From Methylobacterium goesingense (GTDB taxonomy: Bacteria > Pseudomonadota > Alphaproteobacteria > Rhizobiales > Beijerinckiaceae), in contig NZ_BPQL01000101.1 of the NCBI RefSeq assembly GCF_022179225.1, forward strand, positions 1-64,000: a DNA stretch of 64,000 nucleotides, written 5' to 3'. The translations under genes were made by a program, and so were the position numbers. The notes under the pieces were generated by a model that was not told where the DNA came from, made no database searches, and saw only the letters and a list, made by a program, of their open reading frames with translations. This document shows, in pieces, positions 1-64,000 of the stretch (position 1 is its first letter; the number at the start of each line of letters is the position of its first letter).

Positions 1-1
1 G

Positions 2-931
2 CGCCGGACCCGGCGCGAATACGCCTTTGCCTACAAGGATCTGGTCACGGCCTTGCGGGCGGTACTGCCGGAGCGGGCCGAACTCCGCTTCGGGCGCGTC
101 ACCGATATCGCCAGCGGAGCGGACCTCCAGCGCGTCACCCTGAGCGACGGCTCCGTGGTGGAGGGCCGCCTCCTCATCGTCGCGACGGGGCCGGGCGCTG
201 CCATCCATCGGCGCGTCGGGATCGACATCGTGGATGCCCAGCGCGACCACTCGATCTGCATCGGATTCTACCTGGAGGCGCCCCCGGCGGCGTTCCCGTT
301 CGAGTCGATCGTCTATTACGGCGAGCGCTGGAACGACCGCGTGTCCTATATCTCGCTGTTCCCGATCGGGTCGCGCATGCGCGCGAACCTGTTCGTGTAT
401 CGCGAGCACGACGAGCCCTGGATCCAGGCGTTCCGTGCCGATCCCGCCGAGACCCTGCGGCGGACGCTCCCGAACCTCGAGCGGGTGTGCGGACCCATCG
501 AGATCGCGGGCAACCTCGATATTCGTCCGATCGACCTTCGCCAGACGCAGGGGCACGAGCGCGCCGGTGTGGTCCTGATCGGTGACGCCTACTGCACCTC
601 ATGCCCCGTCTCCGGAACCGGTATGCACAAGGCCCTGATCGACGTGGAGCGCCTCTGCCGGGAGTACGTGCCGGCCTGGCTCGCGACGCCAGGTATGGAC
701 GCCGACAAGATTTCCACCTTCTACGCCGACACCGTGAAGACCGAGTTCGACCGGAACAGCCTCGCGATCAGCAATCGCCTGCGCGGTCTTGCCGTGGGGC
801 GTGGCGCCCGGTGGCGCGTTTCCCGCGCGGCGGCGAAGGCCCGCTCGGCCTGCGCCTTCACCGTACACCGCTGCGCGCACTTCGCCGCCGTCATGGCCGC
901 ACCAGTCACGGAGTTTCTGGAGCGGATCTGA
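2..931 (+). CDS. FAD-dependent monooxygenase/oxidoreductase, 5' end outside window
   Basis: C-terminal part of a flavoprotein of the FAD_binding_3 (p-hydroxybenzoate hydroxylase/geranylgeranyl reductase-like) group. The frame is open to the left edge, so the real start lies outside the window. Visible are the strand LLIVATGPG, which closes the Rossmann part, and the FAD ribityl-binding motif VVLIGDAYCTSCPVSGTG near residue 190. The substrate cannot be told from the sequence. The gene stands alone and converges on the guanylyltransferase gene across a strong hairpin. Confidence 0.75.
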   Translation, partial: RRTRREYAFAYKDLVTALRAVLPERAELRFGRVTDIASGADLQRVTLSDGSVVEGRLLIVATGPGAAIHRRVGIDIVDAQRDHSICIGFYLEAPPAAFPFESIVYYGERWNDRVSYISLFPIGSRMRANLFVYREHDEPWIQAFRADPAETLRRTLPNLERVCGPIEIAGNLDIRPIDLRQTQGHERAGVVLIGDAYCTSCPVSGTGMHKALIDVERLCREYVPAWLATPGMDADKISTFYADTVKTEFDRNSLAISNRLRGLAVGRGARWRVSRAAAKARSACAFTVHRCAHFAAVMAAPVTEFLERI

Positions 932-981
932 GGTCGCGCCCGCAGCATGGTCGCGCCGGAGACCGTTGCCCTGGGGCCATC

Positions 982-1012
982 CCGGCCCATCCGACGTCGT
1001 CGGGCGGGCCGG
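982..1012. terminator. Hairpin between two convergent genes
   Basis: Inverted repeat with outer arms CCGGCCC/GGGCCGG and inner arms CCGAC/GTCGG around a 3-nt loop. It lies in the 93-bp gap between the convergent flavoprotein and guanylyltransferase genes. There is no T-run, so it is a candidate bidirectional terminator from position and stability only. Confidence 0.5.
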
Positions 1013-1024
1013 AGCATCGCGGTC

Positions 1025-2458
1025 CTACCGTCCGTAGATATCCTCGACGCGGATGATGTCGTCCTCGCCGGTGTAGGAGCCGACCTGGACCTCGATGAGC
1101 TCCAGCGGGATCTTGCCGGGGTTGGTCAGACGATGCATCGAGCCGATCGGCAGGTAGACCGCCTCGTTCTCGTGCACCAGCACGACCGCGTCGTTGAGCG
1201 TGACTTCCGCCGTGCCCTTCACCACCACCCAATGCTCGGCACGATGGAAGTGCTTCTGGAGTGAGAGCCGGCCGCCCGGCGTCACCATGATGCGCTTGAC
1301 CTGGAAGCGCTCGCCGATGTCGATGCGCTGGTACCAGCCCCAGGGCCGGTACATCCGGCGATGGGCGTCGGCCTCCGGGTACGCCTTCGCGCGCAGGTTC
1401 GCGACGAGGTCCTTGACCTGGGAGGCCCGCGCCTTCGACGTCACCAGGACCGCGTCGGCGGTCGCCACCACCACCACGTCGTCGAGGCCCACTACCGTCG
1501 TCAGGTGATCGCCCTCGCTGTGGATCAGGCTGCCACGGGTATCCACGGTCTCGACCCGGCCGCGCAGAGCATTGCCGTCCGCATCGCGCGGGAGCACCTC
1601 CCAGACCGCGTCCCAGGTCCCGACATCGGACCAGGGAAAGGAGACCGGGCGCACGCCGGCCCGCTCGGTGCGCTCCATCACGGCGTAGTCGATGGAGGTC
1701 TTGGGCGCCCGGCCGAAGGCGGCCGCATCGAGGCGCACGAAGTCGAGGTCGCGGACTGCACCCGCGAGAGCGGCCTGGGTGGCCTCCAGGATCTCCGGTG
1801 CGTAGGCTTCGAGTTCAGCCAGCATCACGTCGGCGCGGAATAGGAAGTAGCCCGAGTTCCAGAGCGCGCCTTCGGCGATGAGACGCTCGGCCCCGGCCCG
1901 GTCCGGCTTCTCCACGAAGCGCGCGACCCGGTGATTCCCGGAGACGTCATCGAGGGGCTCGCCGACGCGAATGTAGCCATAACCGGTGGCCGGTGCCGTC
2001 GGGGTGACGCCGAGCGTCATGATCTGTCCGGCCCGCGCTCCGGCGGCGGCGGCCCGGGCGGCCTCGACGAAGGCCGGCGTGTCGCCGATGACGTGGTCGG
2101 CGGCCATGATCAGCACCACGGCTTCCGGGTCCTGGGCGGCCGCGTGGAGGGTGGCGACCGCCACCGCGGCGGCCGAGTCGCGCCGATCGGGCTCCAGGAT
2201 GATGTCGGCCGCGATGCCGGCCTGGGCGAGTTGCTCGGCGACGATGAAGCGCGCATCGCTGCTGGTGAGCACCGTGGCGCGGGCGAAAACGCCGTCATCC
2301 GTCAGTCGGCGGGCCGTGTCCTGGAAGGTGGAGCTGTCCGGATTGATCAGCGGGGTGAACTGCTTGGGCATGCTCTCGCGCGAGGCCGGCCAAAGCCGCG
2401 TGCCCGATCCGCCGCACAGGATCACCGGATAGATCAGATGGCCGGACCGCTCTGACAT
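1025..2458 (-). CDS. manC: Mannose-1-phosphate guanylyltransferase / mannose-6-phosphate isomerase (type II)
   Basis: Bifunctional enzyme of 477 residues that makes GDP-mannose for surface polysaccharide and glycan synthesis. The N-terminal nucleotidyltransferase begins with the signature VILCGGSGTRLWPASR. The C-terminal cupin (about residues 350-470: EHWVVVKGTAEVTLND, then LPIGSMHRL) is the type II isomerase domain. The length is that of the AlgA/ManC family. The ATG at 2458 is chosen because GGGAGGAG lies 4 nt upstream and the protein then starts MSERSGHLIYPVILCGG. No other polysaccharide gene is adjacent, so it is probably a stand-alone housekeeping copy. Confidence 0.92.
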   Translation of the reverse strand: MSERSGHLIYPVILCGGSGTRLWPASRESMPKQFTPLINPDSSTFQDTARRLTDDGVFARATVLTSSDARFIVAEQLAQAGIAADIILEPDRRDSAAAVAVATLHAAAQDPEAVVLIMAADHVIGDTPAFVEAARAAAAGARAGQIMTLGVTPTAPATGYGYIRVGEPLDDVSGNHRVARFVEKPDRAGAERLIAEGALWNSGYFLFRADVMLAELEAYAPEILEATQAALAGAVRDLDFVRLDAAAFGRAPKTSIDYAVMERTERAGVRPVSFPWSDVGTWDAVWEVLPRDADGNALRGRVETVDTRGSLIHSEGDHLTTVVGLDDVVVVATADAVLVTSKARASQVKDLVANLRAKAYPEADAHRRMYRPWGWYQRIDIGERFQVKRIMVTPGGRLSLQKHFHRAEHWVVVKGTAEVTLNDAVVLVHENEAVYLPIGSMHRLTNPGKIPLELIEVQVGSYTGEDDIIRVEDIYGR

Positions 2459-2522
2459 GACACTCTCCTCCCAGATGATCATGCACGCCGATGTGCGCAC
2501 ACCTCAAAATCTGCTGAGGGTC

Positions 2523-2540
2523 CTACCGTGTCACGGGTAG
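2523..2540. promoter_or_regulatory. Imperfect dyad upstream of manC
   Basis: CTACCGTG and CACGGGTAG are inverted copies with one bulged base, in the 156-bp gap between scpA and manC. This could be an operator or a small hairpin in the manC leader. Only the symmetry supports it. Confidence 0.25.
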
Positions 2541-2614
2541 AACCGCCATCGTTCGCGGCGCCCTGCTACGACAGAAACTCGGCTTTCAAAGACGTTTTCT
2601 GACCCGCGGACTGC

Positions 2615-4780
2615 TTACTCCGCCGCTTGGCGGGCAGCGTAGCCCAGGCGTCCGTTCAGCTCCTCGATCAGCTTCACGGCGGCTTCCGCGATCACGGTGC
2701 CGGGCGGGAAGATCGCCGAGGCACCGGCGGCGTAGAGGGCATCGTAGTCGCCTGGCGGGATCACACCGCCGATGACGATCATCACGTCGCCACGGCCCTG
2801 CTCCGTCAGCGCCGCCTTCAACTCGGGCACCAGGGTCAGGTGACCGGCGGCCAGCGACGATACGCCGACGATGTGGACGTCGTTCTCCACCGCCTGCCGC
2901 GCGGCTTCGGCGGGGGTCGCGAAGAGCGGTCCGATATCCACGTCGAAGCCGAGATCGGCGAAGGCGGAGGCGATGACCTTCTGGCCCCGGTCGTGCCCGT
3001 CCTGACCCATCTTGGCGACGAGGATGCGCGGGCGGCGCCCGTCGTTCTCCTCGAAGGTCTCCACGAGCTTGCGAACGGTCTCGACCACCGGCGACATGCC
3101 ACCCACCTCCCGCTTGTAGACGCCCGAGATCGAGCGGATCTCCGCCCGGTGACGGCCCCAGGCCTTCTCCAGGGCGTCCGAGATCTCGCCCACCGTGGCC
3201 TTGGCCCGCGCCGCGCTCACGGCGAGTTCGAGGAGATTGCCCGTCCCTTGCGCTGCCGCCGTCAGCGCGGCGAGCGCGGCGTCGACGTCGGCCTGGCTGC
3301 GCTCGGCCCGCAGGCGCTTCAGCTTGTCGATCTGCAGGGTGCGGACATTGCCGTTGTCGACGCGCATCAGCTCGATGGCGCGGTCGTCGTCCGGCTTGTA
3401 CTTGTTGACGCCCACGATGGTCTGGCGGCCGGAATCGATCCGGGCCTGGGCGCGGGCGGCGGCTTCCTCGATGCGCAGCTTCGGGATGCCGGCCTCGATC
3501 GCCTTGGCCATGCCCCCCAGTTCGTCGACCTCGCGCAGGTGCTCCCAGGCGCGGGCGACGATGTCCTGGGTGAGCTTCTCGACGTAGTAGGAGCCGCCCC
3601 ACGGATCGACGACGCGCGTCGTGCCACTCTCCTGCTGCAGGAAGAGCTGGGTGTTGCGGGCGATGCGGGCCGAAAAGTCGGTGGGCAGGGCCAGCGCCTC
3701 GTCCAGCGCGTTGGTGTGCAGGGACTGGGTGCCCCCTTGCGTGGCCGCCATCGCCTCGATGCAGGTGCGGGTGACGTTGTTGAATACGTCCTGGGCGGTC
3801 AGCGACCAGCCGCTCGTCTGCGAGTGGGTGCGCAGCGGCAGGGACTTGTCGGATTTCGGCTCGAACTCCTTGACGAGCTTGGCCCAGATCAGGCGCGCGG
3901 CCCGCATCTTGGCGATCTCCATGAAGAAATTCGTCGAGATGGCCCAGAAGAACGACAGGCGCGGGGCGAACTGGTCGATGGTCAGGCCGGCGGCGAGGCC
4001 AGCCTTGATGTACTCGACGCCGTCGGCCAGCGTGTAGGCGAGTTCGAGGTCGTTCGTCGCCCCGGCTTCCTGCATGTGGTAGCCGGAAATCGAGATGGAG
4101 TTGAACTTGGGCATGTTCTTGGAGGTGTAGGCGAAGATATCGCCGATGATCCGCATCGAACCCGCCGGGGGGTAGATGTAGGTGTTGCGGACCATGAACT
4201 CCTTGAGGATGTCGTTCTGAATCGTGCCGGCGAGCTTCTCCGGAGGCACGCCCTGCTCCTCGGCCGCCACGATGTAGAGGGCGAGGATCGGCAGCACCGC
4301 GCCGTTCATCGTCATCGAGACGGTCATCTCGTCCAGCGGAATGCCGGAGAACAGGGTCCGCATGTCGTAGATCGAGTCGATGGCGACGCCCGCCATGCCG
4401 ACATCGCCCGAGACGCGCGGGTGGTCGGAATCGTAGCCCCGGTGGGTGGCGAGGTCGAAGGCCACCGACAGGCCCTTCTGACCGGCGGCGAGGTTGCGCC
4501 GGTAGAACGCGTTCGAATCCTCCGCCGTGGAGAAGCCGGCGTATTGCCGGATGGTCCAGGGCTGGGTCACGTACATCGTCGGGTAGGGGCCGCGCAGGTA
4601 GGGCGCCACACCCGGATAGGTATCGAGGAACTCGATGCCTTCGCGGTCCTGCGGACCGTAGACGCCCTTCACCGGGATGCCCTCGGGCGTCATCCAGGGT
4701 TCGCCGATGGGCGGCACCGGGGCCGGAACGGCGTCGGCCGCGTACGGAACGGTCGCGAAGTCGGGGATGCGAGACGTCAT
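2615..4780 (-). CDS. scpA: Methylmalonyl-CoA mutase, large (catalytic) subunit
   Basis: Adenosylcobalamin enzyme that interconverts (R)-methylmalonyl-CoA and succinyl-CoA; in methylotrophs it is the last mutase step of the ethylmalonyl-CoA pathway. The 721-residue product has the N-terminal TIM-barrel substrate domain, including [19 protein letters not shown] and [10 protein letters not shown]. The C-terminal B12-binding domain has the base-off motif DGHDRG (about residue 600) followed by GPLF and GGVIPPGD. The ATG at 4780 starts [13 protein letters not shown] and gives the family's usual length; the longer upstream reading is unlikely. The small-subunit gene is not in the window. A perfect TATAAT lies about 35 bp upstream. 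Confidence 0.95.
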
Positions 4781-4813
4781 GGGCTCTGGCTCGTGCGGCG
4801 GCAGCGTGCCTGC

Positions 4814-4842
4814 ATTATAGGTACGCGCTCGGTCTGGGCTAC
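4814..4842 (-). promoter_or_regulatory. Candidate promoter of scpA
   Basis: On the minus strand a perfect -10 box TATAAT (4819-4814) is preceded at 17 bp by a poor -35 (GTAGCC). The predicted start would give a leader of about 27 nt before the ATG at 4780. Confidence 0.45.
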
Positions 4843-4947
4843 TCCTAACCGGACTCGCACCGGATGGGGTCGGCAAAAGCGTCACTTTCCCGCGCGGACC
4901 GGCGAAATCTTTTCGGGGTCGCCGCAAAACTTTCTTGGATCAAAACC

Positions 4948-5856
4948 TTATTCGGCAGCCATCCGGGCCGGTGAGAGACCCTGCACCTCGGCGGCCACGG
5001 CCGCCACGACGCTGCGCAGATGCCACACCAATTCCGAAAACCCCGGGGTGATCGCGAGGGTCGCCTCGTTCATGTAGAGGCCCCGGTTGATCTCGATCTG
5101 AAGGGCGTGGCGCTCGACGTTCGGCTCGCCGTAATGCTCGGTGATGAACCCACCGGCGTAGGGCTTGTTGCGCAGGACACGGTAGCCCCGCGCCCGCAGG
5201 TGGTGCTCGAAGGCGTCGATCAGGATCGGCGCGCAGGCGGTGCCGAAGCGGTCGCCCAGGACGACGTCGGCCCGCGCCGCCTCGTCGCGCCCGAGGCTCG
5301 ACGAAGGCATCGAGTGGCAATCGATCAGGATCGCGTGCCCGAACCGGCGGGCCGTGCGCTGGATCAGGCTGCGCAGGGTGCGGTGATAGGGCTTGTAGAG
5401 GGACTCGATCCGCTCCACCGCGACCTCCACGGGTAGGCGCCCGCGATAGATCTCCTGCCCGTCGGCCACGAGGCGCGGAATGGTGCCGAGTCCGCCCGCC
5501 ACCCGCATGGAGCGTGTGTTGGCGAAGGCCGGCAGGCGCCCGTCGAACATGCGCGGATCGAGTTCGTAGGGCTCCCGATTCACGTCGAGGAAGGCGCGCG
5601 GGAAATGCGCCCGCATCAGGGGCGCGCCGAGATCGACCACCGGTGCGAACAGCCGATCCACATGCGCATCCTCCGAGCGCCGCAGCGCGAGGCCCCCGAG
5701 CCGCGAGGCGGCGAGAAAGGCCGGCGGATAGACCGCACCCGAATGCGGCGCGTTGAACACGAAGGGGAGGATGTGCTCGGTCGGCTCATCCACCGTGAAG
5801 GGCGGATCGAAGGCCGCCGCTCCGGACGCCTCGGGGGCTTGGGACGACTCTGTCAT
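4948..5856 (-). CDS. N-formylglutamate amidohydrolase family protein
   Basis: Zinc-dependent amidohydrolase family that splits N-formylglutamate to glutamate and formate in histidine catabolism, but is also common outside hut operons. Family blocks are FVFNAPHSGAVYP, LMRAHFPRAFLDVNREPYELDPRMF, ILIDCHSMPS and LQIEINRGLYMNE. The ATG at 5856 (MTESSQAPE) gives 302 residues; a TTG 33 nt upstream is less likely. No other hut gene is nearby. The gene is divergent from cpdR, an arrangement I recall from other Hyphomicrobiales, so its substrate is left open. Confidence 0.88.
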   Translation of the reverse strand: MTESSQAPEASGAAAFDPPFTVDEPTEHILPFVFNAPHSGAVYPPAFLAASRLGGLALRRSEDAHVDRLFAPVVDLGAPLMRAHFPRAFLDVNREPYELDPRMFDGRLPAFANTRSMRVAGGLGTIPRLVADGQEIYRGRLPVEVAVERIESLYKPYHRTLRSLIQRTARRFGHAILIDCHSMPSSSLGRDEAARADVVLGDRFGTACAPILIDAFEHHLRARGYRVLRNKPYAGGFITEHYGEPNVERHALQIEINRGLYMNEATLAITPGFSELVWHLRSVVAAVAAEVQGLSPARMAAE

Positions 5857-6064
5857 CGCGGCGTGGGCGCCTCGGTGCGGACGGAACAACGCATGCGCTC
5901 ACTTTGCGGTTTGCCGGCTGGCCTGTCCAGCAGAACGGGCGCGCCGCGAAGCCGCTGCGGGTGCCGTTGGACACCCCGGCCGGAGCGCTTGGCAACGTTC
6001 TGTTTACCAAGCCGGTGCTTTGTGGAAAGAACACCACGAATCAAAAGGTACGGGACGCCGCGCG

Positions 6065-6421
6065 ATGAAAATCCTCCTGGCGGAAGACGACAACGACATG
6101 CGCCGCTTCCTGGCCAAGGCGTTGCAGAACGCCGGCTATGACGTGCTGTCGTTCGACAACGGCCTCTCGGCCTATAACCGCCTGCGCGAAGAGCCCTTCG
6201 AACTGCTCCTCACCGATATCGTGATGCCCGAAATGGACGGCATCGAGCTGGCGCGCCGCGCCACCGAGCTCGACCCGGACATCAAGGTGATGTTCATCAC
6301 GGGCTTCGCCGCGGTGGCGCTCAACCCGGATTCCAAGGCCCCGAAGGACGCCAAGGTCCTGTCCAAGCCGTTCCACCTGCGCGATCTCGTCAACGAGGTC
6401 GAGAAGCTGTTGGCGGCCTGA
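6065..6421 (+). CDS. cpdR: Single-domain response regulator CpdR
   Basis: A 118-residue receiver domain with no output domain. In Caulobacter and rhizobia, unphosphorylated CpdR primes ClpXP to degrade cell-cycle proteins, and phosphorylation comes from the CckA-ChpT relay. Visible are the acidic pocket LLAEDDNDM, the phospho-acceptor Asp in LLLTDIVMPEMDG, the switch Thr in VMFITGFAAVAL and the Lys of KVLSKPFH. The short length and the GFAAVAL stretch match CpdR rather than generic receivers. The longer upstream reading in the same frame is GC-rich noise; the ATG at 6065 gives the normal CpdR N terminus. Confidence 0.88.
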   Translation: MKILLAEDDNDMRRFLAKALQNAGYDVLSFDNGLSAYNRLREEPFELLLTDIVMPEMDGIELARRATELDPDIKVMFITGFAAVALNPDSKAPKDAKVLSKPFHLRDLVNEVEKLLAA

Positions 6422-6513
6422 GCAATCCTCGCCCCGTCTCTGACTGACCGGTAGTAGGAAGTGCGGTCGCGCTCGCCTATATGCTGGTTGGATTGGGGTG
6501 GGGCGTTACGACG

Positions 6514-6771
6514 ATGAAGCCGGTCACAATCTACACAACCGCCTGGTGCCCGTATTGCTCGGCGGCCAAGAGCCTCCTGCGCGACAAGGGCATCGCCTTT
6601 ACCGAGATCGACGTCGAGAAGACCTCCGGCTCGCGCGCCACGATGGTGCAGCGGGCGGGCGGGCGCACAAGCGTCCCGCAGATCTTCGTGGGCGACACCC
6701 ATGTGGGCGGCTGCGACGACCTCTACGCTCTGAACGGCGCCGGCAAGCTCGACCCGATGGTGGCCGCGTGA
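6514..6771 (+). CDS. grxC: Glutaredoxin 3 (dithiol, CPYC)
   Basis: Cytoplasmic glutathione-dependent disulfide reductase of 85 residues. The active site CPYC is at about residues 12-15, with the TSVP cis-proline and GGCDDL glutathione-binding loop following. It starts at the ATG that gives MKPVTIYTTAWC. Its stop overlaps the GTG of the next gene by 3 nt, so it heads an operon with a Nit-type amidase, which fits a glutathione-maintenance role. Confidence 0.95.
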   Translation: MKPVTIYTTAWCPYCSAAKSLLRDKGIAFTEIDVEKTSGSRATMVQRAGGRTSVPQIFVGDTHVGGCDDLYALNGAGKLDPMVAA

Positions 6772-7616
6772 GCGCCGAGCCCCGGTTCACCGCCGCCTGC
6801 GTGCAGATGCGCTCCGGGCGCGATCCGCTCGCCAACCGCGATGCCGCCGTGTCCCTGGTGCGCGAGGCCGCCGATGCGGGCGCGCATTACGTGCAGACGC
6901 CCGAGATGACCTCCCTGGTGGAGCGCAGCCGGACCAGCCTGTTCGAGAAGGTCACGGAGCAGGACGACGACCTGACCCTGGCGGCCCTTCGCGAGGTCGC
7001 GCGTGCGCGCGGCATCGTGATCCAGATCGGTTCGCTCGCCGTGCGCAACGGCGACAAGATCGCCAACCGCGCCTTCCTGATCGATACCGAGGGCGCGATC
7101 ACCGCATCCTACGACAAGCTGCACCTCTACGACGTCGATCTGCCCAACGGCGAGCGCTGGCGGGAATCCGCCACCTATACGGGTGGTGCCTGCGCGGTGG
7201 TCGCCGACACGCCCTGGGCGCCGATCGGGCTCGCCATCTGCTACGACATCCGCTTTCCCGCCCTCTACCGGGCGCTGGCTGAGGCCGGGGCGGCGATCCT
7301 CACGGCACCCGCCTGCTTCACGCAGCAGACCGGCGAGGCCCACTGGCACGTGCTCCACCGCGCCCGCGCCATCGAGACGGGCTCCTTCATGATCTCGGCT
7401 GCGCAGGGTGGGCATCACGAAGACGGGCGCGATACCTACGGACACTCGCTCATCGTCGATCCCTGGGGCAAGGTGCTGGCCGATGCCGGCGGCTCCGAGC
7501 CCGGCGTGATCCTGGCGGAGGTCGACCTGTCCCGCGTCACCGACGCCCGCGCCCGTATCCCGACCCTCCAGCACGCGCGCCCCTTCACCGTCGAGCGCGT
7601 CGGACGTCCCGCCTGA
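6768..7616 (+). CDS. Carbon-nitrogen hydrolase, Nit1/deaminated-glutathione amidase type
   Basis: Nitrilase-superfamily amidase of 282 residues. The catalytic triad is seen as Glu in TPEMTS, Lys in SYDKLHLYD and Cys in LAICYDIRFP. The YDKLHLYDVDLP and RFPALYR sequences match the Nit1/Nit2 branch, which removes side-product deaminated glutathione or omega-amides. The position directly after a glutaredoxin gene, translationally coupled through a GTG start (GTGA overlap), agrees with a glutathione-repair role. The exact substrate is inferred. Confidence 0.88.
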   Translation: MSAEPRFTAACVQMRSGRDPLANRDAAVSLVREAADAGAHYVQTPEMTSLVERSRTSLFEKVTEQDDDLTLAALREVARARGIVIQIGSLAVRNGDKIANRAFLIDTEGAITASYDKLHLYDVDLPNGERWRESATYTGGACAVVADTPWAPIGLAICYDIRFPALYRALAEAGAAILTAPACFTQQTGEAHWHVLHRARAIETGSFMISAAQGGHHEDGRDTYGHSLIVDPWGKVLADAGGSEPGVILAEVDLSRVTDARARIPTLQHARPFTVERVGRPA

Positions 7617-7641
7617 CCCTCGTTCCCCGAAATCCGGTCCC

Positions 7642-8127
7642 ATGATCCGCTACACCCTCGCCTGCGAGGCCGGGCACGGCTTCGAGAGCTGGTTTCCATC
7701 CAGTGATTCCTACGACGCGCAGGCCGCGCGCGGGCTGGTCACCTGCCCGGTCTGCGGATCGGCACGCGTCGGCAAGAGCATGATGGCGCCCTCCGTCGCC
7801 CGTACCGACCGGGGCCCGCGCGCGGCCGCCGCCGAAGCGTCCTCAGAGCCCGCCCTGCCAGTGCCGACGGTGGCGTCGACGCCGGAACTCGCGCCCAGCG
7901 AGCCCGAGCAGCGCCTGCGAGCCCTGATGCAGGCTCTGCGTGCCCAGGTGGTCCGGAACGCCGACGATGTCGGCACGCGCTTTCCCGAGGAGGCCCGCCG
8001 CATCCATTACGGCGAGGTGGAGACCCGCGCGATCTACGGGGAAGCCAGCGTCGACGAGGCACGAGCCCTCATCGACGAGGGCATCGACGTCGCGCCACTG
8101 CCGCCGGCCCTCGACGACCGGCATTGA
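7642..8127 (+). CDS. DUF1178 family protein
   Basis: A 161-residue protein with the N-terminal block MIRYTLACEAGHGFESWFPS and a zinc-knuckle-like CPVCG. The C-terminal signature is FPEEARRIHYGEVETRAIYGEAS. The family is conserved in alpha- and betaproteobacteria and commonly sits behind a carbon-nitrogen hydrolase and glutaredoxin gene, as here; its function is unknown. The middle (residues 55-85) is a low-complexity Ala/Pro/Glu linker. Confidence 0.88.
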   Translation: MIRYTLACEAGHGFESWFPSSDSYDAQAARGLVTCPVCGSARVGKSMMAPSVARTDRGPRAAAAEASSEPALPVPTVASTPELAPSEPEQRLRALMQALRAQVVRNADDVGTRFPEEARRIHYGEVETRAIYGEASVDEARALIDEGIDVAPLPPALDDRH

Positions 8128-8133
8128 TATCCG

Positions 8134-8153
8134 GGCCTTCGCCGAAGGTTTTT
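8134..8153 (+). terminator. Intrinsic terminator of the grxC operon
   Basis: Stem CCTTC/GAAGG with a GCC loop, followed directly by five T residues, starting 7 nt after the DUF1178 stop. Confidence 0.7.
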
Positions 8154-8187
8154 CCGCCGTATCGCCGGCCCCTTCGCCGAACGATGC

Positions 8188-8676
8188 CTAGCGCCTGAGT
8201 GCCGCCGTGCCGGCCACCGAGGCGAGCGTGAAGGCGATGAGCCCGTTCCAGCCTGCCAGGGAAATTCCGAGGAAGCGCCAGGCGGCGGTTGAGCAATCCG
8301 CCACCCGCGTGGTCTGCAGGGTATTCAGGAAGTCGCCGATTTCCTTCGGGTTCGCGCCCGCGCCGCCGCCGCAATCCGTGGGTCCGGCCCAGAGCGCCCA
8401 CTCGGCCCCCGCGTGATAGACGCTGAGCCCGGCACCGTAGAGCAGGCCGATGGCCGCGAGCCCGAGGACGAGACGGGTGGCCCAGGCGGGAACGACCAGC
8501 CCGAGGAGCGCCAGCGGGATCGCCGCGTAATAGGGAATTCGCTCCTGCAGACAGAGCTTGCACGGCACGTAGCCGAGCCCCCACTGGAAATAGAATGCGC
8601 CTGCGATCGTCAGCACGGAGCCGACGAGGAGGAGGAGGGCCGCCCGGCGCAGGCGGAGGAGCGAAGCGTAGTCCAT
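8188..8676 (-). CDS. DsbB-like disulfide bond formation protein
   Basis: Inner-membrane quinone-dependent oxidoreductase family, 162 residues with four predicted transmembrane segments. The first periplasmic redox pair is CKLC in GYVPCKLCLQERIPYY, a DsbB hallmark. Further cysteines (TDCGGG and ADCST) lie in the second periplasmic loop. It starts MDYASLL at 8676, 2 nt after the stop of the DedA-like gene, so the two are co-transcribed. The DsbA partner is not in the window. Confidence 0.88.
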   Translation of the reverse strand: MDYASLLRLRRAALLLLVGSVLTIAGAFYFQWGLGYVPCKLCLQERIPYYAAIPLALLGLVVPAWATRLVLGLAAIGLLYGAGLSVYHAGAEWALWAGPTDCGGGAGANPKEIGDFLNTLQTTRVADCSTAAWRFLGISLAGWNGLIAFTLASVAGTAALRR

Positions 8677-8678
8677 CT

Positions 8679-9260
8679 CTACAGAAGCACCTTGAACAGA
8701 ACGAAGCCCAGGATGATCACCGCGACGGAGATCGCCGCGACGACGTTGAGGTGCCGGTCGAGCACCCCACGGATCTGAACGCCGTAGCGGCCGAGAAGTC
8801 CCGCGAGCAGGAAGAAGCGTGCACCGCGCGTGAGCAGCGACAGCACCACGAACCAGAACAGGTCGTAATGCGCGAAGCCGGACGTGATGGTCACGAGCTT
8901 GAACGGGATCGGCGTCAGCCCTTTGAGCAGGATCACCCAGTGCCCGTACTGCGCGTAGGAGGCCTGGAAGGTCGCCGCTTTGTCGGTGAGCCCGTAGACC
9001 CGGAACACCCATTGCCCGATCGAATCGAACAGCAGCGCGCCGATGGCGTAGCCGAGCACGCCGCCCGCCACCGAGGCCAGGGTGGTGACGAGGGCGTAGA
9101 ACCAGACCCGGTCCGGCCGGCTCACCGCCATCGGCACCAGCATCACGTCTGGCGGCACGGGGAAGAACGAGCTTTCCGCGAAGGCGACGGCACCGAGGGC
9201 GTAGGGCGCGGACGGCTTACCCGCCAGCGCGAGGATCCACTCGTAGAGGCGACGGATCAT
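8679..9260 (-). CDS. YqaA/DedA (VTT domain) membrane protein
   Basis: Integral membrane protein of 193 residues with the SNARE-associated/VTT-domain features of the DedA superfamily: FAESSFFPVPPDVML near the N terminus and KGLTPIPFKLVTITSGFAHYDLFWFVVLSLLTRGARFF in the core. DedA proteins are implicated in undecaprenyl phosphate and phospholipid translocation; YqaA members are less well studied. The start at 9260 (MIRRLYEW) is preferred over a longer, signal-free extension. Confidence 0.85.
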   Translation of the reverse strand: MIRRLYEWILALAGKPSAPYALGAVAFAESSFFPVPPDVMLVPMAVSRPDRVWFYALVTTLASVAGGVLGYAIGALLFDSIGQWVFRVYGLTDKAATFQASYAQYGHWVILLKGLTPIPFKLVTITSGFAHYDLFWFVVLSLLTRGARFFLLAGLLGRYGVQIRGVLDRHLNVVAAISVAVIILGFVLFKVLL

Positions 9261-9410
9261 GAACGGGTCCGGGATGGCTGGAGAACGGCGAAACGGCGCC
9301 TTTGACCACACCGCGCCTGGGCTGGCGAGCGGCCCGGGGCCGCATCTGCCGACAAAACCGCGCGGCCGGGCCCGAAAGCGGACAGGGCGCGCATCCGGTC
9401 CGGCAATCGG

Positions 9411-9441
9411 TTGACAGCCGCAGGCCCGCGCGGCAGGACAT
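9411..9441 (+). promoter_or_regulatory. Promoter of tRNA-Leu
   Basis: A consensus -35 box TTGACA at 9411-9416 lies 34 bp before the mature tRNA. A weak -10 (around AGGACAT, 9435-9441) follows at 18-19 bp. The 150 bp before it hold no other feature I can support. Confidence 0.5.
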
Positions 9442-9450
9442 GCGGCGCGT

Positions 9451-9534
9451 GCCCGCGTGGTGGAATGGTAGACGCGTCCGACTCAAAATCGGAAGCCGAA
9501 AGGCGTGGGGGTTCGAGTCCCTCCGCGGGCACCA
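9451..9534 (+). tRNA. tRNA-Leu (anticodon CAA)
   Basis: Class II tRNA of 84 nt with encoded CCA. The acceptor stem GCCCGCG/CGCGGGC is perfect. The anticodon stem TCCGA/TCGGA holds the loop CTCAAAA, with anticodon CAA at 9484-9486. A long variable arm follows, then the T arm GGGGG-TTCGAGT-CCCTC. The anticodon reads UUG leucine codons, rare in this GC-rich genome. Confidence 0.97.
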
Positions 9535-9566
9535 GCGACGATACGGCTCTGCCACCGTCCCGCTCC

Positions 9567-10262
9567 TCATTCCGCTTCGAGAAACCGCGCGATCCATCGC
9601 TTGACGCGGGCGCCGTCACCCGGCCGCTCCAGGGACGCGAGGGCGTCGCTGCGCTGTTTCGGGTCGAGGTCCCCCGGCCGGTGGCCGGCGATCAGCGCAC
9701 GGGCGTAATCCGCCGCGAATTCCGGATGGAACTGGAACGAGATCGCGCGCCGGTCGGCATAGGCCAGGATGCCGTGCGGGGTGAAGGCGCTGCCGGCGAG
9801 CGTGCGGGCGCCGGGCGGCAACGCCACCACCTGATCCTGATGGATCGCCGGAACCGACACCGTGACCGTGTCGTCCATCCACGGCGCCCGCTCGTCGATG
9901 TCGTAGGCGTGCAGCCCGAGTCCCCACCCCTTCGCGGATTTCTCCACCCGCCCGCCATAGGCCTGCGCCATGGCCTGATGGCCGAAGCAGATGCCGACAA
10001 GGGGCTTGGCCCGGTCGAGGCGGCGCAGGAAATCGAAGAGGTCCGCGATCCAGGGGAGGGGATCGTAGGCTCCGGCGGGTGACCCCGTAACGATGACGGC
10101 GTCGTAACGCTCCGGGCCGGTCGGCCAGTCGCCGCGAGTGATGTCGTGGATAGTGCCGACATGCCCGGTCTCGAGTAGGTCTGCCGTCATCCGTCCGTAG
10201 CCGGGATAACGGTCCCGCAGCCGCTCCGGCGGTGCGCCCGCTTCGAGGATCGCGATTCTCAT
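9567..10262 (-). CDS. Class I glutamine amidotransferase (GMP synthase-like GATase domain protein)
   Basis: Stand-alone GATase1 domain, 231 residues. Catalytic Cys is in VGICFGHQAMAQAYGG and His/Glu are in FQFHPEF. Such single-domain proteins act as glutaminases or gamma-glutamyl hydrolases; the substrate is unknown. The start may be the GTG at 10268 or the ATG at 10262 (MRIAILEAG), which I prefer. A decayed ethanolamine-permease fragment lies immediately upstream on the same strand, so the two may once have formed one amine-utilisation operon. Confidence 0.8.
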   Translation of the reverse strand: MRIAILEAGAPPERLRDRYPGYGRMTADLLETGHVGTIHDITRGDWPTGPERYDAVIVTGSPAGAYDPLPWIADLFDFLRRLDRAKPLVGICFGHQAMAQAYGGRVEKSAKGWGLGLHAYDIDERAPWMDDTVTVSVPAIHQDQVVALPPGARTLAGSAFTPHGILAYADRRAISFQFHPEFAADYARALIAGHRPGDLDPKQRSDALASLERPGDGARVKRWIARFLEAE

Positions 10263-10266
10263 GCGC

Positions 10267-10395
10267 ACCCCATAGCCGAGCCCAGCTTTAGCTCCAGCCG
10301 AAATACGCGCCCGAAATCACGAGACCGACCGCGATGCCCCAGAGGTTTAAGGCGTCGAGGCCCCAGTGGAGTCCGTCTTCGTCTGCATCGCGCCA
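10267..10395 (-). pseudogene. Remnant of an ethanolamine permease (N-terminal fragment)
   Basis: One minus-strand frame encodes LNLWGIAVGLVISGAYFGWS and then stops (TAA at 10288-10290); past the stop the frame continues SWARLWG. This closely resembles the first transmembrane segment of APC-family ethanolamine permeases as I remember it (LHLWGIAVGLVISGEYFGWSYGW), with the stop where Tyr is expected. There is no start codon in frame close upstream, and the rest of the roughly 450-residue permease is absent because the amidotransferase gene begins at once. The left boundary is approximate. Confidence 0.55.
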
Positions 10396-10445
10396 TCCCC
10401 TTCGCCGGTTGTCACCGGCCCTCGGGTGAAGGCAAGGCCCAGCCG

Positions 10446-11660
10446 TCAGGCAGCACTGGCGCGCGAGCGCCGCCAGGACCGGGGCGGGGCCGGATCGAAA
10501 CCGCCGGCCTTGGGGCGAATGTCCATCGCATTGCCGCGCCAGAGAATCGCGCCCCGCATCCAGGCGCAGGTCCAGAGGGCCGGGATCAGGGTGTCGCGGA
10601 TGAGGAAGGCGAGGAGGAGCCGCGGCCGGCGATACCATCCGGCCCGGTGGGCGAGGCCGATCTCGGCCCCGTACCAGAGGGTGGTGAGGCAGAGAAGGAT
10701 CGCCGCGAGGCTGAGGGAAGGCGTGGCCGCGAGCGCGATGCCGAAGGGCAGGAGTGGACCGCAGCCGATCTCGGGGGCGAAGAAGAGTGGAAACGTGACC
10801 CGGCGCAGGCGGGCCCAGCGCAATTGGCGCGACCAGACCTCCGACAGGGTACGGCGGCCGAGAGGCTGGTCGAAGGGCGCGGCGACGAGGTGGACCCGGG
10901 CGCCCGCCGCGCGCACCAACTTGGTGGCCGCCGCATCCTCGGCGATCTCCGCGGCCAGGGCCCGGATGCCGCCCCGCGCTTCCAGGAACGGCTTGTGCCA
11001 AAGCATGCTCTTGCCCTGTGCGAAGCCGAGGCCGAGGGCCTCGCCGGTATATTGCCAGCGCGCCTGGAGGGTGTTGAGGAAGGCGCATTCCACCGCGGCG
11101 AACAGGCCGTCCGGCCGGGCGCCGATCGGCGTCGAGCAGACGAGGCCGGTATTCGGGCGCCAGGCCGCCTGGAGTTGCTGCAGGTAGTCCGGCGGCATCG
11201 CGACGTTGGAATCGGCGAGCACCACCCAATCGTGCCGGGCCGCCTCCCAGCCCCGCACGCAGTTGTTGAGCTTCGGGTTGTCGCTGATGCGCTCGTCGCC
11301 GACGATCAGGCGGGCGGGGATCCCCGGATGCGCGGCCATCAGGCGGCGCAGCAGGGGAACGATCGGGTCGTCCGCATCCGCCACGCAGAACAAGATCTCG
11401 TAATCCGCATAGGCGAGCTGGAAGCCCCGCGTCAGCAATTCCTCGCTGAACGCCTCGATGCCGCAGACGGGACGGACGAGGGAGACCGGCGCGCCCGCCG
11501 GAACCAGACCTATGCTCTGCCCACGCCCGATCCGGCGGGCGGCCATTGCAATGCCCGCGAGGTTGATCAGCGTGAGGGCGCCGCAGAGGGCGAGCGCCAC
11601 GAGCGTGCCGGTCGTGCCCAGGTCACGCATCGCCGCGTTCCACATCGGCCCCTCCCACAT
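10446..11660 (-). CDS. GT21-type glycosyltransferase (ceramide glucosyltransferase-like / HpnI-like)
   Basis: Membrane glycosyltransferase of about 404 residues. A transmembrane helix (TLVALALCGALTLINLAG) precedes a GT-A domain with VSLVRPVCGIE, the DADD/DSNVAMPPDYL metal-binding region, and a C-terminal (Q/R)xxRW-type motif in SRQLRWARLRR. More membrane helices follow. These are GT21 features: glucosylation of ceramide, or N-acetylglucosamine transfer to hopanoid lipids (HpnI). No hopanoid gene is adjacent, so the acceptor is open. ATGs at 11660 and 11645 both have purine-rich ribosome sites; 11660 is used. Confidence 0.82.
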   Translation of the reverse strand: MWEGPMWNAAMRDLGTTGTLVALALCGALTLINLAGIAMAARRIGRGQSIGLVPAGAPVSLVRPVCGIEAFSEELLTRGFQLAYADYEILFCVADADDPIVPLLRRLMAAHPGIPARLIVGDERISDNPKLNNCVRGWEAARHDWVVLADSNVAMPPDYLQQLQAAWRPNTGLVCSTPIGARPDGLFAAVECAFLNTLQARWQYTGEALGLGFAQGKSMLWHKPFLEARGGIRALAAEIAEDAAATKLVRAAGARVHLVAAPFDQPLGRRTLSEVWSRQLRWARLRRVTFPLFFAPEIGCGPLLPFGIALAATPSLSLAAILLCLTTLWYGAEIGLAHRAGWYRRPRLLLAFLIRDTLIPALWTCAWMRGAILWRGNAMDIRPKAGGFDPAPPRSWRRSRASAA

Positions 11661-11809
11661 CCGCGACCTCTCCCCTGGCGGGCCTTGCGGCACCCGTCGC
11701 GCACCGGCCCACCGGACACGGGGTCGCGGTGCTTCGCGCATCAGCGCCCCTAACAGCCCGGATGCTTCAAGCGTATGACAGGGCAGCGGTGTCGTGAGGG
11801 AGACGGGGT

Positions 11810-12772
11810 TTGGCCAGGCCGGCGCAGGTGGCGATCGTGGGGGCCGGAATGGCGGCGGCGAGCGCGGCGCGCCGCCTCGCCGAGGCCGGGTTCGCCGTGA
11901 GCGTGTTCGACAAGGGACGCCAGGTCGGGGGCCGCATGGCGAGCCGCCGAGACCGCGAGACCGGGCTCCGCTTCGACCACGGCGCGCAGGTCCTGCGCGC
12001 CCATGGGCCGGCCTTCCGGCATTGCCTCGACGATTGGCGCGCGCGCGGGATCGTGGCGCCCTGGGATGCGCCCGGCACGGACGCGGCGGTGCCCGACATG
12101 ACAGCCCCGGTGCGCGATCTCCTCGCCGGCCTCGAAGTCCATGTCGGGCGCACGGTGACCAGCTTGACGCGGGATGCCGCCGGATGGCGCCTCGCCCTCG
12201 CCGAGGCGCCCGAGGCCCGCGTGTTCGACGCGCTGGTGCTCACGCCCCCGGCTCCCCAGACCGAGCGGCTTCTTGGCTCGATGGCACCTAACGTCGGCGC
12301 GGCGGGCTTCGCGGGGCTCCGCGAGGCCGCCTATGCGCCGTGCTGGTCGTTGATGCTGGCTACGCCGCAGGAGCTTCCCTTCGCGGGCGATGTGCTCCGA
12401 CCGGACGAGGGTCCGATCGCGGCCGTGTTCCGGGAGAGCGCGAAGCCCGGCCGGTCGGAGACTGCGCCCCACGTCACCCTCCACGCCTCGCCTGAGTGGT
12501 CGGCGGCACATCTGGAGGAAACCCCCGAGGCGGTCGAGGCCGCTTTGCTCGCGGCCCTCGGCGCGCTCCTCGGCATGGCCATCGCCCCGACCCATCGGCG
12601 CGCTCATCGCTGGCGCTACGCCCTGGTGACCGCGACCTGCGGTGCGCCCTACTTGTACGATGCGGCCGCGCGGCTCGGCTATGCGGGCGATGCCTGCCTC
12701 GGGCCGCGCGTCGAAGCCGCCTACGACAGCGGCGCTGCCTTGGCCGACCGGCTGGCGGCGGATCTCGCATGA
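11810..12772 (+). CDS. Renalase-like NAD(P)/FAD-dependent amine oxidoreductase
   Basis: Flavoprotein of 320 residues. The N-terminal FAD motif is [21 protein letters not shown], followed by [16 protein letters not shown] and FDHGAQ, typical of bacterial renalase-like proteins. The C-terminal block [15 protein letters not shown]...[17 protein letters not shown] closes the FAD site. No ATG lies before the Rossmann motif, so TTG at 11810 is used, with GAGGGAG upstream; GTG at 11828 is possible. Its TGA overlaps the ATG of the deacetylase-like gene, so the two are translationally coupled. Confidence 0.8.
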
Positions 12773-13683
12773 GCCTGCCCATCGTCTTTCACCCGGCCTA
12801 CGAGGCGACCCTGCCGGAGGGGCACCGCTTCCCCATGCGCAAGTACGGCCGGCTTGCCGAGATCCTGGCGGCGCGGGGCCTGGTGCCGAACGGCTTCGCC
12901 CGCCCTGAGCCCGCCGGCGCCGAACTCCTCGCGGTCGCCCACGACCGCGCCTACGTGGAGGCCGTGCTGGCCCACGATGTCTCGCGCGAGATCGAGCGCA
13001 CCATCGGTCTGCCGGTGGGCGAATCGGTGGTGGCTCGCTCCTGCGCGTCCGTGGGCGGAACCCTGCTGGCAGCGCGGCTGGCCCTGGCGCACGGCATCGC
13101 GGGCAGCACGGCCGGGGGCAGCCACCACGCCCGGCGCGAGACCGGGGCGGGCTTCTGCATCTTCAACGACGTCGCGGTGGCGGCGCGCCAGCTTCACGCC
13201 GACGGCACCATCGCCCGCGCCCTCGTGATCGATTGCGACGTCCACCAGGGTGATGGTACCGCCGATTGCCTCGGCGGGACGCCCGACCTCTTCACGCTCT
13301 CGATCCACGCCGAGAAGAACTACCCGACCCGCAAGATCGCCAGCGACCGCGATGTCGGCCTGCCGGATGGCCTGGACGATGCCGGTTACCTGGCGGTGCT
13401 AGAGGCCCATGTCGGGCCGCTTCTCGACGCGATCCGACCCGACATCGTGTTCTACAATGCCGGCGTCGATCCCCACCACGACGACCGCCTCGGCCGCCTC
13501 GCCCTCACCGACGAAGGTCTTCTGGCGCGCGACCGGTTCGTCGTCGGCGAGGCCCGGCGGCGCGGGGTGCCCCTCGTCGGCGTCATCGGCGGCGGCTATT
13601 CCACCGACATCGACGCCCTGGCCGGCCGCCATGCCCTGCTCTTTACCGCAATGGTCGAGGCGGCGGGGACACCGCTCCGTTAA
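12769..13683 (+). CDS. Histone deacetylase-family (acetoin utilization/acetylpolyamine amidohydrolase-like) protein
   Basis: Zinc-dependent deacetylase fold, 304 residues. Zinc and catalytic residues are visible: tandem His in [20 protein letters not shown], Asp-His in [12 protein letters not shown] and the Asp of [14 protein letters not shown]. Bacterial members deacetylate polyamines or small acyl-amines; the tight coupling to a renalase-like amine oxidoreductase suggests a joint role in amine metabolism (inference). Confidence 0.88.
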
Positions 13684-13730
13684 CGCCCGAAGGCTAGCGT
13701 ACCGCCGTCCCTCGTCGTTTCGAGCCCGTC

Positions 13731-14573
13731 ATGCCACGTCCGTCCCGCTTACTCGTCGCGGCCAAGTGGGGCACCCTGTGCCTCGCGGTCCTGGTCACCG
13801 GGCTGGCGTTCGTCGGTCGACCATTGACGGCTCCGCTCTCGAGCGAGGTCGAGATCGCGCGGATGACATGGGTGGAGGTGCGCGGCGCCGTCGCGCGGGG
13901 CGCCACCACCGTGCTCGTGCCGAGCGGTGGCATCGAGCAGAACGGCATCCACATGGTGACGGGCAAGCACGACCGCATCGTCGGTTGGGCCGCGCACCGG
14001 ATCGCCGAGGGGCTGGGCCAAACCCTCGTCGCTCCCGTGATCTCATATGTTCCGCAGGGCGCCTACGATCCGCCCGAAGGCCACCTGCGCTTTCCCGGCA
14101 CGATCGGCGTCCCGGACGCCGTCTTCGCCGGTACCCTGGAGGGCATTGCCCGCAGCCTGAAGGGCGCCGGCTTCCGGACGATCGGCTTCCTGGCAGACCA
14201 CGGGGCGAGCACAGGGCCGCAGCGGGAGGTCGCCGAGCGCCTGTCTCGGGAATGGGCTTCGCAAGGAGTCCGCGTCGTCGACGTGAGTGCGTATTACGAC
14301 GATGCCGCCCAGCTCGACTGGCTCCGGGCCGCAGGTGAGACGATGGAGACCATCGGGCGCCACGCCGGGATCCAGGACACCTCCGAACTCATGGCGATCT
14401 GGCCCGAGGGGGTCGATCTCGGCCGCCTTTCCGGTATCGGGTTTCACGCCGAGGCGACCGGCGCAGGCGGCGATCCGAGCCGCGCCTCGGCCGAGCGCGG
14501 GCGGACCCTGATCGACATGCGCGTGCGCGCGGCGGTTGCGCAGATCGAGGCCGCGCGTGCCGCCGGACGCTGA
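13731..14573 (+). CDS. Creatininase-family amidohydrolase-like protein, exported
   Basis: A 280-residue protein with an N-terminal hydrophobic signal/anchor (WGTLCLAVLVTGLAFVG) and a creatininase-fold body. The family blocks are VLVPSGGIEQNGIHMVTGKHD, YVPQGAYDPPEGHLRFPGTIG and FLADHGAS. The usual metal-binding pattern is E-x-HLPxxTD; here it reads IEQNGIHMVTGKHD, with the Asp shifted, so the activity may differ from creatininase. The exported form is a distinct branch. Substrate unknown. Confidence 0.78.
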   Translation: MPRPSRLLVAAKWGTLCLAVLVTGLAFVGRPLTAPLSSEVEIARMTWVEVRGAVARGATTVLVPSGGIEQNGIHMVTGKHDRIVGWAAHRIAEGLGQTLVAPVISYVPQGAYDPPEGHLRFPGTIGVPDAVFAGTLEGIARSLKGAGFRTIGFLADHGASTGPQREVAERLSREWASQGVRVVDVSAYYDDAAQLDWLRAAGETMETIGRHAGIQDTSELMAIWPEGVDLGRLSGIGFHAEATGAGGDPSRASAERGRTLIDMRVRAAVAQIEAARAAGR

Positions 14574-14617
14574 GTCCGCGTGACCTGGACTGCGTACGGA
14601 TCACGAGGGTTTTCCCC

Positions 14618-14635
14618 GGGGCGCATAACCGCCCC
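14618..14635 (+). terminator. Hairpin after the creatininase-like gene
   Basis: GGGGCG/CGCCCC with a CATAAC loop followed by TTAAG. Weak intrinsic terminator candidate 45 nt after the stop codon. Confidence 0.4.
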
Positions 14636-14689
14636 TTAAGGCGGATCTGACAGTTCTACGGGAGCAGTGTCGAACGCAAGGGCTGACGC

Positions 14690-15523
14690 ATGACCGACTT
14701 GGCCTTGGCCGTCGTGACCCAATTCAGTGATGCGATCCTCGCGGGCCTGCCGACGACGCTGGCCCTGGCGGTCGTCCTGACGATCCTGTGCGCCTTGTTT
14801 CCCGGAGCTTCGGGCAAGCCGTGGTGGCGCACCTCCGATATGATCACCGACATCTGTTGGTGGTTCGCCACCCCGCTGTTCACCCGTTACCTCAGCCTCC
14901 TGCTCCTCATCACCGGTACGGTCTGGTTCTCGATGATCCGGGGCGAAGACGCCACGGATACGTCTCCGTCGCTCGGGGTGTCCCTGCTTGCCGGCATGCC
15001 GTTCTGGTTGAGCGTGATCGTGTACATCGTCCTCATCGACATCATGATGTACGTGACCCACCGGGCGTTCCACACCATGACCCTGTGGCACTACCATGCG
15101 GTGCATCACTCGACCGAGGAGTTGCACTGGATGTCGGCGCGCCGCTTCCACCCGATGGACGACCTCATCCACATCGTGCTTCCGGACGTGGTGCTGATCC
15201 TGCTCGGCATGCCGATCGAGATCATCGCCTTCGTAGCGCCGTTCCAGGTCTGGCATTCCGCCCTCATTCACAGCGACCTGAACTGGGATTTCGGGTTCCT
15301 GAAGACCGTCATCGTCAGCCCGATCTATCATCGCTGGCATCACACGGGCATCGACCAGGGCGGCTCGAAGAACTTCTCGGCGACCTTTCCGATTCTCGAC
15401 CTCGTGTTCGGGACCTACTACATGCCGAAGGGCGAGCGGCCCGAGCGGTTCGGGATCGACGACCCGACCTTCCCGAAGGATTTCGCGGGCCAACTCCTGC
15501 ATCCCTTCCGCAACCGCGCCTGA
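14690..15523 (+). CDS. Sterol desaturase / fatty acid hydroxylase family protein
   Basis: Integral membrane di-iron oxygenase family, 277 residues with several transmembrane helices. The histidine clusters are HRAFH, HAVHH and HRWHH, the set that binds the di-iron centre. Bacterial members hydroxylate or desaturate lipids, carotenoids or sterol-like molecules; the substrate is unknown. It converges on the TetR gene with only 7 nt between the stops. Confidence 0.88.
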   Translation: MTDLALAVVTQFSDAILAGLPTTLALAVVLTILCALFPGASGKPWWRTSDMITDICWWFATPLFTRYLSLLLLITGTVWFSMIRGEDATDTSPSLGVSLLAGMPFWLSVIVYIVLIDIMMYVTHRAFHTMTLWHYHAVHHSTEELHWMSARRFHPMDDLIHIVLPDVVLILLGMPIEIIAFVAPFQVWHSALIHSDLNWDFGFLKTVIVSPIYHRWHHTGIDQGGSKNFSATFPILDLVFGTYYMPKGERPERFGIDDPTFPKDFAGQLLHPFRNRA

Positions 15524-15530
15524 GACGCGC

Positions 15531-16109
15531 TCAGGGCGTCGGGCTCCCGGACTTCGGCAGACCCTTTGCGGCGCATTCCATTGCGTCGAAGAGCTTCTCC
15601 AGTTCCGGTCCTTCCAGGCAGTGGAAGCCCAGCGTCCGGGTCAGCAGGAGGCCGAGGGTGGCGAAGGTCAGCATCGCGCCGGCGCCGGGGCAGCAGGCCA
15701 CGTCCTCCATCTGGGCGAGGCGCTGCTTCAGAAAGGCGTTGAAGCCCGCGAAAGCCTCGGGGCTCTCGGCGGAGGCCAGCAGCAGGGCGCGGGGAAACCC
15801 GTCCTCGTCGGCATAGACCTGGCGCGCATGGGCGATCAGCGCCAGGGGGAGGGCGGCCGCGTTCGCTCCCTGCTCGGCTTCGTGAGCCGCCACGCTCTCG
15901 CGGATCTCTCGCAGCTTGCGCTCGGCCAGCGCCGAGATCAGCGCGTCCTTCGAGGCGTAATGGTGCAGCACCCCGCCCTTGCTGAGCGAAGCCTCGGCCG
16001 CAACCGCGTCGATGGTGAGGGTGCGCGTGCCCATACGCCGGATGAGACGCTCGGCGGCGTCCAGAATCACCAGGGGGCGGTCTTCGCGGCGGGTACGCGC
16101 CTTCATCAT
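15531..16109 (-). CDS. TetR-family transcriptional repressor of the adjacent RND efflux operon
   Basis: A 192-residue regulator with an N-terminal helix-turn-helix (DAVAAEASLSKGGVLHHYASKDALISAL) and a TetR_C ligand domain. The VLHHYASKDAL helix and C-terminal LGLLLTRTLGF resemble regulators of multidrug pumps. It is divergent from the efflux operon, and a perfect 14-bp palindrome lies in the shared 220-bp intergenic region. The ATG pair at 16109/16106 leaves the start uncertain by one codon; the long upstream reading in this frame is non-coding. Confidence 0.88.
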   Translation of the reverse strand: MMKARTRREDRPLVILDAAERLIRRMGTRTLTIDAVAAEASLSKGGVLHHYASKDALISALAERKLREIRESVAAHEAEQGANAAALPLALIAHARQVYADEDGFPRALLLASAESPEAFAGFNAFLKQRLAQMEDVACCPGAGAMLTFATLGLLLTRTLGFHCLEGPELEKLFDAMECAAKGLPKSGSPTP

Positions 16110-16256
16110 CGACAATCTGGCCGGTCCGTCAGCGATTTTGCGGGGGGAGAGATCAACGCTGCAACCGGCAAGAAAGTCGATCACCCCAATGGGATACCCA
16201 GGAACGGCCGAGCCGGGAAGACGCTCCGCCGAGACAACGATCCCCGAAAATAAGAA

Positions 16257-16270
16257 ACCGTCTGGACGGT
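16257..16270. promoter_or_regulatory. Candidate TetR operator
   Basis: Perfect inverted repeat ACCGTC-TG-GACGGT, 60 bp before the first efflux gene. It would sit between a poor -35 (TAAGAA) and a -10 (TAGGAT, 16274-16279) of the efflux promoter, so a bound repressor would block transcription. Confidence 0.6.
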
Positions 16271-16329
16271 CGGTAGGATAGCAGATATGTGACGCCGGAG
16301 GGTAGGGCCTTTCGAATTTCGAGGACGCG

Positions 16330-17457
16330 ATGGTGAGTTGGCTGACCGTTTGGCCGCGCCGGTGCGGGGGCATGGCCTTGGTGCTCGCGGCCTGTGTCGT
16401 CGCGATGTCGTCCGCGTCGCGTGCCGCGGGCGATGCCAAGGCGGCGGGCAAGCCCGCGGTCGCGGTGGTCCGCACGGTGGTCGCGCACGGCACCACGATC
16501 GCTTCCGACCTGATCTTCACCGGCGACATCCAGGCCCAGTCACAGGTGAGCGTTGCCTTCCGGACCAATGGCAAGATCGCCAAGCGCCTTGTGGAAGTGG
16601 GCGATCACGTCACCGCCGATCAGGTGCTGGCCAAGCTCGACCCGAAGGAGCAGCGGGCCAACCTCACCAACGCGCAGGCCGCGCTCACCTCGGCCGAGGC
16701 GCTGCTGACCCAGGCGAAGCTGAACTTCAAGCGCCAGGAGCAGCTCATGGCCAGCGGCTACACCACCCGCCCGAGCTACGACGATGCCGAGCAGCAGCTG
16801 CGTACCACGCAGGCCTCGGTGGATTCGGCCAAGGCAGCCCTGGGCACCGCCGAGGAGCAGTTTTCCTACACGGACCTGAAGGCGGGTGTGGACGGTATCG
16901 TGCTGAGCCGCACCTTCGAGGTCGGACAGGTCGTCCAGACCGGCCAGTCCGTGCTGGTGATGGCGCAGGACGGGCCGCGCGACGCCGTCTTCAACATCTT
17001 CGAGGCGGTGCTTGCCGCGCCCCAAGAGAGCAAGACCGTCGCGGTCACGCTCCAGGCCGATCCGCGGGTCAAGGCGGTCGGCCGGGTGCGGGAGATTTCC
17101 CCCAGCGTGGATGCCGCCTCCGGCACCGTGCGGGTCAAGGTCGGGCTCGAGGAGACGCCCAAGGCCATGAGCCTTGGCGCTGTCGTCATCGGCACAGGTA
17201 AGTTCCGGCCGCGTCAGGCGATCGTGCTGCCCTGGTCGGCGCTCTACCGCTGGGAGAACGCCCCGGCGGTCTGGGTGCGCGATCCCGCCAGCGGCACCGT
17301 CTCGCCCCGAACCGTCACGATCGAGCGCTACGGGCCAAACACCATCGCGCTGAAGGGTGGCATCGAGCCCGGCGAGGAGATCGTCATCGCGGGAATTCAG
17401 CTCCTGCGGCCGGGGCAGACGGTTGCCGTCGCCGAGACCCTGGAGGCCACGCGATGA
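16330..17457 (+). CDS. RND efflux periplasmic adaptor subunit (first of two)
   Basis: HlyD/AcrA-type membrane fusion protein of 375 residues with an N-terminal signal peptide (GMALVLAACVVAMSSASRAAG). The order of parts is typical: barrel-sandwich hybrid half (GKIAKRLVEVGDHVTADQVLAKLD), alpha-hairpin (residues 105-165), second hybrid half (GIVLSRTFEVGQVVQTGQSVLVMA), then beta-barrel and membrane-proximal domain. It bridges the inner-membrane pump and an outer-membrane channel, which is not encoded here. Its stop overlaps the next adaptor (ATGA). Confidence 0.9.
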   Translation: MVSWLTVWPRRCGGMALVLAACVVAMSSASRAAGDAKAAGKPAVAVVRTVVAHGTTIASDLIFTGDIQAQSQVSVAFRTNGKIAKRLVEVGDHVTADQVLAKLDPKEQRANLTNAQAALTSAEALLTQAKLNFKRQEQLMASGYTTRPSYDDAEQQLRTTQASVDSAKAALGTAEEQFSYTDLKAGVDGIVLSRTFEVGQVVQTGQSVLVMAQDGPRDAVFNIFEAVLAAPQESKTVAVTLQADPRVKAVGRVREISPSVDAASGTVRVKVGLEETPKAMSLGAVVIGTGKFRPRQAIVLPWSALYRWENAPAVWVRDPASGTVSPRTVTIERYGPNTIALKGGIEPGEEIVIAGIQLLRPGQTVAVAETLEATR

Positions 17458-18530
17458 TCCGCCCGGCTCTGCTCGCCGTCGCCCTGGTGATTCCGCTCGG
17501 TGCTTGTCAGGCCGCCGAAGGGACGGCGCCGCCGCCACCCGTGCGGCCGGTTCTCTACCGGGTCGTGAAGCCGGTCTCGGCCCAGGTCTTCGGCCCGTTC
17601 GCGGGCGTGGTGGCGCCGCGCTACCAGTCCGAGATCGGTTTCCAGATCGCCGGGCGCATGATCGCCCGCGACGTGACCATGGGCGACATCGTCCACAAGG
17701 GGCAGCGCATCGCCGCCCTCGATCCGGTGGTGACGCGCTTCGCCCTGACCAGGGCCGAGGCCGAACTCGCCGATGCCAGGGCGCAGGCCGAGAACGCGAG
17801 CGCCACGGAATCGCGCCGCCGCCGCCTGCTCGCCGGCGGCAACGTCAGCCAGGCGCAACTCGACACCGCCGTGGCGAGCCGCGACACGGCCCAGGCTCGG
17901 GTCTCGCAGGCCGAGGCGAGCTTGCAGCGGGCGCAGGACCAGATGGGCTACACCGAATTGCGCGCGGATTTCGACGGCGTCGTCACAGTGCGCAGCGCCG
18001 AGGTCGGCCAGGTACTCAGCGCCGGTCAGGCGGTCGCGACCCTGGCCCGGCCCGAGGAGCGCGAGGCCGTGGTCGACATTCCCGAGGACCTCGTCGGCAC
18101 CATGCCGGCGGATGCCGAGTTCACGGTCTCCCTCCAGAGTGCCCCGGACGTGACAGCGACGGCGCGGGTGCGCGAAATCGCACCCTTCGCCGACCAGACC
18201 ACGCGCACCCGGCGCATCCGCATGACCCTGATCAAGCCCTCGGAGGCCTTCCGTCTCGGCTCGACCCTTACGGTCACCCTGGCGCGCGCCGAGCCGCCCC
18301 ATGTCGACTTGCCTGCCACCGTGGTGCTGACCGAGGACGGTCGCGACGCCGTCTGGGTCGTCGCGCCGGACGGGAAGAGCGTGCTCAAGCGGCCCGTCAC
18401 CGTCACGCGCCGGGACGCGAGCCAGGTCAGCATCGGCGCGGGCTTGAACGCCGGCGACCGCGTGGTCCTGGCCGGCGTCCATTCGCTCAAGGACGGGCAG
18501 GCCGTGCGCCTGCCCGACCAGGCGCCCTGA
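17454..18530 (+). CDS. RND efflux periplasmic adaptor subunit (second, lipoprotein)
   Basis: Second membrane fusion protein, 358 residues. It has a lipoprotein signal with lipobox IPLGAC, so it is probably acylated and anchored in the inner membrane. Hybrid-domain halves GRMIARDVTMGDIVHKGQRIAALD and GVVTVRSAEVGQVLSAGQAVATLA flank the coiled-coil hairpin. Two different adaptors before one pump gene recalls TriAB of the Pseudomonas TriABC system, where both adaptors are required. The start overlaps the first adaptor by 4 nt. Confidence 0.9.
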   Translation: MIRPALLAVALVIPLGACQAAEGTAPPPPVRPVLYRVVKPVSAQVFGPFAGVVAPRYQSEIGFQIAGRMIARDVTMGDIVHKGQRIAALDPVVTRFALTRAEAELADARAQAENASATESRRRRLLAGGNVSQAQLDTAVASRDTAQARVSQAEASLQRAQDQMGYTELRADFDGVVTVRSAEVGQVLSAGQAVATLARPEEREAVVDIPEDLVGTMPADAEFTVSLQSAPDVTATARVREIAPFADQTTRTRRIRMTLIKPSEAFRLGSTLTVTLARAEPPHVDLPATVVLTEDGRDAVWVVAPDGKSVLKRPVTVTRRDASQVSIGAGLNAGDRVVLAGVHSLKDGQAVRLPDQAP

Positions 18531-18592
18531 ACGCGTCGGGTCCCGCTGCCACCCATCATCAGCCGCCACCCCGGTGAGGCGAGAGCAAACCC

Positions 18593-21500
18593 TTGAAGAA
18601 CTTCAACCTCTCCGAATGGGCGCTGGAACACCGTTCCTTCGTCTGGTTCCTGATGCTGATCTCGGTGGTGGCCGGTTTCCTGGCCTACGAGCGCCTGGGT
18701 CGCGAGGAGGACCCGCCCTTCGCGATCAAGACGATGATCGTGCAGGCGCGCTGGCCCGGCGCCACCATCAGCGACACCCTCGATCAGGTCACCGAACGGA
18801 TCGAGAAGGAGGTGCAGCAGATCGATGCCGTCGATTTCAGCCGCAGCTACACCACGCCGGGCCAAGCCACGGTGTTCGTGCAGCTGCGCGAGACGACGCC
18901 GCCCAAGACCATTCCGGCGATCTTCTACCAGGTGCGCAAGCGCATCGGCGACATCCAGAACACCTTTCCGCAAGGGATTCAGGGGCCGTTCTTCAACGAC
19001 GAGTTCGGCGACGTCTTCGGTAACGTCTACGCCTTCACGGCCGACGGCGTGACCCCGCGCCAGCTGCGCGACTACGTCGAGCGCGTCCGCGCCGAGGTGA
19101 AGAAGGTGCCGTCTGCGGGCAAGATGCAGCTGCTCGGCGCGCAGGACGAGGTGATCTACCTCGACTTCTCCACCCGCAAGCTCGCCGGTCTCGGCCTCGA
19201 CACCAATTCGGTGATCAAGACCCTGCAGTCGCAGAACGCCATCGCGCCCTCCGGCGTGATCCAGGCCGGGCCCGAGCGGGTCTCCGTCCGCGTCGGCGGC
19301 CAGTTCGTCAACGAGGAGAGCCTGCGCGCCGTGAACCTGCGAGTGAACGACCGCTTCTTCCGCCTCTCCGACGTCGCCGAGATCTCCCGCGGCTTCACCG
19401 ATCCGCCCACCGATCTGTTCCGCTTCAACGGCCAGCCGGCGATCGGCCTCGCCATCGCGATGCAGCCCTCGGGCAACCTGCTCACCTTCGGTCACGACCT
19501 GAAGGCCCGGATGGCCAAGCTCGAGGGTGAGCTGCCGGTGGGCGTCGGCATCCACCTCGTCTCGGACCAGCCCAAGATCGTCGAGGAGGCGGTGGGCGGC
19601 TTCACCAAGGCGCTCGTCGAGGCCGTGGTGATCGTGCTGGCGGTGAGCTTCATCTCGCTGGGCTGGCGCGCCGGCCTGGTGGTGTCGCTGTCGATCCCGC
19701 TCGTGCTCGCCATCGTGTTCGTGGTCATGCAGATCATGGGCGTGACGCTGCAGCGCATCTCGCTGGGCGCGCTGATCATCGCCCTCGGCCTCCTCGTCGA
19801 CGACGCGATGATCACCGTCGAGATGATGGTGGCGCGCCTGGAGGTCGGCGACAGCCTGAAGAAGGCCGCGACCTTCGCCTATACCTCCACCGCCTTCCCG
19901 ATGCTCACCGGCACGCTGGTGACCGTGGCGGGCTTCCTGCCCATCGGTTTCAACGGCTCGTCGGCGGGCGAGTACACCTACTCGCTCTTCGTCGTCATCG
20001 CGGCGTCCCTCATCGTCTCCTGGGTGGTGGCCGTTCTGTTCGCGCCCCTCATCGGCGTGAAGCTTCTGCCGAAGCAGATGAAGCACACGGACCACGGCAC
20101 CCCGAGCCGGTCGATGCGGATCTTCACCGGTATGCTGACCGGTGCGATGCGCTGGCGCTGGACCACCGTGATCGTCTGCGTGGGCATGCTCGGCGCGGCG
20201 ATCGTCGGCATGGGCTTCGTCCAACAGCAGTTCTTCCCGGCCTCCGACCGCCCCGAACTCCTCGTCGACATGACGCTGCCGCAGAACGCCAGCATCAGCG
20301 AGACCAAGAGTCAGATGGACCGCTTCGAGGCGACCCTGGTGGGCGACCCCGAGATCGTGCGCTGGTCCTCCTACGTGGGCCAGGGCGCGGTGCGCTTCTA
20401 CCTGCCCCTCGACCAGCAGCTCGGCAACGCGTTCTTCGGCCAGATCGTCATCGAGACGAAGTCGATCGAGGCACGCGAGCGGATGAAGGTGAAGCTCGAG
20501 AAGCTGGCGCGCGAAAAATTCGTCGGCACCGACTTCCTGATCCACTCCCTCGACCTCGGACCGCCGGTCGGACGCCCGGTGCAGTACCGCCTCAGCGGCC
20601 CCGACCTGCAGACCCTGCGGGCGTACGCGCTCACCCTCGGCAACATCGTCGGCGGCAACCCGCATCTCGACGTGCCGACCTTCGACTGGAACGAGCCCGG
20701 CAAGGTGCTCAAGGTCGACATCATCCAGGACAAGGCGCGCCAGCTCGGCGTGACCTCGGAGGACATCGCGGGTCTGCTCAACGGCATCGTGGGCGGCCGG
20801 GCGATCACCCAGGTCCGGGATTCGATCTACCTCGTCAACGTGGTCGCCCGCGCGCAGGCCGTGGAGCGCAATTCCCTCGACACGCTCCAGAGCCTGCAGG
20901 TGCCGCTGGCCAACGGCAGCGTCGTTCCCCTGCTGGCGTTCGCCACCATCGGCTACGAACTGGAGCAGCCCATCGTCTGGCGCCGCGACCGCCTGCCGAC
21001 CATCACGGTGCGGGCCTCCATCTCGGACGACACCCAACCCGCCACGGTGGTGAGCCAGCTCGACGAGAAGATCACCGCGTTCAGCAAGAGCCTGCCGGAC
21101 GGCTACGTCCTGGCGGTGGGCGGAGCCGTGGAGGAGAGCGCCAAGGGCCAGGGGCCGATCGCCGCGGTGGCGCCGGTGATGCTGCTGACCATGGCGATGT
21201 TCCTGATGATCCAGCTCCAGAGCTTCCAGAAGCTCTTCCTGGTGGCGAGCGTGGCGCCCCTCGGAATCATCGGCGTCGCCATCGCGCTCCTCGCCTTCAA
21301 CAAGCCGATGGGCTTCGTGGCGATCCTGGGCGTGCTGGCGCTGATCGGCATCATCGTGCGCAACTCGGTGATCCTGGTGACGCAGATCGACGAGTACGAG
21401 CGTGACGGGCTGCCGCCCTGGGACGCGGTGGTGGATGCCACCTGCCACCGCATGCGCCCGATCCTGCTCACGGCGGCCGCCGCGAGCCTCGGTCTCATCC

Positions 21501-21706
21501 CCATCGCCCGCGAGGTGTTCTGGGGGCCGATGGCCTACGCCATGATCGGCGGCATCCTGGCGGCCACCTTCCTGACCCTGTTCTTCCTGCCGGCCCTCTA
21601 TGTCGGCTGGTACCGGATCAAGGCGCCGCCGAAGGGCACGCCCCGCAGGGTCCACGGCGCGGACGGGCAGGTCCACGGCGCAGAGGAGCCGGCGCACGCC
21701 GGCTGA
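18593..21706 (+). CDS. RND efflux transporter permease (HAE1-like, TriC-type)
   Basis: Inner-membrane proton-driven pump of 1037 residues with 12 predicted helices and two large periplasmic loops. The N terminus MKNFNLSEWALEHRSFVWFLMLISVVAGF and REEDPPFAIKTMIVQARWPGAT resemble TriC. TM4 carries the proton-relay acidic residues (ALGLLVDDAMITVEMM). TTG at 18593 is used as start because no ATG or GTG is better placed in this frame. The C-terminal tail has a small direct repeat (VHGADGQVHGAEEP). Substrates are probably hydrophobic biocides or drugs (inference). The gap to the second adaptor is 62 bp. Confidence 0.92.
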   Translation: MKNFNLSEWALEHRSFVWFLMLISVVAGFLAYERLGREEDPPFAIKTMIVQARWPGATISDTLDQVTERIEKEVQQIDAVDFSRSYTTPGQATVFVQLRETTPPKTIPAIFYQVRKRIGDIQNTFPQGIQGPFFNDEFGDVFGNVYAFTADGVTPRQLRDYVERVRAEVKKVPSAGKMQLLGAQDEVIYLDFSTRKLAGLGLDTNSVIKTLQSQNAIAPSGVIQAGPERVSVRVGGQFVNEESLRAVNLRVNDRFFRLSDVAEISRGFTDPPTDLFRFNGQPAIGLAIAMQPSGNLLTFGHDLKARMAKLEGELPVGVGIHLVSDQPKIVEEAVGGFTKALVEAVVIVLAVSFISLGWRAGLVVSLSIPLVLAIVFVVMQIMGVTLQRISLGALIIALGLLVDDAMITVEMMVARLEVGDSLKKAATFAYTSTAFPMLTGTLVTVAGFLPIGFNGSSAGEYTYSLFVVIAASLIVSWVVAVLFAPLIGVKLLPKQMKHTDHGTPSRSMRIFTGMLTGAMRWRWTTVIVCVGMLGAAIVGMGFVQQQFFPASDRPELLVDMTLPQNASISETKSQMDRFEATLVGDPEIVRWSSYVGQGAVRFYLPLDQQLGNAFFGQIVIETKSIEARERMKVKLEKLAREKFVGTDFLIHSLDLGPPVGRPVQYRLSGPDLQTLRAYALTLGNIVGGNPHLDVPTFDWNEPGKVLKVDIIQDKARQLGVTSEDIAGLLNGIVGGRAITQVRDSIYLVNVVARAQAVERNSLDTLQSLQVPLANGSVVPLLAFATIGYELEQPIVWRRDRLPTITVRASISDDTQPATVVSQLDEKITAFSKSLPDGYVLAVGGAVEESAKGQGPIAAVAPVMLLTMAMFLMIQLQSFQKLFLVASVAPLGIIGVAIALLAFNKPMGFVAILGVLALIGIIVRNSVILVTQIDEYERDGLPPWDAVVDATCHRMRPILLTAAAASLGLIPIAREVFWGPMAYAMIGGILAATFLTLFFLPALYVGWYRIKAPPKGTPRRVHGADGQVHGAEEPAHAG
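21687..21704. terminator. Hairpin at the end of the RND operon
   Basis: AGCCGGCG/CGCCGGCT with the loop CA overlaps the last codons of the pump gene, between convergent genes. There is no T-run; only the stem and the position support it. Confidence 0.35.
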
Positions 21707-21736
21707 TCGCCAAGGTCGCGCCGGGGGGGGGGCGCG

Positions 21737-22234
21737 TCAGCGCGCTGCCGTTCCGGCGCGGTCCACCGTGGCGCCGGGACGCGAATCCGTCGTCGCGAAG
21801 TAAGGCTTGATGTCCAGGAGCGGGGTTCCGTCGCGACAATCGAGGCCGCGCACCCGCAGGGTCGATCCGTCCCGTTCCAGAAGCTCGACCACCGACAGGG
21901 CGATGGGGTTGGGGCGCACCGGCGAGCGCAGGGAGAACGTGCCCCGGCTGCCCTCCGCATGGCGGGGGCGCTGCAGAGCGAGGTCGCGGGCAGCCTCGTC
22001 CATCCAGTAGAGCACGATGAGGTGGCTCGCGCCCTCGACGTTCTGGAGCGCTTCGGAAAACGGTGCGTCGACGGTGAGTGAGCAGACCGCGTCGGTCTTG
22101 AGACCGTTCTTCGGGCATTCGCCGCGTGTCGCCCAGGGCGTGCGGATGCGGCCGATGAAGTAGAGCCCGGCATCGTAGGTCTCGGGCAAGGCGATCGCCG
22201 CCTCGCCCGGACGGTGTCCCGTCGCGTCGCTCAT
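21737..22234 (-). CDS. trmO: tRNA (N6-threonylcarbamoyladenosine37-N6)-methyltransferase TrmO
   Basis: SAM-dependent methyltransferase (TsaA/YaeB family) that turns t6A37 into m6t6A37 in some tRNAs. The family marks are GRIRTPWATRGECPKNG near residue 30, LIVLYWMDEAARDL, and FSLRSPVRPNPIALSVVELL. The product is 165 residues, typical of the short form without the C-terminal extension. A run of ten G lies just outside its 3' end (21723-21732), a likely sequencing trouble spot, but the frame is intact. Confidence 0.88.
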   Translation of the reverse strand: MSDATGHRPGEAAIALPETYDAGLYFIGRIRTPWATRGECPKNGLKTDAVCSLTVDAPFSEALQNVEGASHLIVLYWMDEAARDLALQRPRHAEGSRGTFSLRSPVRPNPIALSVVELLERDGSTLRVRGLDCRDGTPLLDIKPYFATTDSRPGATVDRAGTAAR

Positions 22235-22315
22235 CCCGAACTCCTCTCCCTGACGCGCCGGACCCGCGTGCGCGGCTCCGTTTCGAACAAGCCGGTGCCG
22301 GGGGCAAGGTGGGCT

Positions 22316-24697
22316 CTATCCGACCCCCGCATAGACCGGCGCGGGTGAGCGATGGGTATGGCAGGCGAAGGCGGCGATCGGGCCGGGCCGGCCGATGAAG
22401 TAGCCTTGCGCGGCGTGACAGTTCTCGGCGGTCAGGAACGCGAGTTCCGCGGCGGTCTCCACGCCCTCGGCGATGACCGGAAGGCCGAGGCCGGCGCCGA
22501 GACCGATCACCGAACGCACGATGGCCGCCGCCTGGGGGTTGGAATCCACCGCCGCGACGAAGGAGCTGTCGATCTTGATCTGGTCGAAGGGAAACAGGCG
22601 CAGGTTGGACAGGGAGGAGTAGCCGGTTCCGAAATCGTCCATGGCGATGCGCAAGCCCAACGCCTTGAGCTCGCGCAGGTTGGTGGAGGCGCGGTCGGGA
22701 TCGCGGATCAGGGCCGTCTCGGTGATCTCGAGTTCGAGGCGCGCCGGGTCGAGGCCGGTCTCCGACAGGATCGCCCGCACGCTCGGCGCGAAGGCGGGAT
22801 CGTGGATCTGGATGCCGGAGACATTGACCGCCACGCTGAGGGAAACGTCCCAGCCCGCCGCCTCGCGGCAGGCCTCGGTCAGGGCCCAGGCGCCGATCTC
22901 CTGAATGAGCCCGCTCTCCTCCGCGATGGGGATGAACAGAGCCGGCGAGACGAAGCCGCGCTCGGGATGCTGCCAGCGCATCAGCACTTCGAAGCCGGTG
23001 ACCGCCCCGGTCCTGATCGCGATCTGCGGCTGGTAGACGAGGCGCAGTTCGCCCTGGACGAGGGCCCGGCGCAGCGCCTTCTCCAGCACGCGCCGCTCGC
23101 GGACTTCCTTGCCCATCGCCGCCTCGAAGAACCGGTAGCTGCCGCGCCCAACGGTCTTCGCAAGTTGCAGCGCGGTGTCGGCCGCGTTCAGGAGATCGTT
23201 CCGATCCGTCGCATCGTCCGGAAACAGCGCGATGCCGATGGAGGTCTCGGGCAAGGGTTCGCCCCCCGCGAGACCGTCGGCGGCGTAGAGGGCGGCGCGA
23301 ATCTCCTCGGCAAGGCGACCGGCCGCGACGCCGTGGGCGCACGGCGTGAGGACAGCGAACTCGTCGCCACCGATCCGCGCCGCGATCTGGTCCGTCCCGA
23401 GTTGATCGCCGATCAAAGTGGCCACCCGCGCGAGGGTCGCGTCCCCGTTGGCGTGGCCGTACAGGTCGTTGACCTGCTTGAACCCATCGAGGTTGATGGC
23501 CAGGAGGGCTAATCGCGTGCCCGATGCGGTCGCCCGCCGGATTTCACGATCCAGGCAGGCGTGGAAGTTCTGCCGATTGCAGAGGCCCGTCAGGGTGTCG
23601 TGGCCCGCCAGATAGCGGATCTGGCGCTCCGCGCGCCGACGGGCCGTCAGGTCGCGCACAGCGATCGCGAGGTGTGGGGCGCGGCCGTAGGCCACCGGGC
23701 GCGCGATCAGCTCGACAGACAGTTCGCTTCCGTCCGAACACCGCAGGATTCCCTCGATTCCGTCCTCGGGAGCGCCGGCCAGGACGTCGTCCGTGGCGAA
23801 ATCGGGCAGGAAGTGCGACACCTCCATCCCGGTCAGGCCTCGCGCGTCGGTTCCGGTCAGGCGCGCGAAGCTCTCGTTGGCACTGACGATCCGCCCGCCG
23901 TGGCAGATCACAAGACCCTCCACGGCAGCGTTGGCGAGGCTTCGGAGGCGCTCCTGATAGACCGTCCGCTGGCGCTCGCGGATGTCGACGACCATGGCGG
24001 TGCAGGCCATCAGCAGAATCGTCAGGCTCGCCAGGACCACCGGCACGGCGAGCCAGATGGGCGGCACGGCCTCGGCTGGAACGACCACGCGGGGATCGGG
24101 CAGCAGGGTCAGGGCCGAGAGACCGAGGACGTGGTGCCCGCAGATGGCCACGAGCAGGAGGATGGGCCCGAGAATCCGGTTTCGGGCGCGCTTGCCGGCA
24201 AGACCCACCCGGAGGGCGGCGCCCGCCATGACCGTGCCGAACACGACGGAGAGCACCACGAGGTCGGCGCGCCAGGCCATGTGGCCCTGGAACTGGTAGG
24301 CCGCCATCCCGGTGTAGTGCATCGCCGCGATACCCAGGCCGAGAATGCCGCCGCCGAGGAGGGGGGCGATGCGTCCCGGTCGCGCGATCGCCGTCGCGAG
24401 ACCGAGGCCGCTGAGCACGACCGCGAAGACCAGCGAGAGCGCCGTCGGCGCGGTGGCGTAGCCGACGGGATATTTCTGATCGCAGGCCAGCATCGCCAGA
24501 AAATGCGTGGCCCAGATACCGGTCCCGCCCGCAAAGGCCGCGATGACGAGCCAGCCCCGGCGCCAGGCACCGGACGTCTTCTGCGCATGGGTGAGGAGGG
24601 CGATCGTCGCGCCCGCCGCCAGGGCGCAGATCAGCGCTGCCGGTAGGACGAGCCATTGGTCGTTGTCGGCCGTGAAGCAGCCGACGAGTGTCAACAT
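22316..24697 (-). CDS. MHYT-PAS-GGDEF-EAL signalling protein
   Basis: Cyclic-di-GMP metabolic enzyme of 793 residues. The N terminus is a seven-helix MHYT sensor (histidine motifs WATHFLAM, AMHYTGM and CGHHVLGL). A PAS domain (about 245-360) is followed by a diguanylate cyclase domain with intact GGDEF (RIGGDEFAVL) and a phosphodiesterase domain. The EAL signature reads EVL in GFEVLMRWQHPERGF, and DDFGTGYSS and KIDSSF are intact. Both domains could be active. MHYT is proposed to sense O2, CO or NO through copper. The ATG at 24697 is the start; the TTG one codon before is not needed. Confidence 0.93.
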   Translation of the reverse strand: MLTLVGCFTADNDQWLVLPAALICALAAGATIALLTHAQKTSGAWRRGWLVIAAFAGGTGIWATHFLAMLACDQKYPVGYATAPTALSLVFAVVLSGLGLATAIARPGRIAPLLGGGILGLGIAAMHYTGMAAYQFQGHMAWRADLVVLSVVFGTVMAGAALRVGLAGKRARNRILGPILLLVAICGHHVLGLSALTLLPDPRVVVPAEAVPPIWLAVPVVLASLTILLMACTAMVVDIRERQRTVYQERLRSLANAAVEGLVICHGGRIVSANESFARLTGTDARGLTGMEVSHFLPDFATDDVLAGAPEDGIEGILRCSDGSELSVELIARPVAYGRAPHLAIAVRDLTARRRAERQIRYLAGHDTLTGLCNRQNFHACLDREIRRATASGTRLALLAINLDGFKQVNDLYGHANGDATLARVATLIGDQLGTDQIAARIGGDEFAVLTPCAHGVAAGRLAEEIRAALYAADGLAGGEPLPETSIGIALFPDDATDRNDLLNAADTALQLAKTVGRGSYRFFEAAMGKEVRERRVLEKALRRALVQGELRLVYQPQIAIRTGAVTGFEVLMRWQHPERGFVSPALFIPIAEESGLIQEIGAWALTEACREAAGWDVSLSVAVNVSGIQIHDPAFAPSVRAILSETGLDPARLELEITETALIRDPDRASTNLRELKALGLRIAMDDFGTGYSSLSNLRLFPFDQIKIDSSFVAAVDSNPQAAAIVRSVIGLGAGLGLPVIAEGVETAAELAFLTAENCHAAQGYFIGRPGPIAAFACHTHRSPAPVYAGVG

Positions 24698-24789
24698 CAA
24701 CGCAGCGTTCCCCCGCCATGGCTGCCCTCGTTACGCCCGTCCGCTTGGTCACGGGGACCGGACGGGCGGGAAGGCCATTTCCAGGTTGC

Positions 24790-24818
24790 ATAGTACAAGT
24801 TAATGGGGCGAATTCGCC
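24790..24818. promoter_or_regulatory. Palindrome in the divergent ggdef-amn intergenic region
   Basis: GGCGAATTCGCC at 24807-24818 is a perfect 12-bp palindrome. A -10-like TACTAT on the minus strand (24795-24790) lies just downstream of it toward the GGDEF-EAL gene. The 259-bp gap is AT-rich compared with its surroundings. Candidate operator/promoter of either divergent gene. Confidence 0.3.
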
Positions 24819-24956
24819 TAAAAAGCGGGAGAAATTACAACCTTCTTGGACACCGTCACAAACCTGCATCGGCGGCGGAGGGGGCATTCGCGGTTGTTCG
24901 CGTCCGGCCGTGCGGCGGTGTAAGAGGCGGTGACCGAGGCTTGGCCAGGAGGCACC

Positions 24957-26450
24957 GTGATCCGCGACGAGTTGCGACCGATGGAATCCGTCTCCGACCC
25001 CGAGACGGCCGTGGACCGCCTCGCCGCGCTGCATGCGGGCGCGATCGAGGCCCTGCAATCGGCCCTGGCCCGCTACCTCGACGGCGGGGCGCCCCCCGAT
25101 TCCACGGAGCGGCTGCAATTCCGCTATCCGGAGTTGCGGGTCACCTACCAGCCGACAGGGCCGATCCCACGGGTCGCTCGGGCGACGGCCAAGTTCCAGG
25201 CTCCGGGCAGCTACGCCACCACCGTGACCCAGCCAGCGCAGTTCCGCGGCTACCTGCTCGAACAGCTGCGCCCCCTGGTGCGGGACTATGGCGCCACCCT
25301 CGAGGTCGGCCTCAGCGCCCAGGAGATTCCCTATCCCTACGTGATCGAGCCCGGCGCGGATCTCGGCCGCAGCGGGGTCACGCCCCGCGACCTCGCCACG
25401 TATTTCCCCGTACCGCTGCTCTCGGTGGTGGGCGACGAGATTGCCGACGGGCTCTGGCAGGACTTGCCCGATGTGCCGCGCCCGCTGGCGCTCTTCGATG
25501 CGATCCGGACCGACTACTCGCTGCGACGCCTCGTGCATTACACGGGCAGTGACTGGCGCGACGTGCAGCCCTGGATCCTGCTGACGAACTACCATCGCTA
25601 CGTCGACGGGTTCATCCGCCACGGCCTTGAGCGCCTGGCGCGCGGCGACGAAGGCTTCGAGCGGATGATCCTGCCCGGCGGCGTTTCGGTTTCCCGAGCG
25701 GAGGCCGCTTCCGTCGATCCTGCGGCGCTCATCGCGGCTTCGCCCTGGCACAAGTATCAGATGCCGGCCTACCACCTCGTGGCGCGCGGTCCCGACGGCA
25801 GCCAGCAGGGCACCACCCTGGTCAATATCGGCGTCGGCCCGTCCAACGCGAAGACGATCACCGACCACCTCGCGGTCCTGCGCCCGCATTGCTGGCTGAT
25901 GGTCGGCCATTGCGGCGGCCTGCGCCAGTCGCAGACCATCGGCGACTACGTCCTGGCGCACGGTTATCTGCGTCGCGACCGCATCCTCGACGAGCTCGTG
26001 CCGCCCGATGTGCCGGTGCCGGCGCTCGCCGAGGTGCAGCTCGCTCTCCAGGCGGCGGCCGCCCACGTCACCGGCGAGAAGAGCGAGGCCCTCAAGCGTC
26101 GGCTCCGAACTGGAACGGTCGTCACCTACGATGATCGCAACTGGGAGCTTCGCTTCAGCCAGGAGCGGCGGCGCATCAACCTCTCACGCGCCATCGGCGT
26201 CGACATGGAGAGTGGCACCATCGCGGCCCAGGGTTACCGCCTGCGGGTCCCCTACGGCACCCTGCTCTGCGTCTCCGACAAGCCGCTGCACGGCGAGATC
26301 AAGCTGCCGGGTGCCGCCAACGCCTTCTACGAGCGCGCGGTCGCCGAACACCTGCTCATCGGGCTGGCGGCCCTCGACATCCTGCGGGCCGAACGTCACG
26401 GCCTGCATTCGCGCAAGCTGCGCAGCTTCGACGAGCCGCCGTTCCGCTGA
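24957..26450 (+). CDS. amn: AMP nucleosidase
   Basis: Hydrolyses AMP to adenine and ribose 5-phosphate and so adjusts adenylate pools. The protein has the N-terminal AMN regulatory domain and a C-terminal phosphorylase-fold catalytic domain (TTLVNIGVGPSNAKTITDHLAVL, MVGHCGGLRQSQTIGDYVLAHGY, AIGVDMESGTIAAQGYRLRVPYGTLLCVSDKPLHGEIKLPG), as in E. coli Amn. I prefer GTG at 24957 because AGGAGG stands 4 nt before it, giving 497 residues; a longer form from GTG at 24930 is possible. It converges on phoR with 9 bp between the stops. Confidence 0.93.
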   Translation: MIRDELRPMESVSDPETAVDRLAALHAGAIEALQSALARYLDGGAPPDSTERLQFRYPELRVTYQPTGPIPRVARATAKFQAPGSYATTVTQPAQFRGYLLEQLRPLVRDYGATLEVGLSAQEIPYPYVIEPGADLGRSGVTPRDLATYFPVPLLSVVGDEIADGLWQDLPDVPRPLALFDAIRTDYSLRRLVHYTGSDWRDVQPWILLTNYHRYVDGFIRHGLERLARGDEGFERMILPGGVSVSRAEAASVDPAALIAASPWHKYQMPAYHLVARGPDGSQQGTTLVNIGVGPSNAKTITDHLAVLRPHCWLMVGHCGGLRQSQTIGDYVLAHGYLRRDRILDELVPPDVPVPALAEVQLALQAAAAHVTGEKSEALKRRLRTGTVVTYDDRNWELRFSQERRRINLSRAIGVDMESGTIAAQGYRLRVPYGTLLCVSDKPLHGEIKLPGAANAFYERAVAEHLLIGLAALDILRAERHGLHSRKLRSFDEPPFR

Positions 26451-26459
26451 CGCGCCGCC

Positions 26460-27740
26460 TCAGGACGATGGAGTGACGACGTCCGGGTTCGCCCCTGGCG
26501 CGAACTCGGGAAAGATTGCCCGCACGGTGGTGCCATCGTCGAGCACGCTCTCGATGAGCAGCCGGCCCCGGTGCCGGTTGACGATGTGCTTGACGATGGC
26601 GAGCCCGAGGCCGGTCCCGCCCTGGTCACGGCTCGAGGCGACGTCGACCCGGTAGAAGCGCTCGGTCAGGCGCGGGATGTGCTCGGCCGCGATTCCCGGC
26701 CCATGATCGCGTACGACGATCTCGACGTTGGTGCGCCCGCTGGCCTCATCGGTGTGACGTCGGAGCGCGACCTCGACGCGGCCGCCGCTGCCACCGTACC
26801 TCACGGCATTCTCGACCAGGTTCTCGACCACACGCAGCAACTCGTCGCGCTCGCCGAGAATCGGGAAGGCGCCTTCCGCCGCGAGGCTCAGCACTACGCC
26901 GCGGTCGCGGGCCAGTGGCCCCTGCGTATCCACCATCTGGCGGGCGATCCGGGTCAGGTCGACGGGCTGCGTCGGCGCGACGTGCTCGCGCAATTCGATC
27001 CGCGACAGCGACAGGAGGTCGTCCACGAGGCGCGCCATCCGCTGCGCCTGGGCCTTCATGATGCCGAGGAAGCGCTCCCGTGCCGGCGGGTCGTTGCGCG
27101 CTGGGCCCTGCAACGTCTCGATGAAGCCGAGGAGCGAGGCCAGCGGCGTGCGCAACTCGTGGCTGGCATTGGCGACGAAATCGACCCGCATCGCCTCCAG
27201 GCGCCGCGCCGAGGTGAGGTCGCGCAGGAACAGCACGACGTTGGGCTGCCCGCCCACTACCCCGTCCGGCATCGGCAGCGCCCCGATCTGCACCTCGAAG
27301 GCGCGTTCGGTGGGGACACGCGTGGCGTAGAGCGTTTTAAGCGAGGCGCCGGTGCGCAGGACCTCCTCGATCCCGTCGAGGACGTCGGGCGCGCGCAGGG
27401 CAAAGGACAGCGGGTGGCGCAGCTTCAGTGCCGGCAACAGGGCGCGGGCGGCGGGATTGACCTCGATCACCACCGCGCGGCGGTCGACCAGGATCACGGG
27501 GTCGGGGATATTGGCGAGAAGGGCTTCCGCAACAGAGTGGCGGTTGGCCCCGGGGCTCTCCGGCGCCCGCACGATCCGTGAGCGTCCGAGGCTGCCGATG
27601 GTCCCGCCGAGACAGAGAACGACGAGGGACGCCGCGACCGCCGGAACGTCGAGGGTGCCGCGTCCGGCGGCGAACACCCCGAGTCCGATCGTCACGACGG
27701 TTGCGGCGGTCCAAGACGATCGACGCGCCCCCCGTGCCAT
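26460..27740 (-). CDS. phoR: Phosphate-regulon sensor histidine kinase PhoR
   Basis: A 426-residue kinase with a short N-terminal membrane region (residues 10-50), a PAS domain (about 70-170) and HisKA with the phospho-acceptor His in VANASHELRTPLASLLGFIETLQG. The HATPase_c domain shows ENLVENAVRYG, DHGPGI and GGTGLGLAIVKHIV. The SHELRTPLASLLGFIETLQGPARND stretch is characteristic of PhoR/PhoR-like kinases. Neither phoB nor the pst-phoU genes follow; instead the gene ends an operon that begins with inositol-phosphate synthase. Gap to the upstream flippase-like gene is 14 nt. Confidence 0.85.
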   Translation of the reverse strand: MARGARRSSWTAATVVTIGLGVFAAGRGTLDVPAVAASLVVLCLGGTIGSLGRSRIVRAPESPGANRHSVAEALLANIPDPVILVDRRAVVIEVNPAARALLPALKLRHPLSFALRAPDVLDGIEEVLRTGASLKTLYATRVPTERAFEVQIGALPMPDGVVGGQPNVVLFLRDLTSARRLEAMRVDFVANASHELRTPLASLLGFIETLQGPARNDPPARERFLGIMKAQAQRMARLVDDLLSLSRIELREHVAPTQPVDLTRIARQMVDTQGPLARDRGVVLSLAAEGAFPILGERDELLRVVENLVENAVRYGGSGGRVEVALRRHTDEASGRTNVEIVVRDHGPGIAAEHIPRLTERFYRVDVASSRDQGGTGLGLAIVKHIVNRHRGRLLIESVLDDGTTVRAIFPEFAPGANPDVVTPSS

Positions 27741-27754
27741 GCGGCCCCCCGGCG

Positions 27755-28864
27755 TTAAGGCGCGCCGCGGGTCCCGGCGCCCCGGCTACGCTTGACGATC
27801 TCGTACACGGTCAACATGGCCAGGGCGATGACAAAGGGTACGAGGTAGTAGCAGACCCGGAACAGCAGCAGCGATCCGAGCACCTGATCGCGGGGCAGAC
27901 TCGACAGGGCGAGCAGGATCGTCGCCTCGAACACCCCGATGCCGCCCGGTGCGTTCGACGCGATGCCCAGCATGGCCGCCAGGACGTAGATCGCCACGAA
28001 GGTCGTGAAACCGATCGAGGTGCCCGCCGGCAAGAGCACGTAGAGCGTGGCGGCGGCTGCGCAGACGTCGCCGATGCCCACCACCATCTGGCTCAAGGAA
28101 ACCGAAGCGCCCGGCAGTTCAAGGCGCCAGCTCTTCACGCGCACGTGGCGACGCTTCAGCGACACCCAGAGCAGATAGGCCACGACGGCGAGGAGCGCGC
28201 CGAAGCCCACGCCCTGGTTCAGCGCGATGCTGGTGAAGGTGAGGGCGGCGAGCTGCCCCGCCTCGACGATCAGGCTGAGGCCGAGGACGACGCCCATGCC
28301 GAGCCAGAAGGTGAAGCCGGCAATCACCGTGAGGGCAGCGATCTTGGCCGCGCCGAGACCCTTGCTGGAGTAGATCCAGTAGCGGATCGTCCCCGCCGTC
28401 AGGAGCGGGAAACCCAGGGTGAAGCTGACGGCGTAGCTGGTGAACGAGGCGAGCGCCGTCGTTCGGTACGGCACCTTCAGCTTCAGCTGACGCAGCGCCA
28501 GGGCGTCGTAGCAGGTGAGGAAGAGGTAGCTCACACCGACGAACAGAAAGGCGAAGCCAAGCTGCTTGGCGGAGGCCCCCGTGAAGGCCGCGTGCATCTC
28601 CGCCCAGGTGACCGTCTCGACGAGCTTCCACAGGACGAACAGCGAGCCCGCCACGATGGCGAGACTGGCGATGGTGCCGAGCCACGCATAGCGGCCGCGC
28701 ATGCCGGATTTCGCGGGCGCCGCCTCGGCCTCCGACGCGTTGATCGGGGACGCCTCGGGCGCGAGCGCCTCGGCCGTCTCGATCTGCTTCTGCTGTCCCG
28801 CAAAGTTCATCGTGTCGGCGTCCGCCTCCGCTGGGCTCCCCGCGCACGGCCGCGACGGCGGCAT
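27755..28864 (-). CDS. UPF0104 / lysylphosphatidylglycerol synthase-type transmembrane protein (flippase-like)
   Basis: Integral membrane protein of 369 residues (351 from a second ATG at 28810) with about eight helices, matching the membrane half of MprF and the AglD/YbhN group. Marks are SYAVSFTLGFPLLTAGTIRYWIYSSKG and GIASNAPGGIGVFEATILLAL. These proteins lack the aminoacyl-transfer domain and are thought to flip lipid-linked substrates. At the end of a glycoside cluster it may move a lipid-bound glycan or the product (inference). It starts 3 nt after the uracil-DNA-glycosylase-like gene. Confidence 0.82.
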   Translation of the reverse strand: MPPSRPCAGSPAEADADTMNFAGQQKQIETAEALAPEASPINASEAEAAPAKSGMRGRYAWLGTIASLAIVAGSLFVLWKLVETVTWAEMHAAFTGASAKQLGFAFLFVGVSYLFLTCYDALALRQLKLKVPYRTTALASFTSYAVSFTLGFPLLTAGTIRYWIYSSKGLGAAKIAALTVIAGFTFWLGMGVVLGLSLIVEAGQLAALTFTSIALNQGVGFGALLAVVAYLLWVSLKRRHVRVKSWRLELPGASVSLSQMVVGIGDVCAAAATLYVLLPAGTSIGFTTFVAIYVLAAMLGIASNAPGGIGVFEATILLALSSLPRDQVLGSLLLFRVCYYLVPFVIALAMLTVYEIVKRSRGAGTRGAP

Positions 28865-28867
28865 GGG

Positions 28868-29578
28868 TCAACCCGAGCTTGTGCCGGACCACGGCCCGTC
28901 GCCCGCATTTAGGGGCATCGGGCGGCAATTGCCAGCGAGGGAGGCTCGATGCCCACCGGCGATGCAGGTCTGGGCCTGCGTGAGGCCCGCCCGGATGCGC
29001 TCCGCGACGCTGTGCGCGGTGCAGACATAGGTCGGGCTCGGATGCGGGACGGCGATCACCGGGAGGTCCGGCCGCAGCGCTGCGAGTTCCTCCCGCGCGA
29101 GGCCCGCGACCCGGCCGGAGAGCACGATTACGCGGAGCCGTGGCAGGCATGCGAGGAGCGGCGCGAGGCAGGGCAGGGCCTGTCTTACCTCCAAACGGCG
29201 CGGGGCCCGGTTCAGGGCGCCGGGCGCGTGGATCACCCACGGGATCGTGTTCCAGATCAGGGTGTCGCGGCGGGCGATACCGGCCTCGGCGAGGAAGCGG
29301 AACAGGTTGGCGGCGGTGCCGGTCGGGTTGTCGCGCGAGACTAAGCCGGTGCCGCGGATGCTCGGCCCGGGCGTCTCCAACAGGAGCAGCAGCCGAGCCT
29401 CGACGCCGCCGTCGAGGGGGTCGGGATCGGGCACCTCGGCCCCGTTCGCCGCGGCGATCTTCTGTGCGAGGGCGCGGATCGGGGCTATGCGGGGGCTGTC
29501 GAGCAGGGCCTTTCGCGCGGCCAGGGCGTTCGGGTCGCGCAAGCTCTTCGGTTCGGCGGGCGGCGCCTCAGCCGGCAT
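28868..29578 (-). CDS. Uracil-DNA glycosylase superfamily protein
   Basis: A 236-residue UDG-fold protein. Motif 1 appears as LLLLETPGPSI, followed by GTGLVSRDNPTGTAANLFRFLAEAGI and IWNTIPWVI; motif 2 is AVPHPSPTYVC. The N-terminal cysteines that bind the 4Fe-4S cluster in family 4/5 enzymes are not visible, so it belongs to another branch. ATG at 29578 overlaps the PIG-L gene by 11 nt. The presence of a DNA-repair fold inside a biosynthetic operon is odd; repair, self-protection or a non-DNA substrate are all open. Confidence 0.75.
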   Translation of the reverse strand: MPAEAPPAEPKSLRDPNALAARKALLDSPRIAPIRALAQKIAAANGAEVPDPDPLDGGVEARLLLLLETPGPSIRGTGLVSRDNPTGTAANLFRFLAEAGIARRDTLIWNTIPWVIHAPGALNRAPRRLEVRQALPCLAPLLACLPRLRVIVLSGRVAGLAREELAALRPDLPVIAVPHPSPTYVCTAHSVAERIRAGLTQAQTCIAGGHRASLAGNCRPMPLNAGDGPWSGTSSG

Positions 29579-30332
29579 CGGCGACGAGACGCGCCAGGCT
29601 TGCGGGAAGAGCGCCTTGCCGACGGAAGCGCTCGCGACCGTTCTCCTGCTCCAGGCGCCGGGCGAGGCCGTCGCGGCCGCCGAACTGAAAGCCAAGTTGC
29701 GTCGCGTAAGCGGCGCAGGCCTCGGCCTTGGCGCCCCGGCTCTCGGGTCCGCAGAGGATCTCCGCCTCCGGCAGGCCGGCGAAGCGCGCCCGCAGGGGTT
29801 CCTTCGGGGTCTGGTCGCGCACCGTGTAGGGAAAGTCGCGCCACCACAGGATCGGCGCGGCGGGCGCGGCCGCATCGAGGGCCCGGACCACCTGGACATG
29901 GTCGACATGGCCTCCGATGGCCTGGGGGGCCAGGATCAGATCGGGTGCCGTCTCGGCGAGAACCGCCCGGACAGCGTCGGTCAGGGCGGGCACGATCCCG
30001 TCATCGGCCCGAACGTCGCGAAACAGCTCGGGCGCCGAGGCATAACCACGGTGGGGCGCCTCGCGGAAGGACCAGTGGCGCGGGCGCGCCAGTCCGAGGG
30101 CCCGGATCGCCGCTCTATCTTCGGCACGGCGCAGGTCCATGTAGTCGACCTCCGGCCCGAGCCCCTTGTCGGTCTGGCAGGCGAGGGCAAAGCCAGTCGG
30201 GCTCGCCACCGAGGCGGTGAAAACCGTCACGGTCTCGACGTCCCAACCCGCCCGGCCGAGGGCGTGGAGCAGGCCGCCGCAGGAGAAGGCGGCGTCGTCG
30301 AGATGCGGCGACAGGGCGAGGGCGGTGGGCAT
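29568..30332 (-). CDS. PIG-L family deacetylase (MshB/LmbE-like)
   Basis: Zinc-dependent N-deacetylase fold, 254 residues. The metal motif is SPHLDDAAFSCGG at residues 8-20, and the second His pair is GGHVDHVQVV near residue 140. Known members deacetylate GlcNAc-inositol (MshB), GlcNAc-PI or bacillithiol precursors. It lies directly after a GT4 gene (4-nt gap) in an operon that starts with inositol-phosphate synthase, so an N-acetylamino-sugar linked to inositol is the natural guess for its substrate. Confidence 0.87.
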   Translation of the reverse strand: MPTALALSPHLDDAAFSCGGLLHALGRAGWDVETVTVFTASVASPTGFALACQTDKGLGPEVDYMDLRRAEDRAAIRALGLARPRHWSFREAPHRGYASAPELFRDVRADDGIVPALTDAVRAVLAETAPDLILAPQAIGGHVDHVQVVRALDAAAPAAPILWWRDFPYTVRDQTPKEPLRARFAGLPEAEILCGPESRGAKAEACAAYATQLGFQFGGRDGLARRLEQENGRERFRRQGALPASLARLVADAG

Positions 30333-30336
30333 CGGT

Positions 30337-31560
30337 TCAGAGCAGGTGCGGTTCGGCGCGAAAGCGGCAGGACGGATCGTGCGGCAGGGTCGCGGCGAAA
30401 TCGGTCGCCGGGCGCTCGTTCACCACGTGCGCGTACACGTCCATGATCTGGCGTCCCACCGCGCCCCAGGAATAGACCCGGCGGCATTCGGCCAGACCGT
30501 CCTCGGCGAGGCGACGCCGGAGGGGCGCATCGGCGATCACCCGGGCGAGGGCGTCGGCCAGGGCCGGCACGTCGCCCGGCTGGACCAGGAGGCCGTTCTC
30601 GCCGTCGCGAAGACAGTCGGAGACCCCGACCGCGTGGGTCGAGACCACCGCGAGCTTGGCCGCCATCGCCTCCAGGATCGTGTTGGAGAACCCCTCCGCG
30701 TAGGTCGGCGATACGAAGACGTCCGCCGCCCGGTAGAGGTCCGGCACGGTGTCGTAGTCGGCGTAGCCGGTGAAGCGGATCTCGGCCTCGGCCATGTTGA
30801 GTTCCGCCGCGCGGGCCTTCGACGAATCCACGTCTGGCCCGATCCCCGAGATGATCGCTTCGAACGGAATCGCGCGAGCCCGCAGCAGCGCGAGGGCGTC
30901 GATGAAGTCGAGCACGCCTTTCCGGCGATCGACGCGGCCATGATAAAACAGCCGCACCGGGCCGGGATGGCCCCCGGGACCGGGGGTGAAGCGCGTGGTG
31001 TCGACGGCGCCGGGGACGATGGTGAAGCGGGCGGGGTCCGAGCCGAGCCGGTCGCAGACCTCCTCGACGAAGGAGGCGCCGCCGATCAGCAGGGCGTTGG
31101 CGTGGGCCAGCACCTCGCACATGGCGACCCGGTGCGTCTCGCAGCAGGAGCCGACCCAGTGGCCGTCGCCGCCCTGGATCGAGACGACGTTCGGCACGCC
31201 GATGGCCCGCGAGGCCAGGAGGGTCGCCCAGCCGGTGGGATAGCCGTACTGCGCGTGCAGGATATCGAACGGCTTCTTCGCGTGCTCGGCCTGGATCGTC
31301 GCCACCATCGTGTCGATGTCGCGCTCGAAATCGCCGCTCTCCTGCTCGCCGACCTGTTCCAGGCCGATGACGGTGACGCCAGGCACGGCGGGCGGCGGGC
31401 CACCGCCATAGACCCGGGTGCCGAAAGCGTCGCCCCGGTACTGCGAGATCATCGTGACGTCGTGGCCGGCCTGGACCAGTTCACGCAGCAGGTTCTGCGC
31501 GTAGACGCTCATGCCGGAGATTGCCGGGAAGTAGCGGCGCGAGACGAAGCAGATCCTCAC
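30337..31560 (-). CDS. GT4 family glycosyltransferase (MshA-like layout)
   Basis: GT-B retaining glycosyltransferase of 407 residues. The N-terminal domain begins MRICFVSRRYFPAISGMSVYAQNLL, with the glycine-rich acceptor loop. The C-terminal donor domain has VRLFYHGRVDRRKGVLDFIDAL, the EX7E motif in EGFSNTILEAMA, and a UDP-sugar pocket. GTG at 31560 overlaps the isomerase stop (GTGA), so the two are coupled. In mycothiol synthesis MshA of this family joins GlcNAc to inositol 3-phosphate; the neighbouring PIG-L and inositol synthase make that a reasonable but unproven comparison. Confidence 0.87.
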   Translation of the reverse strand: MRICFVSRRYFPAISGMSVYAQNLLRELVQAGHDVTMISQYRGDAFGTRVYGGGPPPAVPGVTVIGLEQVGEQESGDFERDIDTMVATIQAEHAKKPFDILHAQYGYPTGWATLLASRAIGVPNVVSIQGGDGHWVGSCCETHRVAMCEVLAHANALLIGGASFVEEVCDRLGSDPARFTIVPGAVDTTRFTPGPGGHPGPVRLFYHGRVDRRKGVLDFIDALALLRARAIPFEAIISGIGPDVDSSKARAAELNMAEAEIRFTGYADYDTVPDLYRAADVFVSPTYAEGFSNTILEAMAAKLAVVSTHAVGVSDCLRDGENGLLVQPGDVPALADALARVIADAPLRRRLAEDGLAECRRVYSWGAVGRQIMDVYAHVVNERPATDFAATLPHDPSCRFRAEPHLL

Positions 31561-32402
31561 GCGGAGGCTCCCGGGTTCGGGTTGCGGCAGTCGCGCAGGT
31601 ATCTCAGCGAGGCCGGGACCATCAGGTCGGCGCGGTGGCTCTCGCGCGAGAGTTCGACGCAGATGAGTTTCTCGAAGCCGATCGCGTCGAGGGCATCGAG
31701 CACTGCGGGCACGTCCATGTCGCCTTCGCCGAAGGGCAGGTGGATGTGGACGCCTCGCGCCATGTCCTCCAGGGCCACGGTGCCGATGCGGTCCGCGAAC
31801 TCGCCGACCGCAACGGCTGGATCGCGCTCGCCGGTGACGAGGCAATGGCCGGTGTCGAGGGCGAGCCGCAGGCCGGGAATATCGAGGGCGGCGTAGTCGT
31901 CCAGCGTCTCGATCAGCATGCCGGGCTCGGGCTCCAGGCAGGCGACGACGTTCCGCTCGGCGGCGTAGGCGACGACCTCCGTCAGGCCCTCGCGGAGCCA
32001 GGCTCGGGCTTCGTCGTGATCGATGCCGGGCTTCGGCACGCCGGCCCAGAACGAGACCGCTTCGGAATGCAGGATCGCGCCGATGTCGATGGCGCGTTTG
32101 AGAAACCCGATGCGGCGGGCCCGCCCCGTCGCGTCGCCGCTCACCAGGGTCGGCTCGTGCTTGGCCTTCGGGTCGAGAAGGAAGCGCGCGCCGGTCTCGA
32201 TCACCGAGCCGAGGCCGAGGCGCTGCAGGCGGCTCGACACGCGCTGCGCCTCAGGCAGCCAAGCCTCGGCGAAGGGGTCGAGGTGGTGGATGTCGAGGGT
32301 CAGCGCCACACCCTGGTAGCCGGCCTCCGCGATGAGGTCGATCGCGTCGTCCAGGCGGTGATGGGCGGTGCCGTTCGTGTTGTAGGCGAAGCGCAGGCTC
32401 AT
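31557..32402 (-). CDS. Sugar phosphate isomerase/epimerase (xylose-isomerase-like TIM barrel)
   Basis: AP_endonuc_2/IolE-IolI-type TIM barrel, 281 residues. The metal-binding residues lie in VACLEPEPG (Glu), LALDTGHC (Asp/His), GVHIHLPFGEGDMD (His) and ICVELSRESH (Glu). Relatives dehydrate, isomerise or epimerise inositol and keto-sugars. Paired with a Gfo/Idh dehydrogenase and inositol synthase in one operon, it may modify an inositol or inosose ring (inference). Starts at ATG overlapping the YcaO stop (ATGA). Confidence 0.82.
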   Translation of the reverse strand: MSLRFAYNTNGTAHHRLDDAIDLIAEAGYQGVALTLDIHHLDPFAEAWLPEAQRVSSRLQRLGLGSVIETGARFLLDPKAKHEPTLVSGDATGRARRIGFLKRAIDIGAILHSEAVSFWAGVPKPGIDHDEARAWLREGLTEVVAYAAERNVVACLEPEPGMLIETLDDYAALDIPGLRLALDTGHCLVTGERDPAVAVGEFADRIGTVALEDMARGVHIHLPFGEGDMDVPAVLDALDAIGFEKLICVELSRESHRADLMVPASLRYLRDCRNPNPGASA

Positions 32403-33988
32403 GCGGCGCGTCCCTGCTGCTCCAGGCGGAACGGGGCGTGGTGCGATTCCGGCTCTCGGTAGAGCGGGTAGTGCGAGCCGACGATCTGGTCGGCGAGCGC
32501 GGTGTCGAACAGGGGCTGGCCGCCGAAGCGTTCGATTGCCTCGGGTGTCAGGCGCACGGGCTTCAGGGTGTCGGTGGCCTCACCGAAGCGGATCAACGGA
32601 TGGTCGCGTTCGATGAGCTTCTGTGTGTTGCGCTCGCCGATGCGGTGATAGCTCATGGTCTCGACCTCGAGCCCCGGCACGATTGCCTTGACCACGCCGA
32701 CGCGCCCGCCCGGCGGCGAGCAATCGACGTAGAGCACGTCGAACCCGGCGTCCTCGAGCCGCTCGCGGGCGATGCGGCCTCGCGCGTGCCCGTCCGGCGC
32801 TTCCGTCGTCGGCAAGTCCGAAAAGCGCTTGGTCGAGCGCTCGGAATAGACCGTGTCGCGAAGCGTGTCGGCGATGCCCTCCGGCGGCTTGACGATCCAT
32901 TCGAGCATCGCCTTCAGAGCGCGGCTTTCCTCCAGATCGAGGCTCGGCAGGGCCTTGTCGATGAACGCTTTGACGTAGCCGGGCGGCGTAACCTGCTCCG
33001 CAAAGGCGAGGGGCCCGTGGCCGAAGGCCTTGCGCACGCGGGCGGCCTGGAACTCGAGGAGCGCCTTGCGGAGCGCCCGCTCCCGGTCCGGATCGCAGGC
33101 CTCGCCGCAGGCCGAGAGAGCGATCGGCACTGGCGTGTCGGCAAGATTGCGGTCGTAGCCGACGACGTAGAGGTTGGTCAGGCCGAATTGGTCCGTGGCG
33201 AATTTTGGCACGGCCCTGATCCCGAGGGCGTCCAGCTGGTCGAGCATACCGCGCGTCTCGGGGCCGAGGCCCTCCGAGAGGTCGAGCATCACGCCCTGGT
33301 CGAGGGCGCGGAACAGCAGGCCGTTGCCGTCGCGCTGCAGCAGTTCGAGGAGGCCGTGGCCCAGGGCGAACGCCACGTCCGGCCCGGCGCCGAGGCCGTT
33401 GGTGATGAGGTTGGTGAAGGGCTTGTAGCCTTCCGACAACTCGAAATAGTCGGTGGCGGCGATGTCCAGCGGCATCAGCACCGTCTCACCGGTGCGGGCT
33501 CGGACCGTGGGCGTCCATTCGAGGGTGGTGGCGCGCCCCACCGGGCTGCCGGCCGGCAGGCACAGGGTGAGGGGGTCGGCCACCGCGCCGGCGCCGTAGA
33601 CCCGCACGAGGTCGTCGTAGCTGGCGCGCTCCTTCTTGCGCGGCATCACGGCCAGCGACGGCATCAGGTTCTCGGCGATCTCCGCCACCGCGCCGATGAT
33701 CGCCTCGTCGTCGGTGGCGCCGTAGCCGATCCCGCTCGGCATGGCGCCGACGAAGAACGGATCGTCGAGGAACAGCGACACGAACCAGACCGGGATGCCG
33801 GTCCGGTCGAGGGGCGCCAGGGGGAAGCCGACGATGCGCCCCTCCGGCAGGATGTCGAGATAGGCGCGCACCGGCTCGGGCAGAGCGGCCGGCAAGCCCT
33901 CGATCCGGCGGGGGGCGCCGTAGCTGTAGGCGCGCGGCGCCTTGATCCGGCTGTGGCGGGCGCGGTCGTCCTGGTCCTGCTCGTTCAC
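32399..33988 (-). CDS. YcaO-domain protein (ATP-dependent cyclodehydratase/thioamidation family)
   Basis: A 529-residue protein whose core is a YcaO domain. YcaO enzymes activate amide backbones with ATP to make azolines, thioamides or amidines. The ATP/Mg-binding helices are seen as EAIIGAVAEIAEN (about 95), ALGHGLLELLQRDG (about 210) and ALRKALLEFQAARVR (about 305). The C terminus (FRLEQQGRAA) lacks the PxPxP end of azoline-forming cyclodehydratases. No E1/ocin-ThiF partner, TfuA or obvious precursor peptide is adjacent, so a small-molecule substrate is plausible. The start is GTG at 33988, 13 nt after the dehydrogenase gene. Confidence 0.85.
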   Translation of the reverse strand: MNEQDQDDRARHSRIKAPRAYSYGAPRRIEGLPAALPEPVRAYLDILPEGRIVGFPLAPLDRTGIPVWFVSLFLDDPFFVGAMPSGIGYGATDDEAIIGAVAEIAENLMPSLAVMPRKKERASYDDLVRVYGAGAVADPLTLCLPAGSPVGRATTLEWTPTVRARTGETVLMPLDIAATDYFELSEGYKPFTNLITNGLGAGPDVAFALGHGLLELLQRDGNGLLFRALDQGVMLDLSEGLGPETRGMLDQLDALGIRAVPKFATDQFGLTNLYVVGYDRNLADTPVPIALSACGEACDPDRERALRKALLEFQAARVRKAFGHGPLAFAEQVTPPGYVKAFIDKALPSLDLEESRALKAMLEWIVKPPEGIADTLRDTVYSERSTKRFSDLPTTEAPDGHARGRIARERLEDAGFDVLYVDCSPPGGRVGVVKAIVPGLEVETMSYHRIGERNTQKLIERDHPLIRFGEATDTLKPVRLTPEAIERFGGQPLFDTALADQIVGSHYPLYREPESHHAPFRLEQQGRAA

Positions 33989-34001
33989 GGTGTTCCGTTC
34001 C

Positions 34002-35018
34002 TCAGGGCAACGCGGCGTAGGCGCGGGCCAGCAAGCGCATGGTGTGGAGGTCGCGGATGGCGCTGTAGGCCTCGCGCTCCTCCGGCCGGCGCAGGGCCGA
34101 GCCGAAGGCCTTCACCTGTTCGAGGAAGGGTGAGGCTTCCCCGTCGAAGGGTAGAGTGTCCGATGCGCCGGTTGACCCATCGGTGAACGACAGGGTGCCA
34201 CCCGCCACCTGTCCCATCGTGTCGATGGCGGTGAGGAGCCCCTTCGTGCCGGTCACTTCGAGGCGGCGGCGGGGCAGGGCGTCCGGGCAATTGTAGGCGA
34301 CATGCAGGTTGGCGAGAACGCCGGATGGCGTGCGTCCGATCAGGAGGGCGCCGTCGTCAACGGAGTAGTCCTGGGCGCGGGCCTGGGTCAGGGCGGCGAG
34401 GTCATGGATCGATTCGTCGAGGAGGAAGTCGACGAGGTCGAGGCCGTGGGGCGCGAGATCCATCAGGGCGCCACCGCCGGCCTTGACCGGGTCGATGCGC
34501 CAGTTGTCCTGGCCGGCGAACGAGGTCCAGGCCTTCGGCAGCCAGCAGGCGTAGACGATGCGGATCGCCGTCACGGTGCCGAGCCGGCCCTCCCGGATGG
34601 CGGCCCGCATGGCCCGGTGAGCCGGGTGGTGGCGCTGGTCGAAGGCGGTGCCGTAGAAGGTGTCGCCACCGCGCAGAGCCGCCACCATCGCCTCGGCGTC
34701 GGCGAGGGAGGCCGCCATGGGCTTCTCGCACAGGATGGCCTTGCCGGAGCCGGCCAAGGCCTCGATCGCCTCCCGGTGGAGGTGGTTCGGCGTGGCGACG
34801 TAGACCGCTTCCACCTCCGGATCGTTCACGAGGTCCTGAAGCCGTGCATGGGCGCGGGCACCCTCGGCTTCGGCCGCGGCGCGCGAGGCTTCGCCCGGAT
34901 CGGCGACGGCAACCAGCCGGTGCCCGGCCGCGCGGATGCCCGGCGCCATGTAGTCGCGCGCGACCCAGCCGTAGCCGACGATGCCCCAGGCGACAGGGCT
35001 GTTGTCCGGGGTTGCCAT
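34002..35018 (-). CDS. Gfo/Idh/MocA family NAD(P)-dependent oxidoreductase
   Basis: A 338-residue sugar/inositol dehydrogenase-type enzyme. The N-terminal Rossmann motif is WGIVGYGWVARDYM, the EKP motif is ILCEKPMAASL, and the catalytic C-terminal region is GGALMDLAPHGLDLVDFLL. Family members oxidise inositols, amino-sugars and nucleotide sugars. Its operon partners (inositol synthase, TIM-barrel isomerase) make an inositol or glycoside ring carbon the likely site. The ATG at 35018 overlaps the methyltransferase stop; GTG one codon earlier is equally possible. Confidence 0.87.
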   Translation of the reverse strand: MATPDNSPVAWGIVGYGWVARDYMAPGIRAAGHRLVAVADPGEASRAAAEAEGARAHARLQDLVNDPEVEAVYVATPNHLHREAIEALAGSGKAILCEKPMAASLADAEAMVAALRGGDTFYGTAFDQRHHPAHRAMRAAIREGRLGTVTAIRIVYACWLPKAWTSFAGQDNWRIDPVKAGGGALMDLAPHGLDLVDFLLDESIHDLAALTQARAQDYSVDDGALLIGRTPSGVLANLHVAYNCPDALPRRRLEVTGTKGLLTAIDTMGQVAGGTLSFTDGSTGASDTLPFDGEASPFLEQVKAFGSALRRPEEREAYSAIRDLHTMRLLARAYAALP

Positions 35019-36202
35019 CACCAGCGCTCCGGCAGGTCCACATAGGTCCGATCGCGCACTCGGTCGGCCTCGGGGGCTTCGAGTTCGCCCTGCCAGTCGA
35101 AGCTGTCCGGCCCGGTGAAGGTGACCGGATAGGTGGCTTGGGCCGCGTATTCGGCCTCGTAGCGCTCGGACGGCCAGCGGATGGTGTAGCGATCCGCCCC
35201 TTCGGCGACGTAGAGCGGATTGAGGCGGAGCGTCCGGCCCGGGCGCGGCACGGTGATGCCGTCGATCACCGGGCGGGGGGCCGGGCGCATGCCGGGACCC
35301 GCCACCACCGAGAAGGCCTCGCAGTCCGCCAGATCCTGCGGCTTGCGGGGGGCAGGTGCCCGCCGTTCCACCAGCGAGCGGGTCAGGTCCGCGTCGTCGT
35401 AGACAAGACCGTCGGGGAAGAGTTCATCGATCTCGGCCGCCGAGACGGCACGCCCCGCCGAGAAGCCCGGCCGATCGCTGTTGTGGATATGGCTGACGGC
35501 AAGCCAGCCGTCGTCGCCGGCATTCTGGCGCAGGCATTCCAGCACCTCGGCCTTGCGGTCGAGGAAGTAGAAGGCGTCGTTGCAGACGACGAGGTCGATT
35601 GGCGCGCCGGGAATCGGCCAGTGGGGCGAATTAGCATCGAAGCAGACGAGCTGCGCCGGCTTGCCGACCACCCAGTGCCGGGCGACCCAGAGCTTGGCGA
35701 AGACCACGTCGGCGCCCGCGACCTTGATGCCGCGCGTCTGGAACTCGCGCAGGTAATGGCCGATGCCGCAGGCGAACTCGAACACGCAGACCGGGTCGTT
35801 CCAATGTGCTTCGAGCAGGGTGAGCCCGGCGAGGAAGGTCGGGTCGGTCCAGCGATGCAGGAAGTAGTCGCCGACCCGTCCCCAGCCGAGGAGGCGAACC
35901 GCGTCACGCAACGAGCGCCGGTCCCGCTCGCGCACGAGTTCGTGCAGGTCCAGCGGATCTGCCGGCGGGCCCGTCCACCAGTCGTCCTGGTCGGCCAGGA
36001 GGCCTTCGAGAGCGAGGTCGGCCTCGCCGGCATCGAGCAGCTTCAAGGTCTGTTCGACGAGGTCGGCGCGGTTGGTCCGTAGATAGGGAATGCCGTCGAT
36101 CACCGGCCAGCGCGCGCCGCTCGGCGCCTCGCGTAGCGAGTGCGGGGTGTCGGCCTTGAGGGGCTCGCCGGTCTCCGGCGAGCGAAGATCGAAGGGGATC
36201 AT
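35018..36202 (-). CDS. Class I SAM-dependent methyltransferase
   Basis: A 394-residue protein. The N-terminal 60 residues (MIPFDLRSPETGEPL...WPVIDGIPYLRTN) resemble a Trm112-like segment without its cysteines. The methyltransferase domain begins at about 140: VCVFEFACGIGHYLREFQTRGIKVAGAD (SAM motif I) and APIDLVVCNDAFYFLDRKAEVL. The C-terminal ~100 residues have no domain I recognise. Located between the HD-fold and dehydrogenase genes, it probably tailors the cluster product (inference). The ATG at 36202 is chosen over a longer form. Confidence 0.8.
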   Translation of the reverse strand: MIPFDLRSPETGEPLKADTPHSLREAPSGARWPVIDGIPYLRTNRADLVEQTLKLLDAGEADLALEGLLADQDDWWTGPPADPLDLHELVRERDRRSLRDAVRLLGWGRVGDYFLHRWTDPTFLAGLTLLEAHWNDPVCVFEFACGIGHYLREFQTRGIKVAGADVVFAKLWVARHWVVGKPAQLVCFDANSPHWPIPGAPIDLVVCNDAFYFLDRKAEVLECLRQNAGDDGWLAVSHIHNSDRPGFSAGRAVSAAEIDELFPDGLVYDDADLTRSLVERRAPAPRKPQDLADCEAFSVVAGPGMRPAPRPVIDGITVPRPGRTLRLNPLYVAEGADRYTIRWPSERYEAEYAAQATYPVTFTGPDSFDWQGELEAPEADRVRDRTYVDLPERW

Positions 36203-36233
36203 GACGGGGCGCCCGTGCGGTCGCAAGGAGGCA

Positions 36234-37157
36234 TCACGGGATCTGCATGTCCTTCAGCACACGGTCGTGGAAGCCCTTCACCGGCCCGGCATGGACGAGT
36301 TCCATCTCGTCGAGAACGGTACCCATGGTCAGGCTCGCGGCCCGCAGGTGCTGGGCGATCTGCAGCACCCGGTCGATGCAATCTGCGGCGTGGAAGGCGC
36401 GGCCCTCCGCCGTGGCGTCGTCCGGCAGAACGCCGCGTGCCCGCTGGACCGTCTCGCGCAGGGCCGGGTCGAGTTCGTCGAGGGCCCACTGCGTCGTGCG
36501 GGCCATGATCGGCAGAAGATGGTCGCCGAGCAGCATCTCGCCGGTGAAGCCGGCATCCGGCATCGCGGCGTTGTGGAAGTGGTGCGCCATCGCTGCGAGG
36601 AAGACCAGGGTCGGGTCGGCCCGGTAGAACGGGCTCAGCACGACGCCGTAGACCGCCACCATCAGGCAGTGCTCGGCGTGGTTCTCCGGCGGCTCCAGCA
36701 GGATTCGAGGCTTGCCGGGGCAGGTCACGCCGGCCCGCGGCTGGTGCGCCAGGGCAGCGACGAAGCCCGGCAGGGAACCCTGCGCGAAGCTCGCCGGCGC
36801 GCGCAGGGCCGCCCGCAGGCGGTCCCGCAGGCCGGGCTCGACGCTGTCGGTCACGGCGTCGAACCCGGAGACCAAGATGTCGGCCGTCGCCCGTTCGTCG
36901 AGCCCGGCGGCGGCAAGGAACGCCGCATCGAGATCGCAGAGGCGGGCGGCGGCCAGCGCCTTGGCGGTGATGTCGAGGGCGACGGCCTCCGGCGCGGCGC
37001 CCCCCGTGAGGGCGCCCCAGCCTTGCGCGAACAGGCGCTCGGCGATGGAGCCGGTCCGCCCTGCGGAATGGACGCGCTTGAGGTCGTTGACCTCGACGAG
37101 GAGGGCGCGAAGCGCCAGCGGGGCCGCGGGACCGGCGCCCTCCGTCTGCGTCGACAT
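36234..37157 (-). CDS. HD-superfamily-like protein of unknown activity
   Basis: A 307-residue protein. Residues 145-265 look like an HD-fold metal site: His in ENHAEHC, AMAHHFHNA where the canonical HD pair would be, His in GDHLLPI and FHAADCIDRVLQI near the end. The HD pair is thus altered (HH or HN). HD enzymes include phosphohydrolases and the di-iron oxygenases MIOX and PhnZ; both would make sense beside inositol-phosphate synthase, as an inositol-phosphate phosphatase or an oxygenase. The ATG at 37157 overlaps the synthase stop. Function not assigned. Confidence 0.7.
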   Translation of the reverse strand: MSTQTEGAGPAAPLALRALLVEVNDLKRVHSAGRTGSIAERLFAQGWGALTGGAAPEAVALDITAKALAAARLCDLDAAFLAAAGLDERATADILVSGFDAVTDSVEPGLRDRLRAALRAPASFAQGSLPGFVAALAHQPRAGVTCPGKPRILLEPPENHAEHCLMVAVYGVVLSPFYRADPTLVFLAAMAHHFHNAAMPDAGFTGEMLLGDHLLPIMARTTQWALDELDPALRETVQRARGVLPDDATAEGRAFHAADCIDRVLQIAQHLRAASLTMGTVLDEMELVHAGPVKGFHDRVLKDMQIP

Positions 37158-38347
37158 CAGTGCGCGCCGAGCCACTCGAGCAGCATGGTTTGCTGCTTGC
37201 CGAAATCGTGCTCGGGGCCGTGGCCATTCTTCACCATCGGGGCCTTGAAGAAGCTCGAGAGCTGCTCCTGGACACCGCCGTCGCCGCGCTGCTTGGCGAG
37301 TTCGAGGACGCGGGCGATCTCGATGACGAGGGGCGCGGCCAGGATCGAGTCCTTGCAGAGGAAGTTGACCTTGATCTGCATGCGCTGGCCCATGAACCCG
37401 CTGACGTCGATGTTGTCCCAGGCTTCCTTGTCGTCACCGCGCGGGCGGTAATAGTGGATGTGCACGAGGTGGTCCTCGACCGGGTAGCCGAGGATCGAGT
37501 CGAGCACCGTGCCCTTGGTGTTCAGCTTCGACTGGAGCGAGTCCTTGTCGTTGAGCGCCAGACCGTCGCGGTTTCCAAGGATGTTGGTCGAGAACCAACC
37601 ATCCACGTGCAGGGCGCGGGCCTTGAGCGCCGGGGCCAGGACCGTCTTCATCATGGTCTGGCCGGTCTTGCCGTCCTTGCCGGCCACGGGGACGTTCATC
37701 TCCTTGGCGAGTTCGAGCAGGGCCGGCACGTCGGCGGCGACGCTGGGGGTGAAGTTGGCATAGGGCACGCCGCTCTTGATCGCCGCGTAGGCGTAAAGCA
37801 TCGCCGGGCTGATCGACTCGTCGCTGCTGTCGAGACCCTTCTCGAAGGCGGCCGTCGAGTTCAAGGTCGGGTCGGCAAGGTTCGGCCAACGCTCGGTGGA
37901 AGCGAGGTTGATCACCACGACCTCGTCGAGATTGCTCTCGGCCTTGAAGCGGCGAAGATCGTTGGCAATCACAGAGACCGCCTCGCGGTGGTCCTTGGCG
38001 ACGATGCGGTTGGCACCCTCGATGTTCTTGCAGAACTTGGCGCTGCCAACGGCCGGCCAGGGCTTGATGCCCTTCAGGACCTGGGCGCCATTTTCGATGT
38101 CTTGCGCGGTGAGAACGCCGTGGCCGGTGGCGGCCGAAGCGAGGTCATCGTCGTTGAGATCCCATCCGCCGAACACGAGGTCCTTGTAATCGGCCATCCC
38201 GGCGACGGGAACGCCCGCCAGGGGCAGGCCATCGAGGCGGTTCGATCCGGATTTGATCATCTCGATGCCTGCGATGGCGGTGGTGGCGACAGCGCCACCC
38301 ATGCCAACGAACGCAACGCCGACGCGGCGACCGGTCTGCATGCTCAT
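37157..38347 (-). CDS. Inositol-3-phosphate synthase
   Basis: NAD-dependent enzyme that turns glucose 6-phosphate into myo-inositol 3-phosphate, 396 residues, the size of the prokaryotic (Ino1-like) form. Visible are the NAD site VGVAFVGMGGAVATTAIAGIEM, VVVINLASTERWPN, the core VAGKDGKTGQTMMKTVLAPALKARAL, and SILGYPVEDHLVHIHYYRPRGDDKEAWDNID. The ATG at 38347 has GGAAG upstream. It is the first gene of the 11-gene unit. Inositol is not a general proteobacterial metabolite, so this gene marks a special product. Confidence 0.93.
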   Translation of the reverse strand: MSMQTGRRVGVAFVGMGGAVATTAIAGIEMIKSGSNRLDGLPLAGVPVAGMADYKDLVFGGWDLNDDDLASAATGHGVLTAQDIENGAQVLKGIKPWPAVGSAKFCKNIEGANRIVAKDHREAVSVIANDLRRFKAESNLDEVVVINLASTERWPNLADPTLNSTAAFEKGLDSSDESISPAMLYAYAAIKSGVPYANFTPSVAADVPALLELAKEMNVPVAGKDGKTGQTMMKTVLAPALKARALHVDGWFSTNILGNRDGLALNDKDSLQSKLNTKGTVLDSILGYPVEDHLVHIHYYRPRGDDKEAWDNIDVSGFMGQRMQIKVNFLCKDSILAAPLVIEIARVLELAKQRGDGGVQEQLSSFFKAPMVKNGHGPEHDFGKQQTMLLEWLGAH

Positions 38348-38665
38348 TGGAAAACGGCTTCCTTCTTCGGATTGAACGGAAGCCCTTCCCAACTCGGGGG
38401 CTGTTCCGCTCAGCCCTCACTAACTGGGCTACCGGGGCTGCGTTCCAACCCTGGCCAGGACGCCTTTTTGACGCGGTGTGGCTGAACGGCGTCCGAACGA
38501 AGGATTAAAATTCCGTAAATACAGTGCCTTAACCGGACGTTAAGCGTGCCATCGTTGAATCACGGAGCTGTCCCATTCTGGTCACAGCAACCGGCGAGAC
38601 GTCCCCTCGCTGAACGACAACGAAGCCGCGCCCGATGAAGGCAGCGGTACGAACAAGGACCAGTG
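38348..38665. other. Divergent intergenic region
   Basis: A 318-bp gap separates the inositol synthase operon from the transglycosylase gene and must hold both promoters. It is relatively AT-rich around 38505-38525. An inverted repeat GGACGCC/GGCGTCC (38458-38464 and 38488-38494, 23 nt apart) is the only symmetry I see. No convincing -35/-10 pair or peptide-coding frame with a good ribosome site is found. Confidence 0.4.
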
Positions 38666-39853
38666 ATGGGGGTTTTCCCGGAGCCGGCGCTCTGCGCCGA
38701 CGACGTGAGCCGTCTCGTGCCCAACGAGGCCTTCGACACAGACCATACCGTGGCGTGGCTGCCGCGGACCGAGCGCAAGGTGCGCCGGAATCTCGCCGCC
38801 CTGGGTCGCCGGACCCTCGCAACGCTCCTCGCGGGCGCGGTCCTCGGCACGGCCCTCCCGCAGAACGCCCTCGCTCCCGCAGCGGCGGCGCACGACCGGA
38901 TCGACGAGCGTGCGACGACCGCGCAAAGTCTGGCGCGCGGGCAAGCTGAAACATCGAACCCCTTCAACGCGGGCGATTGGCGCGGGGTTCCCATCGTCGA
39001 GCAGGAACCCGCGACCCTCGATCTGATCGAGAGCGATCTGGCCAATCTCGCCCCCAGCCGGGACGCGTCCGGCACCGAGCGCCTGCGCTTCGGTGACATG
39101 GCCGTGCCCCGCGAGATCGTCGACACGATCCTGCGCGCCGCCGCCGAGACCGGAGTCGATCCGGTCTACATGATGGCGCTCGCCGACAAGGAGTCGAGTT
39201 TCTCCACCACCGTGAAGGCCGCGACTTCCTCCGCCGAGGGGCTGTTCCAGTTCCTCTCGGGCACATGGCTCGAACTTATTCGGAGCTACGGCGCCCGCCA
39301 TGGCCTCGCCGACGAGGCGGCGGCCGTGAAGGGACGCGGCAGCGCCATCACGATCGCCGACGAGGCCACTCGCACGCGTGTGCTACGCCTGCGCCAGGAC
39401 CCCTACGTCGCCGCCTTGATGGCGGGCGAACTCATCAACCGCGACAAGGGTCGGATCGAGCAGCGCATCGGCCGCGACCTCTCCACCGCCGAGCTCTACT
39501 TCGCGCACTTTCTCGGCACCGCGAGCGCCGGCCGCTTCCTCGCGCTCACCGCCGAGAAGCCGGATCAGGTCGCCAAGCAGGTCTTCAAGGCCGCGGCGAA
39601 AGCCAATCGCAGCCTTTTCACCGAAAAGGCCGGCAAGGGCCGCCGGAGCCTGACCGTCGCCGAGGTGCGGGAGAAGATCGGTGGCATGATCGACCGCCGG
39701 CTCGACCGTTACGAGGGCGTGGCCGCCCTGGTGCCGCCCGAGCCGAAGACCGAGGTGACTCTCTCCGAGATCGAGACTGCGTCGGAGCCGGTCTCGGTGG
39801 AGGTCGTGTCCAAGCGCGTTCATGTGACCGAGGCCCTCGCTCCGGCCGAGTGA
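38666..39853 (+). CDS. Lytic transglycosylase (SLT/lysozyme-like fold)
   Basis: Cell-wall hydrolase of 395 residues. A membrane/signal segment (TLATLLAGAVLGTALPQNALA) is at residues 52-75. The lysozyme-like domain spans about 145-310, with the catalytic Glu in MALADKESSFSTTVKAATSSAEGLFQFLSGTWLELI and LYFAHFLGTASAGRFLAL near its end. The C-terminal ~90 residues are charged and unassigned. The ATG at 38666 follows AAGGA; a GTG one codon earlier is possible. Confidence 0.83.
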   Translation: MGVFPEPALCADDVSRLVPNEAFDTDHTVAWLPRTERKVRRNLAALGRRTLATLLAGAVLGTALPQNALAPAAAAHDRIDERATTAQSLARGQAETSNPFNAGDWRGVPIVEQEPATLDLIESDLANLAPSRDASGTERLRFGDMAVPREIVDTILRAAAETGVDPVYMMALADKESSFSTTVKAATSSAEGLFQFLSGTWLELIRSYGARHGLADEAAAVKGRGSAITIADEATRTRVLRLRQDPYVAALMAGELINRDKGRIEQRIGRDLSTAELYFAHFLGTASAGRFLALTAEKPDQVAKQVFKAAAKANRSLFTEKAGKGRRSLTVAEVREKIGGMIDRRLDRYEGVAALVPPEPKTEVTLSEIETASEPVSVEVVSKRVHVTEALAPAE

Positions 39854-39974
39854 TTTTCCCAGTCCCACTCGCGGATCTTCCGATTCGTGCCGCAACCCGT
39901 CCCATTCCCCGGACGGGGATGCGGTTGGCTCGGCGTCTGATGCGCCAAATCGCGGAGGGCCGGACGATGCCGGT

Positions 39975-41639
39975 TCAATGCCCGGCGGGCGCGCCGCCGC
40001 CGAGCTTGACCTTGCTGAGGATCATCGCGAGGGGCACCGCCGCCCCTGAGACGAGGCAGAGCGACCAGAACACGTCGATGTAGCCCCAGTAGGCCACCTG
40101 GGTCTGGAGCTGCTGGCCGATCCACGCGATGGCCTGGTTCTGCGCCTCGATGCCGGAGGCTCCATGGGCCTGGAAATACTGCGTCGCCGCCCGCAGGGTC
40201 TCCTGGTAGTTCGGGTTCGCGCTGGAGATGCTCTCTCCGAGCCGGCTCTGGTGGAATTGCTGGCGGTGGGCGAGCACGTTCTGGGCGAGGCTCACGCCCA
40301 TCGAGCCGCCGACATTGCGGGCCACGTTGATCAGCGCCGAGGCTTGGTCGGTCTGCGCCTTTTCGATGCCCTCGTAAGAGACAGCGGTGATCGAGATGAA
40401 GATCATCGGCAGGCCGATGCCGATGTAGATACGCGACCAGGCGAAGAACCAGAAGCTGGTGTCGCCATAGAGGCGCGTGAGATCGTACATCGCCGCCGAG
40501 ACGATCGCGGCGCCCAGCGCGATGAGGTATTTCGGCTGCACTTTCCCCGAGAGGCGGCCGCTCACCAGCATCATGAACACCGTGACGAGCCCGCCCGGCG
40601 CGAGGACGAGCCCTGCGAGCGTGGCAGTGTAGCCGTAATACTCCTGCACCAGCTGCGGCACGAACTGCGTCGTGGCGATCAGGATCGCGCCGGTGGCCAT
40701 CATCACGAGGAAGCACGAGCCGAACTGGCGGCTGCCCAGAAGTCGGAGATCCACCACCGGGTTCTTGCGGGTCAGCTCCCAGGGGATCATCGCCACGAAG
40801 GCGACGGCGCAGATCACCGCGAACACGACAATAAAATTCGAGCCGAACCAGTCCTTGCGCTGGCCCTCGTCGAGGACGACCTCGAGCGCGCCGAGGAAGG
40901 TGGCGACGAGCAGGAATCCCACCAAATCGAAGCGCACGCCCTCGCGGCGCAGGCGCCGGCGCTCCTCCACCGCCCCTGGCGGGTCTTGAAGCAGCACGTG
41001 CATCAGCCCCAGGGCGATCAGGCCGATCGGACCGTTGATGAGGAAGCACCAGTGCCAGGAGACGTTGTCGGATAGCCATCCGCCGAGCGTCGGCCCGACC
41101 ACCGGCGCCACAACCACGGCGAGACCGTAGAGGGCGAAGGCCTGGCCTCGCTTTACCGGGGGAAACGAGTCGGCCAGGATCGACTGGGCCAGTGGCGCCA
41201 TGCCGCCCCCGCCGAGCCCCTGGAGCACGCGGAAGACCAGCAGCGACTCGAGGTTCCAGGCGAAACCGCACAGTACCGAGGCCACGGTGAAAAGCGCGAT
41301 GCTCCACATGAAGAACGCCTTGCGGCCGAACCGCTTGGCGAGGAAGCTCGAGGCGGTGAGCACGATGGCGTTGGCGACGAGGTAGCTGGTCACCACCCAG
41401 GCCGCCTCGTCCGGCCCCACCGCGAGGCCGCCCGAGATGTAGCGCAGGGCCACGTTGGCGATGGTGGTGTCGAGCACCTCCATGAATGTGGCCAGTGAGA
41501 CCACGAGGGCGATGGCCCAGGGGTTGTGCCCGCCCGGCGCCTTGGCGGAGGCACCCGACTTTTCCCCGACCTTGCCGCTTCCCTTGCCGCCCGCCTGCGC
41601 CGCCGCGGCGCTCACAGCGCGGTCCCCGTCACCGGACAT
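39975..41639 (-). CDS. DHA2-family (EmrB/QacA-like) major facilitator drug transporter
   Basis: A 554-residue proton antiporter with 14 predicted helices. DHA2 marks are SLATFMEVLDTTIANVALRYI (motif D1), VTSYLVANAIVL, LAKRFGRKAFF (motif A), FRVLQGLGGGGMAPLAQ (motif B) and GLAVVVAPVVGPTLGGWLSD (motif C). It begins at ATG 41639 with an Ala/Gly/Lys-rich cytoplasmic N terminus. The upstream EmrA-like adaptor gene overlaps its start in the original reading frame but now carries an early stop. Confidence 0.92.
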   Translation of the reverse strand: MSGDGDRAVSAAAAQAGGKGSGKVGEKSGASAKAPGGHNPWAIALVVSLATFMEVLDTTIANVALRYISGGLAVGPDEAAWVVTSYLVANAIVLTASSFLAKRFGRKAFFMWSIALFTVASVLCGFAWNLESLLVFRVLQGLGGGGMAPLAQSILADSFPPVKRGQAFALYGLAVVVAPVVGPTLGGWLSDNVSWHWCFLINGPIGLIALGLMHVLLQDPPGAVEERRRLRREGVRFDLVGFLLVATFLGALEVVLDEGQRKDWFGSNFIVVFAVICAVAFVAMIPWELTRKNPVVDLRLLGSRQFGSCFLVMMATGAILIATTQFVPQLVQEYYGYTATLAGLVLAPGGLVTVFMMLVSGRLSGKVQPKYLIALGAAIVSAAMYDLTRLYGDTSFWFFAWSRIYIGIGLPMIFISITAVSYEGIEKAQTDQASALINVARNVGGSMGVSLAQNVLAHRQQFHQSRLGESISSANPNYQETLRAATQYFQAHGASGIEAQNQAIAWIGQQLQTQVAYWGYIDVFWSLCLVSGAAVPLAMILSKVKLGGGAPAGH

Positions 41640-42912
41640 GGACCCGGGGCACGATCGACATGCCCGGGCCGATGGCGACATCGGTCGGCCACTGGTCGAC
41701 GACGATCTTCACCGGGATGCGCTGCACCACCTTCACGTAATTGCCGGTAGCGTTCTGGGCCGGGAGCAGGCTGAAGGCCGTGCCGGAGCCAGGCTACACG
41801 GAATCCACGTGCCCAGTGATCTTGCGCTCGGGATAGGCGTCGATCGCGATGTCGGCATGCTGGCCCGGCCGCATGTCGGTGATCTGCGTCTCCTTGTAGT
41901 TCGCGATCACCCAGATGTCGTCGGGTACGAAGGTCGACAGGGTCTGCCCGGCCTGGGCAAACTGTCCCTTGGCACCCGACAGTTGCACCACGCGGCCCGG
42001 CTGAGCCGCCGTGACGGTGGTGTAGCCGAGGTTGAGTTCCGCCTGCGCCACCTGGGCCTTGCCGGTGGCGAGGCTGGCCTCGGCCCCCGCTTTCTGCGCG
42101 TCGAGCGCGCCGACCTGGGTGCGCGCCGCGACGAGGTTCGCCCGCGCGCGGTCGTACGCGGCCTGTTGCTGGTCGAGGGTCGAGGACGAGGATTGCGAGC
42201 GCTGGATCGTGCCGGCGCCCTTCTCGGCGAGGTCCCGGTAGCGCGCCGCGTCCTCGCGGGCGAATTTCAGGGAGGCCTCGGCCTGCATCACCTCCGCCTG
42301 AGAGGCGGCGACCTGTGCCTTCTGGCCCTCGATCTGCGCGTCGAAGTTCCGGATCGAAGCTTCGGCCGAGGCGACCTGCGCGCGGGCCTGTGCCAGGGCC
42401 ACCTCGTAGTCGCGCCGGTCGATCTGGAACAGCACCGCACCGGCCTCGACATGCTGGTTGTCGGTGACCGGCACGTCGACGATGTAGCCGGCGACCTTGG
42501 GGGCGATGGAAAATTGCCGGGCGTCCACGAAGGCGTCGTCGGTGGATTCGTAGGGATGCAGCCGGGTCAGCCAGTAGACATACGCCCCGGCCGCTAAGGC
42601 GACGACCGCCACGGCGATGCCCAGCGCCCAGAACGGATGACGGCGCAGGATGTTCGGTTTGCTGGCCGAATCGTCGCTCGAATTCTCCGCGTCCGAGGGA
42701 GGCGCATCGCCAGAGGACGTCTCGTCATCCGCGGATCGTCCGGGGGCGTCGTCGCCGTCGTCCCGCTTCCGGCCCTCCGCGGGCGGCGCGTCGGTCTCGG
42801 GGTTTCGCCCGGGCGTCTCTCCGCCAACGGACGCTCGACCGTCGGGATCGGAAGGCCGCGTCGCATCTCCTCGTGAGGGCTGGCGCCCCACGGTCTGCTG
42901 ATCCTGAAGCAT
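41629..42912 (-). pseudogene. EmrA/HlyD-family adaptor gene with an in-frame amber stop
   Basis: Membrane fusion protein partner of the downstream DHA2 pump: acidic low-complexity N terminus, one transmembrane helix (FWALGIAVAVVALAAGAYVYWL), hybrid domain (VDVPVTDNQHVEAGAVLFQIDRRDYEVAL), coiled coil and beta-barrel. After ITGHVDSV a TAG (41796-41794) replaces the expected Gln codon. The same frame then continues 54 normal family residues (PGSGTAFSLLPAQNATGNYVKVV...) to a TGA at 41631-41629 that overlaps the pump gene. As read, the product is 372 residues. It may be a true loss, a base error or a suppressed stop. Confidence 0.8.
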
Positions 42913-43147
42913 CGACAGATCGTCCGCACGCATCCAGGGGCCACGCGATCGAAACCGCGCCGCCCGAAACTCCCGCCTCGGCGACAACAAGAAGGTGCGC
43001 TGGCGAAGGTTCCCGGCCCCGCTCACATTTGCGGACAGCGCCGAAGGGTGGACGGAACGTCGGAAATCCAGCGCGCGTTTTCGAGCTTGGTGGACGGGAT
43101 TCCTGACGCACGGGTTCCGGTTTGTCCGCGACCTGAAGGAGCTGCGC

Positions 43148-43792
43148 ATGTCGGCCGGTTTTCCCTCGACCCCGCCTGGTGCCGCTGGTCCGGGCGGTAT
43201 CGATCGGCTCGATGCGATGAGCACGGTGCTCGCCCGCAACTGGTGGCTGATGGCCCTGCGCGGCGTGGTGGCGGTCCTGTTCGGACTGATCGCCTTCGTG
43301 GCGCCGGGGGCTTTCGTCCTGTCGCTGGTGCTGTTCTTCGCCGCCTACATGCTGGTCGACGGGATCGTCGGCGTCGTCGCCTCGGTGCGAGCAGCGCAGC
43401 GTCACGAGCGCTGGGGCTTTCTCCTGCTGGAAGGCCTGCTCGACATCGTGGTCGGCGTCGCAGCCGTGCTGGTGCCCGCCGCCGCCGTCTGGGCCTTCGT
43501 CTACCTCGTAGCCTTCTGGGCCCTCGTCACCGGAGGCCTGATGGTCGCCGCGGCTTTTCGCCTGCACGCCCATTATGGACGCTGGTGGCTGGTGCTCGGA
43601 GGCACGGTTTCGATCCTGTTCGGAATTGCACTGCTCATCAATCCCGGCATGTCGGCGCTCCTCCTGACCTGGTGGATCGGCAGCTACACGATGGTCTTCG
43701 GACTCCTGCTGATCATCCTGGCCTTCCACCTGCGCGGGCGCCACACGGAGGCCGGCCGGCCGGGCCCCCTGGGACGACCTGGAACGGCGTAG
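43148..43792 (+). CDS. HdeD family membrane protein (DUF308)
   Basis: A 214-residue protein with six predicted helices in repeated pairs, matching the HdeD/DUF308 family: LARNWWLMALRGVVAVLFGLIAFVAPG, GFLLLEGLLDIVVGVAAVLVP and WWLVLGGTVSILFGIALLINPG. E. coli HdeD is linked to acid resistance; the biochemical role is unknown. Start at 43148, after AAGGAG. It is divergent from the adaptor gene (235-bp gap with no further feature I can support). Confidence 0.87.
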   Translation: MSAGFPSTPPGAAGPGGIDRLDAMSTVLARNWWLMALRGVVAVLFGLIAFVAPGAFVLSLVLFFAAYMLVDGIVGVVASVRAAQRHERWGFLLLEGLLDIVVGVAAVLVPAAAVWAFVYLVAFWALVTGGLMVAAAFRLHAHYGRWWLVLGGTVSILFGIALLINPGMSALLLTWWIGSYTMVFGLLLIILAFHLRGRHTEAGRPGPLGRPGTA

Positions 43793-43879
43793 CTTTGGCC
43801 ACGCGAGATGGTCTAGAACCGACCAGATATTATGCGGCGGCTCGCTGTCGAGCTCCGTTTCCCGTGACCATGGCCCCCG

Positions 43880-46390
43880 ATGACCTCTCTCGACCCGGAA
43901 CGCCCGAGCCACGAGAGGGCTAACCCGCCCAAAGAGGTTCCTGCGGGCCGGACATCCGCCGGTCCCGGCTCCGACGACACGCGCGCCGCCGCCCGCGAAG
44001 CGGCAGCTGCGGCCCGGACCCTCGGCCGGCACCTCGGCGTTCTGGCCGCGGGGGCGGCTCGCGGAGCCGGGCGCCGCGCCGCCGGCGCAGCCCGGGCGGC
44101 CGGGTCGGCCTGGCAGGGACTGGCCGCCCGCTTTCGGAATCGAGCCACGGCCGGGACGTCACCTCTAGCCTCCGACCCGACCGCCAGCGGGCCCGAGCGT
44201 CCTCCGACCTCCGTTCCGGCGCGCCTGCGCCGCCATCCCTGGATCGCCGCCGCCCTGGCGCTGGTCCTCGTGCCTGCCTTATTCCTCGCCGGGCTCGTTC
44301 TCTACAGCTTCGTCACCCTGCCGCCCCTCGGCGGCGTGGTGCCGGAGGCCGGCCAGCGCGCGCTCACCGTCGAGGCCGATGACGGCCGGGTCTTCGCGAC
44401 CCGTGGCGCCTTCCAGGGCCAGAAGCTCACGGCGGCGGAGATGCCGCCCCATCTCGGGCAGGCGATCATCGCCATCGAGGACCGGCGTTTCCGCGAACAC
44501 TGGGGCATCGACCCCCGCGGCCTCCTGCGCGCGGTGTATCGCAACGCCATCGGCGGGGGCGTGCGCGAGGGCGGCTCGACGATCACCCAGCAATACGCCC
44601 GGCTCACCTCCCTGAACCAGGAGAAGACCCTGAGGCGCAAAATCCAGGAGGCGTTCCTGGCCCTGCGCCTCGAGGCGACGATGTCGAAGGACGAGATCCT
44701 CCTCGGCTACCTCAACACCGCCTATTTCGGGGCTGGCGCCTACGGCATCGACGCCGCCGCCCGGCGCTACTTCGGCAAGGGCGCCAAGGCGTTGACCCTG
44801 CCGGAGGCCGCGATGCTGGCCGGCCTCGTCCGCGCGCCCTCGCAACTGGCGCCGACGCGCAACTTCGGTGGCGCCAAGGAGCGCGCCGACGTGGTGCTGC
44901 AGACCATGGTGGAGACCGGCGCCATCACGGCCGCCGAGGCCGACAAGGCCCGCGCCCAGACGATCACCCTCCGCACGCCACCCGAGACGCCGCCGGGGAC
45001 GAACTACTTCCTCGATATGGTCTCGGCGGACGCCAAGAAGCTCGCCGACGCGCCCGGCGACGTCACCGTGCGCACCACCCTCAACCTCGACCTGCAGAGC
45101 CTGGCCGAGGGCGTGGTCGCCCGCCGCCTCGATGCCGAGGGCGCGAAGAAGAAGGCCAGCCAGGGCGCCATGGTGGTGCTCAACAAGGAGGGCGCGATCC
45201 TCGCCATGGTGGGCGGGCGCGACTACGAGGACAGCCAGTTCAACCGCGCCACCCAGGCCAAACGGCAGCCCGGCTCGTTGTTCAAGCTCTTCGTCTACCT
45301 CACGGCCTACGAGAACGGCTTCAATCCCGAGACGGTGCTGGTCGACCGCCCGATCCAGATCGGCGACTGGGAGCCGCAGAACTCCACCGGGCGCTTCAAG
45401 GGGGCGATGCCCCTGCGCAGCGCTTTCGCGCAATCGGTGAACACCGTGGCGGCCCAGCTCGCCGACGAGGTCGGCATCCCGGCCGTGATCGCCACCGCGC
45501 ACCGTATGGGCGTGACCTCGGAATTGCCCAACGTGCCGAGCCTGGCGCTCGGCTCGGCCGAAGTGACCCTGCTGGAGATGACCCGCGCCTACGCGGGGGT
45601 TCTCGCCGGAACCGCGCCGGTGGACACGCACAGCGTCCATGCCATCCGGGGTGCCCAGCCGCAGCCGCTCTACCTGCGCACCGAGGCCAAGGCCGGCACC
45701 GCGATACCCACCGAGAGCCGGGCCATGATGCTCGATTCCCTCCAGGCCGTGGTCGATGGCGGAACCGGCAAGGGCGCCCGTGTCTCAGGCCTGCCGGTGG
45801 GCGGCAAGACCGGGACGACGCAGGATTACCGCGACGCTTGGTTCATCGGCATGACGCCGGATCTGGTCGTCGGGATCTGGGTCGGCAACGACGACAATTC
45901 GTCCATGAACCGCGTCGGCGGCGGCGACCTACCGGCGAGCATCTTCCACGACTTCGTCCAGCGCGCGACGGCGCAATTGGCCAAGGGCCGCAAGCGTCCC
46001 TCCGCCGCCCGTGCCGAACCCGCGCCGGCCCGGGATGTCCCCATCAACCCCGCCCCCGCCGCGAGCCTGCGCGGCGTGCCCGAGGTGATCGACACAGGAA
46101 CCCTGGCCTTCCGGGGCCGAACAATCCGCCTCTTCGGCGTCGACGGAGAGGGTGGGGCCCTCGCTCGCCAGCTCGCCCGCTATCTGCGGCGCCGCGAAGT
46201 CACTTGCGCGCCCCCCGCCGGCACGGAGGCGAAGGCCGAGCAGCTGCGCTGCCAGATCGACGGCGACGACCTCGCCTCCCTGATCCTCACGGCGGGCGGC
46301 GGGCGCGCCGCCGAGGACGCGCCGGCCGATCTCCTGGCCGCCGAGGAGCAGGCGCGCTCGGAGCGCGCCGGCATCTGGGGCCGCCGATAG
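43880..46390 (+). CDS. Class A penicillin-binding protein with C-terminal nuclease-like domain
   Basis: Bifunctional peptidoglycan synthase of 836 residues. An Ala/Arg-rich cytoplasmic N terminus (1-115) precedes a transmembrane helix (about 118-142). The GT51 glycosyltransferase domain (about 165-345) has AIEDRRFREHWGIDP and GGSTITQQYARL. The transpeptidase domain (about 385-680) has SLFK (Ser near 464), SVN and KTGTT. The last ~100 residues (RTIRLFGVDGEGG ... EEQARSERAGIWGRR) resemble a staphylococcal-nuclease fold, but the Glu of the usual DTPE motif is missing. It converges on a broken gene with a 6-bp gap. Confidence 0.9.
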   Translation: MTSLDPERPSHERANPPKEVPAGRTSAGPGSDDTRAAAREAAAAARTLGRHLGVLAAGAARGAGRRAAGAARAAGSAWQGLAARFRNRATAGTSPLASDPTASGPERPPTSVPARLRRHPWIAAALALVLVPALFLAGLVLYSFVTLPPLGGVVPEAGQRALTVEADDGRVFATRGAFQGQKLTAAEMPPHLGQAIIAIEDRRFREHWGIDPRGLLRAVYRNAIGGGVREGGSTITQQYARLTSLNQEKTLRRKIQEAFLALRLEATMSKDEILLGYLNTAYFGAGAYGIDAAARRYFGKGAKALTLPEAAMLAGLVRAPSQLAPTRNFGGAKERADVVLQTMVETGAITAAEADKARAQTITLRTPPETPPGTNYFLDMVSADAKKLADAPGDVTVRTTLNLDLQSLAEGVVARRLDAEGAKKKASQGAMVVLNKEGAILAMVGGRDYEDSQFNRATQAKRQPGSLFKLFVYLTAYENGFNPETVLVDRPIQIGDWEPQNSTGRFKGAMPLRSAFAQSVNTVAAQLADEVGIPAVIATAHRMGVTSELPNVPSLALGSAEVTLLEMTRAYAGVLAGTAPVDTHSVHAIRGAQPQPLYLRTEAKAGTAIPTESRAMMLDSLQAVVDGGTGKGARVSGLPVGGKTGTTQDYRDAWFIGMTPDLVVGIWVGNDDNSSMNRVGGGDLPASIFHDFVQRATAQLAKGRKRPSAARAEPAPARDVPINPAPAASLRGVPEVIDTGTLAFRGRTIRLFGVDGEGGALARQLARYLRRREVTCAPPAGTEAKAEQLRCQIDGDDLASLILTAGGGRAAEDAPADLLAAEEQARSERAGIWGRR

Positions 46391-46430
46391 CGCGCCTCAG
46401 GGTGCGGGTCGACTCTCCGGGGCAGTCGAC

Positions 46431-46460
46431 GTCGCCTCAGTCTTGGTCGCCTCAGTCTTG
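46431..46460. repeat. Tandem 15-bp repeat (two copies)
   Basis: GTCGCCTCAGTCTTG occurs twice in a row and encodes KTEAT-KTEAT near the C terminus of the broken secreted-protein gene. Confidence 0.9.
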
Positions 46461-47232
46461 GACGAGACGAGCGAGAAGGCCTGCGGCACCTCGACGGTGC
46501 GGCCGTTGATCTTGTCCTTCAGGACGTAGACCAGGGTGTAGCTGCCCGGGCGAAGGTGGCTGAGCGTCACATCGGAGTTCAGGTAGAAGGCGTCGATGCT
46601 CTGGTCCGCGTTGAGGGTGATGTCGTTGTCCGACATGCCCTTCTTGCCGCCCAGCACCTCGCCGCTCTGGGTCCGGACTTCCATGTCGACGGTGACGCCG
46701 GCCTGCCTCTGACCGCCGGCGAGAGGTTTCTCGGACTGCCCGACGGGCTCGACATAGCTGAACAGGACCTCGCCTTCCTGGAACACGTTCGACGGGCGAA
46801 CGTCCACATCGCCGAAGTACCGCGCCGCCCGGGTCACGAACACCGCCCTGCGTACGCCGTAGGGTTGGAGAGGCCTGGTTTCCGCAGCGGCTGCGGCGGC
46901 GGGGGGCGATGCGGGGGCAGGCTTGGCCTGTGGGGCAGCGGCGGCCTGCTGCGCCTTGTCCATGGCGGCGGCGAAGTCCTCGGGCGACTTGTCGATGAAG
47001 AGGTTCATCGGTTCCGCCATCCGGCTCTCGCTGCCCGGGGGCGGACAGGCGGGCATGTCCTTCATCACCTCCTTCAACTGGTCCTGATAAGGCGCCATCT
47101 CCGCGCGCAGGGGCACCATTTTCCGCTCGATGGCCTCGCGTTGCCGGCTGGTCGTGGCGATGTCGCAATCCTGGATCGTCTTCTGGAGGATGGTGCCGAA
47201 AAGGTAGGCCGCGAGCCGCGTCTCGTTTGGCC

Positions 47233-47268
47233 CTTCGGGGGCTTCGGGGGCTTCGGGGGCTGCGGGGG
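47233..47268. repeat. Tandem 9-bp repeat (four units)
   Basis: CTTCGGGGG is repeated three times exactly, then once as CTGCGGGGG. On the minus strand it encodes an Ala-Pro-Glu linker in the same broken gene. The units are multiples of three, so frame is kept. Confidence 0.9.
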
Positions 47269-47550
47269 CTGCGGCTTTCGGCGCGGCCGGCGTGCCGGCG
47301 TCGGCCATGGCCTTGTCGCCGGTCGCGGGTTTGGCCGCGCTGTTGCCGGCCCAGAAGCTTCCGGTCTCGGCGGCGACGCGCACGCTCGCCATGATGGCGG
47401 CCAGACCCGTCTCGTTCTCCTCGCGCTCCTCCGTCGAGCCCCATAGGGTGACGATCGCGAAGCGGTCGCGGCTGGCGCTGAGGATGATGAAGTCGACGAT
47501 TGTCTTACTGCCGCTCTTCGTCTTGGTGTCGTAGCGGACGACGCGGCCCG

Positions 47551-47566
47551 GCGTACCGGCGTACCG
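47551..47566. repeat. 8-bp tandem duplication causing frameshift
   Basis: GCGTACCG stands twice head-to-tail. Eight is not a multiple of three, and the two halves of the gene are out of frame exactly here. Confidence 0.85.
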
Positions 47567-47919
47567 GCGAAGTCGAGCGTGCTTTCCTTCGGCGTGTTGA
47601 CGACGATCTTCTGCTTTTTCATCCACTCCCGGTACGACTTGAGGGTCGTCTCCAGGTCCGAGCGTGCACCGTAATTGATGTAGACGGCGACGGTTTCGTC
47701 CGGAGGCAGCACCTGGATGCCGTCATCGATCTCCTTCGTGGTCCAACCGTCGGGGACGTTCAGCGTCACGGCCGGATTCTTCACCGGAACCGCGACCTCG
47801 GCCGCCCAGGGGCTCGCCGCGAGCCACCCGAGCAGCGTGGCCGCCAACACAGGGGCTCGCGCAAGCCGCGCGGCATCGCTCAGCAGGATCGACAGACCGC
47901 TTTGCTTGATGGATTGCAT

Positions 47920-48464
47920 CGGATCAAAACTCTTGCGTCCCAGTGACGAGGCGGAATGAATTCTTCGACGCGCCGGCATCACCGCCTTGGATCGCACCAG
48001 CGGAAGCAAGTCCGAAGAAATTCGCCGCTGACGTTACCATCCTTCACGCGCCTCAGAGGATGGCCCGGGTTTCGGATGTCGCGAATGCTTGTCTCAGCGT
48101 CCCTAAGTTTTGGGCGACCAGCCGCCTCATGTGGCAAGTCGGCGACTGAGGCGTGCCGACGTACCATCACGCGTGCCGTTGCCGCCCCGCGACATCCTCC
48201 TCCAGCATCGCGAGGGCGCTCATCCCGAGACCGGCACGACGGGGCAGGGCACTCTCCAAACCGCCACGAATGCACGGGTGGATGTCGGGACTGGGATCAT
48301 GCGACGGCGGTGATGGTATCGGCGATCCGCCGAGCTTGCGTTTCCCATGCGGGCGTTCGCAACGCCGTAGGATTCGTAGCCGAGAAGGACCGTATTCCCG
48401 AGGGTCCGTCTCACGCCCCGCGGCGCCCGTCATTCGTCGCATGCTTCCATCGGAGGAGGACCTC
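47920..48464. other. Gene-free stretch
   Basis: 545 bp between the broken secreted-protein gene (minus) and a small membrane-protein gene (plus). The open frames here lack ribosome sites, known domains and convincing codon use. It must contain both promoters, but I see no strong -35/-10 pair. Confidence 0.4.
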
Positions 48465-48809
48465 ATGGCATCGATCCGAGATCGCCCGGCCTGCCTCTCG
48501 CTCCGGAGTTTCGGCATCCGGTTCGCGGCCGCCGGGTTGCTGGCGATCCTGTTCCTCGCGCTGATGGCGGCGGCGGGTCACGCGTTCGCGCTGTTCGGCC
48601 TCGTCGCGATCCTGCCGGGCATGCTCCTCGCCCTCCTGCTCCTACCCATCGCGGATCTCACGCAGGTCCCGCGCTGGTTCATGTCGGATGCGATGTTCGA
48701 AGGGCCCGGCCTCTATCTCCTCCTGAGCCTGATCTCCTCCATCGTGTTCTGGTGGGGCGTCGCGTTCGTCCTTCTGAGCCGTCATGTGAAGCAGAACGAT
48801 CGGCGTTGA
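48465..48809 (+). CDS. Small membrane protein of unknown function
   Basis: A 114-residue protein with three predicted helices (AAAGLLAILFLALMAAAGHAFALFGLVAILPGMLLALLLLPIADL, then LYLLLSLISSIVFWWGVAFVLL) and basic ends. The ATG follows GGAGGAGG at 5-6 nt, a strong ribosome site, which makes a real gene likely. No family recognised and no partner gene adjacent. Confidence 0.7.
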   Translation: MASIRDRPACLSLRSFGIRFAAAGLLAILFLALMAAAGHAFALFGLVAILPGMLLALLLLPIADLTQVPRWFMSDAMFEGPGLYLLLSLISSIVFWWGVAFVLLSRHVKQNDRR

Positions 48810-48904
48810 GCCCGCGACGGTCCCGCCACCCCGGGAGGCGCCGCCCCGAGATCCCACGTATCGCTCAAGAGTGGCCCTCGCTTGGAAGAGGGTTCTGCCG
48901 GCCC

Positions 48905-48935
48905 TTGACCTTCCCATGATGGGAAGCCCCACATG
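48905..48935 (+). promoter_or_regulatory. CueR-type copper-responsive promoter of copA
   Basis: A -35 box TTGACC (48905-48910) overlaps the dyad CTTCCCA-TGA-TGGGAAG (48910-48926), the layout of MerR/CueR promoters. The -10 expected at 19 bp would fall at 48930-48935 (CACATG, weak). A CueR-like gene lies in the same operon. Confidence 0.75.
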
Positions 48936-51425
48936 GGGCATATGGACAAGCGCTCAACCCTCGATTCCGAAACGCCCGGCACCGGCCGCCGGCTCAGCCT
49001 TCCGGTGCAGGGTCTCTCCTGCGCGTCGTGTGTCGGGCGTGTGGAGCGTGCCCTCCAGGGCCTGCCCGGCGCTTCGGATGTCTCCGTCAACCTCGCGACC
49101 GGTCGAGCCGACCTGCGCCTGAACGGATCGGGTGCCGCGGCCGTCGAGGCCATCGCGCGCGCGGGCTACACCGTGCCGGAGGCCGTGGAGGTGATTGCGG
49201 TGGCGGGCCTGTCGTGTGCCTCCTGCGTCGTCCGCGTCGAGCGGGCCCTCTCGGAGGTGCCCGGTGTCACGAGTGCGTCGGTCAACCTCGCCACGGGTCG
49301 CGCCGAGATCCGTTACCCGGAGGGATCGGTGTCGCGAGCGGACCTCGAGGCCGCCGTGAGTCGGGCCGGCTACGAGCCGCTGGTCGCCGCAGAGGTCCCG
49401 GGCGACGCGGGTGCCGACCGGCAGGCGGAGGAGGCCGCGCGCCTGCGCCGTGATCTGATGCGTGCCGCCGCTCTCTCCGCGCCGGTCGTCGTTCTCGACA
49501 TGGGCGGCCATCTCGTGTCGGCCTTCGCCCACGCGGTGCATGGCGCCCTGGGGGGCATGGGCGTCGGGCTTCTTCAGGCCGCCCTCGCCACCCTGGTGCT
49601 CGCCGGGCCCGGCGCCCGCTTCTTCCGCCGGGGCCTGCCGAACCTGCTGCGCGGACATCCGGACATGAATGCCCTGGTGGCGCTCGGTGCCGGTGCTGCC
49701 TATCTGTATTCCCTGGTCTCGGTGCTGGTGCCGGCGGTGCTGCCTGCCGGCACGGCGCACCTCTACTTCGAGGCCGCTGTCCTCATCGTCACCCTGATCC
49801 TGCTTGGACGCACTCTGGAAGCCGGAGCCAAGGGCCGCACGGGCGAGGCCATCGCCCGCCTCGCCGGCCTCGCCCCCGCCACCGCCCGCGTGATCCGTGA
49901 CGGCGTCGAAATCGAGGTGCCGCAAGGGCGCCTCGCGGTGGGCGACGTGGTCCGGGTCCGGCCCGGCGAGCGGATCGCCGCCGACGGGATCCTGGTGGCG
50001 GGCGCGAGCTACGTGGACGAGAGCATGGTCACGGGCGAGCCGATGCCGGTGGCCAAGGCGGTGGACGATGCCGTGGTGGGCGGGACCCTAAACACCCACG
50101 GCAGCTTCGACCTGCGGGTGACCACCATCGGGTCCGAGACCGTGCTGGCGCGCATCGTCCGTATGGTCGAGGCCGCGCAGGGCGCAAAGCTTCCGATTCA
50201 GGCTCTGGTCGACCGGGTGACGGGCTGGTTCGTGCCCGCCGTGATCGGGGCCGCCTTCCTCACCTTCCTGAGTTGGCTCGCCCTCGGCCCGAGCCCGAGC
50301 CTCGGCCTTGCCCTGGTCAACGCCATCGCGGTGCTCATCATCGCCTGTCCCTGCGCCATGGGGCTGGCGACGCCGACCTCCATCATGGTCGGCACCGGCC
50401 GGGCGGCGCAGTTGGGCGTACTCTTTCGCGGCGGCACCGCCCTGCAGCGCTTGCGCGACGTCCGGGTCGTCGCCCTCGACAAGACGGGCACGCTCACGGA
50501 AGGGCGGCCGACCCTCACCGACCTGATCCCGGCGCCCGGCCACGACGCCGACGACACCCTTCGCCTCGCCGCCAGCCTCGAGACGCGTTCCGAGCACCCG
50601 ATCGCCCGCTGCATCGTTTCGGCGGCCGAGGCGCGGGGACTGACGCTCGGGACCGTCGCGGCTTTCGCAGCGGAGCCGGGCTTCGGCATCACCGGCACGG
50701 TCGACGGACGGCTCGTCGTGGTCGGGACCCGGCGCTTTCTCGACCGGTTGGGTATCCCGGCGGACGCCTTGAGCGACGCGGCCGGACGGCTGGAAGGCGA
50801 GGGCCGCAGCCCCCTCTACACCGCGATCGACGGGCGCCTTGCAGCCCTGGTAGCGGTGGCCGACCCGATCAAGACCGGGGCGGCCGAGGCCGTAGCGGCC
50901 CTGCGGGCACGCGGCCTCGTCGTGGCGATGATCACCGGGGACGGGCGCGGGACCGCCGAGGGTGTCGCACGCCGCCTCGGCATCGCGGAGATCGCGGCCG
51001 AAATCCTGCCCGGCGGCAAGGTCGAGGCGGTCCATGCCCTGCGGGCGCGGCACGGTCCCGTCGCTTTCGTAGGTGACGGCATCAACGACGCACCCGCCCT
51101 CGCGGAGGCCGATGTCGGCCTCGCCATCGGCACCGGCACCGACATCGCGGTGGAGAGCGCCGACGTGGTGCTGATGTCCGGAGCGCTGGCGGGCATCGTC
51201 ACCGCCATCGAACTCTCGCACGCGGTGATGCGCAACATCCGCCAGAACCTGTTCTGGGCCTTTGCCTACAACGTCGCGCTGATTCCCGTCGCCGCCGGCC
51301 TGCTCCACGCTTTCGGGGGACCACTGCTTTCGCCCGTCCTGGCGGCCGGCGCCATGGCCCTGTCGAGCGTCTTCGTGCTCGCCAATGCCCTGCGCTTGCG
51401 CCGAGTGGCAGGGGCGGCATCGTGA
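48933..51425 (+). CDS. copA: Cu(I)-exporting P1B-type ATPase
   Basis: ATP-driven copper exporter of 830 residues. Two N-terminal metal-binding domains both carry GLSCASC (at about residues 28 and 93). Eight helices include the CPC motif in [15 protein letters not shown]. The actuator has a TGEP loop, the phosphorylation site is DKTGT, the nucleotide domain has SEHPIA and the hinge is GDGINDAP. Start is ATG 48933 or ATG 48942; the promoter position may favour the second. Its stop overlaps the cueR-like gene by 4 nt, so the pump and its sensor are one operon. Confidence 0.95.
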
Positions 51426-51841
51426 GCGCGGGCGCTGTCACCATCGGCGAGGCCGCCCGCGCCACAGGCGTCTCGGCCAAGATGATCCGCTATTATGAGG
51501 AGACCGGCCTCATTGCCCCGGCCGCCCGCACGGCGAGCGGCTACCGGCTCTACGCGGAAGCCGATCTGCACGCCCTGCGCTTCGTGCGTCGTGCCCGCGA
51601 CCTCGGATTTTCCGTGGAGGACATCCGGGCGCTCCTCGCGCTCTGGCACGACCGCGCGCGGGCGAGTGCGCAGGTGCGCACCCTTGCACTGTCCCACGTG
51701 TCCGACCTGCGCCGGCGCATCGAGGCTCTCGAGGGCATGGCCCGCACGCTGGAAAACCTCGCCGCCCACTGCGTCGGCGACGCACGGCCCGATTGTCCGA
51801 TCCTCGATGATCTCGCCGCCGGTCCGCACGCCGATTCCTGA
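51422..51841 (+). CDS. cueR: CueR-type MerR-family copper-responsive regulator
   Basis: A 139-residue MerR protein. The helix-turn-helix is [25 protein letters not shown], followed by the dimerisation helix. The C-terminal metal loop [12 protein letters not shown] holds the two Cys that bind Cu(I) in CueR. It begins with GTG overlapping the copA stop and would act on the dyad in the copA promoter, so it also controls its own synthesis. Confidence 0.92.
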
Positions 51842-52025
51842 CTCGAAACGCTGCGTCTCCGAGCGGCCCGAGACACCGGAGGACGGGCTTCGAGCCTGCG
51901 AAGCAGCGCTTCGTCGGCATCGGGCGCGTTGACCGCGCCTCTGGCCTCTTGTTTGCTGCGCGTGCGCCGTCGCAACCCCGGCGCGTCCCACCCTGAGAGC
52001 CGTCGCCTCTCGAAAGTCGCTTCCC

Positions 52026-53198
52026 ATGCCCGTCTTCGACCGGATCGCCGCCTTCGCGGACGAGATCGCCGCTTGGCGCCACGATCTCCACGCGCATCCC
52101 GAACTGCAATACGACGTCCACCGCACGGCCGGGTTCGTGGCCGACAAGCTGCGGGACTTCGGCTGCGACGAGGTCGCCACCGGCATCGGCCGCACCGGGG
52201 TGGTCGGGGTGATCCGAGGCCGCTGCCACGGCTCCAACCGCGCCATCGGCCTGCGCGCCGACATGGATGCCCTGCCGATCGAGGAGGTGCGCGATCTTCC
52301 CTACCGTTCCACCGTGCCGGGCAAGATGCACGCCTGCGGGCATGACGGGCACACCGCGATGCTGCTCGGCGCCGCCAAGTACCTCGCCGAGACCCGCGAC
52401 TTCGACGGCACGGCGGTGCTGATCTTCCAGCCCGCGGAGGAGGGCGGTGGCGGTGGCGAAGCCATGGTCCGGGACGGGATGATGGAGCGCTTCGGCGTCG
52501 AGACCGTCTACGGCATGCACAACATCCCGGGTCAGGCCTTGGGAACCTTCGCGATCCGGTCGGGCCCGATCATGGCGTCCACCGACCGCTTCACCATCAC
52601 CATCGCGGGCAAGGGCGGGCACGCAGCCCAGCCGCACCACGCCATCGACAGCGTCCTGGTGGCGAGCCACGTCATCACCGCGCTGCAATCGGTGGTGTCG
52701 CGCAACGTCGATCCCCTCGAGAGCGCGGTGGTCTCGGTCTGCGCCCTGGAGGCCGGGGAAGCCTTCAACGTGCTGCCGCAATGCGTGACCTTGCGGGGCA
52801 CGATGCGAGCGCTCTCGAAGCCGATGCGGACCTTGATCCAGGACCGCCTCGTCGAGGTCGTCACCCATGTGCCGCGTGCTTTCGGAGCGACGGGCACCAT
52901 CGACTTCAACAGCGGTTACCCCGTCACCGAGAACCACCCGGCCGAGACGGGTTTCATCGCCGACGTCGCCGCGAGCCTCGTCGGCGAGGCGGCCGTCGAC
53001 CGGGCGGTGGCCCCCATGATGGCGGCCGAGGATTTCTCCTACATGCTCGCCCACCGCCCCGGCGCCTACATCTTCCTCGGGAACGGTGACAGCGCCGGAC
53101 TGCACCACCCGGAATACGACTTCAACGACGCCGCCGCCCCATACGGCGCCTCGCTCTGGGCGCGAGTAATCGAGGCCGGGTTGCCGATCCGCGAATAA
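52026..53198 (+). CDS. M20 family amidohydrolase (hippurate hydrolase/aminoacylase-like)
   Basis: Zinc-dependent N-acyl-amino-acid amidohydrolase family, 390 residues. Metal motifs include WRHDLHAHPELQYDVHRTA, GLRADMDALPI, MHACGHDGHTAMLLGAA, the catalytic Glu pair in FQPAEEGGGGG and MHNIPG. The inserted dimerisation domain runs from about 185 to 295. The ATG at 52026 is the normal family start. It stands alone, 184 bp after cueR, in a gap with no feature I can support; the substrate is unknown. Confidence 0.9.
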   Translation: MPVFDRIAAFADEIAAWRHDLHAHPELQYDVHRTAGFVADKLRDFGCDEVATGIGRTGVVGVIRGRCHGSNRAIGLRADMDALPIEEVRDLPYRSTVPGKMHACGHDGHTAMLLGAAKYLAETRDFDGTAVLIFQPAEEGGGGGEAMVRDGMMERFGVETVYGMHNIPGQALGTFAIRSGPIMASTDRFTITIAGKGGHAAQPHHAIDSVLVASHVITALQSVVSRNVDPLESAVVSVCALEAGEAFNVLPQCVTLRGTMRALSKPMRTLIQDRLVEVVTHVPRAFGATGTIDFNSGYPVTENHPAETGFIADVAASLVGEAAVDRAVAPMMAAEDFSYMLAHRPGAYIFLGNGDSAGLHHPEYDFNDAAAPYGASLWARVIEAGLPIRE

Positions 53199-53212
53199 GC
53201 GACCTTTGCCAG

Positions 53213-53238
53213 CGCCGGCCCGTCATAACGGGCCGGCG
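53213..53238. terminator. Bidirectional terminator hairpin
   Basis: Perfect 10-bp stem CGCCGGCCCG/CGGGCCGGCG with the loop TCATAA, then TTCT, in the 63-bp gap between the convergent amidohydrolase and truB genes. Confidence 0.7.
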
Positions 53239-53261
53239 TTCTCGTGCGTTATCCAGCCCGA

Positions 53262-54290
53262 TCAGGCCGAGCGGTTCGACGTGCCGCCGAGATGGAACAC
53301 CCGGTGGGGCACGAGTTCGCCCCGCTCCACGTCGCCGACCGCCACGAGAATGCCGCCGCAGGTGGCGAAGGCCTTGCCCTCCACGGGAGCGTCGCGCCCG
53401 CGCAGGATCACCGGCTGTCCGCGCATCAGGCGCAGGGCCATGTCGCGGGAGACCGGCACCGACGGGACGGCATCGAGGGCGGTTTCCACCGGATGCAGGG
53501 CGCCGCCGTTGCCGTCCGGCCCTGCTTCCTCCAGGGCGGCCACCTGACAGGCATCCGCCTCCGTGAAGGGCCCGACGCGTGTTCGCCGCAGGGCCGAGAC
53601 GTGACCGAAGCAGCCGAGCTGGCGGCCGAGGTCGCGGGCGAGCGCCCGCACATAGGTGCCCTTGCCGCAGGCGGCCTCGATCACGGTGCGCTCGGGGGTG
53701 TGCTCCACCACGGCGAGATGGTCGATCTGCACGGGGCGCGCCACCAGCACGACCTCCTCGCCGTCACGGGCGAGATCGTAGGCGCGCTCGCCCGCGATCT
53801 TGATCGCGGAGTAGCGCGGCGGCACCTGCTCGATGGCGCCGACGAAGGTTGGAAGCGCGGCCTCGACGGCCGCCCGGTCCGGACGCGCCTCGCTCGTCGC
53901 CACGGGGCGCCCCTCGGCGTCGTCGGTGTCCGTCTCGATGCCCCAGGTCACGGTGAAGACGTAGGCCTTGCGGCCGTCCATGACGAAGGGGACGGTCTTG
54001 GTCGCCTCGCCGAGCGCGATGGGCAGAATCCCGGAGGCCAGCGGATCCAGGGTGCCGGCATGCCCGGCCTTCTTGGCGTTGAAAGCGCGCTTCACCACCG
54101 CGACCGCGTGGGTCGAAGTCATGCCCACGCCCTTGTCGAGGATCACCCAGCCGTTGACGTCGCGGCGTTTGGGCCGGTCGGGGCGCGGCCCCCCACGCGG
54201 CGGGCGGCGGCCCTCGGCAGCCGCGGGCCGGTCCGTCGCGGTCGGCGGAATGGCGCCTTCGGTGCGCTCGACGATCGGTTCGTTGATCAT
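53262..54290 (-). CDS. truB: tRNA pseudouridine(55) synthase TruB
   Basis: Makes pseudouridine 55 in the T loop of all elongator tRNAs. The 342-residue product has the catalytic Asp in HAGTLDPLASGILPIALG, GWVILDKGVGMTS near residue 50, the RYSAIKI block and CGKGTYVRALARDLG. A Pro/Arg-rich N-terminal extension of about 45 residues is typical of alphaproteobacteria. ATG at 54290 follows GAGG. It is the last gene of the rimP-truB operon; rpsO-pnp, which often follow, are not here. Confidence 0.95.
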   Translation of the reverse strand: MINEPIVERTEGAIPPTATDRPAAAEGRRPPRGGPRPDRPKRRDVNGWVILDKGVGMTSTHAVAVVKRAFNAKKAGHAGTLDPLASGILPIALGEATKTVPFVMDGRKAYVFTVTWGIETDTDDAEGRPVATSEARPDRAAVEAALPTFVGAIEQVPPRYSAIKIAGERAYDLARDGEEVVLVARPVQIDHLAVVEHTPERTVIEAACGKGTYVRALARDLGRQLGCFGHVSALRRTRVGPFTEADACQVAALEEAGPDGNGGALHPVETALDAVPSVPVSRDMALRLMRGQPVILRGRDAPVEGKAFATCGGILVAVGDVERGELVPHRVFHLGGTSNRSA

Positions 54291-54424
54291 GGAATCCTCG
54301 GTCAATGATCGCGGGGGCCGGGCGGCACGCGCTGCGCCGTCATCCGTCCCATCCGGACGTTTCGAATCGGGTTCGTCCGCCGCCTCGGGCCGGAGAACCA
54401 GGGTTTGGGTGTCGTGGTTTCGCG

Positions 54425-54877
54425 TCAGGCCGCGTTGGGGTCCGGGGCATCGGCCGCCCGGTCCGTATCCTGCTCGTCGCCGGGCGTCCGCGATTCGAGG
54501 TCGCGCCGCACCTTATCAGTCCGCAGTAGGGCGTCGATCCGGTCCGCTTCGTCGAAGGTCTCGTCGCGCAGGAAGCGCAGGTCCGGGGCGAACTTGAGAT
54601 TCACCCGGCGGGCGACTTCCTGGCGAAGCGCCTTCTTGTTGCGCTCCAGGGCGGCGATGACCGGCGCCTCGTTGAGGCCACCGAGCGGCATGATGTAGGC
54701 CGTCGCGAGCTTCAGGTCCGGCGACATCCGTACTTCCGGCACCGTGATGACATGAGCGCTCAGTACCGCGTCCTGGATGTCCCCGCGCTGGAGCACCTCG
54801 GCGATCGCGTGGCGGATCAGCTCGGCGACGCGCTGCTGGCGCTGCGAGGGTCCGGTCGGGGTCTGTTTCTGGGCCAT
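54425..54877 (-). CDS. rbfA: 30S ribosome-binding factor A
   Basis: Small KH-fold protein of 150 residues that helps mature 16S rRNA, important in cold. Family sequence runs from [22 protein letters not shown] through [20 protein letters not shown] to [23 protein letters not shown]. The acidic C-terminal tail is variable in the family. ATG at 54877. Confidence 0.94.
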
Positions 54878-55028
54878 TAAATTCTGATCGTCTTGTCGTC
54901 GAAGCGGTTTCGACACCGGCCCGCCTGGTGACGCTCGAAAGAGCGCTTCTGAAACGGAACGTCGACGCGCCGCCACTCGGGCGAAGCCCGAGCGGGTCGA
55001 AACGAAGCGGACGCCGAAGGCGACCCTC

Positions 55029-55904
55029 TTAGCGCAAATACTCGTTCGGGATATAGGCCTGTTGCGCACGTTTCGCGGTTGCCGGCGTCCGCGCCGGGTG
55101 ATCGTGGATATGCGCCGTGAACATGCGGTCGATCCACTGGGCGTTCTTGAACACCCGCTTCGAGCGCAGGAGGTTGAAGGGCGCGATCTTGCGCATGGGC
55201 TGGCGCGCATTGAACTCGGCGGCCGCCAGCAACTCGCCATTCCACGGGTTGGCCCCGTCCATGCCCACATCGTCGAGATAGACCGGCAGGAGGGGCAGGT
55301 ACTGCTCCGGGCGCCCGTCCAGCACCTTCAGGGTGTTCACCGCCGAGGAGTAGTAATCCACGTCCACCGAGATGAAGCCCACCGGTGCCTCGGCGGTGAC
55401 GCTCGCGAGGTAGGCGGGGATCGTCTCGGCGACGTCGCCGATGAGGAGCCGGCAGCGGCCGGGCAGGGAGCGGCGCAGGGCCTCGAAATCCATCGGGTAA
55501 TCACCCTCTTGGAAGTACTCCGGCATATCGCGGTAATCGATCGCCGGGGGCATGCCGCTGCCCGTGTCGAATCCCACAACCTCAATAGCGATTCCGGTCT
55601 CGGCCTCTGTGCGCGCAGCGCAGTCACACAGGTTCAAAAGCCCGGCGCCAGTCGCGACACCGAATTCCAGGACCTGGATTCGCTTGAGACCGAGCTTCTT
55701 CGCCTCGTCGGCGGCGAACAGCACGGGGAACGCGTATTGCTGACGCACCATCAGGTCGAAGGCCACCTTGGCCCGGTAGCTGCCGAACAGCGCGACGCCC
55801 GCCGAGATGAGGTTTAGGTGCAGCGGCTCGGTCAGCCGCTCCACGAAGATCTTCTTGTACTTCTTGTCCGACAGCGCCCGTCGCAGGGCGTAGGAATTCA
55901 GCAT
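55029..55904 (-). CDS. Class I SAM methyltransferase-like protein
   Basis: A 291-residue protein with a Rossmann SAM motif ([23 protein letters not shown]), then [32 protein letters not shown] and [21 protein letters not shown]. This resembles the TylF/MycF macrocin O-methyltransferase group or the related class I sugar-methyltransferases, but the substrate is unknown. It sits between infB and rbfA, breaking the usual order of that operon. ATG 55904 follows GAGGCGG. Confidence 0.7.
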
Positions 55905-56038
55905 CGTTCCGCCTCGACCAAGCCGCCATGTCGGCCGTCGCCCAGCCCATATAACGGGCGCGGGGCCGGCGGAACGAGACACCGAGCCGGCTTCCCCCAG
56001 CCAAACTCGGCGACGCGGTTAAGGGGGGGCCGAAACGC

Positions 56039-56074
56039 GGAACGGGGCCGCGACTTGCGTCGCGACCCCGTTCC
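56039..56074 (-). terminator. Long hairpin after infB
   Basis: A 16-bp stem (one G-U pair) with a GCAA loop on the minus strand, starting 22 nt past the infB stop. No T-run follows. Its strength suggests transcript termination or RNA 3'-end protection between infB and the inserted methyltransferase gene. Confidence 0.55.
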
Positions 56075-56096
56075 ACCAACCTTCAATGCCGAACGC

Positions 56097-59030
56097 TCAG
56101 AGCGTGCGGCGGATCTCTTCGACCCGGTAGCACTCGATGGTGTCGCCAGCCCGCATGTCCTGGAAGTTCTCGAAGGACATACCGCACTCGTAACCGGCGG
56201 TGACTTCCTTCGCGTCGTCCTTCAGGCGCTTCAGCTGGGCGAGCTTGCCCTCGTGGATGACCACGCTGTCGCGGATGAGGCGGACATGTGCACCGCGCTG
56301 AACCACACCGTCGAGAATGCGGCAACCGGCGATCTTGCCGACCTTCGACACGTCGAAGATCTGCAGGATCTGAGCCTCGCCGAGACGCTCCTCGCGCAGC
56401 GTCGGCGGCAGCATGCCCGACAGGGTCGACTTAATGTCATCCACGAGGTCGTAGATGATGTTGTAGTAGCGGATCTCGACACCGTTGCGCTCGGCCGATT
56501 CGCGCGCTTCCTTGTGGGCTCGCACGTTGAAGCCGATGACGACGGCCTTGGAGGCCTCCGCCAGGGTGATGTCCGACTCGGTGATGCCACCGACGCCCGC
56601 GAGCAGGATGCGCGCCGAGACCTCGTCGTTTCCGAGCTTCTCGAGAGCACCGTTGATGGCCTCGACCGAACCCTGCACGTCGCCCTTGACGACGAGCGCG
56701 AGTTCCTTGCGGCCGGCGCCTTCCTTGAGGTCGCGCATCATGTCGACCAGCGAGCGGTTCGCACCACCCGTGCGGGCGGCAAGCCGCTCGCGCTTCTGGC
56801 GGGCACGATACTCGGTGACCTCGCGGGCACGGGCCTCGTTCGGAACCACCGCGACGCGGTCGCCCGCATCCGGCGTGCCGTTGAATCCGAGCACCTCGAC
56901 GGGGACCGAAGGACCTGCATAGGGGACGCTCTCGCCCTTGTCGTCGATGAGGGCGCGTACGCGACCCCACTCGGCGCCCGCCACCACGATATCGCCGGTG
57001 AACAGGGTGCCGCGCTGCACCAGCACAGTTGCGACAGGACCGCGGCCGCGATCGAGCTTGGCCTCGATGACCGTACCCTCACCATCGCGCGCCTCGTTGG
57101 CGCGCAGGTTCAGGATCTCGGCTTGGAGCTGAAGGCCCTCGAGGAGGTCCGGCAGACCGTCACCGGTCTTGGCCGAAACCTCGAATTCGAGGGTCTCGCC
57201 GCCCATCGACTCCACCTGGATGTCGTGCTGGAGCAGCTCGGTACGGACCCGCTGCGGATTCGCGTCGGGCTTGTCGATCTTGTTGATCGCCACGATGAGC
57301 GGCACGCCGGCCGCCTTGGCGTGAGAGATCGCCTCGACCGTCTGGGGCATGACGCCGTCATCGGCCGCCACAACGAGCACGACGACGTCCGTCACCTTGG
57401 CGCCACGGGCACGCATGGAGGTGAAAGCCGCGTGGCCGGGGGTGTCGATGAAGGTCACCATCTCGCCGGACGGCGTGGCCACCTGATAGGCGCCGATGTG
57501 CTGCGTGATGCCGCCGGCCTCGCCGGAGACCACGTTCGCCTTGCGGATCGCATCGAGGAGCGAGGTCTTGCCGTGGTCGACGTGGCCCATGATCGTGACG
57601 ACCGGGGGACGGGGATCGAGATCCTCCTCCAGATCCGGCTCGTCGTTGAACAGGCCCTCTTCCACGTCCGACTCCGCCACGCGGCGCACGGTGTGGCCGA
57701 GTTCCTCGGCGATGAGCTGCGCCGAATCCGAGTCGATCACGTCGGTGATCTTGTGGATCTGGCCCTGTTTCATCAGCAGACGGATCACGTCTACGGCCCG
57801 CTCCGACATGCGGTTGGCGAGTTCCTGAATCGTGATCGTCTCGGGGATCGTCACCTCGCGGGAGAGCTTCTCTTTCTGCTCCACCTGCCGGTTGCCGCTC
57901 ATGCGCTGCTGCCGGCGACGGAAGGAGGCGACGGAGCGCGTGCGCTCGTCCTCGCCCGAAGTGGCGGTGGCGATCGTGAGGCGGCCACGATTGCGGTCGC
58001 CGCCCGGCTGCTTTGGGGTCTTGGGCGGCGTGATGATCTTGAGCGGCATGCCGGGGCGACGGATCACCCGCTTCTGCTCGCTCTCCTCCTCGGCTGCCTG
58101 CGGCCGTCCAGCCGTACGGGCCGGCGCCGCGCCACCGGCCGGACGCGCGGCGGTGGCCGCCGTCGGTGCGGTGGGCTCGGGCTCCGGCGCCGGGGCAGGG
58201 CGGGCCATGAAGTTGAGGTCGCGCGGCTTGCGCACGTCGGCCGTGATCGTCTTGCGCGGCTCGGCCGGCGTCGGCCGGGCCGTCAGCGGCGGACGCGCAG
58301 CCGGGGTTGCCGGACGCGCCGGGGCCGCCGGACGGGCAGCCGCGGCGGGCCGGGCGACCGGTGCCGTGGGTTCGGAAGCCGGAGCGGCGGCAGCGGGGGC
58401 GGGCGGCGCTGAACGCACGATCGTCGGGGCCGCCGGCATCGGGGCGGTCTTCGACACGGTTGGCGCTGCAGCCGGCGCACTTGCGGCACGGGCGGCTTCC
58501 TGAGCGGTCGCCTCGGCGGCACGGCGCGCAGCCTCGGCAGCGAGGCGGTCCTCCTCCTCCTTACGGCGGCGGGCTTCCTCCTCGCGCTTGCGCGCTTCGG
58601 CGGCCTCACGCTCGCGCTGCTCGGCGGCGAGGCGCTCACGTTCTGCGGCAGCTTCAGCCTCCGCACGCTTCTGCGCCTCGGCCTCGCGACGCTTGGCGTC
58701 GGCCAGAGCCGCTGCGCGAGCGTTGCTTTCCTGCTCGCTCAGCGTACGCAGCACGACGCCGTTGGCGGAGCGCTGGGCCTGACGCGGGGCGGCGGGCGGC
58801 GGGGGCGGTGCGACGCGCGTGGCGGGAGCGACGGGCGTCGTCTCACGCGCAGGCGCAGCCGGTGCCGCGCCGATGACACGGCGCTTCACCGTCTCGACCA
58901 CGACCTGCTTAGAGCGGCCATGGGAGAAGCTCTGACGCACCGTTCCCTGCTCGATCGGACGCTTCAAGGACAGCGGCTTCGAAGGGGGTCTCGCCTGCGT
59001 CTTGTCGCCCGGATTGTTCGTATCGCTCAT
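56097..59030 (-). CDS. infB: Translation initiation factor IF-2
   Basis: GTPase that loads initiator tRNA on the 30S subunit, 977 residues. The N-terminal ~400 residues are a low-complexity Ala/Pro/Glu/Arg region with a coiled-coil of charged repeats (about 110-165). The G domain begins [21 protein letters not shown] (about 480), with DTPGHAAF and NKIDKP. Domains II-IV follow to the end ([25 protein letters not shown]). The long N terminus is usual for alphaproteobacteria. Confidence 0.97.
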
Positions 59031-59103
59031 TCAGTCCAAACCCTGAGGGTTTCCATCGTCCCGTGAACCGGCAGACTGCTGTGCGCCGGGTAAATCCGTC
59101 ATC

Positions 59104-59880
59104 TCAGTCGTCGTGCAGATCGGAAGCGGCCTGCCCATCACGGGTAAGACCGGTTTCCTCGGCCGTCGTCGCCAAACCCTCAAAGGAGCGGAGCCGACGC
59201 CAACGCGCAAGGCAGCCGGAACTTCCGACTCCTGCGACGAGAGCCGCATGTATCACATGATCCCGGCCCAAGGCCATGTCCAATTCGGTGTTGGACAGGT
59301 CATCGATAACGGGAATGCACGATATGGCACTGCCATGCCGCCTGTGCAATGCCGCGACGATCTTCCGGCGCCCGTCGGGGCTGCCATCGGAGGCCTCGAT
59401 CACCGCCGCGACCCCGGCCTTGTCGCCGATCGCCGACTCGACCTTGGCGAAGCCAGCTACTACGCAGCCGGCCTTGTTGGCTAGTGACAAGGATTGGCGC
59501 AGGTCCGCCCGCAAGCCTTCGGCGACCCGATCCGCGAGGTCGCTCGGGGCGGCAGCGTCCTTGGTCTTGAAGGCGCGCTGGAAGGCGCGGCGCTTGATCG
59601 CCTCGTTCACCGTAGCGCGAGTGGGCGTGAGCCAGGCACCGCGGCCCGGCAGGCGCGCCCGCAGATCGGGTACCACCGCGCCGTCGGGCCCGAGCACGAA
59701 GCGGATCAGGCCGGCCGGCGCCTGTGCGACGCGCGTGACAAGGCATGTCCGCAGCGCATTGGAGCGCCCGCGGCCCAGGCCCGGATCGAGCAGGGTGCTC
59801 GGGTCCGGCTCGGCCGCGTCTTGCTCCAGAGCGTCATGCTCCGGAACGCTTTGGCTCGGGTCTGCGGTTTCGGGCGTCAT
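59104..59880 (-). CDS. YlxR-L7Ae-like RNA-binding protein
   Basis: A 258-residue protein. Residues 38-115 are the YlxR (DUF448) domain with RTCLVTRVAQAPAGLIRFV and LPGRGAWLT. Residues 125-225 form an L7Ae/ribosomal-L30e-like domain (LSLANKAGCVVAGFAKVESAIGDK, VIDDLSNTELDMALGRDHVIHAAL). This two-domain form between nusA and infB is the common alphaproteobacterial arrangement. It is probably RNA-binding; the exact target is not known. Confidence 0.88.
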   Translation of the reverse strand: MTPETADPSQSVPEHDALEQDAAEPDPSTLLDPGLGRGRSNALRTCLVTRVAQAPAGLIRFVLGPDGAVVPDLRARLPGRGAWLTPTRATVNEAIKRRAFQRAFKTKDAAAPSDLADRVAEGLRADLRQSLSLANKAGCVVAGFAKVESAIGDKAGVAAVIEASDGSPDGRRKIVAALHRRHGSAISCIPVIDDLSNTELDMALGRDHVIHAALVAGVGSSGCLARWRRLRSFEGLATTAEETGLTRDGQAASDLHDD

Positions 59881-59914
59881 GCCGCGCGGAAACTTTCAGG
59901 TGGGACAAGTACAA

Positions 59915-59938
59915 CCCCGCGATCGGAGGATCGCGGGG
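59915..59938 (-). promoter_or_regulatory. Intercistronic hairpin between nusA and ylxR
   Basis: Perfect 10-bp stem CCCCGCGATC/GATCGCGGGG with a 4-nt loop in the 77-bp gap. There is no T-run on the minus strand (TTGTACTTG follows). It may be an attenuator or RNA-processing/stability element that lets nusA and infB be expressed at different levels. Confidence 0.5.
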
Positions 59939-59957
59939 TCCAACGATTCGTGATCGC

Positions 59958-61562
59958 TCAGGCGGTGGCCGCCTCGTCCTCGCTGGTCTCAGCCTCGGCG
60001 TCCGCTTCGGCCGGTGCCTCGATCCAGCCCGCATGAACGCGCGCGGCCATGACCATCGCCTCGGCCTCGGCGCGGGAGACCTCGAAGCCATCGAGGTAAC
60101 CCGCGTGGCGCTTGGCCTCGGGGCCACGCCCCTCGGTGTAGCCCACGAGGTCGTCGGTCGCGCAACCGGCCAGATCCTCGATCGTTTTCACGTCGTTCTC
60201 GCCGAGCGCCACCAGCATCGGGGTGGTGATGCCGTCGATTTCGCGCAGTTCGTCCTGGACGCCGAGTTCCTGGCGCTTGGCGTCGAATTCCGACTCGACG
60301 CGGGCCAGATGGTCCTGCGCGCGGGCCTGGATCTCGGTGCCGCTCTCCTCGTCGAGGCCCTGGATGTTGGCGAGTTCGCCGGGCTCGACGTAGGCGATCT
60401 CCTCGACGTTGCGGAAGCCTTCGGCCGCCAGCAACTGGCCCACGGTCTCGTCGACGTCGAGCGCCTCCATGAAGATCGCGGTGCGCTCGGCGAACTCCTT
60501 TTGCCGGCGCTCGGATTCCTCGGCCTCGGTCAGGATGTCGATATCCCAACCCGTGAGCTGGGAGGCGAGGCGCACGTTCTGGCCGCGACGGCCGATGGCG
60601 AGCGACAGCTGGTCGTCCGGCACCACCACCTCGATGCGGTCGGCTTCCTCGTCGAGCACCACCTTCACGACTTCCGCCGGCTGGAGCGCGTTGACGATGA
60701 AGGTCGCCTGGTCCTCGGACCACGGGATGATGTCGATCTTCTCGCCCTGAAGCTCGCCGACCACTGCCTGGACGCGCGAACCCCGCATGCCCACGCAGGC
60801 GCCGACCGGATCGATCGACCCATCGCGCGAGATCACCGCGATCTTGGCGCGCGAGCCCGGGTCGCGGGCCACGGCCTTCACCTCGACGATGCCGTCGTAG
60901 ATCTCAGGCACTTCCTGGCCGAAGAGCTTGGCCATGAATTGCGGGTGCGAGCGCGAGAGGAAGATCTGCGGCCCGCGCACCTCGCGGCGCACGTCGAACA
61001 GGTAGGAGCGGATGCGGTCGCCCGGACGGAAAGTCTCGCGCGGGATCATCTCGTCGCGCCGCACGATGCCCTCGCCACGGCCGAGATCGACGATGACGTT
61101 GCCGTACTCGACGCGCTTCACGAGGCCGTTCACGACCTCGCCGATGCGGTCCTTGTACTCGTCGAACTGGCGGTCGCGTTCGGCGTCGCGCACCTTCTGC
61201 ACGATGACCTGCTTGGCCGACTGGGCGGCGACGCGGCCGAAATCGAAGGGCGGCAGGGTGTCGGAGATGACGTCGCCGACCAGCGCCCCGGGGTTGTAGC
61301 GCCGGGCCTGCTCGAGCGTCACCTCGCGGGCGTCGTTCTCGACCTGGTCGACCACCACGAGGTGGCGCGACAGCCGGAGCGCCCCGGTCTTCGGGTCGAT
61401 CTCGGCATGCACGTCGGTCTCGGCGCCGTAGCGGGAGCGCGCGGCCTTGGCGATGGCCTCCTCCATGGCGTCGATCACGATGGAGCGGTCGATCACCTTC
61501 TCGCGGGCGACCGCTTCGGCGATCTGCAGGAGTTCGAGCCTGTTGGCGCTGACGACGGCCAT
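59958..61562 (-). CDS. nusA: Transcription termination/antitermination factor NusA
   Basis: RNA polymerase-binding factor of 534 residues. In order: N-terminal polymerase-binding domain ([20 protein letters not shown]), S1 domain ([21 protein letters not shown]), KH1 ([28 protein letters not shown]), KH2 ([18 protein letters not shown]) and C-terminal helix-hairpin-helix repeats. The acidic tail is typical. ATG at 61562 starts [10 protein letters not shown]. Confidence 0.96.
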
Positions 61563-61646
61563 CGGTTTTCGTCCTTCTCTTCGTCGTAGGGCGTTCACGT
61601 CCCAGGTCCGGTGCCACGCGGCGGCGCCGGGAGACCGGGCAAAAGA

Positions 61647-62465
61647 TCAGTGGAGCTTGCCGTCTTCCTTCACCCGCACCGCCTTGGTGCGGACGGGCTT
61701 GGCCTTGTTCTTCGCCTTGATGGCGAGGCTCTCCTCGGTCTCGACCTTGACGGGCTTCGGCCTCTGCGAGGCCTTCGGCTTCAAGGGCCGGGACACCTTT
61801 TTCTTCAGCGGTGCGGGCGCCGGTTCGGCCTCCGCCTCGATTTCCGAATCGTCGGCCTGTTCGTCATCGTCGTCTGCATCGAGAACGGGCGGACCGCCCC
61901 GGCGCAGCGATTCGCGCACAAGCTCGTCCGTGAGCACCAGGTAGGCGTCACCGAGATCGCGAAGGGGCAGGTCGATCCGGCTCGGCAGGCCCTCCTTCAC
62001 GTCGGGCAGGTCGATCGGCACCGTCAGCCCGTCCGGGTTCGGCGCGCCGATGATGCCGCGGAAGCGCTTGCGGCCCTCCATCGGCACCGAAAGCTCGATC
62101 TTGGCCTCGTAGCCGGCCCAGCGCGCAAAATCGACGGCCCGCACCAGGGGGCGGTCGATGCCCGGCGAGGAGACCTCGAGGTAGTAGGCCTTGCCAACGG
62201 GGTCGTCGAGATCGAGGAGCGGGGAGATCGCCCGGCTCACCGCCTCGCAATCGTCCACCGTCATGGTGCCGTCCGGCCGCTCGGCCATGATCTGCACCGT
62301 GCAGCCGTTGGCGCTCGACACCTTCACCCGGACCACGCGGTAGCCGAGGCCCTGAATCGAGCCCTCGATGACCTGCACCACCCGTGCGGCGACGCCCGTC
62401 TCGGTGATGAGGCGCTTTTCGGTGAGGTCGCTGTGCGACGGGTCGGTGTTGGAAGGGTCCGCCAT
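61647..62465 (-). CDS. rimP: Ribosome maturation factor RimP
   Basis: Helps assemble the 30S subunit. The 272-residue product has the RimP N-terminal domain ([21 protein letters not shown]), the signature [20 protein letters not shown] and the C-terminal Sm-like domain. The last ~80 residues are an acidic then Lys/Pro-rich extension, longer than in E. coli (150 residues). ATG 62465 begins [10 protein letters not shown]. First gene of the operon; its leader carries a terminator. Confidence 0.93.
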
Positions 62466-62524
62466 GCTGCGCTTGAAGTCCGGCCTTGTCCGAGGCGATC
62501 CGGCGCGGGAGTCCTTGCGGCAAT

Positions 62525-62554
62525 AAAAAAGAGCGGACCCGGTGGGGCCCACTC
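62525..62554 (-). terminator. Intrinsic terminator in the rimP leader (attenuator candidate)
   Basis: On the minus strand: GAGTGGGCCC-CACC-GGGTCCGCTC, a 10-bp stem with two G-U pairs, followed by TTTTTT. It lies 60 bp before the rimP start and about 36 bp after the predicted transcription start, so most transcripts could end here unless termination is relieved. A smaller hairpin, GCAGT/ACTGC (62562-62577), precedes it. Confidence 0.8.
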
Positions 62555-62596
62555 CCGAACCGCAGTCTCACAACTGCAACCAGAACTGATTTCTTG

Positions 62597-62625
62597 TAAC
62601 TAGGCCAGTTCACCGCGATTTTCAA
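62597..62625 (-). promoter_or_regulatory. Promoter of the rimP-nusA-infB operon
   Basis: Minus strand -35 TTGAAA (62625-62620), 17-bp spacer, -10 TAGTTA (62602-62597). Predicted start near 62590. Confidence 0.65.
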
Positions 62626-62687
62626 GCCGTTTCGGTCCGCCAAGGCGCTGTTATCCCGGGCGGCAGACCTGATCTCCGGAGCCCCGC

Positions 62688-63338
62688 ATGCCCCATGATC
62701 CCCGCTTTGGCCCCGACCCCGACAGCCTGCACCCGCTGCCGGACCACCCGCGCGTCACCTTCATCCGCAACCTGGACCTGCCGCCGAATGTCGAGGTCGG
62801 CGCCTATACCTATTACGACGACCCGGCCGGACCGCAGGCTTTCCTCGACAACATCCTCTACCACTTCGCCTTCCTGGGCGACCGGCTGCGCATCGGCCGC
62901 TTCTGCGCCATCGCGGCGGGCACCCGCTTCCTCATGAACGGCGGCAACCACCGTCTGGACGCGCCCTCCACCTACCCATTCGCGATCTTCGGCGGCGCCT
63001 GGGCCGGACGCTTACCCGACGAGACAGCCTTCCCCAATCGCGGCGACACGGTGATCGGCCACGATGTCTGGCTCGGCCACGACGCGACGATCCTGCCCGG
63101 CGTCACCATCGGCGACGGCGCCGTGGTGGCGGCGAAATCCGTCGTCACCCGCGACGTGCCGCCCTACGCCATCGTGGCCGGCAATCCGGCCGTCATCGTG
63201 CGGATGCGGGTGCCGCCCGAGGTGGCGGAGCGGTTGTTGGCCCTGGCGTGGTGGGATTGGACGCCTGAGCGGATTACGCGCTGCCTGCCGGCGATCAGCG
63301 GTGGGGATGTGGCGGCGTTGGAAGGGGAGGTGGTGTGA
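62688..63338 (+). CDS. CatB/Vat-type hexapeptide-repeat acetyltransferase
   Basis: Left-handed beta-helix xenobiotic acetyltransferase, 216 residues. Hexapeptide repeats run through LRIGRFCAIAAGTRFLMNGGNH and VIGHDVWLGHDATILPGVTIGDGAVVAAKSVVTRDVPPYAIVAGNPA; the catalytic His is in NGGNHRLDA. Members acetylate chloramphenicol or streptogramins, but many are chromosomal copies without proven resistance. It lies divergent from rimP and stands alone. Confidence 0.87.
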   Translation: MPHDPRFGPDPDSLHPLPDHPRVTFIRNLDLPPNVEVGAYTYYDDPAGPQAFLDNILYHFAFLGDRLRIGRFCAIAAGTRFLMNGGNHRLDAPSTYPFAIFGGAWAGRLPDETAFPNRGDTVIGHDVWLGHDATILPGVTIGDGAVVAAKSVVTRDVPPYAIVAGNPAVIVRMRVPPEVAERLLALAWWDWTPERITRCLPAISGGDVAALEGEVV

Positions 63339-63570
63339 ATCGTGAGAGCCCCATCAACAACGGATCACGCCATCGCGTTTTTTCGGCGCATGCTTTCCCG
63401 ATGCAAGTCAAAATTTCCGATACAAGTCAAACTCCTCACTTGGAAAAGGTCCGGGCTTTCGAAGAGCCGCTGGCTCGTCTTCACTGCATTCTTCGCGTCG
63501 GTGCGAAAAGAAAGGCCTGCCCGTTGCCACCATCGCCAATGGGCTCGAATTAGCACTGGGTTGCCACGAC
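63339..63570. other. AT-richer gap, no gene seen
   Basis: 232 bp with clearly lower GC than the rest of the window. The short open frames have no ribosome site or family match. No repeat or insertion-sequence end is visible. Confidence 0.4.
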
Positions 63571-64000
63571 CTAACCGACGCCGTCCGGCGGAAACGCATT
63601 CCGCAGCCAGTACGGCTCCAAGGGGCTCCCGACGAGGTTTTCCGCTTCCCATTGCCCGAGGAGTGCACAGAGCGCCGCACGGTCCCCGGAGTGCAGCGGT
63701 TGGTCCAGTGCACGCAAGCGTTCGAAAACGCGCTGTTCCGCAGGATTTTCTGCCGGTCGCCCCCCGACACGGTAACCGCGCAACGGGGAGAAGAGCGCCT
63801 GCGCCTTTTCGATCTCGCCGAGCGCGATGCAGGCACCCAGATGCCAGTAATGATCCAAGAAACCGTTCCGCTGCGGATCGCCGCGTTGGAATTCGAGACT
63901 CTTGCGCGTCGTATCCAGGGACCGGAACAACGGCAGGATATCCGCCTCGACGCGAACGACGAAGTCTTGGTAGATCGTCGGATCGGCCCAGCACCAGCTC
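63571..64000 (-). CDS. Unknown protein, 5' end outside window
   Basis: Open frame to the right edge; only the C-terminal 142 residues are visible (... SWCWADPTIYQDF to LRNAFPPDGVG). It contains GFLDHYWHLGACIALGEIEKAQALFSPLRGYRVGG, a helical, TPR-like look. I do not recognise a family. The neighbouring gap is AT-richer than the chromosome average here, so it may be recently acquired, but there is no direct evidence. Confidence 0.5.
   Translation of the reverse strand, partial: SWCWADPTIYQDFVVRVEADILPLFRSLDTTRKSLEFQRGDPQRNGFLDHYWHLGACIALGEIEKAQALFSPLRGYRVGGRPAENPAEQRVFERLRALDQPLHSGDRAALCALLGQWEAENLVGSPLEPYWLRNAFPPDGVG

Follow-up and report, generated by a model that had tools for sequence, protein, structure and literature searches.

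The locus at positions 26460-38347 of the analysed window (the whole stretch of 64,000 nucleotides of Methylobacterium goesingense DNA, contig NZ_BPQL01000101.1) raises the question of what is made by a pathway in which a YcaO enzyme is encoded together with an inositol-phosphate synthase, a glycosyltransferase and a deacetylase. The block consists of eleven genes on the minus strand, and all families named in an earlier note on this DNA were present. From the upstream end, the genes encode myo-inositol-phosphate synthase (MIPS, 37157-38347; PF07994 219.9 bits, PF01658 118.5 bits), an HD-fold protein (36234-37157; Pfam HD_3 15.7 bits, under the 22.5 cut-off), a SAM methyltransferase (MT, 35018-36202; PF13489 38.3 bits), a Gfo/Idh/MocA dehydrogenase (34002-35021; PF22725 96.6 bits, PF01408 90.4 bits), YcaO (32399-33988; PF02624), a xylose-isomerase-like TIM barrel, the proposed inosose dehydratase (31557-32402; PF01261 119.7 bits), a GT4 glycosyltransferase (30337-31560; PF13692 120.2 bits), a PIG-L deacetylase (29568-30332; PF02585 65.1 bits), a UDG-superfamily protein (gene 9, 28868-29578; PF03167 34.5 bits against a cut-off of 24.3, scanned from 29605), an LPG_synthase_TM flippase-like protein (27755-28864; PF03706 42.2 bits) and a PAS histidine kinase (gene 11, 26460-27740; sequence read by eye). 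The intergenic gaps nowhere exceed 31 nt (HD/MT +31, Gfo/YcaO +13, GT4/PIG-L +4, UDG/flippase +3, flippase/kinase +14), and four overlaps measure 1-4 nt (MIPS/HD -1; MT/Gfo, YcaO/TIM and TIM/GT4 -4 each). This bears out the earlier description of eleven genes with four start-stop overlaps and gaps of at most 31 nt, to which an 11-nt overlap of the PIG-L and UDG-like genes is to be added, provided that translation of the UDG-like gene begins with the ATG at 29578. Genes 9 and 11 go unmentioned in the reasoning of that note. A sigma-70 promoter scan of the region returned no sites (0.7 expected), and an EcfG-type (general-stress) promoter consensus was found upstream of MIPS in 0 of 44 Methylobacterium loci, shuffled sequence giving an expectation of 0.6.

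The conserved unit holds fewer than eleven genes but is spread far more widely. It comprises the first eight, MIPS, HD, MT, Gfo/Idh, YcaO, TIM, GT4 and PIG-L, the order of which is kept across five phyla, in 46 Methylobacterium/Methylorubrum loci and in 36 further distinct loci, which contain the MIPS-type set either complete or without just MT or the metallo-beta-lactamase protein described below. As the same gene order is met again in other phyla, we regard the cassette as more than a chance grouping. Within the genus, YcaO was found in 58 of 59 genomes; in a Planctomycete sample, the YcaO family occurred in 1 of 246 genomes, namely the sample's own centre genome. MT was not found in the cassettes of Hymenobacter, Chloroflexaceae, Verrucomicrobia and Armatimonadetes. 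The source organisms of the loci include Skermanella aerolata and metagenome-assembled genomes (MAGs) from lichens.

The UDG-like, flippase-like and kinase genes are Methylobacterium neighbours that lie outside the cassette core. Among 85 loci, the UDG-like gene was seen beyond Methylobacterium/Methylorubrum in just three, L047, L055 and a Beijerinckiaceae MAG (L109), whereas the flippase-like gene and the kinase gene, which follows it in Methylobacterium loci, were both confined to Methylobacterium/Methylorubrum; the absence of the last two from the non-Methylobacterium loci rules them out as pathway members. A ninth member, a rubredoxin/metallo-beta-lactamase (MBL) protein, forms a fusion with YcaO in some cases, namely in Hymenobacter setariae and two Verrucomicrobia. 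Every one of the 59 Methylobacterium genomes searched carried its gene (with one partial match), always away from the cassette. The rubredoxin-like zinc ribbon scored weakly (16.1 bits, cut-off 26.5), and four cysteines were invariant in the alignment. Thus, the boundaries drawn in the earlier note held for eight genes and failed for three, and one member is encoded elsewhere. Its idea of a single pathway, to be checked by co-occurrence, was upheld by the finding of the eight genes together in distant bacteria, aside from split cassettes such as that of Actinomycetospora.

The existence of a conserved pathway is well supported, while its chemistry has to be inferred. The literature searched, which mostly did not cover subscription journals, described neither a product nor a route for it; we found nothing that brings together any two of YcaO, inositol-3-phosphate synthase and PIG-L, and nothing linking either YcaO or inositol-3-phosphate synthase to mycosporine.

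A variation on the cassette comes from four annotated loci in three more phyla (L041, L045, L049 and L053), found at two places on the tree, where a sugar-phosphate cyclase replaces both MIPS and TIM in every case and Gfo/Idh and HD are retained. When we searched these genomes for the TIM protein at E<=1e-20, three gave no match and the fourth gave a 41% match at another locus; several of them are MAGs, so the absence may reflect incompleteness. The cyclases belong to NF004852 (482.9-552 bits, cut-off 333 bits) and match 4p53 and 5tpr, with dehydroquinate synthases scoring higher. As the cyclase stands in where MIPS and TIM are lost, the latter two seem to do together the job of a deoxy-keto-cyclitol cyclase. 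Such cyclases serve gadusol and mycosporine synthesis. In the window, the cassette starts with MIPS and not with a sugar-phosphate cyclase, the first enzyme of those pathways. A gadusol route of cyclase, oxidoreductase and methyltransferase is described in the literature (PMC4426668). The amino-sugar-inositol product suggested in the earlier note is consequently half the story, because the cyclase can replace MIPS and TIM together.

Another clue is the neighbourhood of spore-photoproduct-lyase-family genes, which adjoin several cassettes and co-occur with YcaO. The family has a role in UV repair. TIGR03886 was found over its cut-off in all 3 YcaO-bearing Alphaproteobacteria and in none of the 382 others (n=385; kinship ignored), and, in one actinobacterial order, in 17 of the 19 genomes where YcaO has cassette genes at its side, versus 55 of 279 others, kinship being again ignored. 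Roseomonas, Rubrobacter and two Actinomycetospora have it close to the cassette. However, a lyase-family gene was present in only 9 of the 24 other genomes or records behind the YcaO loci, and many actinobacteria carry one without YcaO.

We propose that the eight genes and the MBL gene form one pathway to a glycosylated, polar aminocyclohexenone UV screen, in which YcaO, and not an ATP-grasp ligase, would install the amine; we put the probability of this reading at roughly 40%. More tentatively, the cassette may stand for a phylum-crossing class of bacterial sunscreens, whose aminocyclohexenone would derive from myo-inositol or, interchangeably, from a cyclase product, with YcaO acting on a vinylogous acid as it does on amides, and which could account for at least some UVA absorption of Methylobacterium. 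The product would be mycosporine-like in action and built differently. Methylobamine, a published Methylobacterium UVA absorber in which a dioxopyridine is joined to tyramine, does not look like it. UVA-absorbing compounds are reported from Methylobacterium in two papers (PMC12573535, PMC9664959).

In the proposed route, MIPS would provide inositol phosphate, and the phosphate could be removed by the HD protein or by a housekeeping phosphatase. The AlphaFold model of the HD protein (pLDDT 92.2) gave a moderate fold match over residues 124-283, with a best VIA Z of 11.5 where the tool wants about 13 for helical proteins. The top VIA rows were all HD-domain proteins (HD phosphohydrolases), whereas Foldseek alone gave no match at E<=0.001 and placed PhnZ as a weak match; a MIOX/PhnZ-like oxygenase was tentatively rejected on these matches. 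The His-Asp dyad of HD phosphohydrolases was not found: where 2cqz has its HD (alignment E 0.0083), the protein has H192-H193, a pair that does not vary in any of 23 rows. A phosphatase role is doubtful because HD also occurs in cyclase-type cassettes, whose cyclase product should be free of phosphate. Inositol would then be oxidised to inosose by Gfo/Idh, in which K100, D188 and H192 were invariant in 23 of 23 alignment rows, and the TIM barrel may remove water to give a trihydroxycyclohexanedione (C6H8O5). This is also the formula of an oxidised cyclase product (2-deoxy-inosose, for example), and both routes could thus converge. The cassette reached neither the IolG nor the IolE equivalog cut-off (103.5 vs 355 and 20.8 vs 290). 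The best 50 VIA rows for the TIM model (pLDDT 90.3) had Z of 30.6-26.4 and were mostly sugar epimerases and isomerases; the dehydratase AsbF and IolI came lower, IolI at rank 24 in one structure listing. The ranking of epimerases and isomerases above the dehydratase, which does not by itself decide between the two activities, counts against a UV screen, as does the lack of a methyltransferase in the cassettes of several phyla.

Where MT is present, it could cap the enol. YcaO, together with MBL, would then spend ATP on activating the enol oxygen of the vinylogous acid, where it would place an amine to give a vinylogous amide, and the second YcaO of some clusters could make a vinylogous amidine. 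We know of no precedent for a YcaO acting on a vinylogous acid. Finally, GT4 would add GlcNAc and PIG-L would deacetylate it. YcaO belongs to its superfamily by the Pfam domain (150.2 bits, cut-off 25.7), and its nearest solved chain is MJ1094 (E 2.8e-25), which we take to be a thioamidation enzyme. Among the NCBIfam models, TOMM SagD outscored thioamidation (76.2 vs 52.5), both under cut-off, that of the SagD-type cyclodehydratase (TIGR03604) being 219.25. No E1/TfuA- or RRE-type partner or precursor peptide was noticed among the conserved genes. A RiPP reading was tentatively rejected, given the SagD-type score under cut-off and the lack of a noticed partner among these genes. A vinylogous amide or amidine on a cyclohexenone fits the cyclase swap better than the (thio)amide or amidine of the earlier note, which may nonetheless be what YcaO makes.

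The main rival is a glucosaminyl-cyclitol pseudo-disaccharide without UV absorption (a protectant, antibiotic or cofactor), which would be made by mycothiol-like steps 1-3, with the cyclitol isomerised by Gfo/Idh and TIM as by IolG/IolI and an amide on it turned by YcaO into an amidine or thioamide. The mycothiol logic of MIPS, GT4 and PIG-L and the epimerase/isomerase matches of the TIM model, with IolI at rank 24, agree with it. YcaO chemistry leading to amidines and thioamides is known, and the nearest solved YcaO is MJ1094, though the SagD model outscores the thioamidation one. We nevertheless find it somewhat less likely than the UV screen: it leaves the joint replacement of MIPS and TIM by a cyclase, with Gfo staying, unexplained and makes the lyase-family association accidental, and neither a sulfur-transfer partner nor an amide-forming ligase was seen among the conserved genes. 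Mycothiol itself was rejected, since MIPS and GT4 scored 48.1 and 83.2 against the INO1 and MshA equivalog cut-offs of 638 and 462.5, and the best MshC score in the whole genome was 259.8 against a curated cut-off of 485.1. The MshC search also matches 13 of 14 control genomes (one over cut-off), and cysteinyl-tRNA synthetase therefore presumably accounts for the hit. On this point, the earlier note, which had seen no MshC and had set the cassette apart from mycothiol, was right.

A redox or thiol-type cofactor, whose sulfur or metal-binding group would guard against oxidants arising from light and drying, would suit the MBL protein, with its weak zinc ribbon and four invariant cysteines, and locus names that include Skermanella aerolata and MAGs from lichens. 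It seems improbable, as no cysteine ligase, acetyltransferase or sulfurtransferase was seen in the conserved set and MshC stays under cut-off genome-wide. We give as little credence to a cell-envelope glycoconjugate, in Methylobacterium exported by the flippase-like protein and controlled by the kinase: the two genes do lie downstream in Methylobacterium loci, but they are missing from the non-Methylobacterium ones among the 85, and no lipid-linking enzyme was seen in the conserved set.

A YcaO-marked pathway thus spans nearly the whole genus and has counterparts in other phyla, with no product described in the literature searched. If a UV screen is indeed made, YcaO chemistry would extend to carbocycles, mycosporine-type chromophores would have another biosynthetic origin, and the genetics of the UVA-absorbing compounds of Methylobacterium would be directly testable.

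Mycothiol biosynthesis shares the MIPS, GT4 and PIG-L enzyme types with the cassette, which differs in its further conserved enzymes and in the lack of MshC at cut-off in the genome. Non-RiPP YcaO clusters are known for 6-thioguanine and YcfA; like them, the cassette apparently has a YcaO without a precursor peptide, but it has no visible sulfur partner, contains cyclitol and sugar enzymes and occurs in many phyla. The ebo cluster pairs a cyclase (EboD) with a TIM barrel (EboE); unlike the cassette, it includes a UbiA prenyltransferase, and the six proteins named in the abstract of its description do not include YcaO, GT4 or PIG-L (PMC5133447). Compared with the gadusol and mycosporine-like amino acid pathways (EEVS/MT-Ox; DDGS, O-MT, ATP-grasp), the cassette has MIPS and a TIM barrel for the cyclase in the window and YcaO for ATP-grasp/NRPS, and it adds GT4, PIG-L, HD and MBL. 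It resembles them in the cyclase-made cyclitol of four cassettes, in the oxidoreductase and the often present methyltransferase, in an ATP-using enzyme and in UV-linked neighbours.

The run of eleven genes described in the earlier note was present, every gene on the minus strand, from the inositol-3-phosphate synthase (MIPS) gene (38347-37157) through to the PAS kinase gene (27740-26460), as indicated by profile annotation and the gene junctions; a UDG-superfamily gene (28868-29578, minus strand) overlapped that of PIG-L. Judging by the overlaps and gaps, a single transcript of all eleven genes is plausible. The proteins of Methylobacterium sp. Leaf104 were 90-95% identical to those of the window, and two plasmid matches came from Methylobacterium (82.6 and 88.1%). 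Upstream of MIPS, five of seven compared Methylobacterium loci share a TTGGAACG...CAGTTA block (38347-38600 in the window), a candidate ECF-type promoter.

Of 59 genomes in the window's genus, its own included, 58 carried YcaO, and 40 genomes from other families of its order gave just five weak matches (22-28% identity). Distant plasmid-borne copies in Roseomonas haemaphysalidis (YcaO 44.8%) and Hymenobacter volaticus (YcaO 42.0%) kept the window's cassette genes and their order, the Hymenobacter copy lacking the methyltransferase (MT). A named-genome scan found 224 relatives, and we used the best 80 by similarity to the Hymenobacter query. Adding the window, four loci from plasmids and a further 32 from other genomes brought the set for profile-HMM annotation to 117 YcaO loci, 116 of them distinct (L088 and L205 are one locus). 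The order MIPS-HD-MT-Gfo-YcaO-TIM-GT4-PIG-L (Gfo, Gfo/Idh; TIM, TIM barrel) was found in 46 of 47 Methylobacterium/Methylorubrum loci, the remaining one being cut at both ends. Among the 69 other distinct loci, 25 had MIPS-HD-MT-Gfo-MBL-YcaO-TIM-GT4-PIG-L (one preceded by a lyase-family gene) and one, L050, had this arrangement with two YcaO genes; eight had the MBL-containing MIPS-type order without MT, one (L044) lacked MT and had YcaO shifted to the cassette end, one (L109) was of MIPS type without MBL, four started with a cyclase, 13 were lone YcaO genes, and 16 were cut by contig ends, had MIPS or TIM absent from the stretch examined, or were unusual. Going by record titles, MIPS-type loci occurred in Pseudomonadota, Bacteroidota, Actinomycetota, Myxococcota and Chloroflexota; those of the cyclase type came from Verrucomicrobiota, Planctomycetota and Armatimonadota, several source genomes being MAGs.

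The idea of one eleven-gene unit held for the eight-gene order, kept in distant loci, but not for the flippase-like gene, which was confined to Methylobacterium/Methylorubrum among the 85 loci scanned. In the same scan the UDG-like gene was found in Methylobacterium/Methylorubrum and in L047, L055 and L109, with no match in L070; in L047 and L055 it adjoins the cassette as a further DNA-repair-type neighbour. In the Hymenobacter volaticus locus L032, Gfo and GT4 were each split into two reading frames (10102-11150 and 14371-15700), unlike Hymenobacter loci such as L035, where each occupies one frame. In L175 (G897), MIPS-HD lay about 8 kb downstream of YcaO in reversed order, the other cassette genes being absent from the stretch examined. 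That the cassette encodes one conserved biosynthetic pathway is well supported, as is, from the enzyme families, the prediction of a cyclitol-derived product core.

The YcaO protein scored 150.2 bits to the Pfam model and did not reach the TOMM cut-off. Its E60, E168, Q171, R172, D173, K260 and E264, which we take to be ATP-site residues, were invariant in a 15-row alignment. In Gfo, K100, D188 and H192 were kept in all 23 alignment rows and presumably resemble the inositol-dehydrogenase triad; among solved structures, anhydrofructose reductases matched best and inositol 2-dehydrogenase ranked lower. The HD protein, with a His-His dyad and a confident predicted model (pLDDT 92.2), showed a moderate fold match to HD phosphohydrolases (Z 11.5), in agreement with its weak sequence match; Foldseek gave nothing for it at E<=0.001.

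In four loci (L041, L045, L049 and L053) MIPS and TIM were both absent and the first gene encoded an NF004852-family sugar-phosphate cyclase (482.9-552 bits versus a cut-off of 333). Genome searches (E<=1e-20) gave no TIM match for three of the four; the fourth had a 41% TIM match within a separate MIPS-TIM-UbiA-TIM locus. In Actinomycetospora, TIM-GT4-PIG-L was sited a few kilobases farther along, and L055 and L176 had TIM, with MIPS absent from the stretch examined. In a midpoint-rooted tree of five concatenated proteins the cyclase type took two positions: one, with support 1.0, beside Chloroflexaceae, the other among Myxococcaceae/Skermanella (also 1.0, with 0.82 for the closest pairing). 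Since this would mean two joint replacements, we argue that MIPS and TIM may jointly provide what a cyclase provides. Sugar-phosphate cyclases eliminate phosphate and form deoxy-keto-cyclitols, and bringing inositol to the deoxy-keto state needs oxidation and dehydration, as by an IolG-like plus an IolE-like enzyme. Gfo was retained in both types. The TIM model had epimerases and isomerases as its top structural matches, which speaks against a dehydratase role.

Paralogous lone YcaO genes were seen in L193-L204, L063 and L114, and an ABC sugar-importer permease (read by eye) in 12 of 16 compared loci, including L063 and Microvirga L114; these paralogues perhaps represent an uptake or second-amination branch. 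Some cassettes held two or three YcaO genes (L041, 13101-14567; L045, 13347-15029; L050, L051, L052), which could serve successive amination steps.

Outside Methylobacterium, the gene before YcaO usually encoded an MBL-fold protein whose N-terminus is rubredoxin-like; in Hymenobacter setariae and two Verrucomicrobia this protein and YcaO are fused. The window has no MBL gene; a separate contig of the same genome encodes one (E 2.8e-107), and it was found in 59/59 genomes of the genus, one match being partial. Its only matches among solved structures were PqsE-type thioesterases, and these were weak (E 2e-4 to 8e-4).

Three of 385 Alphaproteobacteria carried the YcaO family (two members of the window's genus, the third from another family), and TIGR03886, of the spore-photoproduct-lyase family, exceeded its cut-off in exactly these three (Fisher p 1e-7, at most two independent lineages), a fourth genome having a sub-cut-off match. 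At E<=1e-80 it was found in 57 of 59 genomes of the genus (56 above cut-off) and in 0/40 outside. Across 298 genomes of one actinobacterial order, kinship ignored, it was above cut-off in 17 of 19 with cassette genes beside YcaO (counting the atypical L175) versus 55 of 279 others, and in 25/31 versus 47/267 with lone YcaOs included. In two Actinomycetospora no more than about 30 nt separated this lyase-family gene from PIG-L, both being on one strand. In Rubrobacter it lay some 2.4 kb upstream of MIPS, in Roseomonas some 2.6 kb past PIG-L, and in Microvirga aerophila immediately before a lone YcaO. It was at most 6 kb from MBL in six genus genomes (G006, G011, G023, G030, G045 and G047) and at least 73 kb away in 16 others with both on one contig. 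Speaking against a strict link, only 9 of the 24 genomes or records that supplied YcaO loci had it (8 above cut-off), and 47 genomes of the actinobacterial order had it without YcaO, which suits common UV exposure rather than a step in the pathway.

The best single reading, to which we give a probability of roughly 0.4, is a predicted UV screen with a YcaO-made vinylogous amide; it draws on the swap, on the UV associations and on a formula match, as the product expected of Gfo and TIM, trihydroxycyclohexanedione (C6H8O5), would share its formula with an oxidised cyclase product such as 2-deoxy-inosose. Both PMC12573535 and PMC9664959 refer to UVA-absorbing compounds of Methylobacterium, and a term search of the main text of a Methylobacterium genome survey (PMC8561711) did not return "inositol"; our literature search found no description of a cyclitol-YcaO cluster. 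Among known systems, vertebrate gadusol depends on EEVS and a methyltransferase/oxidoreductase (PMC4426668), and the ebo cyclase was placed near EEVS/DDGS, with a cyclitol metabolite suggested (PMC5133447). A MIPS-TIM-UbiA-TIM cluster of Isosphaeraceae (L125, G102:C280, 1241-5407; UbiA read by eye) resembles the ebo type except that MIPS takes the position of the EboD cyclase, possibly a parallel swap.
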